Part shown: positions 1 through 64,000 of the stretch, piece after piece
Layout: each line of letters opens with the position of its first letter
Numbering within the stretch: the stretch's first letter is position 1
From: Purpureocillium takamizusanense
Taxonomy: Eukaryota; Ascomycota; Sordariomycetes; Hypocreales; Ophiocordycipitaceae
Direction of reading: 5' to 3'
Length of the DNA: 64,000 bases
Assembly: GCF_022605165.1 (NCBI RefSeq)
Contig: NC_063077.1
Location: 1,116,001-1,180,000 of the forward strand
The notes under the pieces: model-generated
Told to the model about the DNA's origin: nothing
Database searches by the model: none
Seen by the model: only the letters and a program-made list of their open reading frames with translations
Program-made: the position numbers and the translations under genes

Positions 1-1052
1 GTGCCATCCACCTGCGGTAAATGCGATTGCGTCGACAACCATCCGTGTATGAGAGCGGCGTTGGAGGGCCAGATTCGACCCTGATGATCGCCTCCGACAC
101 TCCTCAGGAAGTTCTGGTGACGGACAATAGTCCTGGCACCCGACGAATCTGTGCCATGCGACTGGTGATTGACGGGTGGCTTGCGAACATGATAGGCAAT
201 AGGCTCAGACTCACCGCACGGGCGGCTGAACCAGTCCACCTCGGGACTCTGTGCAAGGATGCCGAAGATGTTGAAAAGCTCATCGGCAACGGTGTACCAG
301 TGCACGAGCCAAGATCGCATCTGCCAGGCCGTGCTCTCTTCCGATGGTAGCCGCAGCACCTCGTTGGAGAAATTGTATATATTTGCGAGTACCCATCTCA
401 GCTCCCTTGGTAGGGCCAATATGGATTGCGTCTCGCACGACCATGCCCTGGCCTCCTTGAAGACTTGATCGCCGTTTGGCTCGAGTGGCTGTAGCGAATC
501 GAACAAGCCCATGGAGCGAATGTTCCTTGAGCAGGGCTGGTAGGCCAAGGCTCCCTGAAAGGTCCGATACTCGAGCAGGTAGGTATCGGCAAATCGCTTG
601 TGGGGAATGAGCTGGGCACCGAGAGACCTATATGTCCAGTCCTGCTTGGGTATCTCGTTGAGGATGTTGCTGGATATGTCGCAAGGGGGCGTCGACAGGT
701 CCAGATGCTCAGCCTGGTGGGGCTGTATTTGACCGATCTCGTTGAGGAGCCTTGTGGTGTCGATGACGACGTCGCGGAGAACCTGAGGCTCGTTGGATAA
801 GACGGCGGCGACATCGTACTTCTGAAGCCAGGCAGCGTTGTGGGCCTTGTAGAAGTAGAGAAGGGCGCACTCGCCGCAGGGTGGCTGGGCCGATCCCGCG
901 AAGAGAAAGATGGCGTGGAAGGCCAGATGGGCCGGGCAAAAATACTAAGTGAGACCGATATGGCTGGCTTCTTCGTGGACGACGGGGCTGCACTGGGATG
1001 CGTCATGAACCGCGAAGCAGCGGCCGCGGCAGACCCAGGAAGGGAGAGACAT
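1..1052 (-). pseudogene. Unknown protein with Cys/His-rich N-terminus, partial, with an in-frame stop
   Basis: The frame runs leftward from an ATG at 1052-1050 and leaves the window at base 1, so the C-terminus is missing. A likely intron at 214-162 (donor GTGAGT, acceptor CAG) is in phase and keeps the frame open to the edge. The first 35 residues are Cys/His-rich (CRGRC then QCSPVVHEE) and are followed directly by a TAG at 947-945. The same frame then continues with YFCPAH and roughly 240 more plausible residues, rich in Trp, Leu and Glu. The Cys/His pattern across the stop suggests that the stop interrupts a real metal-binding-like motif. Alternatives are an undetected intron ending exactly at that TAG, or a sequencing error. 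I do not recognise the family. It is divergent from the Dabb gene to its right. Confidence 0.55.
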
Positions 1053-2118
1053 GGCGTACTCGGTCGGGTGCTGGGTGTTGCCAGCGAGAGGTGCTAATAA
1101 ACAGTGACGAAGCTCATTAACGAAGTAAAACAATGAACGTGTGGGCTGCAAGAGACGAACGAATATGGCGTGATGAATGCTTGGGTGGAGAGAAGGAAGA
1201 CGTGAAAGTTTTCAACGCGATGCGTTCAGCCCTTATTGAACTTGATGGAGGAGATCCGGATCGATGGGGAAGGTGCGCTGGGTCGTCGGTCGGGCGAGGC
1301 AGGTGCCGCGCCAGCTGGCAGTTGAGGCGACTGGAAGCAGGGACGGACACCTCAGCCCATGCGAAGCCAAGGCAATCAATCTCTACTGGGGAACGAGCTG
1401 ACATGACACTTAGTCTTCTGCAACCTCCCTACACTGTCAACCGGGATCTTCCATGTACTTCGTACGTCTCCATGTAAGTCAACAGCGACGTGTATGACTT
1501 GCACTGCTCACTTACAGTGCGTCTGCTCGACGGCCGCCTCGGCTCGAAGCCCCGCTCCGCACGTTTACGGCCAACGCATCCTACCCAGCACACCTCCAGG
1601 CTCCGTGTCCTTGCCACGTTGCCGAGGCAGTGCAATCGCCATCGTTTTGAGCAAACGCTCTCAAGGCGCCTGCTTCCCTTCGTGGAAGTAGCAAGGACCG
1701 TTGTCGTCTGGCCGGCCGAGTGGTGGTGGGCGGTGTTTGCACTATGCCGCAGAATACCGAGACCGAGCCCAACAGAAGCCGGCCTCTCCAATAATAAATC
1801 CGCCTATGGCGGCGCCGGAATTACGCCGCGGCACGGCTCCTCTGACATTGAAGGCACTGCGGGGACCGGCAATCGGCCTGGGCGGGGGCACGAGAGGCCG
1901 CGGGTTCGGTGCCGTTCCTCAGCTATGTACGATTATAAAGCTGCCCTCCGCTTGTTCCGTCTCTCGACTAAATAACTCGACCTGCTTATATTGGCATGAA
2001 TCGCCTCCTCCCTCGTTCCCCATTACAATTGCGATATCAGCGCCCGCTTCCTGCTTCGAGTGTTACCAACAGACTCTCACTCCTCCGTGACAAGAGGTGC
2101 AGCTCCCAACAAGTCAAA
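1053..2118. other. Divergent intergenic region
   Basis: This stretch separates two divergently oriented genes, so it should hold both promoters. Short open frames occur on both strands but overlap each other and have no recognisable motif. The part next to the Dabb gene (about 1940-2118) looks like its 5' leader. Confidence 0.5.
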
Positions 2119-2602
2119 ATGGCGGATCGTGTCCACAGAATCACCATGTTCAAGGCCCCCAAGCCCGAGGACCAACAGAAGCTGCTGGCCGAGTACAAGA
2201 TTGTCAATGCCAAGGCGGAGCGGGTAAGTCTTTGCTCGACCTCACAGGCATAGCACACACAGCTCGCGCGGTTCGCTGGCATCGTTGACCCTGCATGGGC
2301 ATCGCCAGACGCTGGAAGGCGGGGTTCCTGCCCACCGAGCGCAAGAAAGCTGACATTGATCTCTCTCGCAGAATGGCGCCCCGTACATTCTCTCGCTGAC
2401 AGCCGGCGTCGCAGAGACGGACCCGCGGTCCAACGGCTTCACCGTCGTGGCAAAGACGGAATTCGCCAGCCTCGACGACATGAAGTTCTATGACAACGAG
2501 TGCAAGGCGCACCAGGCACTCAAGGCCGCCGCCAAAGACCTCACGATTGAGGGCATTCAGACGGTGTACTTTACGCCCGAGGTCGTGGCCGAGAAGCAAT
2601 AG
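2119..2602 (+). CDS. Stress-response A/B barrel (Dabb) domain protein
   Basis: Two exons, 2119-2223 and 2372-2602, encode 111 aa; the intron has a clean GTAAGT donor and a TCGCAG acceptor and sits in phase 0. The protein opens with MADRVHRITMFKAP and has the layout of the Dabb family: a first strand ending in a KAPKPEDQQ-type helix start, a central helix, a strand containing the GVAETDPRS turn, and a final strand TVYFTPEV. Dabb proteins are small dimeric alpha+beta barrels; some fungal and plant members act as stress proteins and others as polyketide cyclases, so function cannot be assigned from the fold. It is about 3 kb from the MFS gene and on the same strand as the cupin gene. It could be an ordinary stress protein or a cluster-edge tailoring protein. 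Confidence 0.88.
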
Positions 2603-2960
2603 ATGGTCAGATGTAAGAAGAGCAATGCTATAAATAACTAATTGATTTGGTCCCAAAATCGTGTTTCTTGGATCGTGGCTATCGCCCTGAAGTCTGGGGC
2701 GGCCTCGATGGGGAAATGTGTCGGGATGTGGTACAATGATGTCAAGCTTGCAGCAGAGTGACTACTCTGCCGTGAGCGGCCCCGCCCCTTGTGGTCGTCA
2801 TATATCACCCACTGATAGACGGTCAACAACAGCCTTGTAGCCCTCAACCTCACGATCCAAAACGTGTTTCGCGTGGGAATCTCCTAGAAGCGACGCTACA
2901 CCCATCGATACACGAAGCAAAGTCTCTGCGGCCAGTGGCTTTCTCGACGGTCAGGTCACA
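2603..2960. other. Short intergenic spacer
   Basis: This 358-base spacer lies between two plus-strand genes. It should contain the Dabb 3' end and the cupin promoter. No repeat or RNA gene is visible. Confidence 0.4.
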
Positions 2961-3539
2961 ATGGCGAAACTAACGCCACTGTCTTCTCTCCGCGTATCCC
3001 GCCACTTGATCCCAGCGTGGGACATGATTCCAAACACAAGCATACAGAACCGGCCCCTTCTGATCTACCACGGCGTCTTCCCGGCCGCAACACCGCCCAG
3101 CGCGGTTGAGGCACACCTCGCCCGCGTGGGCGTCGTGGAAGCCCAGTGGCGCTCCACCATGTACGACACGACGCACTTCCACAGCAACACGCACGAGGTG
3201 CTGTGCGTGACGCGTGGCCGCGCGCGGCTCTGCTTCGGCGGCGAGGACAACCCGGGCCGAGTAGAGCCCGTCGTCGAGGGCGGCGACGTCGTCATCGTGC
3301 CGGCTGGCGTCGGGCACCGCCTGCTCGACGACATGGGGTCGTCGCAGGGCGGCGGCGGCGGCGGCGGCGGCGGCGGCTTCCAGATGGTGGGCAGCTACCC
3401 CGTCGGCGCGCCGGCATGGGACATGTGCTACGGACGGGAGGGCGAGAAGACGAGGCTCGAGGGTATCGGGAAGCTGGGCTGGCTGGAAAGAGACCCCATC
3501 TACGGTGACGAGGGACCCGTTTTGAGTGCGGAGACGTAG
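2961..3539 (+). CDS. YjlB-type cupin protein
   Basis: A single exon encodes 192 aa. Cupin motif 1 is present with metal-ligand candidates His72, His74, His78 and Glu79 (HFHSNTHEVL, then TRG), and motif 2 is GDVVIVPAGVGH with His119, so the full 3-His/1-Glu set is intact. The N-terminal RHLIPAWDMIPN and the C-terminal LGWLERDPIYG resemble YjlB-like cupins, a widespread group with unknown substrate. An odd feature is a run of ten glycines (residues 130-139) encoded by a GGC repeat just before the strand starting FQMVGSYP; it is a likely slippage expansion in a surface loop. The gene is tandem with the Dabb gene and convergent with the MFS transporter. Confidence 0.88.
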   Translation: MAKLTPLSSLRVSRHLIPAWDMIPNTSIQNRPLLIYHGVFPAATPPSAVEAHLARVGVVEAQWRSTMYDTTHFHSNTHEVLCVTRGRARLCFGGEDNPGRVEPVVEGGDVVIVPAGVGHRLLDDMGSSQGGGGGGGGGGFQMVGSYPVGAPAWDMCYGREGEKTRLEGIGKLGWLERDPIYGDEGPVLSAET

Positions 3540-3560
3540 CAGCAGCAGCAGCAGCAGCAG
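3538..3560. repeat. (AGC)n microsatellite at the cupin stop codon
   Basis: About eight AGC units begin inside the TAG stop codon of the cupin gene and run into its 3' UTR. Loss or gain of units would not alter the protein because the stop precedes the array. Confidence 0.8.
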
Positions 3561-5389
3561 GGGGATGCTGATGGAAGCTGCATTGGCTAATGGGGTCGGT
3601 GGCACAGCAGACGACGACGACGGCCACATGCATCTGTGTGGGCTCTTGCTGCTCCCTCCATCCTGCGCTCTGCAGGGGCAGGGGCGCGGCAGCACCAATG
3701 TGGGAGCAGATGCGGTGCGCGGAAGTGCGAGTTGCATTTCGCGTGCATCACCGCAGTGGACGTGTGTGGCCATTTGATGCGACGAGGAGCAAACGCCGAA
3801 CCGAGGTGCGTATGACTTCTGCAAAGGGGAGGCCACACGATACGACGGCGGGAGGAGGCTCCTTTAACCCGCCTGAGCAGCGCTCTTCCGCCGCCGGACC
3901 ACCAGAAGACGCAAGGCGAGGAGCAGGTTGAAGGGAGAAGGGCGCCCGTGAGAGGGACCTGACGCGGATCGATTGGGAGTTGAGTCAAGACAGCCCGCCA
4001 AGCAGCATCATATCATCAGGGCGTCATGCTGCCCGCTCGTGTAACCAACATTACTACGTCCTCGGCCTAGACGACGCAACTATCCGCTCGCACGTGCCTG
4101 GGTCTCCCTCCTCGACGTAAGCGAGAGGGCCATGTTGCACGTACTGACCGGCTCTGCATCGCTCTCGGTGCTCGCAGGCGCCATGTCTTCTCATGGGCGG
4201 ATTGGGGATGAGGGCGGCGGACTCGACCTGCCTGCGGTGGAGGTGGCGCTGAGCCCTGGTCGGGTACCACATCAATGTGATGTTTTGGGAGTTGGCAGCA
4301 GTTGCGGTGTGCCCGAAACGAAGACATTGCGACGCCTGTACGTGCTGTACTTGGCACAATGGTCATAAGGTCATAAAAACCATGATATTTGTCAAACGGT
4401 CTCTAAATGTGTCTTTCAATTTGGTCAGAGTAGTTGAGTTGGTTTAAGAGCGTGTAAGTCGCAATCTTCATGTCAACGCGCTTTATTTGACATTGACCAT
4501 GTATTATATCGACCCTGCCAATAACGCCTTGTTCGATAAATTGCGGACTAGGGTCTTCCTCAAGGTATATGACCAGCCCCGTTTCATGCAACTGCGGTGG
4601 CTGGTTTATCAACCTCTTCGGTGGCTCCTCAACAGACTCATCAATGAGAGCTTCTTCAGCGGCGCATGTGCTAACTCGAAAATAGGACGGCGATCTCAAA
4701 TGGTATTGGCACCACAAGGCCCCTGCGATACTTGACTATGGAACGCTGGGCAAGGGCTGGTATACGGGGAAGGAAAGACTTGTCTCGAGGGCACGAGGTC
4801 GGTACGTCGCCCCTCAGAGATCTGTCCAAGGTGTGCGATACCTGGATATAATTGTCCTGATTATGGAGAGTTGCAGTGCTTGGTAGAGTGCCCCGAATGC
4901 TATTGGCGTCAAGGTGATAGTCACGCGTCTTGCACTGGAAGATACTAACACGTCGTGACGGAGGGCTGCCAGCTAACTGGAACTCAGCTCAACTGTTGGC
5001 TGGAATACATACATTGCTCCAACTCCTCCTCCAGCTGGGGGAATCACAGCAGTTCCCGAGATCAAAATCCGAGGATATCTCGACCATGGCATGCTAAAAG
5101 CCGAATGCGAGTGGTAAAGAGACTGGCTCTGCTCCTCGCTTTCCTCCTTTCACGTGTGCCCTATGCGAGATGCCACTGGGTAATCCACCTGTTTCTCGGC
5201 AGCCTTGTTCCGAGCATCAAATGACCCTTATAGCCGCATGCTTAATTTCAGGCTTAAGACCACAATCACATGTACTAAGGGCAGTTCAACACCCCTTCTC
5301 CCATGCGCCAAGTCCTGCCTGTTCATTCATTCCTCACGCTCGTCGTCACCGTGGACAAGCCAGGCGGCACGGAGCAAACCCCTGACGCA
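3561..5389. other. Convergent intergenic region with an AT-richer tract
   Basis: This region lies between the stop codons of the cupin and MFS genes. From about 4370 to 5280 the base composition is visibly less GC-rich than the neighbouring genes. Within it, about 4400-4740 can be read as a roughly 100-residue frame on the minus strand (containing EEPPKRLINQPPQLHE) and also as an 82-residue frame on the plus strand. Neither has a recognisable domain, so no gene is called. The tract could be a relic of a gene or mobile element. Confidence 0.4.
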
Positions 5390-7542
5390 TTAGCACGTCT
5401 GTGCGCGACGGTTCAACCAGTTGTACATTTCTGTACGCGAGTCGCTCGATCGCGGCGACGAAGAGTTCTGGTCCTTGGTAGAGGGTGACAGACGAACAGC
5501 GGCGACGCGGTTCTCCAACGGCGTCGGGTGCCGCTCGAGGGTAAAGAGCGACACGATGACCATGGCGGCGCACACGGCCATCATGACGTCGACCTCCTGC
5601 TCAAAGGCCGCCACGTAGACGCCCGTGACTCGCCTCCGCAAGTCCTCGGGCAGCCTCAAGCTGGAGAGGGGCGAGCGAAGCAGGTCCTTGACCTGGGCCC
5701 ACGTCAGCACGCCGCCGCCCGACAGGTCGTGGTTGACGTGGGCGTTGAACATGACGGTGCAGATGGAGAGGCCGACGCAGCCGCCAAAGACGCGGGCCTG
5801 CGCGATGGCGCCCTGGGCCGAGGCGCGGACGCTCGGGTCCGCGGCCAGGACGCTGGTCATGATGGTGGCGGCCGAGAAGGACATGCCCACGCCGAGGCCG
5901 AAGATGGCCTGGTAGCCGTACTGCGCGGCCTGGCGGGAGTCGGACGTGGTGATGGTGGTCATGAGGCCCACGCCGAGCAGCTGGAGGCACGACGAGCCGA
6001 GGAGCGTGAAGCCCGTGTTATTGCGCTTGCTGGAGACGGCGCCGCCGACGAAGGACCCGAAGGCGCAGCCCACGAGGAGCGGGAGGACGTGGACGCCCGC
6101 CATGAGCACGTTGTCGCCGCCGGCGATCTGGAAGCGCTCGGGGATGACAATGGACAGGGCAATGTACGGGAAGCCGGTGAGGAGTGTGAGGCTGTAACGG
6201 ATGTTAGTTCTGATGACAGAGAGAGCATCATGGTGATGCAGCTCACAAGAGTCCGGCAACATAGACCCGCAGGCCGATGAGGCGCATGGGGAAGATGGGC
6301 TCGATGTGCCCAATCTTCTTGGTCCCGAGAAACGTCTCCCACGCGACGAAGCACACGCAACACACGCCCGACAGCGTGAGCGAGACGATGACGGCGTCGC
6401 TGTCCCAGGCGTACGTCTCGGAGCCGGCCTGCTGGACGGCGAAGATGAGCAGGCTGGAGCTACAGAAGAGCGAGGCGCTGCCGAGGAAGTCGATGCGGGA
6501 GAAGCCCGCCCACGAGAATAAGCTCTCGGCATGCTCCGGCGGCCAGAAGTTGGCGATGACGACAAGCGTGACGAGGCCGCAGGGGAGGCTACGTGTGTGA
6601 GAGAGAGCATCAGGTCAGCTAATGGGCTTGGCCGTTGTTGCTGCGAGACATTCTGTCTGGCGCAGAGAGTTGGGGGGAGACGTTATCCGTACTTGATGTT
6701 GAAGATCCACTTCCAGTTTGAAAACTGCGTGATGACGCCGCCGAGGAGAGGGCCGAGGACAAAGGCGACGGCCAGGGTGGCTCCGATCGCAGCCCCGATC
6801 ATGGCCGGTTTATCGACGGGACCGACTTCCATGAGCGCGATCTGCGTGAGGCTGTACATGCCGGACGCGCCGATGCCCTGGAACGCGCGACAGATGATGC
6901 TATATCACAGTCAGCTTCTCAGCATATCTGACTGGGCAGCGGCATATGAGCCGCCAGGTGTTGCGTACAGCGTGGTCATGTTCTTGGACAGCGCGCAGCC
7001 CAGCGAAAAGCTCATGAAGATGATCCACGACAGCATCAGCGTGTTGCGCCGGCCGTATATGTCGCTGAGCTTGGAGATGCACACGGCAAAGCCTACGGTA
7101 AAAGCCAACCATCATGAGCTCACATACGTCAGCAAGGAGCCGGCAGCTGGGGCGAGACGAACCCATGTAGGTCAAGAGGTAGGCCAGGACGATCCATGGC
7201 GCGTTGACAAAGTCGTCTAGCTCATGGGATATGGTGATGAGCGCCGTGGACACAATGGAAGTGTCGAGGCTGGAGAATAGCAAGCTGACCAAGAGTCTAA
7301 AGAGTCGCGTCAGCGTATATTTCTACAAACTACCAGCCGCTGCATAATTCGAGAGCACGCTGGGCGACGGGGAGGGTGGTGAGGGCATCGCACGCTATGA
7401 AGAGAATCGTTCGACGGACGCCGCGGAATCTCTCCTTGGCCGGCGTCGTCTTGTCCTCGGCCGCCTTGCCATTCTCACTGCCGGGGGCCTCCGAGGTGGC
7501 CACCTGGTCCAGCGACGAAGTGGAAAGATGCTCTTCCGCCAT
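5390..7542 (-). CDS. MFS drug:H+ antiporter-type transporter (DHA2/14-TM family)
   Basis: Six exons (7542-7394, 7296-7163, 7092-6969, 6899-6693, 6588-6247, 6191-5390) join in phase to about 585 aa. After a roughly 45-residue hydrophilic N-terminus, TM1 carries the DHA2 signature SSLDTSIVSTAL. The loop between TM2 and TM3 has motif A (SKLSDIYGRR), and TM5 has the antiporter motif C (LGPLLGG). About 14 hydrophobic segments are expected for this family. The last exon contains the long second half, including YIALSIVIPERF and a Ser-rich cytoplasmic tail. The first intron uses the weaker donor GTGCGA; that choice gives a perfect TM1, whereas reading on meets a stop. DHA2 proteins export drugs and secondary metabolites across the plasma or vesicle membrane. 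Being the nearest gene upstream of the PKS, it is the probable product exporter, but 5.6 kb lies between them. Confidence 0.92.
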
Positions 7543-10500
7543 CGTTCACGCGGGGATCGTGCGTGTGGTTTTTGGGGGCGTCGTGATCAATGCTCGCAGA
7601 GCCAAGAAAGACGGCGAGAGGAACGGGCGGGCCCCCCTTCCCGCTGACGATGGCGATGAGAGAGAGAATGTGCAGGTTTCGGGGGGGAAGAGCTGACAGG
7701 GCGTGAACGTGACACCACCGTGCGCGTGTGATGGGGCCTGTGAATGTGCGCCCGTGTTTCTGGTCAGTACTCGGCGTTGAGGCGAGACTGTGCAGAGCAC
7801 AGGGCAGCTATGCCCATGTCGCGAACGCGAGGGTGCCCGTCACGAAAAATGGTGAGGGTGAGTGAGGGTGAAGGCCGAAGTTCTGCGTTGCTTGTCTCTC
7901 CTCTCAAGACCACGGGCGATCCCTTAACTCGCGCCGCGTCAGCATATGCTTCAATGTTCTCGCCGGATACGAGGGGAGGAGGGAAACATACAACGATGAC
8001 GCCGAGCTGAGCTTGCAGACGATCGACAAGGCGTGACAAAACAGGCTGGCTGGCTCGGTCACAAGTCAGACTCTGAGGGGCGTCGTCGGGCCAGCAACTG
8101 CTGAGACGGGGTGGCTAGGATTCGGCCACATATGTGATGGATCTTCTGGCTGTGAAGGAAAGAAGAAGAAGAAACTCAAGGGGTTCGGGAGGCAAGGTGA
8201 CTGTGTCTTCGAGGAGGGAGGGGGGGCATGCACGTCCGACGTTGACATGCAGAAGAGAGGCTACTGAAACGGTCCCTCGGGTCTGTGTCTAGTTTCACGG
8301 GCCGACACGAGACCTTGCTCGACCACGAACGTTATGTATACAGGAGGAGGGGGAGGATAAGGAGGGGGGAAGGGTTCCCTATCCGACTTTCCACCGCCTG
8401 GTGGGTTTCCCTGCGGTGCGATAGTCTGCACGGCACCGTTGAGCAATGATGGGTGTCACAGCAACGATTGAAGTCGCTGTGCTCCCCCCTCCCTCTTCAG
8501 GCCCCCAACTAGAGCCGAGTCAAGGTGAGGCCTGCTAACATGGGAGATCAAATGGGCGTTGCCCGCCCCCTCCCCCCTCATCCCTGCTGTGAGATGGTCA
8601 CCGACACCGACACCAGACGAGGGGAGGTGGACACAGATTTTAGGCGAGCGGCCGCGTCAGATGGGACGAACCGATGCAAGTCCCTGAAGCGAAACGGGCC
8701 GTCATTGGAGAGAAAGGGATCTGGTGGCTGGCCCAGGTACTGTTACTGTACTTACACACTACGTATTAGGTAGCCAGCTGGCCTGAGACTTGACGGTGAG
8801 CTTGAGAAGATACTACTAGTAAGTACTCGACATGGATTACCTACAAGTTTCCTGTGTTGTACGCGGCGTCGAACTGTGCTCTGTACCAGAGCTCTGGTTC
8901 TTGGGCCGCTGCATGCGCCGAGCCCTCGTTCGACGAAGCCGCAGTATCCGGCCGCGAGGTGCAAGGGAAGATTACCCTCAGTGGTCCGTGCTGGGTTTCA
9001 ATGACAAGCCACCTATGCAGTACTAGTATACATACTTCGTCTCGAGGCGGCTGAGCCCTGCGTGTCTATCAAGTAACGTTAGTAACTATGGCGCGGGTTC
9101 CTATCTCCGGCCGCCTTCCCGCCAACAAGGGCGGGCTTCCCGTCTGCAGCGCTCCCTCGGCACGTACTGTATGTACGCAATTCCTGCATGGCGATATGGA
9201 GACGCCTACAGGCCAAAGTCTGGGGGCGGAGGTAACCTTCATGGATGCTGCATCTGGACGTTCTGGCCTCAACCTCAGGCTTTGTAAGTTGGTATTTGAT
9301 GCAGGCAGTCTTGACGGAGAGCGAGGCCCGCCGCGACATCATACCGATCCTTTTTGTTCAAGCCGGGCATCGATCTCGGGATTGTTGTGGCCCAATGGTG
9401 CTACCTCAGTACGATCCTTGCTGTCTTTTTTTTTTATTCGTCTCATGTTGATAGCCCTTGGCTGAAGGAAGGGACAACAAGAAGAAGGGCGGCGTTGCCC
9501 TCCCCTTTCCCCAGCTTGGATGCTGCCTGGGGCTGGCTGTTCGATAAAGCACGAGCGAGCAAAGGTTTTTGCCTTGTTGGTTGCACACGATGGCGCATGC
9601 CTTTCCGTACGCGCCCACTTTTGGAGTTTCACAAAGGACGCACCGACCGCTACGATCCCGTTGCACGGCAGCGCGGGCGTGAGAAACAGGGCGCCAAAAA
9701 GTGAGAAGCACAGGGGGATTCATGTTGTCGGGCGCGGCGCGCGCGGGCGTGAGTCGGGCCAAGTGTCACCCCAACCTCGTCTGAACCGAACCCGTCCGCG
9801 TGCCGCCCCTCCCCATTGATGTCGTGTCAGGAGCGGGTTGCGTTGCCAGTCGTCTGGCACGAAGCAGATAGTATGGGGGAAGAGAGAGAAAGGAGAGCCC
9901 CTTTTTCTTTGATGGACAGTGGACATGAAATTTGCAACAAAGTGGGACGAGGGCCGCCCGTCCTTTCAGGCAATATAGAGCGCGCCTCAAGAGCCGATGG
10001 CCCTCAAATCCATGTACTCACTCACTCTATCGATCGCCCGGTAGGGTATGACGTTGTAAGTGCCTAGATACATGTAGCTATCGACAACAATGCATGGGAT
10101 CGACATGGTCGGGCCGACGCCCGCAGACCAGACACCAACTACTGCAAGATAGTCTCGTGGCAGCTGAGACAGCAAGACACCGACATGCGTCCAGACCTAG
10201 TAGCCGCCTGCACCTCGCCCCTGCTGTTTGCACGGGAAGGTGACACGCATGGGGAACTAGAGGCGGATCCAGAACGACGCGTTTCCCCTCCAAGCCCCCT
10301 TTCAGGTGCCGTGTAACTACGAGCGGGTGACTGGATTGTCTGGTGCCTGCCCGCGGAAGCAGCTTGAGCGCATGGGGCTCCGGGCGAGAAGGGTACGTGG
10401 AGGGATGGACTCGCATGCAGTTGCTGACGGACGGACGATTCTCAGAAACTAACCTTGGAAATAGACGCCTCGTGTTGAGGCCAGACGACTCCTGCGCAGT

Positions 10501-12917
10501 ATCCCAGGGGGCAGAGGGCATCGACCTAAAAACCATCAGGATAAGGGTCTCGGATTACGCCATGGGCCCACCATGTGACAGCAGAGCAATATACTACTGC
10601 GAAACTATTCTGTAGTCTGTTTAGTACTGTAACTGTCATCAGTCTGGTCCGCGGCCGGAGACGGTCCTATGCGCGGGCCGTGCACGGGGCTGAATGAGGC
10701 TCACGTTGGGCCTGCCGCAGTAGCGGACTGGTAGACGCATGCCGTTTCGGGGAGTAGCAGGTATTGTACAGTACTCACGCTCTGGTGCTTCAACTTCATG
10801 TTCCCAGTATCCGCATGCGGCATGCATGTACGAAGTATGTATGGATGCCACGCAGGCTGGGCGGGAGGGGAGGCCCGCAGACATGGAAGTAACATGCTGA
10901 CATGCACCCATCCATCCAGCTGCGGAACGCGAACCGGACAGCCACTCATGGGCCGGCGTGTTGGAGACTTGTCCAACGTTGTGGTACATTTCATGTTCTC
11001 AGTTTGTGCACGCCATCCTCTCCATGTACCAGACCCCAGCTCGTTGCCATGTGCTGTATCGTGTATCCCCTGTCTGCTGGACTTATGAGCGGTTCCCTCT
11101 GCCTCAAGTAGGTATTATTACGGTTCGTCGCCGCAGTTTTCGATGTTACAGATCAGACGTCATTGTCTTGCAGAGCCTCGTTGACGGGGCCACTCAACTG
11201 TCTTTCTGTTCTCAGAGAAACCACATCAGCAACGTACATACAGGGGAAAACATGTCTTGAAAGGGCAAAGACAATGCCTGGGCGGCGTAGAGCCCAGACG
11301 AGTTTCAGACGGTTCATTCGGGCAACGTCCTTTGCCATCCGGCTCCTGAGCTGCTGTCATACCCACTCCCAGTCCGACTCCCATGTCGCCCATTCCCGTG
11401 GCCTATGGCGGGCGGCAATCTCGCCGCGCAACCCATTTTAGGAAGCAAGTCTCGGGAACTCTACCAGCTGAGGTCGCATCATCTCGCTGGTGTTTGGTTC
11501 GGCGGTCCCTCCCCCCCTCCCCGTCATGCCTGACGAACGGCTGCAACAAAGCTGGCTTGGCCAGATGAGGCCCTCATCCGCGCCCGCCAAGAGCGCCCAA
11601 CGGCCCGCAACTAGGTCGTTGTCATACCATACAATACGGAGTACAGCCACTAACCACTATTGCACAGCGCTACTGTATCGCCTTTGAGTTGTGTGTGGTC
11701 TTTTGGTCTCGACAACGCGTTCATCGGATAGTTGCACTTGTTGATCTCTAGCTCACATTGATATTGCCACCAACCAACTGTGTAACTAACTGCCCATGTC
11801 TGGTACGTGTCGCTATTTGATGCATGTACTGTGTACGCACCAAGTTGATGAGACTGGATGAACCTATAGCAAGCGACGGGCACTTACCGCAAGTGCGACT
11901 TGAGCTCTTGCTACTGTAGGCTTTCGATCCCAAAAACTTCTGACAAATCGTAGATCTGGGACGAGGGATCCGTTTCTGCTTGTATTGAAGGACTTGTTCG
12001 AATGTCTCATCCAGTCCGGGTAAAGTCTACATGTAGCTAGCCTCGTGCTGAGAAACGCAACATAGTCCCCCCCTTATACCATGCGGCAACGACGCCCAAC
12101 TCACAAGATGCCCAGTTCCTCTGTACCATGGTTCCCGAAGCCGAAGCCGCGTGCCGGGTCAGCTTGCGTCGAACGGCCGTGCTGACCACCCACACAAAGA
12201 GTCCAGATGTCATAGGATCGCAGGGTCTGTCCACTTACATCACATTTGACAGAGGCCTCCCCAAGGTGGGCGGCGAGTTGAGGGCACGCTTCTCAACTGC
12301 CACGCCTCTCCAACAATGTAAGGCTCAGAGATCTTGCGGGACCCCTTGATTTCTCCCCCAGGTTGGAGCCGTTTGATAAGTACTGCGGAGGTGATATCTG
12401 GGGCTGAAGATTATTATGACATGTGACGGGTCCGTGTAAGTGGGTGCTGCTGCAACCTAGGGGGACTTGAGGGGGGGCCTCGATATGGTCACGACCAGAC
12501 GGAGACTTTTTTTTTTGGCGGGCTTGGCTCTGCCATCACCCTCTCTCTTCGGCCGCGGACATAATCTTGTACTCTTGGCCCTACTGGTTGGGCGCTCGCA
12601 TCTGTCATCCCGGCGGGTGAGGCTATTTATGACTCTTGGGTCCGAAGTTTTCTCCCCTCTCTCTGAAACCCGTGAAAGTACAGTACCTGGGTCCTAGACA
12701 AGGGCTCATCTAAGACCTCGAGGCTCTCTCCGCCTTTTCTTTGTGAAGAAGAATCCATGAGTCCGGCTCGGCTTTGGTCCTCGGCCTGACCGCAACGCCT
12801 AGGTCCATCTCACTTCAGCCTCACTCCCCGCTTCGAAAGCCGGCCCTCTTGTCTGGAGCCGCCCAGACCCAAAGCAGTGAATGGGGGCACCGACGCCGGG
12901 CGTCAGTTAAATATATC

Positions 12918-12930
12918 CGGGTTCTCCCCG
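12918..12930. promoter_or_regulatory. CGG-N7-CCG palindrome in the PKS promoter
   Basis: The sequence CGG, seven bases, CCG lies about 230 bases before the PKS start. Inverted CGG half-sites are typical targets of fungal Zn2Cys6 activators, which often sit in such clusters. Binding is inferred; no Zn2Cys6 gene is seen in the window. Confidence 0.4.
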
Positions 12931-12949
12931 ATTGCTTGAGGAGATAAGC

Positions 12950-13005
12950 GTGTATTCAACCCAACTTGGAAGAGCCCGTGTACTCAACCCAACCTGGAAC
13001 AACCC
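12950..13005. repeat. 28-bp tandem duplication in the PKS promoter
   Basis: Two adjacent 28-base units (12950-12977 and 12978-13005) match at 24 of 28 positions and share the core TCAACCCAAC. They lie about 160-210 bases upstream of the PKS ATG, next to the CGG-N7-CCG element. A duplicated unit at this position is a plausible regulator-binding module or part of the transcription start region. Confidence 0.7.
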
Positions 13006-13162
13006 GGTGTCAAGAGACTGTGGCGCTCCTGCATGGATCATGATCGAGGCCCACAAGCACAACGACTTCATTCACTAATATCACTAGTATAAGATTAGTC
13101 CCAGAACCAAATATCTAGCATTTCTTCCCTTTTGCTTTTCAAAATCGAAGTCGACATCGATC

Positions 13163-16100
13163 ATGGAAGACATTGCAGTGATCGGGCTCGGGCTGCGGTT
13201 TCCAGGGGACGCCAGCTCCCCTGAGCGGCTCTGGGACGTTCTCGCCGAGGGCAAGTCACAGTGGTCCGAAATCCCTCAAGACCGCCTCAACATCGATGGC
13301 TATTATCACCCCAGCGGCGACCGGGAAGGAAGCGTGAGTATTTCCAACCATGTACGGGGGCTCAAGTCTGGTGAGCAACATGTTGACGGCACTAGATCTC
13401 CTTTCGCGGCGCACACTTTCTCAAAGGGGACGTGGCCGCGTTCGACGCACCGGTAAGCGGGGGCTTTCATATTCGGCGACTTTTCTGCAGCCATGACTGA
13501 TTCACGGCACGCTAGTTCTTTTCTGTTGCGGCCGAAGAGGCTAAAGCGGTTGATCCGCAACAGCGCATCCTGCTCGAGGTTTCGTATGAAGCCATTGAAA
13601 ACGGTGAGTGCCTTGGTGAGATGGTACCAATAACGGAAGCACGACTTACACGGCTATAGCGGGACTTCGCAAGGAGGACGTCGACGGCAGCGACACTGCA
13701 GTCTACGTCGGCTCATTCGTCAAAGGTTGGCTAGCTGTCTGCTCTCGCGAGTTGGAGTAAATCTGACTCTACGTGTAGATTATGAGCAGATTTGCGTAAG
13801 AGACCCGGACTGGTCACCACAGTATGCGGCGACGGGCAACGGTATCGCCATCATGGCGAACCGGATATCGCACTTCTTCAACTTTCATGGTCCAAGCATG
13901 ACCCTCGACACGGGCTGCAGCGGCAGTCTCGTTTCGGTCCACCTCGCGGCGCAAAGCCTGCGAAGCGGAGAGTCGTCTTTGGTAAGTTGTGCTGATCCTG
14001 GGGGGGGAAGAGGGAGGGGGGAGGGGGGTCCATGGCCAGAGATCATCGCTAACATGCTGCGAGGCCCTGGCTGCTGGTGCGGCCTTGATCCTGACGCCGG
14101 CGACGATGATGCCCATGACGGCGCTCAACTTCCTCAGCCCGGATGGCAAGTGCTTCACCTTTGACTCCCGAGCCAACGGCTACGGACGCGGCGAGGGCGT
14201 CGGCGTCGTGGTGATGAAGAGGCTCTCGGACGCGCTCCGGGACAACGACACCATCCGCGCCGTCATCCGCGGCACGTCGGTCAACCAGGACGGCAGGACG
14301 CCGGGCATCACGCTGCCCAGCAAGGAGGCGCAGGTGGCCAACATCCGCCGCGTCTACGCCAACGCCGGCCTCGACTTTGGCCAGACCGCGTACGTCGAGT
14401 GCCACGGGACGGGCACGCAGGCCGGCGACTGGCGCGAGCTGGGGGCCATCTCGGAGACGCTGGGCGCCGGTCGACCCGCGGACAAGCCGGTCCTTGTCGG
14501 CTCCGTCAAGCCGAACGTGGGGCACCTCGAAGGCGCGGCCGGCGTGGCGGGCCTGATCAAGGGCGTCATGGTGCTTGAACATGGCCGGATCCCGCCCAAC
14601 ATCAACTTTGAGAAGGGCAACCCGGACATTGACTTTGAGGCATGGAAGGTCAAGGTATGAATTGGAACCCCTCCCTCCTGCAAAGACAAAGACACACCGG
14701 GGAAGATAAAAGGCTTCATTCTCACAAACAGTTTGCTAGGTTCCCCAAGCGGTGTTGGACTGGCCGGTAGCAGGCGTCCGCCGCGTGAGCGTAAACAGCT
14801 TCGGGTTCGGCGGCACCAACGCCCATGTCATCATGGATGAAGCGCCAGTCTACATGTCTGAGCGCGGTCTCGAGGGAAACCACAGCTCTATCGTGGCCGC
14901 GACGACGCCCATGCCCGGACAACAAGGAGTAAGTGCCGAGAGCGGGCTCTCTGGCGGCGAACTCCTGCATCTATTCTGCTATTCATCACACGACAAGGGC
15001 GGCGTCTCGAGGATCATCGACTCTCATCTCGAATTCCTCCACGACGCAGAGGAGGATCGCGGCACGCAAGAGTACCTCCGCGACTACGCCTATACGCTCA
15101 ATTGTCGCCGGTCCGGCCTGGAGTGGAAGGCGTTCATCCTCGCCCGGTCCCTCGCGGACCTCGGCTCCAAGTCTCAGTCCTTGGACCCCGCGACCATAGT
15201 CCGCTCCTCGAGGGAAAAGACCCCTCGAGTCGGCTTCCTCTTCTGCGGCCAGGGGTCGCAGTGGGCGCAGATGGGCAAGGGCCTCATGCCGCTGGAGCCG
15301 TTCCGCGCGAGCATCGAGCAAGCCAGCCGCTACTTGCACGATAAGCTGCTCTCGCCGTTCAACCTCCTCGAGGAGCTGCTCCGTCCGGAGGCGGAGTCGG
15401 CCATCGGAGAGCCGCACATCTCGCAGCCGGCCACGACGGCGCTGCAGGTTGCTCTCGTGGACCTCATGGCGACGCTGGGCGTGACGCCGACGAGCGTCGT
15501 TGGCCACTCTTCCGGCGAGATTGCCGCGGCGTACGCCAAGGGCGCTCTCTCGCGGGAAGAGGCATGGGAGGTGGCCTACTACCGTGGGCTCACGGCGGCG
15601 AGCATCCCCTGGCGCGCGCCCAAGCTCAAGGGCAGGATGATGGTGGTGGGCATGTCGCAAGACGAGACGGCCAAATATCTGCGGTCGGTGAACAAGTCGG
15701 CTCAGATTGCCTGCATCAACAGCCCTCGATCGATTACGATATCGGGTCAGGAGGAGGCCATTGAGTTCATCGACGCGGACCTTCGAGAGAAGAAGGTCTT
15801 TTGCCGTGTCCTCTCGGTAAAGACGGCTTACCACTCGTCGCATATGAAGCTCGTGGAGCACGACTACAAGGCCCTGCTCGCCCACATGAGCCCCCGCCAG
15901 GGCCGTTCGTCGGTTCGCATGTTCTCGTCCGTCTCGGGAAGCGAGGTCGACGGCAGCCACCTGGACGCGGCGTATTGGGCCGCCAACATGGTATTTCCCG
16001 TGCAATACGTCGCCGCAGTCGAGGCCATGATGGCCGCACCTGAAGAGGAACGGCCGGGCGTTTTGATCGAGCTGAGTCCGCGGGCGGCTCTTCGGTCTCC

Positions 16101-19100
16101 AACGGCGGATATCCTGTCGAGTGATGGCCCATCGAGCACGCAGCCCTCGTACTACTCCGTACTCGATCCCCGCCAGGACGCCAGCACATTGTTCCTCGGG
16201 CTCATCGGTGGGCTCTGGTCCCGTGGATGTGACATCGACATGGCGAAAGTCACGGGTCTCGTGTCTGGTGGCTCTCGGGCCAAGTGTCTCTCTGAGCTGC
16301 CCCCTTACCCCTGGAACCACAAGAGATCGTACTGGCACGAATCCCATCAAAGTCTGTCCGTCAGGTTCCGGGAGCACCCCCGGCAGGACCTCATCGGCGC
16401 GCTGACAGTTGACTCTACACCCTTTGAGCCCCGGTGGCGCGGCTTCCTGCGCGTGTCGGAGAACCCCTGGATCCAAGACCACCAGGTGCAGAAGACGATT
16501 GTCTACCCGGCCGCGGGCATGATCTCCATGGTGCTGGAGGGCGCCAAGCAGATTGGGCGCAACGTTCCCCAACTGCTCGGCTATGAGATTACAGGCATGC
16601 AGATCGACAGGGCCATGATTGTGCCCAACACGGCGTACGGCCTCGAGGTCATGCTCGTCATCAAGTCGCCGCACCGCGAGTCGGCAGACGGGTTCAGCCT
16701 TGACAAGAATGACTTCTCCATCTACTCGATGCATCAGGGCCGTGAGTGGGAGCGCAACGCCACGGGCTCTCTTTACTTTCGACAGCGCTCCCACGGCCGA
16801 GAGGCGGCCTTCCGCACGCAAGCGGCGCGTCACGAGGCCCTCGAGGGCTCTTGCAAGGAGACGCTCAACCCGCGGCAGCTCTACGAGTTTCTCGACACCG
16901 TCGGCATGAACTACGGGCCGCTGTTCCAGAACATGACGGAGATTCGCAGGGACAGCGGCCTCGGCGCCTGCGTCAGCACCGTCCGCGTCCCCGACACGCG
17001 CTCCAAGATGCCCGCCAGGTTTGAGTATCCGCACCTCCTCCACCCGGCGACGCTCGACGCCATGTTCCAGACGCTCTTCGCCGTCGACTCCTCGCCCATG
17101 GTGCCCACCTCCATCGCGAGCATATTCGTGTCCGCCGACGCGGGCGCCGCCCCCACAGACGTGCCGTTTAGGGGCTACGCCGAGGCGAGGCGCAGCGGCA
17201 TACGCGACGCGGACGCCACCATCGTGATGAGTAGGCATGGGGGGGAGTCCATGTCGCGGACCGAGCACGTCATCATTGAGGGGCTGCACATGACGGGCCT
17301 GTCCTCGCCGTCGCCTGCCGAAGGGGGCTTCTTGCCGAACCATCGCAACTTGTGCACTGAGATCCTCTGGGCCGAGGACGCGGCGTTTGCGAAGCCCACG
17401 TCGTTCGCCGAGTGCGTGCGGCTCTTCGCGCACAAGTGTCCGGCGCTCGCAGTGCTGCAGGTCGGCGGAGGTATCTCAGCTGCGGCGGCAGTCGTTGAAT
17501 GTCTGCGTCCTCAAGATGACGAGACGCCGCGCCTCGCACGTTTCACGGCCCTGGACCCTGACACGGACGTCAGCTCCCAAATTCTTGCCCAAGTGAGGGG
17601 CACGACGCTGGAACCTTTCGTCGAGCTCCACCCAGATGGCTCTGGCTTGTTTGCCGACTATGACCTAATAGTCGTCCTCGATAGTGCCGTTGTTGAGGAT
17701 GAGACTCTGCGGACACGACTCAAGCCTGGAGGCGTATTGCTGCGGCATGGTGCCGGTGTAGACCAGGCAGAATTGTCGTTTGAACCTTCGTCAGGACCAG
17801 CTCTGCCACTCACAAGCTACAGGAAGGCCTACAAGGCCACTGACGGCCAAGATGTCGTTGTTCTCGTGCCCCAATGCCCCGACCAAGACGTCGCCACCCT
17901 GTCCGACACCGTCCAGGGGCTCGTCAAGCAGGCCTGCCCAGGGATCGAAGTGACCTCGATGTCCATCAACGACTTAGAGAAGGAGTCAACATCTCTCGGC
18001 GGTAAGATCGTGGTCTCCCTCCTCGACTTCGCCGGCGCCAGCGCCTCGGAGAACTACTCCGTCTTCGCATGGACCGAACCCGACTTCGATGCCTTCCGCA
18101 CACTCCAGCGCACGGCAAAGGGCATCGTCTGGCTCACCCGCGGAGCCCACATGACGCCCCTCAACCCCAGAGGCGCGCCCATCATCGCGCTCGCCCGCAC
18201 GCTCATGTCCGAGGACCCGCTCAAGACCATTGTCACCCTGGATCTGGACGAGGCCTCGCGCCTCACCGATCCTGCCGTCGGGCAGGCCGTGTTGCGCGTC
18301 CTGCGCCAGACGTTCCACGTCAAGCACGGCGCTGAGCCGCGTGAGACGGAGTACGCCGAGAAGGACGGCAGGCTGTACATTCCCAGGCTCGCGCCTGTGT
18401 GGGGGCTGAACAGACTGGTTGAGGATGAGCACTTGCACGGCGGGTTCCTGCAGTTGCCGTTTGTGCCGGAAGAGGACGTTGTTGAGCAACAGCATCAGGG
18501 CTTGAGACTCACTATTGCGAAGCCGGGTCTCACAGACGGGTCGCTCTACTACACCGAGCTCGAGCATCCAGAGCTCGGGGACGATGACGTGGAGATCTCC
18601 TATGAGAAGGCATCGTTGACACACCTCGATCTGGACACGGTGATGGGAAGGACGGTCGACGATACCCTCGGGGTTGACGTCGTGGGCCGCGTCAAGCGCA
18701 TAGGCGCCAACATCACGCACGTACGTGTCGGCGAGCTCGTTGCGGCTCTCGCCCCCGGCGGGACGATCCAGAGCACCGTCTGCACCAAGGGATCCCTCGT
18801 GGCAGGCTACACCCCCGGCTTCTCACCAGCTCTCCACGTCAGCGCCTATTACGGCATCGTACACCTGGGCAGGGCCGGGCCGGGCCGCAAGGTCCTCGTC
18901 CACGCGGGCGCGAGCGCGTACGGACTCGCCGCCGTGCAAATGGCCGTCTCCGTCGGCGCCGATGTGTACGCCACCGTGCTGGGAGCCGAGGCGTCGCAAC
19001 AGCGAGAGGCTCTCGTCGCTCATGGTTTGCCCGAGGAGCGTGTTCTCGATGCGGACTCGGACGGCTTCGTCCATGGTGTGCTGGCGGCGAGCGGCGGCAA

Positions 19101-20854
19101 GGGATTCGACGTCGTGTATAACCCGACGCAGGCTCACATCGAAGCGAGCTCCAAGTGTGTCCGCAAGTGTAAGCCCGTCTCCTGAACATTCTCCCCCCCT
19201 ATTTCCAGTCAAGCACGTGCGGCAGCGATACTGACCAGGCTCTCTAGGCGGGACGATTGTCCAGTTTGCCAGCAGGTCAGCCGCGGCACGAGCACTGCCA
19301 GCAGCACCAGGTGGCTCGGCGACTATCGTGAGCTTTGATCTCGGCCAGCTGATGCGCGAGGATGCGGACTTCGTCGCAGAGCTGTTTGATAAAACGGCGC
19401 CGCGCATCCAGAGAGAAACCTTTGACGCATCACGACGACAATCCAACATTGACCACGTCTTGGAAGTCGGCCAGCTACCGGCTGCTCTCGACAAGATCCA
19501 AGCGACGCCGTATCTTGGGCACATCACACTTACGGCCGGCGGTACAGTCCCGGTCATCAACACCAGCCCGACGAAGCCCCTCTCAGCATGTCTCGACCCG
19601 GAGCGCACATATCTCCTCGCCGGCGGGCTCGGCGGCCTAGGTCGCAGCATCTCGGATCTTCTCGTCGCCAATGGCGCCCGGCACCTCGCCTACCTCTCCC
19701 GCGGTGGCGCCTCGTCCGCGACGGCGCGCGAGTACCTCGCCAGCCTGCGGGCACGGGGGGTCGACGCACGCGCGTACGCCGTCGACATCTGCGACGCGGA
19801 CGCCCTCACGGCCACGCTCGGCGAGACCCTCGCCGTCGAGATGCCCCCCGTCGGCGGCGTCTTCCAGTGCGCCGCGGTGCTGCGCGACGCCGTCTTCGAC
19901 AACATGACGTGGGAGGACTGGGACGCGGCCATCAAGCCCAAGGCGCTCGGCTCGTGGAACCTCGTCCAGGCGATTGAGGCCACCGCGGTGGTGGCCCCCC
20001 ACGCCCAAGACGGCGAGACGCAATATCAACACGGCGGCGACGACGGCGACGGCGACAACTCGAGCGGCCGCCCCTTCTTCGTCTTCCTGGCCAGCTCGGC
20101 CGGCGTCATCGGCAACCGCGGACAGGCCAACTACGCCGCCGGCAACGCCTTCAAGGACGCCCTGGCGCGCAACCTGCGGCTCCGCGGCCGCCACGCCGTC
20201 GCGCTCGACCTGGGCCCCGTGCTGGGCGCGGGTATGCTCGCCGAGGACGAGGCCGTGCTGGACATTTTGCGCGCGAGCGGCTTCTACGGCATCCGCCACG
20301 GCGACTTCCTCAAGCTCGTCGCCCACGCCATCACCGGGGAGACGACGACGACAGGCATCCCCGGCGCCGCCTCCTCGCCCATCCCGCCGCAGGTCACCCT
20401 CGGCGTCGGCACCGGCGGCATCATCCGCCAGAACCAGCCCGCGGACCCGTACTGGTCGCGCACCGCGCTGTACCGCTACCTCAATCTCGTCGACGTGCCC
20501 GCCGCGCCTGACGGCCTGTCGCAGGCCGCGGCCGGGTCTGCCGCCTCCTCCTCCTCGTCCGGCGACCTCAAGGCACTGCTCGCGTGCTGCGAGAGCGTGG
20601 GCGCGGCGGCCGACGTCGTGCAGCGCGGGCTCATGGGCATGCTCGCCAAGGCCATGAACATGCTGCCCGAGGAGGTCGATGCCGGGAAGCCCCCCAACGC
20701 CTACGGGGTGGACTCGCTCGTGGCCGTCGGGGTGCGAAACTTCGTCATTAGCAGCTTCGGCGTGCAGGTGTCTGTGTTTGAGATTCTTAGCGACGGGACC
20801 ATTGCGGAGCTGTCATTGATGATTGTCCAAAAGGGGGGATACGGGAGAGCCTAG
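13163..20854 (+). CDS. Highly reducing type I polyketide synthase (KS-AT-DH-psiMT-ER-KR-ACP)
   Basis: Eight exons (13163-13333, 13396-13452, 13516-13603, 13660-13725, 13779-13981, 14064-14654, 14740-19168, 19248-20854) join in phase to about 2403 aa. The KS (about 1-425) has its catalytic triad: Cys174 in DTGCSGSL, His309 in ECHGTGT and His349 in NVGHLEG. The AT (about 554-900) has Ser649 in GHSSGE and the YHSSHM motif. The DH (about 938-1245) has His973 and Asp1165, but the usual HxxxGxxxxP has Lys977 in place of Gly. Residues about 1250-1640 hold only a degraded C-methyltransferase/structural region (VLQVGGGIS). The ER (about 1648-1945) has its nucleotide motif near 1777. The KR (about 1986-2250) has AGGLGGLG at 1993, a Ser pair at 2151-2152 and Tyr2164, with a polar Gly/Asp insert before the Ser. 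The ACP has Ser2358 in YGVDSL. There is no thioesterase or reductase. It should make a reduced acyl chain without alpha-methyl branches. It is convergent with the OMT. Confidence 0.95.
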
Positions 20855-21145
20855 GACGAAGCCGTGCTGAGCTGATGAGCAGCGAGAGGTGGATCAATGT
20901 ACATGTTTTCGAACATGTCGCTGTCGTTTACTTGAGCGTAGGTTGGCAACGTAGTAATTCGTTTATATTTGCCATCATGTTGTGTTTATAGATCAGACTG
21001 CTGCTGACTTTTGCTCTCTCTGCACATCACGATTCACCGCAGCCAGTGACCAGACTACATAGACGACGACTGCTCCAAACGTAGCAGCACCTCCAAGCCC
21101 CAACAGCAAATCAGAACCCCTCCCAAAAAAGACAGGGAAACCGGC

Positions 21146-21156
21146 AAAAAAAGAAA
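21146..21156 (-). terminator. RNA polymerase III terminator of tRNA-Gly
   Basis: On the minus strand, a T-rich run (TTTC followed by seven T) starts four bases after the tRNA discriminator base. This is a canonical Pol III stop. Confidence 0.85.
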
Positions 21157-21159
21157 CGC

Positions 21160-21241
21160 TGCGTGATCTGGGAATCGAACCCAGGGCTCCCCGACGTTGC
21201 GCGGATGGCAACGGAGAATTTTACCACTAAACCAATCACGC
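21160..21241 (-). tRNA. tRNA-Gly (GCC) with an 11-nt intron
   Basis: The minus strand folds as a tRNA. The acceptor stem GCGTGAT pairs with ATCACGC. The D arm is of the GTTTAGTGGTA type, the anticodon stem CTCCG pairs with CGGGG, and the T arm CTGGG-TTCGATT-CCCAG is perfect, followed by discriminator A. The space between the anticodon stem strands is 18 nt instead of 7, which fits a loop TTGCCA..T with anticodon GCC plus an 11-nt intron placed after position 37, the standard eukaryotic site. It lies inside the PKS/OMT interval and is transcribed by Pol III. Confidence 0.95.
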
Positions 21242-21640
21242 TGTTTTAGGTGGATTTGTATCGCCAGAACCGGAAGGCATCCGATCTGATTGATGGAAGG
21301 GAACTGCGTTATTTTCCTACAAGTTGTCTGCCCCAGAGAACGATGGGCTGCCACAGGCTGTGGGTTGGGGCTGCGGCCCGGCGCGGCTCAATCGGAGGTG
21401 TGTGTGGGGCCGGGACTTCCATTTTGAGGCCAGGGGCTCGGAGGCCGCACATGCAGGCATAGCGACACTTCAGGTGACCGGAGAGGAGGAATAGAATACA
21501 CACTTTTTGTCCCTATTTATTAATCTCATATGAATACGTGACTCGACTAGATGGCTCTTGTCCCGGTAGACATCTTGTATATGACAGATTTGTACAGTGC
21601 ACACCAGCAATGACTCGCTCGGCCCCTCAGCTGCTCACAC

Positions 21641-23353
21641 TCACTCACCGTCCGCGTCGGGCACTTCCGCGTCGCCATTCTGCTCGGTTCCTGTGGCTTT
21701 GGAAAGCTCGGGCTCCCACACCGCCTCCACGATGCTCATGCGGCAGCCCTCGATTCGCTTGGCTCCTTTAAAGGCGAACCGCGGGTCCGCCTCGGCGAAG
21801 AGCGCCTTGAACTCGTCCTCGCGGCGCTCCTGGGCGTTCAGCAGCGCCAGCATAACCATATCCATGCTGCGCATCAGCTTTTCGTCCCACGGGCCATCAA
21901 CCCCAGGCTGTTCCAGGCAGTGCTCGTTGATGATAACACGAGCGCCGGGCTTCAGCGCGGGCACCAGGTTTCGCAGAAGCTTGACCGCGTATGGGGTGGA
22001 GTAGTTGTGCACAATCCATCTGAAGTAGTACACTGAGGGTGTCGAGTCAGTATGACCATGAACGACAACAATCGGGTCGGTGTGACGTACCGTCGGCGCC
22101 ATGGATGGGCTGCTCCTTGAAAAAGTCGTGCACCTGAAAGTCAATCCGCTCCGCCACCGACTCATCCTCATATATGGGCTTGGGCGCGGACTCAACCGTC
22201 TTGGGCAGATCCTGCACCACAAACTTGATGGCGTTCCATCTCCTTGCCAGCTCAACACAGACGAACCCATGACTGCCGCCAATGTCCACGAAAGTGCCCT
22301 TCTGTTCGTTCACGGCACCAAGGTCACATCCATCGACAAAGTACCGTACCTCGTACCCGGCCGTTCCCGTCAAGCTCATCATTGCACCACCGAACCGCTT
22401 TGCTCTTATGGGATCCCTGCCCAGCGTTACAAACATGGGCTCCTTGTCGACAGTATCAAAGGCATAGTTGAAACCCGTCTGTGTAAGTGAGGTGGCTTCC
22501 GGGTGCGCTTGTAGGGCGTCCACCACGCGAGCTGCCGCGGGAAAGTGGTCCTCGGCGTTGAATCCAACCCAGTCCCGCAGGCCGATGTCACTCGCGAGCA
22601 GGCGGGAGGCGGCCGTATGAGCTATGACACCGAGCGATGGCTCGCAGAAAATGCCGTTGGTCATTGCATGACGCAGGACGCGGGCAAGGTTGATTGGGTC
22701 GAGTGTCGTCTTGGTCTGCAGCTCCGACAGAGGAATAGGGGTATCCAGGGGTACAAGCTTGGCTGGGTCGGTCAGATGAGACAACATTTGCATCGACACG
22801 TACGCTGACTTACCAATATCATATTTGTTGACGACTTGCAGACTTAGCGTATCCAAGAACTGCGGTCCAAGTCAGCTCGCGCGGGTGGTGTGGTGTGTCG
22901 ATTGACGGAAAGACTTACAGCCCACGCGCCCCATCTCACACATTCTCTGGGGCCCCGTGCGAGTCTCTCCAGCTCCTGGCACGAGTTGGCAATCTCTTGC
23001 CGACTCTGCTGGACATCGCTCGGTAGGTCGGGATAGTCTTCTGGAGCGTCGACGCCGAATGCTGGCTCTGGTAGGCTGTTGTTCTTAAAATACGTCTCTA
23101 CCCTTTCAGACTCGGCGACAATCTTCTTGGCGAGCTCAACCATGCGGAATTGGCCATTAGGCGCTCCCTCTTGAGGCACAGGTTTTTCATTTGGCACAGC
23201 ACGAGGTTCGGAGGCTACGGTGGTCTCGGGCCGCGCCTTGAGACTGGAGAAGCCGGCAAAGGAGCGGCGATTCTGCTTCTTGCGCTCTTTCTCTGCGTCC
23301 GCGGCGGCGGGCGACGGCGACTGGAGCCACGACGGGACCCTGAACTTGGCCAT
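21641..23353 (-). CDS. SAM-dependent O-methyltransferase (Methyltransf_2 type)
   Basis: Four exons (23353-22919, 22859-22814, 22762-22091, 22032-21641) join in phase to about 514 aa. The first exon (145 aa) is a Ser/Lys-rich N-terminal extension followed by a helical segment. The middle has the helix-rich dimerisation part (AKLVPLDTPIPLSEL). The SAM-binding motif VDIGGSHG is at about residues 317-324, followed by FVVQDLP, and the catalytic-base region FRWIVHNYS has His393. These are the landmarks of fungal class I OMTs that methylate phenolic or enolic oxygens of polyketides. It is convergent with the PKS and separated only by a tRNA gene, so it is the most likely tailoring enzyme of the cluster. 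The second intron was placed so that YDI joins AKLVPL, as in relatives; reading through would also be open, so that junction is less certain. Confidence 0.92.
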
Positions 23354-25972
23354 GACGGTGGGGAGGCGTCGAGGTTACCTCCGGCTCTGGGGAGGAAAGG
23401 CAACTGGACGCTACCGCTGGTGTAGCTCGAAAACCTGCTCCAAGTCAGCATTGGCGTTCCTCAACCGGCACGCATCCGCCATCGAGGGACATGAATCACG
23501 GGACGATCCGGACGGCAGTTGCACCAAGCTCTCGTTTGCATCGGCCTTGGGCCGAGAAGAGGCTTCGGGCCGCCCAACGTTACACAGAGCAAGGCGGCTC
23601 TCTGCGCCACATGGCAAACGTGCCCCTTGCGCGAGAGAAGACGGACCGAGGCGAGGAGAGGGTCCCGGGGCTATGGCACTGGTGTCTTCGTCTTGGGAAG
23701 AGACGCATCCGCCGCGCATCACGATCGATGAGCGAGGCCGAGCGGCATGCGATCGTGGGAGCTTTCGTCGACGGCCCGACACCGCAACTAGCGGTCAGTC
23801 GTCCGGCGAGCGCAACACAAGGGAAGGCGGGCGCGCCACGGCGTGCAAGCCCAGCGGCATGCTGGTGCCCCCTCCCCCTTGTCCCGTGTCCCGGGGGGCG
23901 AGGGAACTAGAGAGAGAGAGAAAGAGAAAGAAAATCTCCGAGGGCTGCGATCCGACCGCTCGGTAACGAATCGCGCCCCTGGGGTTGCGCCGTCTTGTCA
24001 CACCCGAGAGTTTCGGGGCAGCCCCAGGGGGGTGGCGACCCGGGGCCGCGGGTCGGGGCCACGTGGTGGCGAGACAAACGACGCCGGACAACCTCAACGG
24101 CGGGGAAGGAAGAGTCAAGTGGGATGGAAGAGTTTGAGGCACAAATTTGTGTACGTGGTGAGGGGACGCGACGCGATCATGAGGCAGAGCAAGGCAGGCG
24201 TCAAAGGAAAGAGCGACTGGACGGGACGTGAGAAGAAGCTCGACCTGACGTACAAGGAAAGTACCTCGGCGGCGGCAGGTGCGGTCTGCGTCGGACTTGC
24301 TAGCGTCTCAGAGAGGACTGGATGGTGACACCAAAAAGGGGAGAGAGCCGTGTCTGCCGTGGCCGGAGGCTGCACTCGACGCAATACCGGATGATATACA
24401 CACAATTGGAGGCGAGGAGGGATGCTGAAAGGGAAGACGATGAAAGGATAAGGAGAAGTCTGGGCGCGGTCAGACTCGCGCACAGGAAGAGCTCGCTCGA
24501 CAATATGGGTCGTCGCGCCTGGGCGCCCCAGTCTGATCCGCGCATCCCCCATGGTGCTACGGACTAAGAAGGTGCTGGTAGTAAGTGCTATAGAGAGACT
24601 ACAGCGAAGCTAAGCTAGAGACCCTTTCCGCATGAGGCCTTGTACGGTGCGGTACAGTACGGCCCTGCTTGTACCTCGACCGAACGGACGGGCGGACGGA
24701 CTCGCTTTGTCCTGGTATCCATGCATCCATGTAGCATCCATGTGCTGCCCCCCTCCCCACGCTAGCTGCTGGTAATAATGACATCCACCACCATCCCATC
24801 CCATCCCATGGACCCGGACGCTGTCGTGACTGTCACTACTGTCACTCACACGAGGCAACCACGGCTCGTTCGCGTGCGTGGGAGGGCGCCAGCGAGCCAC
24901 CTAGCAGGCCATCCCCCATGCCCCCCCCCCCCCTTGTTCCTTGCGCTGCCTTACCTAGCCTAACCCCATCTTGTTCTCTGCCTGCCCTGAAAAGGACATA
25001 CACGAGCGTCGACAGCCGTTTGGGGCAAGCACCAGAAGCAGAATAGCAGACAGATGCCGCTGCTGATCGGCCCCCCTCCCCTTCCTCCTCCGACTCCATG
25101 TCATGTCTGGCCCCTCGATACCGAAGCCGAGGGTTGCAGCCGGTCCCGGTCTCAAGTGGCTGCAGCGACGCAACGCAATGCAATATGCGCCTCCCAACGC
25201 TCCGCTGCACGTCCGCTGCTGGTTGAAGGCTGGTAGCCGTCCCCAATCATGCATGCATGCATGTGGTCGGGGCTTTTCTTCGCCCAGCACCGGCTGGCTG
25301 GGCCCAGCCGCCAGAACCCCCCCGTCGGATCCTCGTCCTCGCCAATGGTTGAGATACAAGTCTACCGACATGCATGCAGCAGGGGCTGCCTGCCTTGCTG
25401 GGCGGGAGGCGGGGGCTTGAATCATGACGACGGATGTGCCCCCCGCCGGGACGGGACCTGTCACTCGCCTGCGGCACGGCAGCGCAGCGTCGGGTGCTGC
25501 ACAGCGACCTTATTGCTTAGACATTTCCATGGTCGGTACGCACCTACATAAGTGCGTACATTCGTGCAAGGAGGCGTCCTTTGACGATGGGGAGGGAGGG
25601 CTCCAAGCTACCCGGCTCAAGGAACGCACCACGGACCATCACGGCGAGTGCCAGACTGTCCGTCTAACTACCAAGGGCCCCCCCGCGGTTGGGAGAGACA
25701 TGGGGCCAGCAGCGCCGCGAACCCTTGGTACAGTGTTTTGCTCGGACTACAGTGCTTGGCTTGCGAAACATGGTACGTGAGTACGGATAGTTAGCTCACT
25801 CTTCCTTCCTTCTGTGGTCGTCATTTGTCATGGCAAGACGCCGCTCCCATCGTGATGAATCGCGCCCCCGATATGACAGACGGAAGCGACGGGGGCCCCG
25901 TGACGCCTGGCTTGTGCTTGAAGCTTCAACCAGCAGGGACCCAACGCTCGCGCCGTCCCGGGCTCCCGTGCC

Positions 25973-25993
25973 CGTCGGTCGGTCGGTCGGTCG
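25973..25993. repeat. (CGGT)n microsatellite
   Basis: About five CGGT units in intergenic DNA. No functional inference is made. Confidence 0.7.
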
Positions 25994-26190
25994 TCGGCTT
26001 CTGAGGACCCGGGACACTGGGAGGGAATCCGGGGGTGGCGGGGGGGGTGACGCGCTTCTCATCGGGTCGCGACCAACACGCGGTCCTTTTGCCCCCCATA
26101 AATGACTTCTTTACACTCTGCGCGCCGAGCGGTTGGTACAGGACAGCACAGTACATTGGAGAAGGCAGGGTACTTGTTGCGTGAGTCGTA

Positions 26191-26212
26191 TACAGTACAT
26201 ACATGTACTGTA
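26191..26212. repeat. Inverted TACAGTA / TACTGTA pair
   Basis: Two heptamers face each other across the eight-base spacer CATACATG, itself nearly self-complementary, so the whole 22 bases can form a hairpin. The same heptamer recurs in other intergenic regions of the window. Confidence 0.6.
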
Positions 26213-27557
26213 GCTAACCCCCCGGTCCAGAGCCTCAACTAACGGGCTCGCCCGACTGGTGACGATGTTGATGATGATGACGACGATGCTGCCGCCTTAG
26301 CCGCCACCTCCCTTTTTTTCCCCTGAGCCACAGCATCCTCCTTATTAGCACTGAGCAGCAGCACCTCCACCACCGCCCGCACAGGTAACCAGCTAAGAAA
26401 AAAAAAGTGTCCGCGGTGCTTCCTGAATCCGACAGTGCACGTGGGACATCGACACACTTGTTTTACAAGAGCCGCCAGCCCCCAGGGGACCCTGTCTCAA
26501 CGCGGAGGCTAACTGTCACAAAATGCTCGCTGTGGTGCATAATATATAGGGGACATGTCATGTGCATGCAATCCAATACATGCTTTCTCCCGGGCGGCCG
26601 CAATCTCCGCCGCCGCCGTCGCTACCACTCCCTACCCCCCAAGAGAAATCCAGCGCCTCTGCCTCATCGGGCATTAATAGAGTCGGACAGGGCTGATGTG
26701 CCAACAATTCGACTCATCATCAGTTCTCAGGGCGGTCCAGATCCGGGCAGCTCTCCCAACAAGCCCAAAAGGTCCATGACACCCCCGGGCACCAGGTGCG
26801 AATGTCGTCGCGTCTCGCCATCATCATCAGTCGGAAAGCAAAAGCCGCAACAGATATCAGGGTACGAAGAAGCTGTTGGTAGCAAACAAGCGCGGGTGGG
26901 GGTCACGCCGCCCCCTTGCCCCCCCTGCCCAGGCATCCATCCAAGTTCCCGGGCAGGCCCTCTCTGCCAGGATTATTGCTGCACGTCCACGACGCCCACG
27001 CCGCCGCCGCCACGCACGGCCACCGCCCCCCGGATCATCCCCCCCAGCAAGGGCTCCAAGACGGTTTCCCGACCAGGAAGGTTTTCTGTGTTGCCTCGTG
27101 GCCGGTGCTCCAAAAAAGAAACACGTGTCAAGCCACACACATGGGGGGAGGATGAAGAAAAAGCAACGTGTATATTGATTGATCAATTGCCCGCGTGCAC
27201 CGGCATCACCCCAATTGTCGATTTTCGGCGCCCACTGTGGCTTTCGCCGATGGACAGGCAGCCATGTCATGCCAGGCCGCTCATGCGAGGCGCCCAAGTT
27301 GAAGGCGCCCGGTAAGCAAGCCTCCCCTGGTTCGCCCCTGCCGTGCAGGTGAACTGTCATATCTACGTGCATACAAAAGACATCGTGGCACCCGCGTACC
27401 AAGAGTCTATCTTTTTCAAAGTATCCGTCAACGCCTGGCGCCCGCCACTGCGCAGATGCCATGGATTTATCCCCCGTCCGTAAGCCGTCACCGGACCACC
27501 CCTATAACTCTCTCGCCGCACTCACCCAGCCCTCAAATATGCCCGCCCACATGCCCA

Positions 27558-29526
27558 TCACATGGCGTACTCTGGCTTCTGTCCGTAGACAATGTGCAGC
27601 GGCATGTACATGAGCGCCGAATTGTCCTGGTACCCCCGCCGCACGTCCATGAGGAAGAGCTCGACCTGCTCGCGTTCCCAGTGTAGCCCCCGTGTTAGTG
27701 GCCCCAGCGCGATGGCCTGAATCCCGTCGAGCAGGATCGTCCGCCAGTAGAGCCCCACCGTCTTGAGCACCTTGTTTTTGGGCCACGTCCCAATGGGCAC
27801 GTGAAATATCCGCTCCGTCACGTTAACGAACCCTACCTCGCGCATCATGCTCGACAGCAGCCCGCTCGCGGCCATGTCCAGATTGACGCCTAGCGTGTTG
27901 AGGCCCTCCGTGACTCGCGCCCAGAACTGCACCACGGCGTGCCTAGTATCTACCATGCCGCCGGGCTTGGCCGTCTTGGGGCAGTGGTGCACCTCCTGGA
28001 GCTCTATCCAGCCCCCCGGCTTGAGATGCCTATCCCCCTCGGGTCAGCGACGCCCGCTTCACGTGTCACATAGCAAACGGGGGAACCTACTCGAAGGCCC
28101 GGCGAAACATCCTCGTCCAGTCCTTTATGGCCATGACGGTGTGTCGGGAGTGTATGTAGTCGAAATGGTTGCGCGGGTGCAGCCACGGGGACTCGACATC
28201 GTCCACGAGAAATCTCACGTTGGGCGGCAGCCAGTCTGGCTGGATGGGTGACAGATCAATGCCAAGCACATGCGCGCTCGGGAACTGGTCGCCCACTTCG
28301 AATCCTCGTCAGCATACCGTCCATCGCCCGACACCCAGCGTCCAATCATCAGGGAGCTCACTCTCAATGGCCCAAATGCCGGTCCCAGTGCCTATGTCGA
28401 GCACCTCCTGCGGATAGTCACCTATCGGCGCAAAGTGGAGCTTTTGACTGCACAGCAGCTTGACCATGGCATGCTTCATGTCCTCCCTCTCCTGCTCCAC
28501 GTCGTCATTCGGAAAGTTGTACGTGCCTTCGCGAAAGCGATGGTACCGCCGTCCGTTTTCGAACATGTAGTCCCGCACCGACGACTCCGCCGACGTGCTG
28601 CCCGAGCTGAATCCATCGCTGTCGTAGCCGCCATCCGTGCCGTCGTCCGGTATCGAGGACGCGTCGAGGCTCTCGGCCACGATAGAGGCCTCTGCCTGAG
28701 ACAATGCTTCTCGGGCCATCTCCTCCTGCTCAGAGGTCGACATAGACGGGAACATTGACTGGCCGTTGGGGTATGTCAGCGGAGAGAGGAGCAACGACTC
28801 CGGCCTCCTCCCGGCGGCGCTGCTCTCTTCAGTGGGGCCAGGGGATCTCGGTCGGCAGGAGGAAGAGGCCTCGTCGGCAGCATCTTGTTCCAGCGCCGTG
28901 CGACCCTCCGGAGGACATGGCCGGATCTCGCAGTGCGAGGCTCCTGAACCTTCCTCCCGGGTTTCGAGCGCGTCAGAGCCTATACGCGGCAGGGGGGCTG
29001 GCTCTGACGGCAGTTGCATCTCTTGCCGACAATTCAACTCGCTCGTCTCCGGACGCAGGGCGTGGGTCCCATTCGCCTCGTGTGGCTGCTTGTCGACCGC
29101 CCCATCGTCTTGTGGTACGTGGCCGTCTGGTGGCGCCGCCAGCGGTTGCTGCTGCTGTGGTTGCGGATGTCGTGGCATATCTAGCGGTACGACGTGCTTG
29201 ACGCCAATCCGATCGCTGTCGGGGATTTCAAGCGTCGCGCGCAGGGCTGGTCGGGAGAAGGGTTCGCCATTCGTGTCGCCCTTGTCCTGGGAGAAGGGGC
29301 CGAGGCGGCTTCTGACCGCGGCGACGTCAAGGGCAGGATTATGTGAGGGCGCTGCGAGAGAGATCTCGGGGTCATCGCTCTTCGGGGTCTGACCAGCGGC
29401 TCCCCAGGCGCCGACGTCGATGTGAGATGGGCGTTGCATGGCGGGCGGCGCTCGCTCCCCGGGCGGCGGCGTCGAAGCACGGAGCATTCGAGCAAACTGC
29501 CGGGGTTTCTCCACACACGGCGGCAT
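27558..29526 (-). CDS. LaeA-like SAM methyltransferase with long disordered N-terminus
   Basis: Three exons (29526-28362, 28295-28091, 28029-27558) join in phase to about 613 aa. Residues 1-300 are Pro/Ser/Gln/Glu-rich and look disordered. The methyltransferase begins near 330 with YMFENGRRYHRFREGTY, a hallmark of LaeA-like proteins. Motif I, VLDIGTGTGIWAIE, occupies 375-388, and the first intron splits the codon of the next Met. Then come DLSPIQPDWLPPN, FLVDDVES and HLKPGGWIELQE. LaeA itself is a nuclear regulator of secondary metabolism in the velvet complex, but this family also has many paralogues of unknown role, and the N-terminus here is much longer than usual. Its place 4 kb from a PKS/OMT pair makes a regulatory or tailoring link possible but unproven. 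Confidence 0.92.
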
Positions 29527-29949
29527 GCGTTTTGTGCCTACTCAGACGCGAGGCGTACCATGCCGAAACGACACGAGGGGCGCGGACGTTGAGTCTGGAT
29601 GGTGCCGACGGAGGAAGATGTTGGACGGCGGGGCGGCGAGACGCAACCGGGGAAAAGAGGGCGGACCCAGAGACTGTCAAGCGGACGGTCGGGGCCGAAG
29701 GCAGTCTGAGTTGGTCCAGAAGGGGCGTAAAAATGAGCCTCGATGTGTAGGCGGGCTGCGAGTGGCCTTGCCTTGGGGGTGGAAAGCAAAGGCCACCTGA
29801 TGAGGCGACTAGTGGCTGTTGGTTGCCCGTCGTGAACGGGGCGCCGCAGGTCTCCGGCCCAGCGTGTCTGTCGACCTTGTTGCGTGCGGTATGCGAGCCG
29901 TGGTGCGACGGTGCACGGGAGACGATGGCGATGCCTGTCGTAAGGTATG

Positions 29950-30010
29950 CGTGCGTGCGTGCGTGTGTGTGTGTGTGCCTTTGCGTGTGTGTGCGCGCGC
30001 GCGTGCCCGT
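29950..30010. repeat. GT/GC-rich simple repeat
   Basis: Alternating GTGC and GT units form a potential Z-DNA-like purine-pyrimidine alternation upstream of the LaeA-like gene. It is a plain microsatellite. Confidence 0.7.
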
Positions 30011-32331
30011 CTGTGTATGTTGCAGCAGCAGTCGCGAAGTCGGGCAGAGACGAGGGAGGGAGTTCGTGGGGTTGATGGACGAGGTACATTGAAGTAAAAG
30101 ACTTGAGGAGATGCGGGCGGGCAGGCCTGATATCCGTGGCCGCAGTGTGTGGTGGTGGCGGGAACCCCTTCCTTCCAGTGGCGGCAAGGACCCCGACGGC
30201 TGCTGGAACTCAATAGAGATGGGCGGGACGGCAGAAATGGGCGGGAACCCGTAAACGGGGGGCGGTGGTCGTAGTGGGTCTCCTCCATGTTTCTCAAGCG
30301 AGCGGGTGAGCGGGCAAACATTCTGGGGCGCCACCGAGACGCGCTGGCAGCGGAGGGAGCAGGGGCCTACAGCAGACGACGACCACGGTTAGGTGGGTGG
30401 GCGCTGCCAGGAAGCGGGCTCCAACTGGACGGAAGTCGGGTAGTAACTGGAAGATACCTAACCTTGCATGCCCAGATGCCCGGTTATCACAGTGGGATGA
30501 GTCGGATCTATACACTTCACCCGCAGATGGAGTGAATCTGGCAGGCCGGGGAGCCTGGGAGCCCGGTCCTGAGCTCGGGCAAGCCTCCAGTTGAGGTGGG
30601 TTCATCGTCCAGGGCATCTGCGGGTTTCCAGGGTTGGCCCCGCCCTTCACCCGCTCACTGAAAGCCGGGGTGATGGAGGCATGGCATCCAGGATGGACCC
30701 ATGGAACCGATCGCTAGGGGGCACCTAGGTACCTAAGTACCTACTCCGGTACCTGAGGCAGCTGGAGCCCTGCCCCCAACCCCCCTGTAGCCCCCCCGCA
30801 CCCCACGGCTTTCAGGAGCCCTTGGTTGTGGCCGTGGATTGATGTCCACCACAGACTGAGATTCATAGATGTCGTGTGACTTGTGTCGACCATGACTAGA
30901 CTTATCTGCCCCATGGATACGGTATATTGTCTGCCGACGCGCTCGGTTGTCAGATGGACACGCGAGAACAATGCGATCGATGGGCACTCAGCGTGGCGCT
31001 GTCGCATCCAACCCGCCCATCCATCCATCGCCCACGGTGTCCCGCGCACATCACAATCCACCATGCGCACGTACAGTATGAACCTGGTTTCGACAAAAAA
31101 GAGTTGGGTGGAGCGTTCGAGACGGTCCCCCATTGGTATGAATCCTCGGGACGCTCTCCTGCGCCCGACCACTCGAGAGCCTGGTTGTGGTGGATGCGCG
31201 CATGATGCACTCCCACGAGGCGCGGGCCGTTCGGTCCAATATCCATTGTTTGCCGCCCGTCCGTTACGGACCGGACTGCTTCACCCAGCCCCCCCCCCGG
31301 GGGCCCCTGCACGCAGGCGCACTGTGAGTTAGTTGCGAGATGGTCCTTTGCACATGCAACTGTGCCTGCGAATATTACTGTGCACGATACGAAGTGGTAG
31401 TCATCGCCGCCACGACATGGGCAAGCGACGGACACGCTCGACGGTGCCGTGCCGTGCCGTGTCGTATTGGTGACATTCATCCCTGTGCACGCGTCGGTGC
31501 GTGCCCTTTGCAGACAATAAAACACTCACCTCCCCTTTGCACATTGCTAGCAAGTCAGTTGCTGAGTACTACAGCAAAAGGCCCCGGCGCGTGCGATATT
31601 TCCCCCGAGAAAGGATCGTTCCGAAAGGTGACGAGTCGACTTTGGTCGTGGCTGCATCTCGACTCGCTCGGCAGAAATGCCCCGAGACGGACGTGCGTAG
31701 AATTTCGGGTGCTGTTCACTAATCACGACGACACGGGGGACCAAGCTGACGTCGGCGCTGTGTCACCTACCTTGTTATCCTGCCTGCCGGTGATGCGTGC
31801 GATGCGACGCGTAGCGATGCGATCCCAACCATCGCCGTTGCGCTCGCGAGCATCTCGCGCTGCGTGCGCGCCGTGTTGTCAGACTGCGAGTATGCATGCC
31901 TCCGCCGCTGCCTGGCGCAATCGGCGCGACAGATGTTGCAGCAGCGTTTTGTACAGACACGGGCGTCGGGCCGCTCGCAAGTCCTCGGGCCTTGTGGTGC
32001 ATGTTCTGAGTCAATTTTGGAATAGAGCGCACATGTACTTGGTCCGTATTGTCAAGTGTGATCCGAAGTCGGGGCAGATAGATAGCCCACCCCTCGACTA
32101 AAACTATTGCAGCCCTATGCGGCCACATATATAAGCGCACGTCTTAAGGAGCGATGAAGAAGGGACAGCCAAGGCGAGCACAAATGCGGGGCTCGTAAAG
32201 ATGTCGACATGTTCAATGACCACCATCACCGGTCAGGCACGGTGGAACAATGAACGCAATCGCGCCAACCCGGCGTCGAGCTCGAGACGGACGGCCTCAG
32301 AATTCCAGCTCCCAACGCAACAGGAACCAGG

Positions 32332-32412
32332 TACTGTAGATACAGAGTACTGTACCAATTGCAGTTTTAAAAGGTACTGTAGGGAAGAAGGGGTCACGTA
32401 CGATGTACTGTA
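32332..32412. repeat. Four TACTGTA heptamers in 81 bases
   Basis: TACTGTA occurs at 32332, 32348, 32375 and 32406, all on the plus strand, within the divergent region between two methyltransferase genes. The spacing is irregular, so this is a motif cluster and not a tandem repeat. Confidence 0.7.
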
Positions 32413-33186
32413 TGGACGACAGCATCGCGCCACGAAGCGTGGCGTTTGCAACTTGTCGCTACGTCGGGCCAACTGCAGGGCAGAGAGCGCTTCGCGCACG
32501 CACGGATCGCAAAGCGGTCATGTTGCATTTCTGGGTCCACGTCCGGCTTTGTTCCTGGCCGTGCATTTGGCAGGAACGTCACCAACGACGTTGCAGGTCA
32601 CGAGCCTGACGATGGGATGGCTCTGCCTTATAACGGAGGGCTGCGTGCCGCTACCCTGGACGTCCATCCGAGGCAGTGCGAATCATCACCGATGCCAAGG
32701 CTTCCCCTCTGTGCGCCGTATCGTCCTTTGCTCAGCACCGAGAGCAGTTTCAGACCGACTTGGATCGTAATTTGTCAACAGCCGTGAAAACATCCTACAA
32801 CCCCACGGTTCCACGAACGAGGGAGGGGCTGCTGGACTTCAAGGCTCGTCGCGTTGCCGCTTTGCCGGAACCATGCACAACGCGGCATCAAGTTTGCCAT
32901 GGCCTGAACGTGACGTGGTTCACCATGAGCCGCCGACTCGCACACGGGAAGAGTGGTTGGTGATGGAGATGAGAGGCAATAAGCGGGGTTGGGTGTGTTT
33001 GGCTTTGGGCGACGACTCTCACCAGTCAAAGACGCGACTCACCTCATCAATGACGGTGGTGGTGCCAGGCCGCCGTCCCGCTGCGGCAATCACTCACGAC
33101 CTCACCTCCTCCGCTCCGCGACCTCGCCCCACCGAAATACTCGCCTCTGGCATCGCTCGGCCGCCCGCATCGCCGTCCACCGCGCC

Positions 33187-34405
33187 ATGTCTCGCTCGTC
33201 CAGACCCCCGCGCTGCGTGGGCAGCCCCTCGTTCCGGCCAGATGAAGTCGTCGACGACGCCCCACGGCTGCAGCGGGCGCGGGACCTGCTGGCCAAGGAT
33301 GACCTGTACGAGGCCAGTCGCGCCCTCCTCGGCCTCCCGGAGCGCGACACCTACACGTACCACGCCACGGCGAGCGTGAAGCTGGCCGAGGTGCAGCATG
33401 TAGTGAGCCTCGGCGGCGTCAACGGTCTGCACGCGTGGTACCGCAACGAGGACGGGTCGCCGGTCCGTCAGCCAAATCCTTGTCGCGACATGAGAGAAGA
33501 GACAGAGTGCTAACGGTGCGCGACAGAGAGATCCCCCCTCGCGGGCAGACATTGACGCCTACGTGGCCATCTTCGACCCGGCGACGGCGACGGCCTCTGC
33601 ACTCAAGAACTTCGGCACCAACGCCAGGAAGGGATCGATCCGCGCCGAGGCGGCCGCGCACCTGCTCGAGAAGCGCTACGTGCACCCTGCGCTCGCGCCC
33701 AGGCTGACCATCCCCAAGGCCAAGTCGCCGCCGAGCCCGAACCCGTACTACGACTTCTGGGCGTGGTCGTGCCGCAACCTCGAGTGGTGCGGGCCCTGCG
33801 CGTCGTCGGAGCGCGTGGCCACGAGCCACCACGTCCTGCCCGTCCTGATGCACCACTTTGGCTGCGCCACGCCCTCGCACGAGGCGCTCGAGGTGCTCCG
33901 GCTCTTGGCTGCGGGGCGGGCCGTGGCCGACGTCGGCTCCGGCAACGGCTACTGGACGTTTCTCCTCCGCCGCTACGGCCTGACGGTGCACCCCGTGGAC
34001 AACATGCAGAGCGAGTGGCGCGTCAACTGGGTCGACGACACGACGCTCACCGACGGCGTGAAGTGGCTCGGCAAGCACGCCGGCGGCAGGGACGTGGTGC
34101 TGCTGCTGGTGTACCCCGTCGTCGGCGGGGACGGCCGCGGCGCCTTCACGCGGGACCTGCTCCGGGCGTACCGGGGCGATACGCTGGCCGTCGTGGGCAC
34201 GCAGAACGGCAACGGGTATACGGGCTTCAGGGACGGGACCATGGACGAGTACATGAGGCGGGAGCAGCCCGAGTGGACGCGTGTGGTGCAGATTCCGCTG
34301 CCGAGCTTCGCGGGCAAGGACGAGGCGCTGTACGTATTCCAGCGAGGCGAGCGGGCGCCGCAGACGACGACGACGACGACGACGACACCGCCGCCACCGC
34401 CGTGA
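33187..34405 (+). CDS. SAM-binding methyltransferase-like protein of unassigned fungal family
   Basis: Two exons, 33187-33462 and 33527-34405, give about 384 aa. The intron is in phase 0 with donor GTCCGT, which is weak, and acceptor GACAG; it joins NEDGSP to RDPPSRADIDAYVAIFD. A Rossmann SAM motif VADVGSGNG begins at residue 225, then HPVDNMQSEWRVNW and LLLVYPVV. Ahead of it, DFWAWSCRNLEWCGPCAS and HHVLPVLMHHFGC form a Cys/His/Trp-rich region that probably sits over the active site. The tail ends in eight Thr and five Pro encoded by an ACG array and CCG codons. The layout suits a small-molecule methyltransferase-like fold, but I cannot name a substrate. It is divergent from the LaeA-like gene and may or may not belong to the PKS cluster. 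Confidence 0.85.
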
Positions 34406-35917
34406 TTCCTCATGCAAAATGTTGCACGGCATTGGGCCATTGGTCGTTGAGTTGGGGGGTCGGCGTGAGGGGCGTGATGCGGTCATGTCGCCGCGCCGTG
34501 CCGCGCCGTGCCGTGCGTGGGTGGACCGATCCATATGGCGATGCATCATCATGCCCAGACGCTGCATGCACTCACTGTAAATGCCCGTCACTCTCATCGG
34601 GACTCACCACGTCGCCGCGAGTGACTGGAGCCACGCGACCGCCCACCGACAAGCCGTCATGACGAAGAATTACGTGCCGAGTAAATCGCACGCAGTGCAT
34701 GCCGGAGCGTGCCTTGGAGTTGGCACCCCAACGCCCAGCGGGTTGACTCCATGACACGGCGCTGCAGGCCGGACACCTCCGGGGGGCTGAGCAGGCCCGC
34801 GTCCGTCCCGCACAGGGCCAAGCCCGCCTCCACTGGCTTCGCCCCCCCCAAGACCCGACCGCTCCATTGCCGGGCCTGCATCTGCGGCTCGGACGGTCCG
34901 TGGCGGCGCCGCGGATGGGCTGGGCAGTAGTATCGGGGGGGATCATGTCCACCCTGCCGCAGTTGGCCTGTTGAATTGCCGTGCGGTGCGTCGCCAACGG
35001 CATCCCGGATATGTAAGTAATGCTACTGCCGACGCCACGGATTCATGGATGCTGTCCAGCGGGCGCAGGCCGCAGCCCGTAGTACCTGTAGAACACAGGC
35101 AGCTTAGTGTACCTAAGAAACTCCGCAGGTGAGGTCCGGGTGGCGGTTCGTTCGAGGTCCCCCACTCCGTCCACGCCCAGCGCTCGCTGTGCAGGGCCCT
35201 CCACTCTACTAAGCCAAAGGCCCAGTGAGCTCGGGTGTTGAGAACCCGCCTCCAGCAGGGCTGCATCTCCAATCCATGCACGTCAGACGTTTGACGGACC
35301 CTCCTCTCCTCCCCTCACCCCGCCAGCGGTATGGGTCAAGGCAACCTGGAAGCCCTGGAGGTATAGTACTAATGGATGTAGGTACGCACGTAACTTAGTA
35401 CGAAATATGTAGGTACATACGTACGTATAGACGTAGCGCCGGGGCCGCCGGGTGGCTGGCGAGCTGTGCTGCAGGAGGGCTGCAGCTGGAGCGTGGGCTG
35501 TTGCAGCGGCGGCTCAGCGCCATCAATGGATGGAGCCGCAACGCGCTGCACTGGATCCACCGCCCTGCACCACCTGATAGACGCCGGCCTCAACCACACC
35601 ACAGGGCACTGCCTGTGTGGGAAAAGGAACGGCATGCACAACGGCGAGTATAAGCTTACCCGATGACCTACCTGGGCTGGCGCTCGGCTTGAGGAGCTTC
35701 CCCCAGCTCCTCCCTCATCCCAAGGGCGCTTCCCACTAGCCCCTCCCGTCAACACATCCATCCATCCATCCATTCATTCCTTCATTCATTCATTCGGATC
35801 GCTCTCCTCCCACCCACCACCACGCTTTTCCTCACAGGACCGGCCCGCACCCGCCCAAACCTTCCGCCGGCCCATCTCCAGGAACCAGCCCAGCCCCTCG
35901 CGCGACCCCGCAACACC
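34406..35917. other. Intergenic region upstream of the annexin gene
   Basis: No gene is supported. The last 160 bases contain a CATC/ATTC tetranucleotide tract (35756-35795) followed by a C-rich leader directly before the annexin ATG. Around 35375-35440 there are TAC/GTA-rich short palindromes. Confidence 0.45.
35756..35795. repeat. (CATC)n/(ATTC)n tract in the annexin 5' leader
   Basis: Tetranucleotide units CATC then ATTC run for about 40 bases, roughly 125-160 bases before the annexin start codon, probably within its promoter or 5' UTR. Confidence 0.7.
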
Positions 35918-38499
35918 ATGTCGCTCGCCGTCGACGACCGTCGTGGCGGTCGCTCCAGGTCCCGATCGCGTGACCGCCGCGACCCTGTGCCGACCTACGC
36001 CGACGCGCGCGAGCCGAGCTATGTCTACCCGGAGGACGACCTTGACGACCGCTATGCGCCCAGCGCCCACAGCAGCAGCAGCCGCCGCCGCGACCCTACC
36101 TCCCAGGCGGGCTCCTCCGGCCTACCCTACCCGGCCGAGGGGGGCATGGACGCCATGCTGCCCGGCGCGACAGCCGGCCTGTACAGCTACGATGACACAC
36201 GGCCCGTCTACCGCACCGCGTCGCCCCCGCGCGACTCGTCCTTTCGCAGTTCCAGAAGCAACCTCAACGGCGGCGGCGGGAGCGGCCACGTCCCGGGCTC
36301 GTTCCCCGAGGACGACCGCCGCTCCAAGCGCGACTCGGACGACGACAATAGGCGCGTCCGCTACGCCGCCGAACCCCCGCGCGAGTCCAAGTACGACGCT
36401 CGTAGGCGCGACAGGTCCGATGACGAGGATCCCCGCGTGCGCTACGCCGAGCCGCCTAGCAGTAGGGACAAGCACCGCGCGTCCGCTGGCGCCGACCTGC
36501 CCGACGACAAGCTCAAGTTTCTGCCGCAAAAGTACAGCCGCGGGTACGGCGACGACGACCGTGCGGGCGGCAGGGACAGAAAGGCCGATGGCCGCTCCAA
36601 GAAGGAGCGCGACGAGGATGATTTGGCCTACGGGCGCCCCCCGCCGCCGAAACCGTCGCGGGCAGACTCACCGCCCACCTATGGCAGCTACGTCTCGGGC
36701 TCGCAGCTGAGCGACAAGCGCTCATCCAAGTACGGGAGGGACGACGACGGTGCCGACAGGCGGCGTACGAGCCCACCCGAGGACCCATACGCGTCGCGCA
36801 GGTCGCACCGTGAATCCTACCGAGATGACCCCCGCAGCTCGGGCGCCAGCGTCCTCACCGCGGAGCCCTCGGACCGTGATCGGGATCGTCGGCGCGACAG
36901 ATCGCCGGGGCCGTCTGTTCTCACCGCGGAGCCTTCAGGCCGCGACAGGGACCGCCGCCGCGACAAGTCTCCCGGCCCTTCGGCCCTCACCGTCGAGCCC
37001 GTAAGCCGCGAGCGCGACCGTTCGCGTGATCGCCGGGACAAGTCGCCAGGCCCATCTGTGCTCACCGTGGAACCGGGCCGGGACCGGGACCGGTCGAGAG
37101 ACCGGCGTGGTGGCACCCGGGACAAGTCTCCTCAGCCTCCCACGGCCCGCATGTCCAGCCTGACGGTCGACACGGGCCGCTCTTCCAACCTGTCACTGGC
37201 CGCGGCGCCGGCCTCGCCTCTTCTTGAGTCGTACCACGGTACCTACCAGGACTGCTCGCCCATGCCGTCGCCTCTACTACTGGCATCTTCCCACCACGAG
37301 GATGCGCGCGTCATCGAGGCCCTGTCGCCCATCGGCTCCGATGTCGAGGGCGATGGAAAGAAGAAGAGCCGGCGCGCGCGGTTCCACGACCCCGAGGACA
37401 TTGCGTCGACGCTCGCGCGCGCCCTTCGCGGGGACCGCGCCCCCGACGTCGCGCCGCTGATCGAGATCCTGCCCAGCCTGACACACGAGCAGGTCATGGA
37501 GCTGCGCGTCGAGTACAAGCGCATCGTCAAGACGGGCTCGGAGCGCAAGGGCGTCAACATTGCCAAGCACATCCGTGCGCGCCTCAAGGACGAGGACGCC
37601 AACCTCATGAAGGCTTGCTACTCGGTGGCGCTCGGCAAGTGGGAGAGCGAGGCCTACTGGGCCAACTTTTGGTACCAGGGCGACAAGACGCGGCGCGAGC
37701 TGCTCATCGAGTCGCTCATGGGCCGCTCCAACTACGAGATCCACCAGATCAAGGAGGCCTTTACCGACAAGAAGTACGACAACAGCATCGTCAAGTGCAT
37801 GAAGACGGAGCTCAAGGAGGACAAGTTCAAAAAGGCCGTCCTGCTCGTCCTCGACGAGCGCCGCATGGAGGACTTTGACCCGTACGGCCGCCGCGTGCCC
37901 GTCGACTACAAGCTCGTCGACCAGGACGTCAACGACCTGCGCCGAGCCGTCAGGGCCGAAAAGGGCGGCGAGACGGCCATGATTGGTATCGTCGTCAAGC
38001 GCAGCGACTCGCACCTGCGCGAAGTGCTCAAGGAGTACGAACATCACTACCGCGCAAACTTTCCGCGCGAGGCCCTCAAGAAGAGCGGCAACCTGGTCGT
38101 GAGTGTCATCCCCTTTTATCCTCTCTCCCCTCCCACCCCACCGTATACATATGAGCGTGCGCTGACGCCAATGCCCAGGGCGAGCTGCTCGCGCACATCC
38201 TCAACGGCATCATCAACCGCCCCGTCCGCGACGCCCTCCTTTTGCACCACGCCCTCACCGCGTCACGCAAGGACGACCTCCGCCGCGAGCTCCTCATCAG
38301 CCGCCTCGTCCGCTTCCACTGGGATGCGGCCCACATGCAGGCCGTCAAGCGCGCCTACCGCGAGCGCTACGGCCGCGACCTGCAAGACGCCGTCCGCGAC
38401 GCCACCTCGGGCCAGTGGGGCCGCTTCTGCGTCGAGCTGTGCATTGCCAGGATGCCCAACGACGTCCGCAGGATCGAGAGGGTCGACGTCATCCGGTAG
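35918..38499 (+). CDS. Annexin C4-like protein with long charged N-terminus
   Basis: Two exons, 35918-38098 and 38179-38499, join in phase 0 (NLV to GELL) to about 833 aa. Residues 1-480 are Arg/Asp/Ser-rich low-complexity sequence. Within it a roughly 20-residue module containing SPGPSVLTAEP and RDRDRRRDKSPGPS is repeated four or five times. Residues about 485-833 form the annexin core of four helical repeats, recognisable from DVAPLIEILPSLTHEQVMELR, GVNIAKHIR, YWANFWYQGD, RELLIESLMGRSNYEI, the third repeat around DLRRAVRAE, and the final RFHWDAAHMQAVKRAYRERYGRDL. Classical type II calcium sites (GxGT...) look absent, as is usual for the fungal annexin XIV/C4 group, so calcium dependence is doubtful. 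It is probably a cytosolic, membrane-associated protein and unrelated to the PKS cluster. Confidence 0.93.
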
Positions 38500-39041
38500 A
38501 TGCTGCCGCTACGGAAGGGTGCTTTGTTTGACGCCTTGGATGAGCGGGGCGCAGAGTACGACGATGATGAGAGATGATGGGGTCATGACTGCGGCATGCC
38601 TTTAATATACCCTCATGGGCGACGTGTGTCGGATTGTCTTTTTCTACATTGGGTATCGACAGAATATGCCTCCGCGGCCATTGTGTAATTACAGAGAGTT
38701 GCGAGGTACTTGATGGTCGGCTTAAATATACACGGAGTATACTTTGTAAACGTCCAAATTCACTTGACAAGCTTGCGAGTGTGAGTGTCCTGCACGTATA
38801 TGACGAAACACGCGCGGCCTAGGCGGCGCCCAAGCCCGTCCTCTAAATATCCATACCTTACTGTATACCTGCTGCTGCTGGCTTGACACTCACCTCACCC
38901 ATCCTTTACCTCACCTCATCTCATCTCACCTCACCACCTCACCACCTCACCACCTCACCACCTCACCACCTCACCACCTCACCACCTCACCACCTCACCA
39001 CCTCACCACCTCACCACCTCACCACCTCACCACCTCACTCA
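38500..39041. other. Convergent spacer, partly minisatellite
   Basis: This spacer lies between the stop codons of the annexin gene and the EthD gene. Its right third is an 8-bp tandem array; the rest has no recognised feature beyond probable 3' UTRs. Confidence 0.5.
38924..39037. repeat. 8-bp tandem array (CACCTCAC)n
   Basis: About 14 near-perfect copies of an eight-base unit (ACCACCTC in register) end four bases before the EthD stop codon on the minus strand. The left edge decays into CTCACCTCATC-like variants, consistent with older copies. Confidence 0.9.
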
Positions 39042-39449
39042 CTACCGCACCGTCTCACAGACCTCGCCGAGCACCACCGCCCGCAACCTCCCCACATCCA
39101 GAAACCGCTCCTCGTCCTCCCTGATCTCCGCCGCGACCTCCTCCGACTGGTACTGGGCGAAGAAGACCCTGAAGGCGTCCTCGTCGGCAAAAGTCAGCTC
39201 CGAGATGACGTCGTACGCAAAGTCCGCCTGCTCGCCGACGAGCACCGTGGCAGGGTAGTGGTCACGATGCTCCTCCTCCTCCTCCTCGGCGGCGCGCCGG
39301 TGAATATAGCGGCGGACGTGGGAGACGGGAAAGGCCGTGCCGAAGAGCCGCTTGAGCAGGTCCATGTGCCTGCCCTCGAGGTGGTCACGGAACTCGGTCG
39401 GACTCAGGCCTGGCTTGCGGTAGGCGAAGAGGAGGACCTTGAAGACCAT
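39042..39449 (-). CDS. EthD-domain small dimeric barrel protein
   Basis: A single exon encodes 135 aa. The start FKVLLFAYRKPGLSPTEFRDHLEGRH is the EthD signature (first beta strand, Pro-Gly-Leu turn, F..H helix). FPVSHVRRYIHRR follows, and then an acidic Glu run in a loop. The second half has YDVISELTFADEDAFRVFF and a closing strand DVGRLRAVVLGE. EthD proteins are dimeric alpha+beta barrels; fungal members include ether-degradation accessory proteins and polyketide tailoring or cyclase-like proteins, so the precise role is open. Its TAG stop lies almost against an 8-bp minisatellite, which therefore forms its 3' UTR. It is divergent from the SDR gene, about 700 bases apart. Confidence 0.88.
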   Translation of the reverse strand: MVFKVLLFAYRKPGLSPTEFRDHLEGRHMDLLKRLFGTAFPVSHVRRYIHRRAAEEEEEEHRDHYPATVLVGEQADFAYDVISELTFADEDAFRVFFAQYQSEEVAAEIREDEERFLDVGRLRAVVLGEVCETVR

Positions 39450-40145
39450 GTTGGCTAGCTGAGTATAGCGGGGTGATTGATGGGGCGGCTTTGATCTGGA
39501 CTGCTAATGATGACTCTGAGTCAGGAATGAATGAAAGCATGAACGAACGAACGAAACCAATGGATGGGTGGTAGTATTCGCTTTACATCGTGGTCAGACT
39601 AGCCGTCGATGTATTAATGGCCCAGAGTTCGAGACATAAAGGCGGCGACAACCCCCGTCTCACCGCCGCGGAAGCGCTTCAAATCAAGCATTATCAATTG
39701 ACTGAATTACTTCGCAAAAGTACGCAGCAATAGCCTACTGATTTACTGGGGACCACCACATCTTTCTTGGTTCTGAGCAGGCATCACAGCATCCAAAGGA
39801 TCGACTCGAAGCCCCGTTCGCTCGCTCCACTCCGCGAACGACCTAAATAATAAGCCTTACCAGAAAACTCCGTGCTAGTGATGAATCGGGGGCGGTGCTG
39901 TCAAAGAAAGGCCCCCCTGTCGCCGTCTGACCGTTTTCCTCTCGGTCCCGAACGCCGCGCCGCCCGCCGCCCGGGACTGGCATGAGACACGGCTCGGGTT
40001 GCTTTGTAGACCGTTCGGCCCCGGAGGGTCGTGCCGGTCGACATGGGTAGGTAGTTTGCATACATACATGCTCGACAGGCCGTACGAATACAAGTACCGA
40101 CTACACGTATAGAATGAGGCCTCGAGCGTATAAAACGCCACCACC
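39450..40145. other. Divergent promoter region of the EthD and SDR genes
   Basis: Both genes are transcribed away from this 0.7-kb interval, so they may share control. A tetranucleotide GAAC/GAAT run lies at about 39525-39560. No RNA gene is seen. Confidence 0.45.
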
Positions 40146-41168
40146 ATGGCCAGCGGCAACGGCTCTGGCCAACATCAATCAAAGGGCCTCGTATACAAAG
40201 AATCAAACATCAGCAACCCCGCGATGAGCAAGCCCAGGCAAAAGACCGTCCTCGTCACCGGCTGCAGCGACGGCAGCGCCGGTGCGGCCCTCGCCCGCGA
40301 GTTCCACAGCCGCGGCCTCCGCGTGCTGGCCACCTCCACGGACGGACGGCGGATGCGCTCCCTCGACGCCCTCGGCATCACCACCCTGGCCCTCGACTGC
40401 ACCTCCCCCGCGTCGCGCGCCCGCTTGGCCGAGGAGTTGCGGCGCATCACCGGCCACGACGACGACGGCAGCGGCGGGCTCGACATGCTCGTCAACAACG
40501 CCGCCGCCTTCAGCCTCATGCCGCTCGCAGACGTGGACCTCGACGAGGCGCGCGGCGTGTTCGACGTCAACGTCTTCGGTCCGCTGGCCATGGTCCAGAC
40601 GTGTCTGCCCTTTCTTCTGGCTGCTGCTGATTCTGCTTCTTCTGCTAATGGTGGTGGTGATGGCGCCGCGGGGTCCTCCCAGCCCGCCGTCACCGTCGTC
40701 AACGTGGGCAGCATATCAGCCGTCATGTGTCCCCCATGGCAAGGCGTCTACGCAGCCAGCAAGGCCGCGCTGCTCGCCCTGGGCAACGTCCTGCGCGTGG
40801 AGCTGGCGCCCCTGGGCATCGGGGTCGTCACTGTCATGTCTGGGGGCGTGGCGACGGCCGCGATGCAGACATGGTCGGGCCGCGGGCGCGTCCCCGAGGG
40901 TAGCCTGTATCGGCAGCTGGCGCCGTACATCGAGGGCAACGAAGCCGGCAAGGCCATTCAAAGCACGGTGCCGTCTGAGTATGCTAGGCAGGTGGTGGAT
41001 GATCTGCTCGGCACGCGGCCGCGGCCGCTCATCTGGAGGGGAGCGTTCGCCTGGGTGGCCTGGGCCTTTACATGGCTGGGCTGGGTGGGTATGATGGATG
41101 GCGGTCACATAAAAAGGGCTCTTCTGCATCGGGTACATCCTCCTCGTACACAGACTCTGCAGAATTAA
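40146..41168 (+). CDS. Short-chain dehydrogenase/reductase (classical SDR, Ayr1-like)
   Basis: A single exon encodes 340 aa. The start at 40146 has a good context (ACCACC before ATG); a second ATG at 40224 (MSKPRQKT) would give a more typical N-terminus and is a fair alternative. The cofactor motif TGCSDGSAGAALA is at residues 38-50, the structural NNAA motif at 117-120, and the catalytic set is Ser189 or Ser191, Tyr202 and Lys206 in VYAASK. A low-complexity insert of about 20 residues (Ala/Ser/Gly) lies at 161-180 before the Ser strand. The C-terminus has a hydrophobic Trp-rich segment (WVAWAFTWLGWVG), suggesting membrane association as in acyl-dihydroxyacetone-phosphate reductases. The substrate is unknown. 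It is divergent from EthD and convergent with Rqc2. Confidence 0.9.
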   Translation: MASGNGSGQHQSKGLVYKESNISNPAMSKPRQKTVLVTGCSDGSAGAALAREFHSRGLRVLATSTDGRRMRSLDALGITTLALDCTSPASRARLAEELRRITGHDDDGSGGLDMLVNNAAAFSLMPLADVDLDEARGVFDVNVFGPLAMVQTCLPFLLAAADSASSANGGGDGAAGSSQPAVTVVNVGSISAVMCPPWQGVYAASKAALLALGNVLRVELAPLGIGVVTVMSGGVATAAMQTWSGRGRVPEGSLYRQLAPYIEGNEAGKAIQSTVPSEYARQVVDDLLGTRPRPLIWRGAFAWVAWAFTWLGWVGMMDGGHIKRALLHRVHPPRTQTLQN

Positions 41169-41426
41169 CAACTCTCACGCCACGGCAGGGCCGTTCGTGT
41201 TCAGTTATTCCACACTGTCTCTACGCGTGACTGGTTGAGGACACAGGAGCCGTGGGTGGAAAACCCCTGTCCGCCAATACACACGCGGACATGCTGCGCA
41301 GTGTATGCGGCTCAACGCGGAATAGTGGATGAAATCGGGTAGCGATGAACAGCTCAGGGCATTGCAGTACTTGGCAATGCAGACACTGGCTCTTGGCTAC
41401 TTCAAATGCCAACCCATCGCCATGCC

Positions 41427-44400
41427 TCACTTCTTCGACCCCTTTCCGCCGCGACCCCCTTTGCCCTGGCCCTTCCCACCCCCGCCCTTGCCCTTGGCGC
41501 CTCCGCCTCCGCTACTCCCACCAGACACCATGACCCTCACCTTGCCCACGGGCACGCAGTTAATCACCTCCTCTGGCTTCAGTGCCTTGAGAAGCTCCAC
41601 CTCGCGGGGCCACATCCTCTCCGAGTCCCTCGACGACTCGTCGACCACACCCTTCTTGCCCGAGGCCGTCTTCCACTTCTCAAGCACCTCCTTCACGGCC
41701 TTGCCCTTCTTCGTTGCGCCCGGTTGCATCTTGACTTTGTACTTGCATTTGCCGAGGGCGGGCCACGGGGCGCACACGGGTATCGCTTCGAGGATCTCGT
41801 CGCCCGCCAGTGGAGTCCCGACGAGGTCATCTAGTGACGTTGCCTTCTCGGCTTCCTCCGGCTCCAGCACGTCGACGCCTTCGTCCATCATGACTCGGCG
41901 TATCTCCTCGTGCTCGGCCGTTTCCCTTTGCTTGCGTTGATGCTGTGCCCGCCGACGCTCTCGGGCGGCCTCCAGCTCGGCCTCGCGCTCGGCCTTGGCT
42001 CTCGCTTCCTCGTCGGCGCGCTTCTGTCCAGTGGTGGCACCAATAAGAGCCTCGGCAACTCGACGATCCTCCTCATCTTGATCCTTGTACTTGTTGGCAA
42101 TCTTCTTTGCCTTGCCTCTCTGGCCGCGCTTTGGAGGGGCTTGCTTGGTGGTAGCCGAGCCGGTCGCCTGCGAGGACCGAGCAGTAGCTGTCACCGTTGG
42201 CGCCTCAGAAACCTCCGTCGCCCGCTCTGACTCGTCCGGGACGTCCCTTGCATCTTCGCTGGATTCTTCTCCCTCTGCGCCTTCATCGTGCTGCCCGCCC
42301 TCGTCGCCCACTTCGAGCTCTGCAACCCGATCCTCCACCTCATCCAGTTCATCGCGCCGTCGGCCGTCGAAGGCCTGCAGGGGGTTGTCTCGCCCACCTC
42401 CGGTAGCGCCATCATTCACGGACTCGTTGTCGGACGCGTCCTCATCACCAGCCCCGGCAGCGGTATCTTCATTATCACCGCCCTCAGACCCGTCGTCCCC
42501 CTCAACTGACTCCTGCATGCCTGCGCGGGAGTCAGAGTCGCCGACGGTACTGCCAATGGCAGAATCGCCATCGTACAGCCGGTGCTTGACGTGCCTCGCT
42601 TTGCTCTCCTCACTGATCTTGAACATGATACCCAGGCCCAGCACAAGCTGCGCGGGGGCCAAGAAGTTCTTCTTGCCTCTGACCATGAAGCTCCCACTTG
42701 GTAGGAACTCTCCGGTGGGAGCAGACTTGGACACTTGATCTGCGTTGACCCACCATGCTCCCATTCCCGCCTTTGAGTCCCAGGCGTCGGAGCCACAGAC
42801 AGATAGCGATCCTGCTTGCGACAAGGTCGCTGGGGGGATGGGGGCGTCCGGCGTGCTTGGGTTGTTCTTGATGATGACGCTCGGCGCACCCCTCAGATCT
42901 GCATGACAATACAAATCACCCTTGCGCAGATGTCGCCTGTAGAGCATCTCGTTTTGCGATGCGTCCTTGCCCCCAATGACCAGATAGCCGTCGGACGAGA
43001 CGAACCAGATGAACTTTTCGAACCACATCTGTTTCCGGATGGGTTGCAGCAGGGCCTTTTCCTGCTTCAGGCCCTTCTTCAGATCTTCGTTGATCTTCTG
43101 TTCCGTGTTTTTCAACGCCCGAGCAGCCTGAAGCTGGGTCTTCTCCTCCTTTGAGGCGGCAGACCGGCGCTGCTCATGATAGTCTCGTGCATTTCCCCAG
43201 GGACTTATGGTGAGATTAATGTCAACGGACAAGCTTTTGTCGTTGGGTTTGGGCTTTACCGAAGCTTGGTCATCATCGCCATCTTCTGAGTCGCTGTCAT
43301 CAGTTTCAAACGGGTCTTCCTCCTCCTCTTCTTCGAACTCTTCCTCGGATATCTTGAGCGTGATGGTGTTCTCCGCGAGTTTCAAGGGCAGCATGATGAT
43401 TTCCGCCACAGGATTGTGCTTCTTCTTCTCGCGCTCAACCAGCTTGCCGATATCGACCCAATCCATGCCCTGGGCTAGGAGACCATTCACAGCATCCATA
43501 GCCTCCTGCACGCGCTCCACGTTTGCTTCGATGGCGGCAGCTTTGCGAAAGTTCATGGTTTGTACTTCCTGCAGGCCCTCGAGTCGCTTTTCTTGGTCTC
43601 GTCTAGCCGCTTCTAGCTTTCTCTTGGCCGTCGCCTCTCTCTCAGTCAAGCGACTTTCCAATTTCTGGCCCTCAAGAGATGAGAAGAACTCATCGACCGT
43701 CTGGTTGTAGCCCGTGTATTCCAGTATCTTGATCGAAGGGTCGTTTCGAAGTTTCTGTGGGACGAATGGATGGAAATCCTCGTAAAGGAGACTTTCCCTT
43801 GTCGGCTCACCGCCGGTGCCGCCAGTGGTGCCCCCGGATGCATCCTCTCTCTGTTTGGCAAATATGAAGCCAGTGCAGACGGGAGCAGAGGTAATGTCTT
43901 CGACAGTCTTGCGTGCCTCGCTCAACAGGCGAACGAGTTCGTCCAGAAGAGTCTCGTTTGCGAGCACTTCTACGGGCTTGACCGCTGTATCAAAATCGTT
44001 GGATTGAAGCGTGTGGTCGACGAGGACAGGCGGGAGCTCGGTGATCGACACAGCGAGGCTCTTTCTCAGATCGCCACCGGGTTTCCCCTTAAGTTTCTTG
44101 CTAGAGGATGCGTCTGCGCTGGCTTTTTGGACCGCCGACTCCAAGGCTTCTTGAACCCTGGCCTTGGTCATTGGCGGGATGCCATGGTAGTTTTGTCGGT
44201 TGTCCAAGTTGTACTGCAGTCCAACCCGTTGGGGTTCCTGGCCGTCGCCCTCTGATACATTTCGCGCGATCGTGAGGATTTGAAGGTCGGCGTCGGTAAG
44301 AATAATGTTGCCGCTCTGAAATCCGTGTCAGCCTCGACCTTTCCGCCTCTGGTGTCGCCAAGAGCCTACAGCAAAGAACTCCAGGAACAGACGGTACTGG

Positions 44401-44777
44401 CCGTCGCTAAACTGGAACTCGAGGATCCTGTCTGTCCCGACTTGCGCCACAGAAGTCAACCTCCTCGTCTTGAGGACCTTTCTGAGCCGGGCAACAAAGG
44501 CGGACGGCGCGGCGGCTGTGGTCCGGGCGAACTCGGTCAGGTGGCATCGGAAGCCGGTGTCGATGACGAGCTGCTTCTTGTTGTCCGGCTTGGCGAACTT
44601 GAGCAGCAAGATCTTGGACGAGAGATCATATATGTTGGCCAGCCGCAGCGACACCAAGCTCTGATTGAGCTCGTGCGCAATGACCTAAAGAGCTGTCAGC
44701 ACTGAAGCTGCCGAGCGCGCCGAACTCGTGAATCTTCTGCTCACCTTGACGTCGAGGGACGAGAACCGCTGCTTCAT
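41427..44777 (-). CDS. RQC2: Ribosome quality control subunit 2 (NFACT family, Rqc2/Tae2)
   Basis: Three exons (44777-44745, 44684-44370, 44315-41427) join in phase to about 1078 aa. NFACT-N covers about 1-330 and starts MKQRFSSLDVKVIAHELN. Asp9 and the Asp96-Arg97 pair correspond to yeast Rqc2 Asp9 and Asp98-Arg99, which are needed for CAT tailing. A coiled coil lies around 340-450 (EREATAKRKLEAARRDQEK). The NFACT-R domain, about 540-665, has MWFEKFIWFVSSDGYLVIGG and DLRGAPSVIIKN. A long acidic disordered stretch and a basic coiled coil follow, then NFACT-C from about 925 (IPVCAPWPALGKCKYKVKMQPG) and a Gly/Lys-rich tail. The protein binds the obstructed 60S subunit with Ltn1 and recruits Ala/Thr tRNAs. 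It is a housekeeping gene. Confidence 0.96.
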
Positions 44778-46784
44778 TTTGGCTGCGCAACAGCAACGGC
44801 GACCTTCAACGAAGAGGGGCAGATCCAGGCCGCTCAAGCCAAGAGAATTGCGAGTTGCAGATCGAGAAATGCCCCGGTGCTCAGCGCTGGAATTTGGCCG
44901 GCCTGACTCAACGTGGGGCAATCGTCATCGCGGGGCAGCTGCGACCTGGCAAAGAGCCCCCAAGTCTTGCGCTCCCGCAAGTCAGTCACGTGTGGCATTG
45001 CTGACTTGGCCCACATCACGGAAGGCGCCATGGCCGCGATTGCTTCTCGAGACATTGGACAGCACAGCAGCGAAATGTCTGCAGAAGGAAGGGAAAAGTA
45101 GGTCAATGTGAAATTTTGCACCTTTCTCGATCCCGTGCTTGGTGGTTCGTGCGACGCACATGCAGAGGCGACTGGACTCTGTATCCCTAGTGCCCAATCC
45201 GCAGGCGCTTGCAGCACGTCTACAAGACAGCCTTCCTCCTCGTATCGCCGCAGGCCAACTTGCCATTCGAAGAGTGTCTGTGATAACAACCCGGCACGAT
45301 GAGGTCGTCACAGGCCGGAGAGGCACCCCCCCGTTGCTTTGGCCGAGGTACAACGCATCAGCCCAGGACCCGCTTCATATCCAGACGCGGTGCGAGGTCC
45401 ATCAACAGACGCGACGCTGGGCTGTGATGATCGGAGCCACAACCCCGACCGGCGCAACACCATTGGGCCCCTGCCCAACCGCAAACAAGTGCCCCGGGCA
45501 GCCAGGGGTCCATTGTTGTCACAGCAACGGCGGAGACCCCAGACTCAGCTGGCTTCGGGTGCTCACTACGGGGTTCGGGGGAAAGGGTGATCAGGAAGCC
45601 CCGCGGGATTACAATCTGCCAACGCAGAAGCCCGAGGCAAACTGGCAATGCCTCTGAGCTCGCCAGTGTCCCAAGGTCGAGGCGGATCAACTCAATCGAC
45701 GGGGCTGGAAGAGGAGAGCCCAAGAGGGTTGCAGCGACGCGCCTCGCCTCGCAGGACCGTGTCGCAAGGTGACACAGGCACCTAACAGGCATCGCAGTGG
45801 CAATAAATCCTAACCACAACTGATGCAGATTTGAGCAAGGCAACCCAATGGCGGCGCTCCACGACGCCAGGTATGTACCGGGGTGGTTGGGCTCGGGCTG
45901 GGCTTTGCCGCGACAGGAGGGGGTGCACAGTGGCAGAGGACTCGTACGCAGCTTGTTACGCGTGTGTGCGAGATCTTCTTCGGTGCCTGGGCAGCAGACG
46001 AGCAAGTCGGGTGCCATTGGCAAGTCAATTCGAAGCGACTCGTGCCAGTCTTCCTGCCGACCATGCTGCTCCGCCAGCTAATTGCGGATTCGAGAGCGCA
46101 GCGGCGACAATGGGCTTTGTGCCAGCTCGACAGGAATGCTCGAAGCGGGAGCTGGTCTGACGGGGGCGTGGCGGCCATGAGGTTTGCTCCGATTGCCACG
46201 GGGCCTTCCCGCGGTGCCGCATTCCTTTGGCCCAGCCCCCCCCCTCGGATGCCGAAACGCCATTCGCATGAGGGGCCAACGCGACGCAACGCACCGCACC
46301 GCACCGCACCGCACCGCAACAGCACCGACACCAGCAGAGGTTGGGCTGGGCTGTGCTTGCATGGTTCGACGGCCGAGTCGGAGACGTTTGTTGGCGAAGG
46401 CTGGCGCCGCTGTGGGGTCGAGACTCACGGCTATGCCGCTTTGGACGCGAGTAAACAACGACCGTAAACACGGCGGCTCGGATAGACACACCCTGTCGAC
46501 GCAACGGTGGGCGTCGTCCAATCCAGCCCCCCGTCCTCAAAACCCATCGCGCGTCTGCCGCTGCTGTCCTTCTCCATCCTTTCCTCCAATTACCTCCATC
46601 CACATCAGACAACCAGCGCAAAGACCACAAGGACAAGAAAGATTTGAAGAGGCAAACCCCAAGTCCTCGTCTTTTCCTTTCTCTTCGACTTTTGTTTCCC
46701 AGGAACAAAAGCCAGGGAACCTTCTTGTCTTCCTTTCGTGCTGTCAGCTACGGAAGGTTGTATGAGAAGATTCTCTCGCGCCAG
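44778..46784. other. Divergent region upstream of RQC2 and hex1
   Basis: This 2-kb region holds the promoters of Rqc2 (left) and Hex1 (right). A GCACC pentanucleotide array sits near 46291-46318. The part from about 46540 is pyrimidine-rich and is probably the hex1 promoter and 5' UTR. It includes a 15-codon upstream frame starting at 46761, out of frame with hex1. Confidence 0.5.
46291..46318. repeat. (GCACC)n repeat
   Basis: Five to six copies of GCACC lie in the region between RQC2 and hex1. Confidence 0.7.
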
Positions 46785-47088
46785 CAAAAGTCGCCAATCT
46801 GGACTTTGAGGCCCGCGTCCCCGTCCCCTTCAGCATCTTCCCATCGTCATATCGGGACAGCGAAGCGCAGACCACCACCCAGCAGACTCACCAGGAGGTT
46901 GACATCCAACTTCCCTCCAAGCAGCCAGCCGGACGGGAAGGTCAATACTCTTCTTACACTGCCAACGTCGATCTCCCACACCGTGGTGAGAACCGCTACA
47001 GCGAAGAAGAGGTCCGCATCACACGTGAAGAAGAGCGTTACCGCCGTCCCGGTTTCCAGCACGAGCAGTACGTCAAGGAGGACCGCCG
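46785..47088 (+). other. Upstream open exon of hex1 (probable N-terminal extension)
   Basis: A frame open for about 100 codons encodes charged, Tyr/Arg/Glu-rich sequence (NRYSEEEVRITREEERYRR). It ends at a GTACGT donor at 47089. Splicing to 47479 restores the same frame and continues into the hex1 ATG exon, giving DRRPTRTEYSDTHIEID. No ATG starts this frame inside the exon, and a TGA precedes it. A CAG acceptor at 46782-46784 suggests an upstream exon that I could not locate. Confidence 0.5.
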
Positions 47089-47478
47089 GTACGTTTGACG
47101 TCTCCTTTCTCTCCATCTCCATCCCTCTCGCTCTCTAGCCCAACCGGTCACACTCCCCCCCCCCTCCCCCCCCCCCCTTTCCCGCCACCCACGGTCGCCC
47201 CATCCACGGGCCCAGCGCAAAAAAGCAAGCCGTTGGGATGGCTGGATGCGGTGTGATCGATGACAGGGTGCCGTTCCGCGGAAGCAGCCAATACCTCCAC
47301 CGCAGCTGAGTCTGCCAGGGCCCATGCGTCCGCTCCCGGAGGCCCCCGGCCCAGGGGCCCTGGCCCGATGCAGGACCTGTTGACCTAGAAACGGGGTTGC
47401 TTGCCCGCCCGCCCGCCTGCCTGCCTCCTCCCAACAAACAAAGACCAAGGGGCTGACATGTCTTCTCTTCTCTGTCAG
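47089..47478 (+). other. hex1: Long intron upstream of the hex1 ATG, with C-runs
   Basis: A 390-base intron, large for this genome, begins GTACGT and ends TGTCAG. It holds two poly-C tracts of about 13 bases near 47153-47178. Its phase matches the flanking open frames. Confidence 0.6.
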
Positions 47479-47767
47479 ACCTACACGCACCGAGTATTCC
47501 GACACTCACATTGAGATTGATACTCACCGCCACCCATACGCAAGCCCCATCGACGTCGCTGAGCGTGAATACCGAGAGCGTTACCGCCCCCAGTATTCCA
47601 CCACCGTAGACGCCCCTGCCCGCCCTCAGTACACCGCCGAGAGCGTCAAGGTCAACGAGCACACCGTCGACGGAGCCACTGCCCGCCCTTCCTACACGGA
47701 AAACGTCAAGATCACCGAGGAGACCGTTGAGCCTTCCCGCTTCAACCTCGCCAGCCAAAAGTCCAAC

Positions 47768-48497
47768 ATGGGTTACTACGACGAGGACGGTGAGTGACAA
47801 GACAGCCCAACCAAGCCTTAGGGCCGACCCGCGCCCCGATTGGGCACGGGCATGTAAGACACGTCTCATCATGCTGACGACAGAGAGGGCAGGCCACTAC
47901 CACTCCTTCCGCCACGGGATTCACAAGCTGGCCGACAAGATTGTGCACCCCGGCGGCCACCACCACCACCACCATGACCATGTCGACGTGGACATTCGCG
48001 AGACGGGGACGGGCCCCCGTCCCCGTCCCGGCGACTCTGCCGAGTCGTACCTGCCGAACACGGTCACTATCCCATGCCACCACATCCGGCTGGGCGACTT
48101 CCTGATGCTGCAGGGCCGGCCGTGCCAGGTGATCCGCATCTCGACGTCGCCGGCGACGGGCCAGTACCGCTACCTGGGCGTGGACCTGTTCACCAAGCAG
48201 CTGCACGAGGAGTCATCCTTCATCTCCAACCCAGCGCCCAGCGTCGTGGTGCAGACGATGCTCGGCCCCGTGTTCAAGCAGTACCGCGTCCTGGACATGC
48301 AGGACGGCCGCGTCGTGGCAATGACGGAGACGGGCGACGTCAAGCAGGGTCTGGCCGTCATCGACCAGTCCAACCTGTGGTCGCGCCTGAACAACGCGTT
48401 TGAGTCGGGCCGCGGCAGCGTCCGCGTGCTGGTCCTCAACGACTCGGGCCGCGAGCTCGCCGTCGACATGAAGGTCATCCACGGCTCTCGCCTGTGA
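47768..48497 (+). CDS. hex1: Woronin body major protein Hex1
   Basis: The core protein is encoded by 47768-47789 and 47893-48497, about 208 aa, beginning MGYYDEDGHYHSFR, the typical Hex1 N-terminus. The second intron ends at GGGCAG, which restores DGHYHSF exactly. A His-rich stretch follows, then the eIF5A-like Hex1 domain: IPCHHIRLGDFLMLQGRPCQ, RYLGVDLFTKQLHEESSF, TMLGPVFKQYRVLDM and MTETGDVKQGL. The C-terminus KVIHGSRL ends in SRL, a peroxisomal PTS1 signal. Hex1 self-assembles into the hexagonal crystal core of Woronin bodies that plug septal pores after wounding, and it is restricted to Pezizomycotina. Exon 47479-47789 is open upstream of the ATG in the same frame and joins the upstream exon described separately, so longer isoforms by alternative start or splicing are likely. 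Confidence 0.96.
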
Positions 48498-49607
48498 GGC
48501 GTGAGGCACAAGTCGTCCCGCCCGCGCTCCTTTGACAAGGCCACACGGCAGGGTGCTACGTGCGCGCCTTGGGCGGCGCACGCATCCGGCGCCGTTGCGT
48601 CGAGGGTCACTGGATTGTAGAACATTCGCCGCGCTTTGGGTTTTAATGGACGGACATGTTTCATTGGAGATTCGGAGTCGCATGAGCACGTACGGTAGAT
48701 AGGATGAACATGATGTATATCGGCTATTCAATGTCGTTTCATACTTGATTGTGCGTACACACTGTGATGCCACAATGCCGCTCGTGCGTGTTGCCGTTGT
48801 CGTGCTTGTGCGAAACCGCGTCAAGGCGGCCGTTACTGGTGTTGACTGGAGTTGATCCCGTGACAGCTCTCAAGGTTCTCAGTTGCGTGACCACGCATTG
48901 GCGGTGCGCGCCAGTCTGTGCCCGATCAGGAAAGTGGTTGCCTACCTCTACGGGTACCGCGCCCTTTCGCTGCCGTTTTATCGTCCACTGAGTGAAGCTT
49001 CAAGATGACGCTCTCGACGGAAAGCAAGGCTTATTTTAATCCAGCTGGCGACTATCATCCGCCAGACTCGACGCCTTGACAGAGCGAGACGGCGTATGCT
49101 GCGGTGCGTGTTGTGCGCTGGTGCTAGTACTATGTATGTCTGTTGACAGGGTCCGTTATGCGAGTGGACGAGGCACTGTCAGACGAACAATCGGCTGGCT
49201 AGGTGTTATCGCGTCGGACAGAGGCACGGGACACACCATGTGCATGCAGAGGAATGGCGATGAATGACATGGGCTTCCCGCCCCCCTTCCCCTCCTCTTC
49301 CCCTCCTCCTCTTCCGCCCAACTGGTCTCGGTGCAGCGAGTCACCTCGCAGCCTGCCATCTATTTATGCATCGTCCTCCTGCCCCCCTACACATCTTATC
49401 GTTGTCCCAACGTTCAGTCAGTATACAACGTGCCAGACACACAAGCCGTGCACGGAGCCGCGTGTTGTTCAAGGACCCCAACCCCAGCGCTTACAGCCCC
49501 TCGCACTGGGACTCACGCCCGATAAAGCGGGTGTGCTGCACTGAGCTAGCTACGTTGGCACACGGCTGCCTGCCGACGACGACCTTTCAGCATAGTATAC
49601 CAGCGCC
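48498..49607. other. Intergenic region between hex1 and the bleomycin hydrolase gene
   Basis: This contains the hex1 3' UTR and the promoter of the next plus-strand gene. C- and CT-rich tracts lie around 49276-49320. No gene or structured RNA is seen. Confidence 0.45.
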
Positions 49608-51306
49608 ATGGGTGGCCAGCCGTCCAAGATTGCTGCCGCGGCGGTGGACGACGAGAAGCGCGCCGCCGAGCACTTCCGCGCCATGACCATCCGTGAAGGG
49701 GACGCGGGGCACGTCGACTACGTCGAGATCGGTGACGGCGCGCACCACGATGAGAAGGGCGGGCATCGCGGGCCCAGCAGGGAGCCCGAGGGCCTGCCCC
49801 TCGATGCGGTGGCCGCGCTGCCGTCCAGCATCTTATCGGACCCTAAGAACAGGTGAGATGGAGGCCCCCTCCCCCGCCCCTCTGGTAGGGTATGTACGCG
49901 ATGGTGATGTTAGAGGGGCTGAGCTGACGGACTGCCTATGCAACGACGACGACAGACTCGCCCTCGCGGCCCTCAGCTCCGCCAACCCCAAGCAGGTGCT
50001 GGCGCAGCTCCCCGCGCAAATCGCCGACCAGCAAGTCTTCAACGTCAAGATCCCCTTCGAGGGCGGGCCCATCACCAACCAGCGCTCGAGCGGACGGTGC
50101 TGGCTCTTCGCGTCCACCAACGTCTTCCGCGTGGCGCTGATGCGGCGCTACCGCCTCGACGCCTTCGAGCTCTCGCAGGCCTACCTCTTCTACTGGGACA
50201 AGCTCGAAAAGGCAAACTGGTTCCTCGAGCAGGTCATCGAGACGGCGGGCGAGGACCTCGACGGCCGCCTCGTCCAGGCCCTGCTCGCCGGGCCCGTCTC
50301 CGACGGCGGCCAGTGGGACATGGTCTACAACCTCGTCGACAAGTACGGCCTCGTGCCCCAGGCCCTGTACCCGGACGCCTGGAGCGCCAAGAACTCGTCC
50401 GTGCTCAACGCCGCCGTCGTCAACAAGCTGCGCGAGTATGCGCTGCGCCTGCGCGCCGTCGTGAGGGGAAGCGACGGCAGCGCGCCCACGCCCCCGGCGC
50501 TCGTCGGCAACCTCAAGATCACCATGATGCGCGAGATCCAAAAGATCATGACGCTGCTGCTCGGCCCGCCGCCTAGCCCGACCAGTGCCTTTACGTGGCA
50601 GTACAACGACAGAGACGGCAAGGCACACGAGCTGACCATTACGCCCAAGGACTTTGCCAAGAACATCGCCAGCAGCGACCTGCGCGTCACCTCATCCGTC
50701 ATCGAGAGCATGGTGTCACTCGTCAATGACCCTCGGCACGACCCACTGTCTCCCCTCACCGTGTCGCGCCTGGGCAACGTGGTCGGCGGCCGGGGCGTGA
50801 GCTACATCAACGTGGATATGGATACGCTCAAGGATGCGTGCGTCAAGATGCTCAAGGCCGGCCTGCCAATCTTCTTCGGCTCCGACGTAGGCAAGTTCAG
50901 CGACAACGCGACGGGCATCATGGACCTCGACCTGATCGACTACGAGGTCGGCATCGGGTCCTCCCTGCTCGGCATGAACAAGGCAGAGAGGCTGCGGACA
51001 GGCGAGAGCCAGATGACACACGCCATGGTCCTGACGGCGGTTCACGTAGACGAGCAGACGGGCAAGCCGGCGCGGTGGAGAGTGCAGAACAGCTGGGGCC
51101 CCGACGCGGGTGACAAGGGCTGGTTTGTCATGAGCGATGCCTGGATGGACGAGTTTGTCTATCAGGCTGTCGTCGACCCGCGCTTTTGGCAGCAAGGAAG
51201 TCAGGGACGTCCTGAAGAAGGACCCCATTGTGCTGCCATTGTGGGATCCCATGGGCGCTTTGGCTTAGTCGTTGGAAAGAGACTTTTGTACATAAGTCAA
51301 GGATGA
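49608..51306 (+). CDS. Bleomycin hydrolase (C1B cysteine peptidase) with C-terminal frameshift
   Basis: Exons 49608-49852 and 49956-51306 join in phase and encode 531 aa as read. The papain-like catalytic set is intact: Cys130 in SSGRCWLF, His437 in QMTHAMVL and Asn460 in VQNSWG. The start MGGQPSK resembles an N-myristoylation site seen in fungal homologues. At 51184-51187 a TTTT run disrupts the frame: after Arg491-Phe492 the sequence reads into an unrelated tail. One T fewer would continue into SKEVRDVL and PLWDPMGALA, ending at a TAG at 51266-51268 (518 aa). That tail is the conserved bleomycin hydrolase C-terminus, which lies in the active-site cleft and governs aminopeptidase behaviour. 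The cause is either a real one-base insertion or a sequencing error. The enzyme is a cytosolic hexameric aminopeptidase, not part of the PKS cluster. Confidence 0.93.
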
Positions 51307-54217
51307 GCCTTGTTGAGGCAGCATGCCAAGTGCGCCTCTGATTTTTTTACTCTCGGACGTCATGTCGTTTGGTTGTCTGGCAAAATGAAGGTCAGGCAGC
51401 AGTGTGGACCTCGTCCTGCACACTTACGTTCCCACGATGGCGATATACGGATGTGTAGAATCATCGAGAATCGATACTATGTCCTTCCGCAAGAGGCACA
51501 GTCTATCCATCGTCTTTTCGCACCAACAACGCCGAGGGGTCGATCTGTCTCATGCGTGGCTTCAACAAGGGCAAGCCAACGCCTGCCTGGCCTTTCGAGG
51601 TGTCAAAGGGGCGTGGTCGACTCCGGAGCTAGCACCTCTGCCAGGATCATGGATGCTGAGTAGACGGCTAGTAGCAGCGTCCATGCCCAACATGAGCATT
51701 GCTTGCGGGTCGACGCCTCGTTGTCGCCCGGCGATGCTGGTCAGGCGGGGTGCTTTGCGCTGACCCCCAAATCTTGATGTGTGCATTTTTCACGTCTCAG
51801 CAGTTACACAGAGACACATGGGGTTCGCACGACTCACCAGCGAGCCAACGCGCATTGGTAGACCGCGAACCCCACTGATGATTGATGTGGTCTGGTATCA
51901 GGAGCGTTTCCGTGGCTGTTGAGTGACCTCGTCGGACATCACACACGATAGCCGTGAGACATAAGGCTGATGACAAGGCCCCTAGCGTACCTCGGCGAGT
52001 CAAGCCAGCTGTGGAGATGATTGCAAACTGATCATCACAGCCTCCAGCGGGGTTGGGTCATCATGTCATGTCAGATTTGGAGCCCAACGATTGATGTGCG
52101 TGCGTACTGTTGATAATGGGGTTGCACATGACGATGGTTTTCTGCGGACCAGGGCTGACCGGGTCGCCGGAGCAGGAGCGGACCCTCCCGCCCTGGTGAA
52201 CATTGACAACGCCCACCGATTCTGTGGACGCCAAGGAAAAGAGAATAGCATTGAGGAATTCGGAATCGCAGAATCGTCTGTGTGGCCAAGATTGGATGGA
52301 TGGATGGCCAGCGAGACGTGAGCGTGGCGGTGGCCAACTTTGGCATGTTGCGCTCGGAAGGAGCCACCACGCCATCCACTGGTCCTTCCTTCCACGCTCA
52401 ATTCGCAGTAACGTGACAGCTTTTGTTCTCCTTTGTCGGGGATTTTTTTCTTCTTTTCTTTGAGAACCGCAAGCAATGGACCGACCATGGCATGGCATGC
52501 GTCACCTATCACCAGCTCGAGCAGTGCCCCTTTGTCTCACACCGCACCGTTGACAGAGCGGAGCGCAATTGTCGGGCAGCGTCGTCGAGACGGCATGTCC
52601 CATACTCTCTACCTGGTGCCACACAGCCTTCAACCACCCACACGAGACAGGCCAAGGCGATGGCACACGAGGTACCGAAATACAAAACTCCACCCTCACG
52701 CTCGGCGGGTACGAAGTAACTTACGAAAGTAGTATCACTCGCATTGTCCCCCAAAGGGCAAGAAGGTTTGTTGGCCATGCCACATCGAGACTGCGCTGGG
52801 CCGCTAAGCAGCGAGGCGATGGCTCCGAAACACAGCCATGGATGGAGGCCAACGGGTGGCAACGGTCACCTGGCTAGCTTTGGCCAAGGGACGTCATTGC
52901 ACCCACGAGCTGAAGAATGCCGAAGCCCGCGATAACCTGGGGAAACCTGGAGCATAGCACAGGACGCGGCGGCGACACGGAACAGGAGGCGTTCGGAGCT
53001 GTCAAACACGCGCGCCAAAGAAAGAAGGGGCTGAAGCAAAGGAAAGCTTGCGCATATGCGGCTGGACGACGGACGGAAACAAATCGCACGCGCAGCACGT
53101 AGCGCCATCGTCGACGCTGGCCTCAGTCAGGGTCCTGACCCAGTTGAAAGGCACGCCTTTGACGCCTCCAAACCCCGTCCCCATGGTTGCTGGCGCCCCT
53201 TGACTCGCCGTCCCCAGTTGGATGGCGTGAGGCGCCAGCATTCCAAGGAAACGGCCCGTCGGGAACAGAGGGGCCCCTGCGGCGCAGGCTGGATGGAGCC
53301 CAACCCGCCGACCTGGCCCAATGTCGCCCATATCTGCAGTGAGTGGGCTGGCATTCGACGAGTCTGACGTCGAAGCCCCCGCTGAGATCCAGGACCAGGG
53401 AACAAGGCCAGTCGCTCCGGGATCACTGCCATCCATCCTGATGTGGTGGCCCTGGCGACAAAGTCGTCATTCCCCAACCCAGCTTTCGCGGCAGTACGTA
53501 GCATCCCTGCGTTTTCGCCCAGTCCTCCACGGCCGCAATCTGGTTGTCTTGACACCCGACCAGGCAGTGCGCCGTTTGTCGCCCTTGCTCCCTTGACTTG
53601 GGCTTCAATTCTGCCGCCGCCGGCAAGATAAGAAACTTGCCCGCCAAGGCGCCACGCCTGCATCGCGTGTGCGCCTGCAGCAGTTCGTCATCGGCCGTTG
53701 AGCCCCGTGGCATAAGCGCGCCAGCGGCCACGCGGCGAACTACGAAGTACTCTGCTTCCACCACTTCGAGCGAGAACATACCTACGGACGAGCTGCTATT
53801 GCTGCTGCTACTCCTGCGACGGTGGTCTTCCCCCCGCCGGAGAGAGCACGAGCCCAGGTCCACCCGCATAAGCACAACACCGTCCGAGCAGGGCGACTGG
53901 TCTGCCAACCCCCTTCGCAACCAGTAACGCCTGATCTGGGCATCTCACAGCAGGAACCCCTCCCCCTTGCTGGAGGCTTGTCCACGACCACATCCCTGCT
54001 TCGGGCACAAAGTGCGAAATCCAAAGGGACCAACACCGAGCCTTTCTAGCCATCCCCCGCCCCTCACCTCGCAGCGACCGACTTTTCTATCCTTCTGCCA
54101 CCGCTTCCCTTGCCTCTCGAGCTCTCGAGCTACCTCGCCAACCCCAGGCAGCACAGTCATTGCTTCCCGGGCGCAAGGAGGGCCTGCGAGCGTTGCGCTT
54201 CCCGCCGGGTCGTCATC
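51307..54217. other. 2.9-kb intergenic region
   Basis: Overlapping short frames occur on both strands without domain signals. The final roughly 200 bases before the DUF8035 gene are C/T-rich and look like its 5' leader. No repeat family or RNA gene is recognised. Confidence 0.45.
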
Positions 54218-57020
54218 ATGGCCGACCGCTATCGAGGATATCCGCCTCCTCCTGGGCCACCCCGGCCGCCCACGTTCAACCCGGCCAGAGCGTCCATGCC
54301 CACCAGCATAGGATACAGCTCAGTGTATGCGGGCGACATGCATGTCATGCCATCAGCAACACCGAGACATTACGTCGCTACGCCCCGAGGCTACACAACC
54401 TCCACGACGTCTTCCGGTGTTCCGACCACCACACGCACGTACGGCATCGCCCCCGACTCGCGGCAGCGGGGCGGCACTCGCGAGAGCAGCCGCACTCGGC
54501 GCTCGACTCTCGACTCCACCAGCCGACCGGTCATCATTCTTTCGCAGGAGAGCAGGCCACACGCATCCTCGTCGCATTCTTCAAACACCCGCACCGGCAG
54601 CCCCATCAGAGACGAGTATCGTGCGAGCGACGGACAGTTTTACTCGCAGCCCGCTTCGTCCATTCGGTCCCGGAGCACCGCTCGTCCGTACCACGCCTCT
54701 TCGGGTAGCGAAGACTTTAGCAGAGCCCGGGATCGGAGTGATTCGCTGCTAAGCCCTCGCGAAGTCGATGCCTACCGCAGCTCCCGACCGTCGGTGGTGT
54801 ATCCCAGCGATCCCAAGCACAGTAACGCCGCCATCGACTATGGCGACGACGGCTATCAGTACACCAATGCCGGTGAGCTGGCTCGATATGACCTCGATCA
54901 TTCCAAGCCCGCACGGCCGCGGCGACACGACAGCACGGACAGAGGTTACTACCGGCCCAATGTCAACTACAACGCTGACCAGCGGAGCTTCAACGTCCAC
55001 ACGAGCAGCGATCTGGGAGGCAACTACAACATGAACACAAGCCGGCCCTATGAAGGCAGAGGAGGGCCGCCGCCCTCGAGTCGGGGTTTCGACAAGATCA
55101 ATCGAGGCTATGACTCACGGAGCATCCCTCCGGCGGCACCTGTCCCACCCTCACCAACCACTTCGCAGCTCGAGATTCCTGTTGTTGCATCGGAGAGGGC
55201 CGAAGCAGGACGACGCGGCCGGCCTCTGTCGCTGCACCAGGAGGGCGCTGCTCGATCATTGCATCACGACGACTACTATCGCAGCCGTGAAGAGGAACGT
55301 TCTATGCGGGATCTACGCGATCGTGAGCGCGACCGTTCTCGTGATGTGGAGCGCGCGTACGAGCAACCGCGGTTCAAAGACGACAGCGTTGCCACTCGCG
55401 GCTTCGGCATCCGTACTGATCTCTTGGACAACCCGAGCGATGCGAGGGAGCGTCGGCGCGAGCCTCGACCAGAAGAACCCAAAAGAGCATCGGACGAAGA
55501 GCTTGCGCGCATAGCAGATGCAGAGCGGGACGACCGCGTCCGTGCCCGACAGACGACTCATGATGACCGCCGCGAAAAGCGGAAGGATAGTGACGAAGAT
55601 GACAAAGAACGGCCTCGCATCCGTGACAAGGTGGCGGCCGGGGTCGGCGTTGCAGCGGCCGCCGTAGGGCTCGTGCCTTCGCACAAAGAAGGAGAGAAGA
55701 GGGAGCAGCCCTCCAAAGACGCCGCTCAACGTCGGAGCCCGGATGACGACCGTGAACGTCGCAGAGAACCGGACCCGCCCGAGAAGGCCCCGGCGTCAGC
55801 ACGAGACCGCGAATATGAGAAGGGACATGAGGGAGGGCGCGAGCGACATCGGGATGAGTCCCGAGACCGCATTGCGGCTACCGATCGCCATCGACGAGAC
55901 GCAGAAGCCAAGTTGGCCGGGGAAGCTACCGTGTCCGCGTCGGACTCGGATGACAACCGGCGTGCCTCACGGCGACATCAAGCCTCTCATGGCTTCAATC
56001 CAAATGACGCGTCTGATCTGAAGCAGCTCAAAGATCAACTCGCCGCCATGGATGTGACGGATAGGGAGGGGCGGGGTAAGGACCCGCCAGTTGTTGAAGA
56101 GAAGAGACATACTCGCTCACCATCACCTGCACGAGGCGGTCGCGGTTCGAGGGATTCTTCTCGAGAAGAGTCACGTGGCCGCGAGCTAGTACTGCCCTCG
56201 GAGGAGGCGAAACACGTCCGGCTGGTCTCGCCGCCCAAAGACAAGTCTGACGAGAAGCCTCTAAAGGGGATCCTAAAGCAGCCAAAACCCAGCTTTCCGG
56301 AAGAAGCCAATCCCGTCCGCGAGGGCGTTGCCCCCCATAAGGAGGATAAGAAACTGAAAGAGGCTCCTGAGGGGGCCAGGTGGACCAAGATCAACCGTAA
56401 GATTGTGAACCCGGAGGCTCTATCGTACGGGAAAGAGAGGTTCGAGGTGCGGGACGACTTTGTCATTGTTCTGCGCGTCTTGAACAAGGACGAGATTCAA
56501 GCGTACGCCAATGCAACTCAGGTTCTTCGAGGTACGTTTTATCCCGCTTCCTGCTGGTCGGCATCGTGGTGCTAATAACGCTCCAGAGAGACGGCGAAAC
56601 AAGGGTGAGGCTGACCGCGGCCGCGGCCGCGACAAGGACCCTGATGCCGATGAAGAGCAAGACGATGATAAGGATACTGGTCGACGGCACCACCACCACC
56701 ACCACCACCATCGCCACAGAGACGATGCCGAAGAAGACGGCAAGGAGCGAGAGCGTGATCGAGACCGCGATCGGGATCGTGACAGAGACCGTGACCGTGA
56801 CCGCGACCGCGACCGCGACCGTGATCGTGACCGTGACCGTGACCGCGATCGGGATCGTGACAGAGACCGTGACCGCGACCGAGACCGCGACCGAGACCGG
56901 CGTAGGCGGCACAGAAGGGAGGACGAGGACGAATATGAAACTCGATCGAGGGAATCGGAGCAACCTCAGTACCACCACCGGTCGTTCCGAGAGCGCGAGC
57001 GAGCGGCAACTGAGACATGA
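54218..57020 (+). CDS. DUF8035-type low-complexity protein with Asp-Arg repeat tail
   Basis: Exons 54218-56531 and 56587-57020 join in phase (VLR to ERRRNK) to about 915 aa. Residues 1-330 are Ser/Tyr/Pro-rich. Residues 340-700 are highly charged, with many RER, RDR and DDR strings, and include a short Ala/Val-rich segment (DKVAAGVGVAAAAVGLVP). The one conserved block is at about 720-770 (WTKINRKIVNPEALSYGKERFE, VIVLRVLNKDEIQ), which matches my memory of the fungal DUF8035 domain. After it come His8 and about 25 consecutive Asp-Arg pairs encoded by GACCGN hexamers, then a basic RRRRHRR segment. Such RD/RS-rich tails are common in RNA-processing or scaffold proteins, but function here is unknown. 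Confidence 0.88.
56757..56899 (+). repeat. Coding GACCGN hexamer array (Asp-Arg repeat)
   Basis: About 24 hexamers of the type GACCGT, GACCGC or GATCGT encode alternating Asp and Arg. Third-base variation shows a mixture of slippage and selection on the dipeptide. Confidence 0.9.
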
Positions 57021-57563
57021 GAAGGCGCGTTTCAGCGTTGCTTGTCACGAGTATATGGATATTATAGTGTATTGGGTAAAACTGTACGATGATGATGAGT
57101 CGAGGACAATGGGTTCGGATCGCGATCTGAAATCTACACAGCGCTTCATGGCATGTTGGACTCGCTCTCCTTGTGCATGACGTGATAGCTTGTGTTGATT
57201 CCCTTTCCGTCCAGACTTGCAACTCCAACTTTGCAAACTCTGACCAAGCATAGCCAAGTTGCTCTCACTTGCACATACTGGACTCGAGCAAGCCAACGAT
57301 GCGGTCCAACGCAAAGCGCAGCACCCGAAAAATCATGAGCCATTTTCAAGTTGTTGCCTCAACTTCTCAACGCCTTTCTCATAGAGGCAGTCGCCGAACA
57401 GGATGATCATTATGTTAGTCACAGCATCACGAAGTATCAACATCTGAACGACGCCTTTGCTGGAGTTGTCGGCGCTCAGCCCAATGAGCTCGCGTCAAAA
57501 GCGACGTTTGCCCTTCTCTCCCCTAATCTCGCCATGTTTCAAGATCAGCAGCGGCGGTTCCAA

Positions 57564-57611
57564 GGAACTTTTGTTGGACCTTTTGTTGGAACTTTTGCAG
57601 GGACTTTTGTC
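57564..57611. repeat. Four 12-bp tandem units
   Basis: Units have the form GGAACTTTTGTT with one to three changes each. In one frame they spell Gly-Thr-Phe-Val-like tetrapeptides, but that frame has no ATG and is not called a gene. Confidence 0.75.
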
Positions 57612-57689
57612 CGCCCTAGTGGTGATATACGGCGCTAGCGGCATCTCCTGGACCTGCGATTGGACACAGCAGTTGACGCTAGCATTAGG

Positions 57690-57707
57690 GTTACTATATA
57701 TAGTAAC
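57690..57707. repeat. 18-bp perfect palindrome
   Basis: GTTACTATATATAGTAAC is fully self-complementary. GCTAGC hexamers lie at 57634, 57678 and directly after the palindrome at 57708. Confidence 0.85.
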
Positions 57708-58092
57708 GCTAGCACGTCGTAATTAAGACAATTAGGCAGCCGCAGCTTGTAGCGTCGGTGTATCTATCTCGCGTGGCCAAGTTCATGCTGGCTTTGGCCA
57801 AAGCGTGTGTGTCTGGTGTGTGCGTGTGCGTGTGCGTGTGCGCTTGTGTAATGTTGGCGTGATGTTGGCGGAGAGACGGAACGGGGGGCTTGACGGACGT
57901 GGAGGCGGGTTCAGACAAGTGACTTTGCTTCACCGCGAAGATGAGGAGAGAAAGGAGGTTGCTTTCTGTTGAGCGGTACGGTATTGTACGGATCATGGAT
58001 TGTACTCTTGTACGGAAGTAGTAGTAGTACTCGTGGGCCGGCGATAGGAGCTGGTCGGGTAGGACGGTGACTCGGGAAGAGAGAAAAAAAAG

Positions 58093-58100
58093 TATAAATA
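58093..58100 (+). promoter_or_regulatory. TATA box of the downstream small gene
   Basis: TATAAATA follows an A-run and lies about 260 bases before the ATG at 58360, in line with a promoter followed by a 5' UTR of roughly 230 bases. Confidence 0.5.
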
Positions 58101-58359
58101 GGGAGACTGTAAGAGGCATCTGATGAACGAAAGGGGAGCGTGCAAGACAAGCAGAGCAAGAGACGACAGACAGACATACAGACATCATCATCATCATCAT
58201 CATCATTGCGCTGTGGACGTTGACTCCAACAGTTTCGTCGTTACACTTGTTCAAGTCAAAACTCGGTTCAACTCTAAAACATCACTTGTCACGATTCAAG
58301 CTCGCTGCTGCTTCTGATATATATACATATATATATACACTTTGTATATATCCGCAGCC

Positions 58360-59022
58360 ATGGCCCCTATCCCGTTTCACCTCGAGCCCAAGTCCTTCAC
58401 TCCCCCGACCAAGACGCGGCCCATGCGCATCATCTTCGTGAGCGGCAGCGGGCGCAAGTCGAACCCCATCTTCCCGGCGACGTTTCTGCGGCTGTCGTAC
58501 CGCTTCGCCGACGTCAAGCTCTGTAACGAGGATGACGACGACGAAGATGACAGTGGCGTCGAGGTCTTCAGCCCAGACGTTATCGTCCCGCGCGAGATGA
58601 TGCTCGTGGAGAGGTACGACGACGATGACAGCAACAACAGCAACAATGACGACGACGACATCAACGACAACAACAACCAGGACGGAGGGTCCGACGACGA
58701 CAATGACAGCAGCAGCAGGGACAGTCGCCGCGGCGGTGGCCCGTCGCCGCTGGCCCTGTACGCCATCGAGGTGCCTCGCGACCACATCCCCCACGTGCCG
58801 AGCTGCAAGCCCGAGGACGCCCACGCGGACGTGACGCTCTACGCGTGGCGCCAGGACAGGTACCTGGGGCAGTGGGCGGTCGGGCGGATCAAGGGGCTGG
58901 GCCACGGGGCGAAGAAGGTGACGGTGGTGCGGCGGCAGGCACAGGCACAGGCACAGCAGAAGCAGCAGAAGCAGCAGGGACGACGGCCGAGCAGCGATGA
59001 GGGCGAGTGGGAGCGCGTCTGA
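58360..59022 (+). CDS. Small acidic protein of unknown function
   Basis: A single exon gives 220 aa, starting MAPIPFHLEPKSFTPP. Two ordered-looking parts (about 20-45, RIIFVSGSGRKSNPIFPATFLRLSYRF, and about 125-195, LYAIEVPRDHIPHVPSC and DVTLYAWRQDRYLGQWAVGRIKGLG) flank a long Asp/Asn/Ser-rich acidic loop (55-120). The C-terminus is Gln/Lys-rich from a CAG-type repeat and ends GEWERV. The ordered parts read as a single small domain split by the acidic insert. I do not recognise the family. The TATA box, good start context and codon use support a real gene. Confidence 0.75.
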   Translation: MAPIPFHLEPKSFTPPTKTRPMRIIFVSGSGRKSNPIFPATFLRLSYRFADVKLCNEDDDDEDDSGVEVFSPDVIVPREMMLVERYDDDDSNNSNNDDDDINDNNNQDGGSDDDNDSSSRDSRRGGGPSPLALYAIEVPRDHIPHVPSCKPEDAHADVTLYAWRQDRYLGQWAVGRIKGLGHGAKKVTVVRRQAQAQAQQKQQKQQGRRPSSDEGEWERV

Positions 59023-59333
59023 GTCAGTTCAGAGTCAGAGGCGTGTATACTCTAAAAGAAGGTAGGGGGAGGGGGGGGGTTACAAGAATTAGCGGTGATG
59101 GGTGTTGGTGTGCTGGATGGTGAGGCTCGGGTTGAGTAAAGCATTGGCGAACCGGAGACCTGCCCCGTGGCGAATGGGAAGCAGGAGTGGGAGCCGAAGC
59201 GGGAGAGGTATGAGGGACGAGAGGACACGGGCGAGCCGAGCTGTCATGTGTTTGTTTGCTACCCTATTTGCCCTGTGTACGATGGTTTGCTTGCTTAGAG
59301 TGGTGATGAAGGGTTGATATTGATATCTGAGCC

Positions 59334-59342
59334 GCCTGCCTA

Positions 59343-59381
<39 letters not shown>

Positions 59382-59382
59382 A
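59334..59382. repeat. (CCTG)n tetranucleotide array
   Basis: Eleven to twelve CCTG units with two CCTA variants form a 49-base array in intergenic DNA. Confidence 0.85.
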
Positions 59383-62154
59383 CGCTTACTTACATGCAAT
59401 GTACAACGTGCGACGGGGGCCGAGGCGAGGCGGAGGGAGGGGGACCACACCACAATCACTCAGCCTCACGACTACAACGGTAGCAACAACACTGACGATG
59501 ACGACGGCGTGACTGCTCTCCCCCTTTGATGACTGGACCGGTTCCCATCGATACCTACCAACAGCAGCAGCCGGCCGGCATGGCCCACTGCCGCGCCGTC
59601 GCATATATGTACGAAGTACATACGTGTGTATGTATGTAGGTAGGTATGAGGCATCTGAGCTTCCCGATGCGAGGCTGCGTATCCTCCTCCTCCTCCTCCT
59701 CATTCTCCCTACTCCCCGTCTCTCTCTGGCCCGCTCTCCCTCCATCCACCTCCACCTCTCAGCTCCAAGTGAGCGGTAGCACAAGGTCGCGGCAGGTCGA
59801 GACCCCCCCCCCCCTTCCTCATCCCCCCTTTTCTCCAGTCTCTCTCTCCTTGCCTTACCCGTTCAACACCACAACTGCCCCGTATCAATGTTTACCCCCC
59901 TCCCCTTCTTCTTCTCTCTCTCTCTGTCTCTCTCTATCTAGAGTCTCATCCAGCTCGTCGCCACCCGCCCACCCCGTCCTTTTCATCAAGGTCCTATCTA
60001 TCCATCGCGTCCAACCAACCAACCAACCAGCCAGCCAACCACCACCGCCATCGCGAAACTCGTCACCTCATCAGCTCCATCCAGTCTGATGATCCACGAG
60101 GTTTCGTTCAAAACACGCCCGCCCCGCCCCGCGTGCGTCGCTTCTGCACCGAAACATGTCCCATCCCATCCCCCCCCCCCCGTAGTGCCGCCCCGCTGCC
60201 GTCTGGTGGTGCAGAGAACGCACGCACGAAGCGGGCCAAAAAAAGAAGGACCAGGATCCAGAATAGATACAAGGCAGTAGCAGTAGGAGACAGCAGCGTA
60301 AAATGGGAAAGGTGACCTGTCTATAGTGGGATGTCGTCCTTGTATGACCATGACCGCATCGAAGTCGCATCGTCTCCTCCCCCCCTCACTCTTCCCGCGT
60401 CCCGCATGTCGCCTCCTACCCTCCCCTCCCCTTTTCCCGCTCGCACGCGCACATATACGTGCAAACTACATACAACGCGTGTCCGTCTCTTGCACCCCCC
60501 CCCATCCATCTTCTCACTTGCCGTGTCCTCGACTCAGCCGCATGTAAGAGCAACGCCGCCCCTTTGGCTCTTATTTACCGAAGCAGACGCACCTCCTCCC
60601 CACCACCTCCTTTTCCTGTGGGAGCCGGCTCGGTGAGGGAGCGGAGGGTGAGGGAGCTGTCTTGCCGACCTGCGTAGCAGCAGCAGCAGCAGCAGTCGCG
60701 AAAATGGTTCTGGTGAGCTTAGACAATCAACAGCCGGGAGGGGGGGGGCGGGGGGGGCGGCGCTTGTGTCAGGATCATGGAGGTTTTCAACAATAGAACC
60801 CGCGGGTGGGTGATGCAATACCTTATCCGTCGGCAAGCCCTGGCCGCTTCACGCCCTTTGTGCGCACGTCGCCCGTGCATACATACATGTTACCATACAT
60901 AGAGCCTTGCCCACGAGGGCCACAAGGCACGCTCGAGGACCCCCCGCCGCCGCCGTATCCGGGACATTGGCACGGGATCCTGCATGCCTTTCACGTATGT
61001 GCGAAAGTAGCATGTAACTTACAATGTATGTGCATGCTCGCTCACTCGCACACGCTGGTCACTTCTCGCCATGCCATCAGCCGACTGATGCCGCCGTAAC
61101 GATGGGCTATAAAAAGAGGCTCCGTTCGGGTACGCACATGATGCGACCTCATCTGTGTCTCCCTCGGCCCCTTCCAGGCCATCATCATGTACGGTATTGC
61201 CTCTTGTTGTTCATCACAGCCCCAATGTTCCGAGGCGGCCGGCTCGTTCGCAGCTTTCCAGCCAAGCGCGCAAACGGCTGGCTCTGTGGCCTCGTAGCCT
61301 TCCTGCGCCACCCTCCCCCCCTTTTCTTGTGTGACCTTGGCTTCACGCACGCTGGCCTCGATGGATATCGACGTCGTGTAACTCACCCCCATGTCCCGCC
61401 ACGGCCTTCCCTCTCTTTGGATCCCCCGATCCGGAGGGACAGCTCCATCCACTCCGACGTACTACGCCAGCGTGCCCATCGAGCATGTAGGCAAGCTATG
61501 GCAAGCGGGACCTCTCCCACCCCTCTTCCTGCTTCTCCGTCACCGCCGATTCCAGGCTTGGGAGCACCGGCCCCGGCCATCGCGCTCTGGGGGAATGCGA
61601 CCCGTAATAAAACGTGAGCTCTCTGTGTTCCCGGGCCCAGCATCGGCCGGCCAGAGGGTTAGGTGGGCCGGCACGCGCGCGGCACGATGCCACTGTTGCT
61701 GTCTTGGGTGCCACGCTGCATGTAGTTATATGGGCCTGCCGGGAAAGGTGAGGCAACTCTGCAGGCGGTCAGAAATTAAAGACAAACTCGGCCGGGTTGT
61801 CTTGTCTTTCGACACAATCGCGCCAGTCGGTGTGGCTGCTTTGCGTGGATGGGCGATGCCATCACTTGCCTGACACGGCGCGGCCCGTTCCATGCGTCCT
61901 GGTAGAGGCCTGCACAGACACTTCGCGGAACGAGGATAAGCTCAAGTCGGACCGCCGTACAAAGTAGCACCTCCACACGGTCGTAGCCATTGTCGTTCTC
62001 TAGAGACGGACGGCGCTAGGAGGGGGAACTCTCTCCGCCAAGATCATCACATTCGTTGTTGCACACGCAAGGCACGTGCCTGCCCTCATGTCATGTGTTG
62101 TACTGGGGCTCCCGCTAGAAGAGTTTCCGGAGAGGCTGCGGTCCGAAAAATCAC

Positions 62155-62168
62155 ATACTGTACAGTAT
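62155..62168. repeat. 14-bp palindrome containing TACTGTA and TACAGTA
   Basis: ATACTGTACAGTAT is perfectly self-complementary and fuses the two orientations of the heptamer seen in other intergenic regions of the window. Confidence 0.7.
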
Positions 62169-64000
62169 ACGAAGTACGCCGTTTGGCCTTGAGGGCGGCC
62201 GGGCAATAGACCCCCCAGGCTTGGCGCACGTCGAGGCTGTCCCGGCCGTGACGGGAGGTCAGACCGGATTGTGACCCACTAGTCCTGAGTTCCGTTCGGT
62301 TTGGCCAGTCTGCCTGATGGCTCCCGGCTGTTATTCATCAGAAACTCTAACGCGCATGTTGCGATGTGATTGCTGGACACGAGTCGTCCGTCTCCCATTC
62401 CTGCCCTCCCAGAACGGGCAGTGGCCGCGAGTGGTTCTAGTCTTGGACCGGGCTGCTCTCCGCGTCCATCCTGTGTGCCAGCTTCGACAGGCGAATGAAA
62501 CGGAGCACTGCCCCCCTTGTTTGTCTGCCCAAACAGTTGTCGGTGCGGGAAGGAGGACACAGCCACTTCGAGGCCGTTCGGCTCGTCCTAACACCAGCTT
62601 GTCTTGCCGCTCGAACTACGTACGTAGGTCTGTGTGTCGCCACGCATCGACGTCTTCACCGCGACTCCTCGGTGGCCCCCGCCCCCTGCTCACAAACCGC
62701 ACTACAAGCGCCTTGCCGCTCAGGCTGGAGAGGACGCAGGGGGCTGCGGGCTGTCGACGAACTGAACACAATCGAGGACCAGCGAATGAGACATGCCGCG
62801 GGGATGGTTCGACGATGCTGAACAGCGTGTCCCGTGTGTAGTTCTTGGCCTTCATGCCTGCTCCGTGTAGTGTCCGCCTCGTCCCGATGAACCATCGCCG
62901 GCCAGATGCCCGTGTCCAAGACTGACGTGTCCCGAAGCTTGAGAGCATAAACCCCGTGTTTGACCGCGGTTGAATGTTTGTCATGTCATTCGTGGGCGAT
63001 CTTAGTTGGCGTTCCGCGCGCCTCGAAATCCAGCTCCTACACCGTCGGGGAAGAAGCTCCTTCCTGGGAAGATGCCACAGAGCTCTCGGAGACGACAAGC
63101 CGCCCAGTTCTTGTGTTCCGGCCGCGAGGCACACACGGCGCCGTGTATCTCGGCGGATGCGACGGCCACCTTGGCCTCGTCATGCCATGTCCTACGTAGG
63201 CGAGCACTTGTATTCAGCGGGCACCTTGTTCGGCGCGGCTCCTGACCGACAAGTCCAAGTGCTGAAAGGAAAAGCAAACACAATCGGATCAGCCTCCCCC
63301 TTGGCACAGCCAGAATTCGTTCTCGAAGCCCCTCTGTGGGCCGCCGCATTATGCCTCGAAATGCGAGTCCCAGCATCCCTGCTGCCCTTGCACGCTCGGC
63401 CGGCGGCGCGGAAAGCGGGAGCGAGCCGGGACGGGTTTCCGTCACGAGGATCATGGGCCAAAACATCCGCGATGCAACGCTTGCAGCCGACTCGAGAGAC
63501 GACCACGCCTCGGCACGTACCAGGTCGTGACCGACGGTCGGTTTGGCCGGGCTCATCAGGCCGTCGAGTGCGGCCCTTGCCAAGGCAGCACCTTCTGATA
63601 GTCCGTTTCGTGTCCTGATGAGGCTCATCTAAATACGGACGCAGACTCCATCGATACTGGTGCTCCGTTTGTCTCTGCGGTCAAGTGGCGCCGCCGATGG
63701 TCGACAGCGACACCGGGAGACACAACAGGGGGGGGGGGCCTGACTCGCCAGGGCCTCGTGCCATCCAGGCTTGAGACGGTGTAATGACCAGGGGGCCAGT
63801 ATCCATCTTGAGTCGGGAGTTGCCGCCCACGGCCATGGGTCAGTCTTTGAGACGCGGCTGCCCGACCTTGCAATCACGGTGCTGCTCCGCCAGACATTCC
63901 CGTGCGCGATTGCGAAAACGGCGTCCTTCCTCACATGGAGGGGGGAAGGCGGCCGCCCGTAGGCTGGTGGTCAAAATGACGACAAGACGTCGCGGCCGTT

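What the first reader, a model, noticed from the sequence alone, without database searches (positions are those of the whole stretch)
5390..23353. Candidate HR-PKS gene cluster: exporter, PKS and O-methyltransferase
An intact eight-exon reducing PKS lies between a DHA2 exporter and a convergent O-methyltransferase. The PKS lacks any release domain, and no esterase, hydrolase, P450 or Zn2Cys6 regulator is visible nearby. A minimal PKS + OMT + MFS set predicts a small reduced, O-methylated product, or a pathway completed by genes elsewhere.
Basis: partly seen in the sequence, partly recalled or inferred. Interest (0 to 1): 0.75.

Follow-up and report, generated by a model that had tools for sequence, protein, structure and literature searches.

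The report
Conserved fungal polyketide locus, PKS7 type
A three-gene stretch of a fungal genome (a polyketide synthase, a methyltransferase-like enzyme and an exporter) looks like the local copy of an old gene set found in many relatives, whose synthase appears to match a Fusarium enzyme needed to finish sexual fruiting bodies and whose product is still unknown.

Summary
In Purpureocillium takamizusanense (spliced PKS and MFS identical to its GenBank proteins) a DHA2-type exporter, an intact eight-exon PKS and a convergent O-methyltransferase-like gene lie at 5390-23353. The set is not species-specific: of the 120 best PKS relatives, the 117 with an organism name are all Hypocreales, the PKS tree follows the families, and in 11 species (9 genera) PKS, OMT and MFS relatives share one contig. 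By elimination and published identity values this is the orthologue of Fusarium PKS7, whose deletion blocks perithecium maturation in two species and whose product is unknown. 'Highly reducing' is misleading: KS, AT, DH, KR and ACP catalytic residues are nearly invariant in the 120, but the ER dinucleotide loop reads GGxG in none, and the C-methyltransferase is a short remnant. I predict an unbranched, unsaturated chain, perhaps released as a pyrone or acid, O-methylated and exported; chemistry and pathway membership of OMT and MFS are inferred. A rival, that the 'OMT' is an OMT-fold pericyclase, is less likely. New member of a known kind; interest moderate.

The parts
5390..7542 (-). DHA2-type MFS exporter gene; exons 7542-7394, 7296-7163, 7092-6969, 6899-6693, 6588-6247, 6191-5390; 585 aa
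   Evidence: translation equals P0241 JDV02_009861
13163..20854 (+). type I iterative PKS gene, 8 exons: 13163-13333, 13396-13452, 13516-13603, 13660-13725, 13779-13981, 14064-14654, 14740-19168, 19248-20854; 2403 aa
   Evidence: identical to P0001
13163..14853 (+). KS domain (aa 1-430; Cys in DTGCSGSL, His in HGTGT and GHLEG)
   Evidence: genomic limits
15232..16134 (+). AT domain (aa 557-857, GHSSGE)
16375..17295 (+). DH domain (aa 938-1244); His and Asp kept, but HxxxG is HxxxK in this clade (116 of 120)
17341..17805 (+). short remnant in the place of the C-methyltransferase (aa 1260-1414, 155 aa); no Pfam methyltransferase match at E up to 1
17842..18396 (+). structural pseudo-KR (aa 1427-1611; PF23114)
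18499..19522 (+). degenerate ER (aa 1646-1960, interrupted by intron 7); dinucleotide loop HAGASAYG in place of GGVG
19610..20395 (+). KR domain (aa 1990-2251; GGLGGLG, YxxxN)
20567..20827 (+). C-terminal ACP (aa 2309-2395; GVDSL)
21641..23353 (-). O-methyltransferase-like gene (Methyltransf_2), exons 23353-22919, 22859-22814, 22762-22091, 22032-21641; 514 aa; SAM motif VDIGGSHG, RWIVHNY

Best explanation
The locus is the Purpureocillium copy of an ancient, vertically inherited Hypocreales locus MFS-PKS-OMT whose PKS is the orthologue of Fusarium PKS7. INFERRED BY ELIMINATION: orthology with PKS7. INFERRED: the PKS works as KS-AT-DH-KR-ACP with a non-functional ER and no C-methylation, so it builds an unbranched chain that keeps its double bonds (polyene type); with no release domain the chain leaves the enzyme spontaneously (for example as an alpha-pyrone if the last extensions are not reduced) or by a hydrolase elsewhere; the OMT-like enzyme methylates a hydroxyl or carboxyl of it; the DHA2-type transporter exports it. 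Because PKS7 is needed for perithecium maturation in two Fusarium species, the product is most likely an endogenous developmental metabolite rather than a weapon against hosts.
For: Of the 120 best PKS relatives (of 7855 hits) 117 bear an organism name and all of these are Hypocreales genera, 48-100% identical (order membership recalled); in a tree of 72 of them 6 of 7 families form one side of a branch, all with support 100. Contig sharing: of 116 PKS rows with a contig length (of 120), 28 share an exact contig length with one of 120 OMT rows and 32 with one of 120 MFS rows (83, the other 37); 11 share it with both, in 9 genera; 15 and 15 of the pairs are on contigs under 300 kb. Neighbouring locus tags, e.g. 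Ophiocordyceps australis CDD81_3061 OMT / 3062 PKS / 3063 MFS; Fusarium lateritium ACHAPT_000876 OMT / 000877 PKS; Conoideocrella QQS21_003024 PKS / 003025 MFS. PKS7 identity: F. solani-complex members against F. graminearum 61-66% and among themselves 74-92%, against published 62% and 80% for PKS7; [quoted passage not shown] PKS8 has an MT; only PKS2, PKS3 and PKS7 were in all Fusarium genomes of Wiemann et al.. Knock-out phenotypes. Active-site counts among rows that cover the site: KS Cys 117 of 117, AT Ser 120 of 120, DH His 119 of 119, KR YxxxN 118 of 118, ACP Ser 117 of 117; ER GGxG 0 of 120. Mean pairwise identity over 116 long rows: KS 81.7, KR 66.1, DH 58.6, ER 41.7, psi-KR 42.0, MT remnant 36.6. 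OMT His-Asn in 120 of 120 hits.
Against: No direct sequence link to accession FGSG_08795 could be made. The published PKS7 complementation amplicons (3,498 + 6,287 bp including about 1 kb of flanks) imply a gene about 1.2 kb longer than the roughly 7.5 kb expected here. In 25 of 120 relatives the second Gly of the ER loop is kept, and in the window protein ADH_N and ADH_zinc_N still pass their Pfam cut-offs, so residual ER activity cannot be excluded; I have no rate control from a clade with a proven active ER. The OMT occurs well outside Hypocreales (41 such rows in the tree), so it is older or wider than the PKS partnership, and a methyltransferase next to PKS8 in F. fujikuroi proved irrelevant to gibepyrone. 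MFS and PKS are 5.6 kb apart; no 9- or 10-mer is shared by the three 1-kb promoters and 8-mers less than in random triplets of window DNA (1 against a mean of 5.3). In the OMT tree Purpureocillium groups with Hypocreaceae (support 96), not with its own family. Genes apart in some relatives: Stylonectria OMT g4802 and PKS g6445, Cordyceps sp. RAO-2017 OMT CDD83_2962 and PKS CDD83_6188 (other contigs), O. camponoti-leonardi PKS 9-10 tags from OMT and MFS, O. camponoti-rufipedis PKS and MFS on different contigs, Cosmosporella OMT and MFS tags 27 steps apart. F. fujikuroi PKS7 was not expressed in any of four culture conditions.
Confidence: 0.6

Rival explanations
1. Ordinary species-level secondary-metabolite cluster for a small, highly reduced, O-methylated compound used against hosts or competitors.
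For: Gene types fit a minimal PKS-OMT-exporter cluster; the ER fold is still recognised by Pfam in this species; the likely Fusarium orthologue is silent in culture, as many clusters are.
Against: Wide vertical conservation, 0 of 120 relatives with GGxG in the ER, no C-MeT, developmental phenotype of the likely Fusarium orthologue.
Confidence: 0.15
2. The PKS acts alone; OMT and MFS are merely old syntenic neighbours with other duties, as reported for the methyltransferase beside Fusarium PKS8.
For: OMT relatives exist well outside Hypocreales and are more conserved than the PKS (mean identity 63.7 against 55.7%, MFS 70.1%, in the 11 species); the PKS8 neighbour had no effect; no shared promoter words beyond chance; Stylonectria and others have the OMT elsewhere.
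Against: Co-location of all three persists in 9 genera of 5 families (family assignments mine) although the proteins have diverged to mean identities of 55.7, 63.7 and 70.1%.
Confidence: 0.3
3. The OMT-like protein is an OMT-fold pericyclase that cyclises the polyene made by the PKS.
For: Its closest solved relatives in sequence and in fold are the pericyclases PdxI and HpiI (142 and 130 bits against 90 for GedA; Foldseek 1.7e-32 against 1.3e-24 for the best methyltransferase); a polyene would be a suitable substrate.
Against: At the residue aligned with PdxI Lys337 (its catalytic role is recalled; a listing shows PdxI and K337 in one paper) this family has Asn in 120 of 120 hits, after the usual OMT His; a D or E follows, as in GedA and the Pleurotus enzyme. 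Identity to the pericyclases is only about 26%.
Confidence: 0.1
4. The PKS is orthologous to another Fusarium PKS (PKS2 or PKS8), not PKS7.
For: PKS2 and PKS8 are also widespread in Fusarium; a methyltransferase lies immediately downstream of PKS8 too; amplicon size of PKS7 is larger than expected.
Against: PKS2 and PKS8 carry a C-MeT, which P0001 and the F. graminearum member P0086 lack; published values are 55/82 for PKS2 and 62/80 for PKS7, against 61-66 and 74-92 here; the transporter named beside PKS8 in F. fujikuroi is an ABC type, not an MFS.
Confidence: 0.12

Closest known systems
Fusarium PKS7 (FGSG_08795; FFUJ_06260; Neo_006055)
   Same: Near-universal in Fusarium, identity pattern between and within species complexes, unknown product; the F. 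graminearum clade member P0086 is two locus tags from the same MFS
   Different: Accession sequence not compared; role in Purpureocillium untested; published amplicon size does not fit well
Fusarium PKS8 / GPY1 (gibepyrones)
   Same: Nearly stand-alone reducing PKS conserved in Fusarium with a methyltransferase gene immediately downstream
   Different: Has a C-MeT and an ABC transporter neighbour in F. fujikuroi; methylated pyrone product; its neighbouring methyltransferase is not part of the pathway
Neurospora/Sordaria pks4
   Same: PKS needed for fruiting-body development (passages)
   Different: Groups with lovastatin, compactin and betaenone synthases; its named Fusarium homologues are PKS9 and PKS10, not PKS7
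Polyene alpha-pyrone pathways (aurovertin, citreoviridin, asteltoxin, verrucosidin)
   Same: PKS plus SAM methyltransferase giving an O-methylated polyene alpha-pyrone (gene roles recalled; shared pyrone core from an abstract listed)
   Different: Those clusters also have a monooxygenase and hydrolase (recalled); none seen here; their chains are C-methylated (recalled)
PdxI and HpiI pericyclases / GedA O-methyltransferase
   Same: Fold and N-terminal domain like PdxI/HpiI; His-Asn/Asp-aromatic active-site motif like GedA
   Different: Lacks the PdxI lysine; only about 20-27% identical to these

Membership tests
Fusarium PKS7 orthologue group | Present throughout Fusarium, and distinct from the MT-bearing PKS2 and PKS8 | tested here: met
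   P0001 and F. graminearum P0086 lack any Pfam methyltransferase at E up to 1; Fusarium species of many complexes are in the clade. That PKS7 itself lacks a C-MeT is not stated in any passage I read
Fusarium PKS7 orthologue group | Identity pattern 62% F. solani complex to F. graminearum, about 80% within the complex | tested here: met
   61-66% and 74-92%
Fusarium PKS7 orthologue group | Direct sequence match to FGSG_08795 | not testable with these tools
   Accession sequence not held; MFS tags FVEG_01913 and SNK05_005144 only suggestive
Fusarium PKS7 orthologue group | Gene size | tested here: inconclusive
   Amplicons imply a longer gene
Fungal highly reducing PKS | KS, AT, DH, KR and ACP with catalytic residues | tested here: met
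   Residues kept in 116-120 of 117-120 rows; activity not tested
Fungal highly reducing PKS | Functional enoyl reductase (absent or inactive in some members) | tested here: not met
   GGxG in 0 of 120; middle Gly kept in 25 of 120; ER diverges as fast as the structural psi-KR; by motif only, and the window protein still passes the ER Pfam cut-offs
Fungal highly reducing PKS | C-methyltransferase (optional) | tested here: not met
   155-aa remnant, no Pfam match in the three proteins scanned
DHA2 drug:H+ antiporters | Best match to DHA2 family, 14 helices | tested here: inconclusive
   TIGR00711 best but below cut-off; 12 hydropathy peaks
Methyltransf_2 O-methyltransferases | SAM motif and catalytic His with acidic partner | tested here: met
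   VDIGGSHG-type motif and HN conserved, D/E in 120 of 120 hits; activity not tested
OMT-fold pericyclases (PdxI type) | Lysine at PdxI position 337 | tested here: not met
   Asn in 120 of 120 hits; role of the lysine recalled

The most novel reading that the evidence does not exclude
PKS7-OMT-MFS is an order-wide developmental signalling locus: one exported, O-methylated (or pericyclase-folded) polyene, made by a synthase that shed enoyl reduction and C-methylation in the hypocrealean ancestor, is needed for fruiting or sporulation throughout Hypocreales, and is kept even in Purpureocillium species best known as moulds.
Probability: 0.3. Interest if true: 0.75.

Novelty: new member of a known kind. 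Interest (0 to 1): 0.48.

Why it matters
PKS7 is described as the most conserved Fusarium PKS (201/206) and one of three F. graminearum PKSs still without a product (passages), yet its loss stops perithecium maturation in two species. The present analysis extends that gene to many families of Hypocreales, proposes two concrete partner genes by conserved location, and predicts the chemistry to look for (an unsaturated, not C-methylated, possibly O-methylated chain), which makes the product question testable in several tractable fungi.

Tried and rejected
UvPomt of Ustilaginoidea virens looked like a functional lead for the OMT but is a PCMT-type protein, Uv8b_00301, not this family. Shared promoter words of the three genes: none beyond chance. 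Sieber et al. 2014 was searched for PKS7 and its locus tags; they do not occur in its main text. Neurospora/Sordaria pks4 as orthologue: rejected, its clade is the lovastatin type. My first MFS exon 1/2 junction was replaced by the GenBank model. Clonostachys pks7 numbering is its own and says nothing about Fusarium PKS7. No DNA of fungal relatives was fetched, so gene order in relatives rests on locus tags and contig lengths; no chance control was computed for contig sharing. The lists show only the best 120 of 7855, 471 and 1608 hits, so absences cannot be judged.

Rows dropped: 4 of 120 PKS rows have no contig (P0065, P0073, P0084, P0094). Of 120 MFS rows 83 were entered and the other 37 compared with the PKS contigs only (no match). 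Contig length is that of the longest contig of each 90% cluster, so it may stand for a sister genome. Three PKS rows (P0037, P0061, P0118) bear no organism. Trees: 72 of 120 PKS rows (one listed row, P0076, fell out as too short) and 100 of 120 OMT hits plus the query; families were assigned by me from genus names (recalled), Cordyceps sp. RAO-2017 being placed in Ophiocordycipitaceae by its similarity. Papers were seen only as passages or as search listings.
Full report
WHAT IS THERE. The window is from Purpureocillium takamizusanense (an insect pathogen, recalled): the spliced PKS equals GenBank protein P0001 and the MFS equals P0241 (JDV02_009861) letter for letter, both listed on a contig of 1,331,511 bases. 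The PKS has eight exons (13163-20854, +), all introns GT..AG, 2403 aa. Its 3' end faces the 3' end of a four-exon OMT-like gene (23353-21641, -); a tRNA-Gly lies between them. A six-exon DHA2-type MFS gene (7542-5390, -) is divergent from the PKS across 5.6 kb in which a codon-usage scan finds no segment at its threshold.

HOW WIDESPREAD. Of the 120 best PKS relatives (of 7855 hits) 117 bear an organism name, and all of these are Hypocreales genera, from 81% identity in P. lilacinum down to 48% in Beauveria. In a FastTree of 72 of them Nectriaceae, Hypocreaceae, Ophiocordycipitaceae, Clavicipitaceae, Cordycipitaceae and Stachybotryaceae each form one side of a branch with support 100; the two Bionectriaceae are on long branches and unresolved. 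This points to vertical inheritance, not a recent cluster.

THE NEIGHBOURS GO WITH IT. 15 and 15 of the pairs are on contigs under 300 kb, a small part of any such genome; I computed no chance control. Locus tags differ by one for PKS-OMT in Aphanocladium, Akanthomyces lecanii, O. australis, F. lateritium and T. harzianum, and for PKS-MFS in Conoideocrella, O. australis, Hirsutella minnesotensis, Stylonectria, F. zealandicum, F. solani, Neonectria punicea, Fusarium NRRL 66182, F. torreyae, F. commune and Lecanicillium; by two in F. graminearum (MFS SNK05_005144, PKS 005146). Exceptions: Stylonectria and Cordyceps sp. RAO-2017 have the OMT on another contig, O. camponoti-rufipedis has PKS and MFS on different contigs, O. 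camponoti-leonardi has the PKS 9 and 10 tags away from OMT and MFS, Cylindrodendrum has PKS and OMT 5 tags apart, and Cosmosporella has OMT and MFS 27 steps apart (same calls). The OMT is not tied to this PKS everywhere: 41 rows of its tree are from outside Hypocreales (Colletotrichum, Neurospora, Diaporthe, Hypoxylon and others) and form one side of a branch.

WHICH KNOWN GENE. Wiemann et al. 2013 state that only PKS2, PKS3 and PKS7 occur in all Fusarium genomes they examined (passage). PKS3 makes the fusarubin-type perithecial pigments (that it is non-reducing is recalled). PKS2 and also PKS8 carry a C-methyltransferase (passages), whereas the F. graminearum member of this clade, P0086, has no Pfam methyltransferase. 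In F. neocosmosporiellum PKS7 is given as 62% to F. graminearum and 80% to F. euwallaceae, the lowest value within that species complex (passage; the paper uses both 'identity' and 'similarity'); here F. solani-complex members are 61-66% identical to F. graminearum and 74-92% to each other (complex membership recalled). PKS7 is thus the best assignment. Its deletion gives, as I read the table's abbreviations, smaller perithecia without ascospores and abnormal conidia in F. graminearum, and aborted perithecia without asci in F. neocosmosporiellum, restored by complementation; the product is unknown, and PKS7 is called the most conserved, 201/206. Loose ends: the amplicon size implies a gene about 1.2 kb longer than expected, and F. 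fujikuroi PKS7 was silent in four culture conditions.

HOW THE ENZYME PROBABLY WORKS. Among the 120 relatives, rows that cover the site keep the catalytic residues of KS (117 of 117; 119 of 119 for both His), AT (120 of 120), DH His (119 of 119) and Asp (116 of 117), KR (loop 117 of 118, YxxxN 118 of 118) and ACP (117 of 117). The ER dinucleotide loop, GGVG in functional reductases such as mycocerosic acid synthase and CurK (GGAG in CurF), is GGxG in 0 of 120 rows; the second Gly is kept in 25 of 120 and is Ala, Ser, Pro or other in 95. ER diverges as fast (mean pairwise identity 41.7%) as the structural pseudo-KR (42.0%), against 66.1% for KR and 81.7% for KS in 116 long rows. The C-MeT is a 155-aa remnant. 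I have no clade with a proven active ER as a rate control, and in the window protein both ER Pfam models still pass their cut-offs, so 'dead ER' is an inference. It predicts a linear chain that keeps its double bonds. The closest working analogy is the polyene alpha-pyrone pathways (abstract; gene roles recalled), where the pyrone serves as release and its hydroxyl is O-methylated.

THE OMT-LIKE ENZYME. Its nearest solved relatives are the pericyclases PdxI and HpiI in sequence and, for a model of the P. lilacinum protein P0121 (mean pLDDT 80.6, 50 sequences), in fold. The active site speaks for a methyltransferase: a VDIGGSHG-type SAM motif, and RW-x-x-HN with His-Asn in 120 of 120 hits, where PdxI has His-Lys; the acidic position is D or E in 120 of 120. 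I rate methyl transfer far likelier than a pericyclic role, but no activity was measured.

SURROUNDINGS. Beyond about 35 kb the window holds housekeeping-type genes: annexin, SDR, NFACT-type, eIF5A-like and bleomycin-hydrolase-like proteins. A LaeA-like methyltransferase gene lies at about 29541-27561 and a cupin ORF at 2841-3539. No P450, Zn2Cys6 factor or esterase was among the 27 stretches scanned; the window was not scanned whole.

NOVELTY. The gene itself is in GenBank and its likely Fusarium counterpart is published. What I did not see in the listings and passages reached by the 10 literature searches is the MFS-PKS-OMT conservation across Hypocreales and the vestigial ER and MT of this clade; the genus-wide Fusarium PKS survey cited (Brown et al. 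2022) was not read and may describe part of it.

Noticed in passing
window 27561-29541 (-): LaeA-like methyltransferase gene (motifs YHRFREGTYNFPNDD, VLDIGTGTGIWAIE, GIDLSPIQPDWLPPN, LKPGGWIELQE; weak Methyltransf_23) about 4 kb beyond the OMT; whether it belongs to the locus is unknown.
   Followed up: partly
window 21160-21241 (-): tRNA-Gly (GCC) gene between the 3' ends of PKS and OMT.
   Followed up: no
window 7543-13162: 5.6 kb without coding signal between the divergent MFS and PKS genes, with a near-tandem 28-bp repeat at 12949-13006 upstream of the PKS start.
   Followed up: no
window 21641-23353: The OMT of P. takamizusanense itself is absent from the listed protein hits although PKS and MFS of the same genome are present, so the public annotation may lack or misjoin it; several relatives bear the odd name 'alpha-1,3-mannosyltransferase cmt1'.
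   Followed up: no
PKS DH domain, window 16471-16509: The DH motif HxxxGxxxxP reads HxxxKxxxxP in 116 of 120 relatives, a clade signature of unknown meaning.
   Followed up: no
window 2841-3539 (+): Cupin-domain ORF with a GGC triplet run at 3348-3377.
   Followed up: no
window 35693-51303: Housekeeping-type genes: annexin, SDR, NFACT-type (Rqc2/Tae2-like, recalled), eIF5A-like and peptidase C1 (bleomycin hydrolase-like).
   Followed up: no
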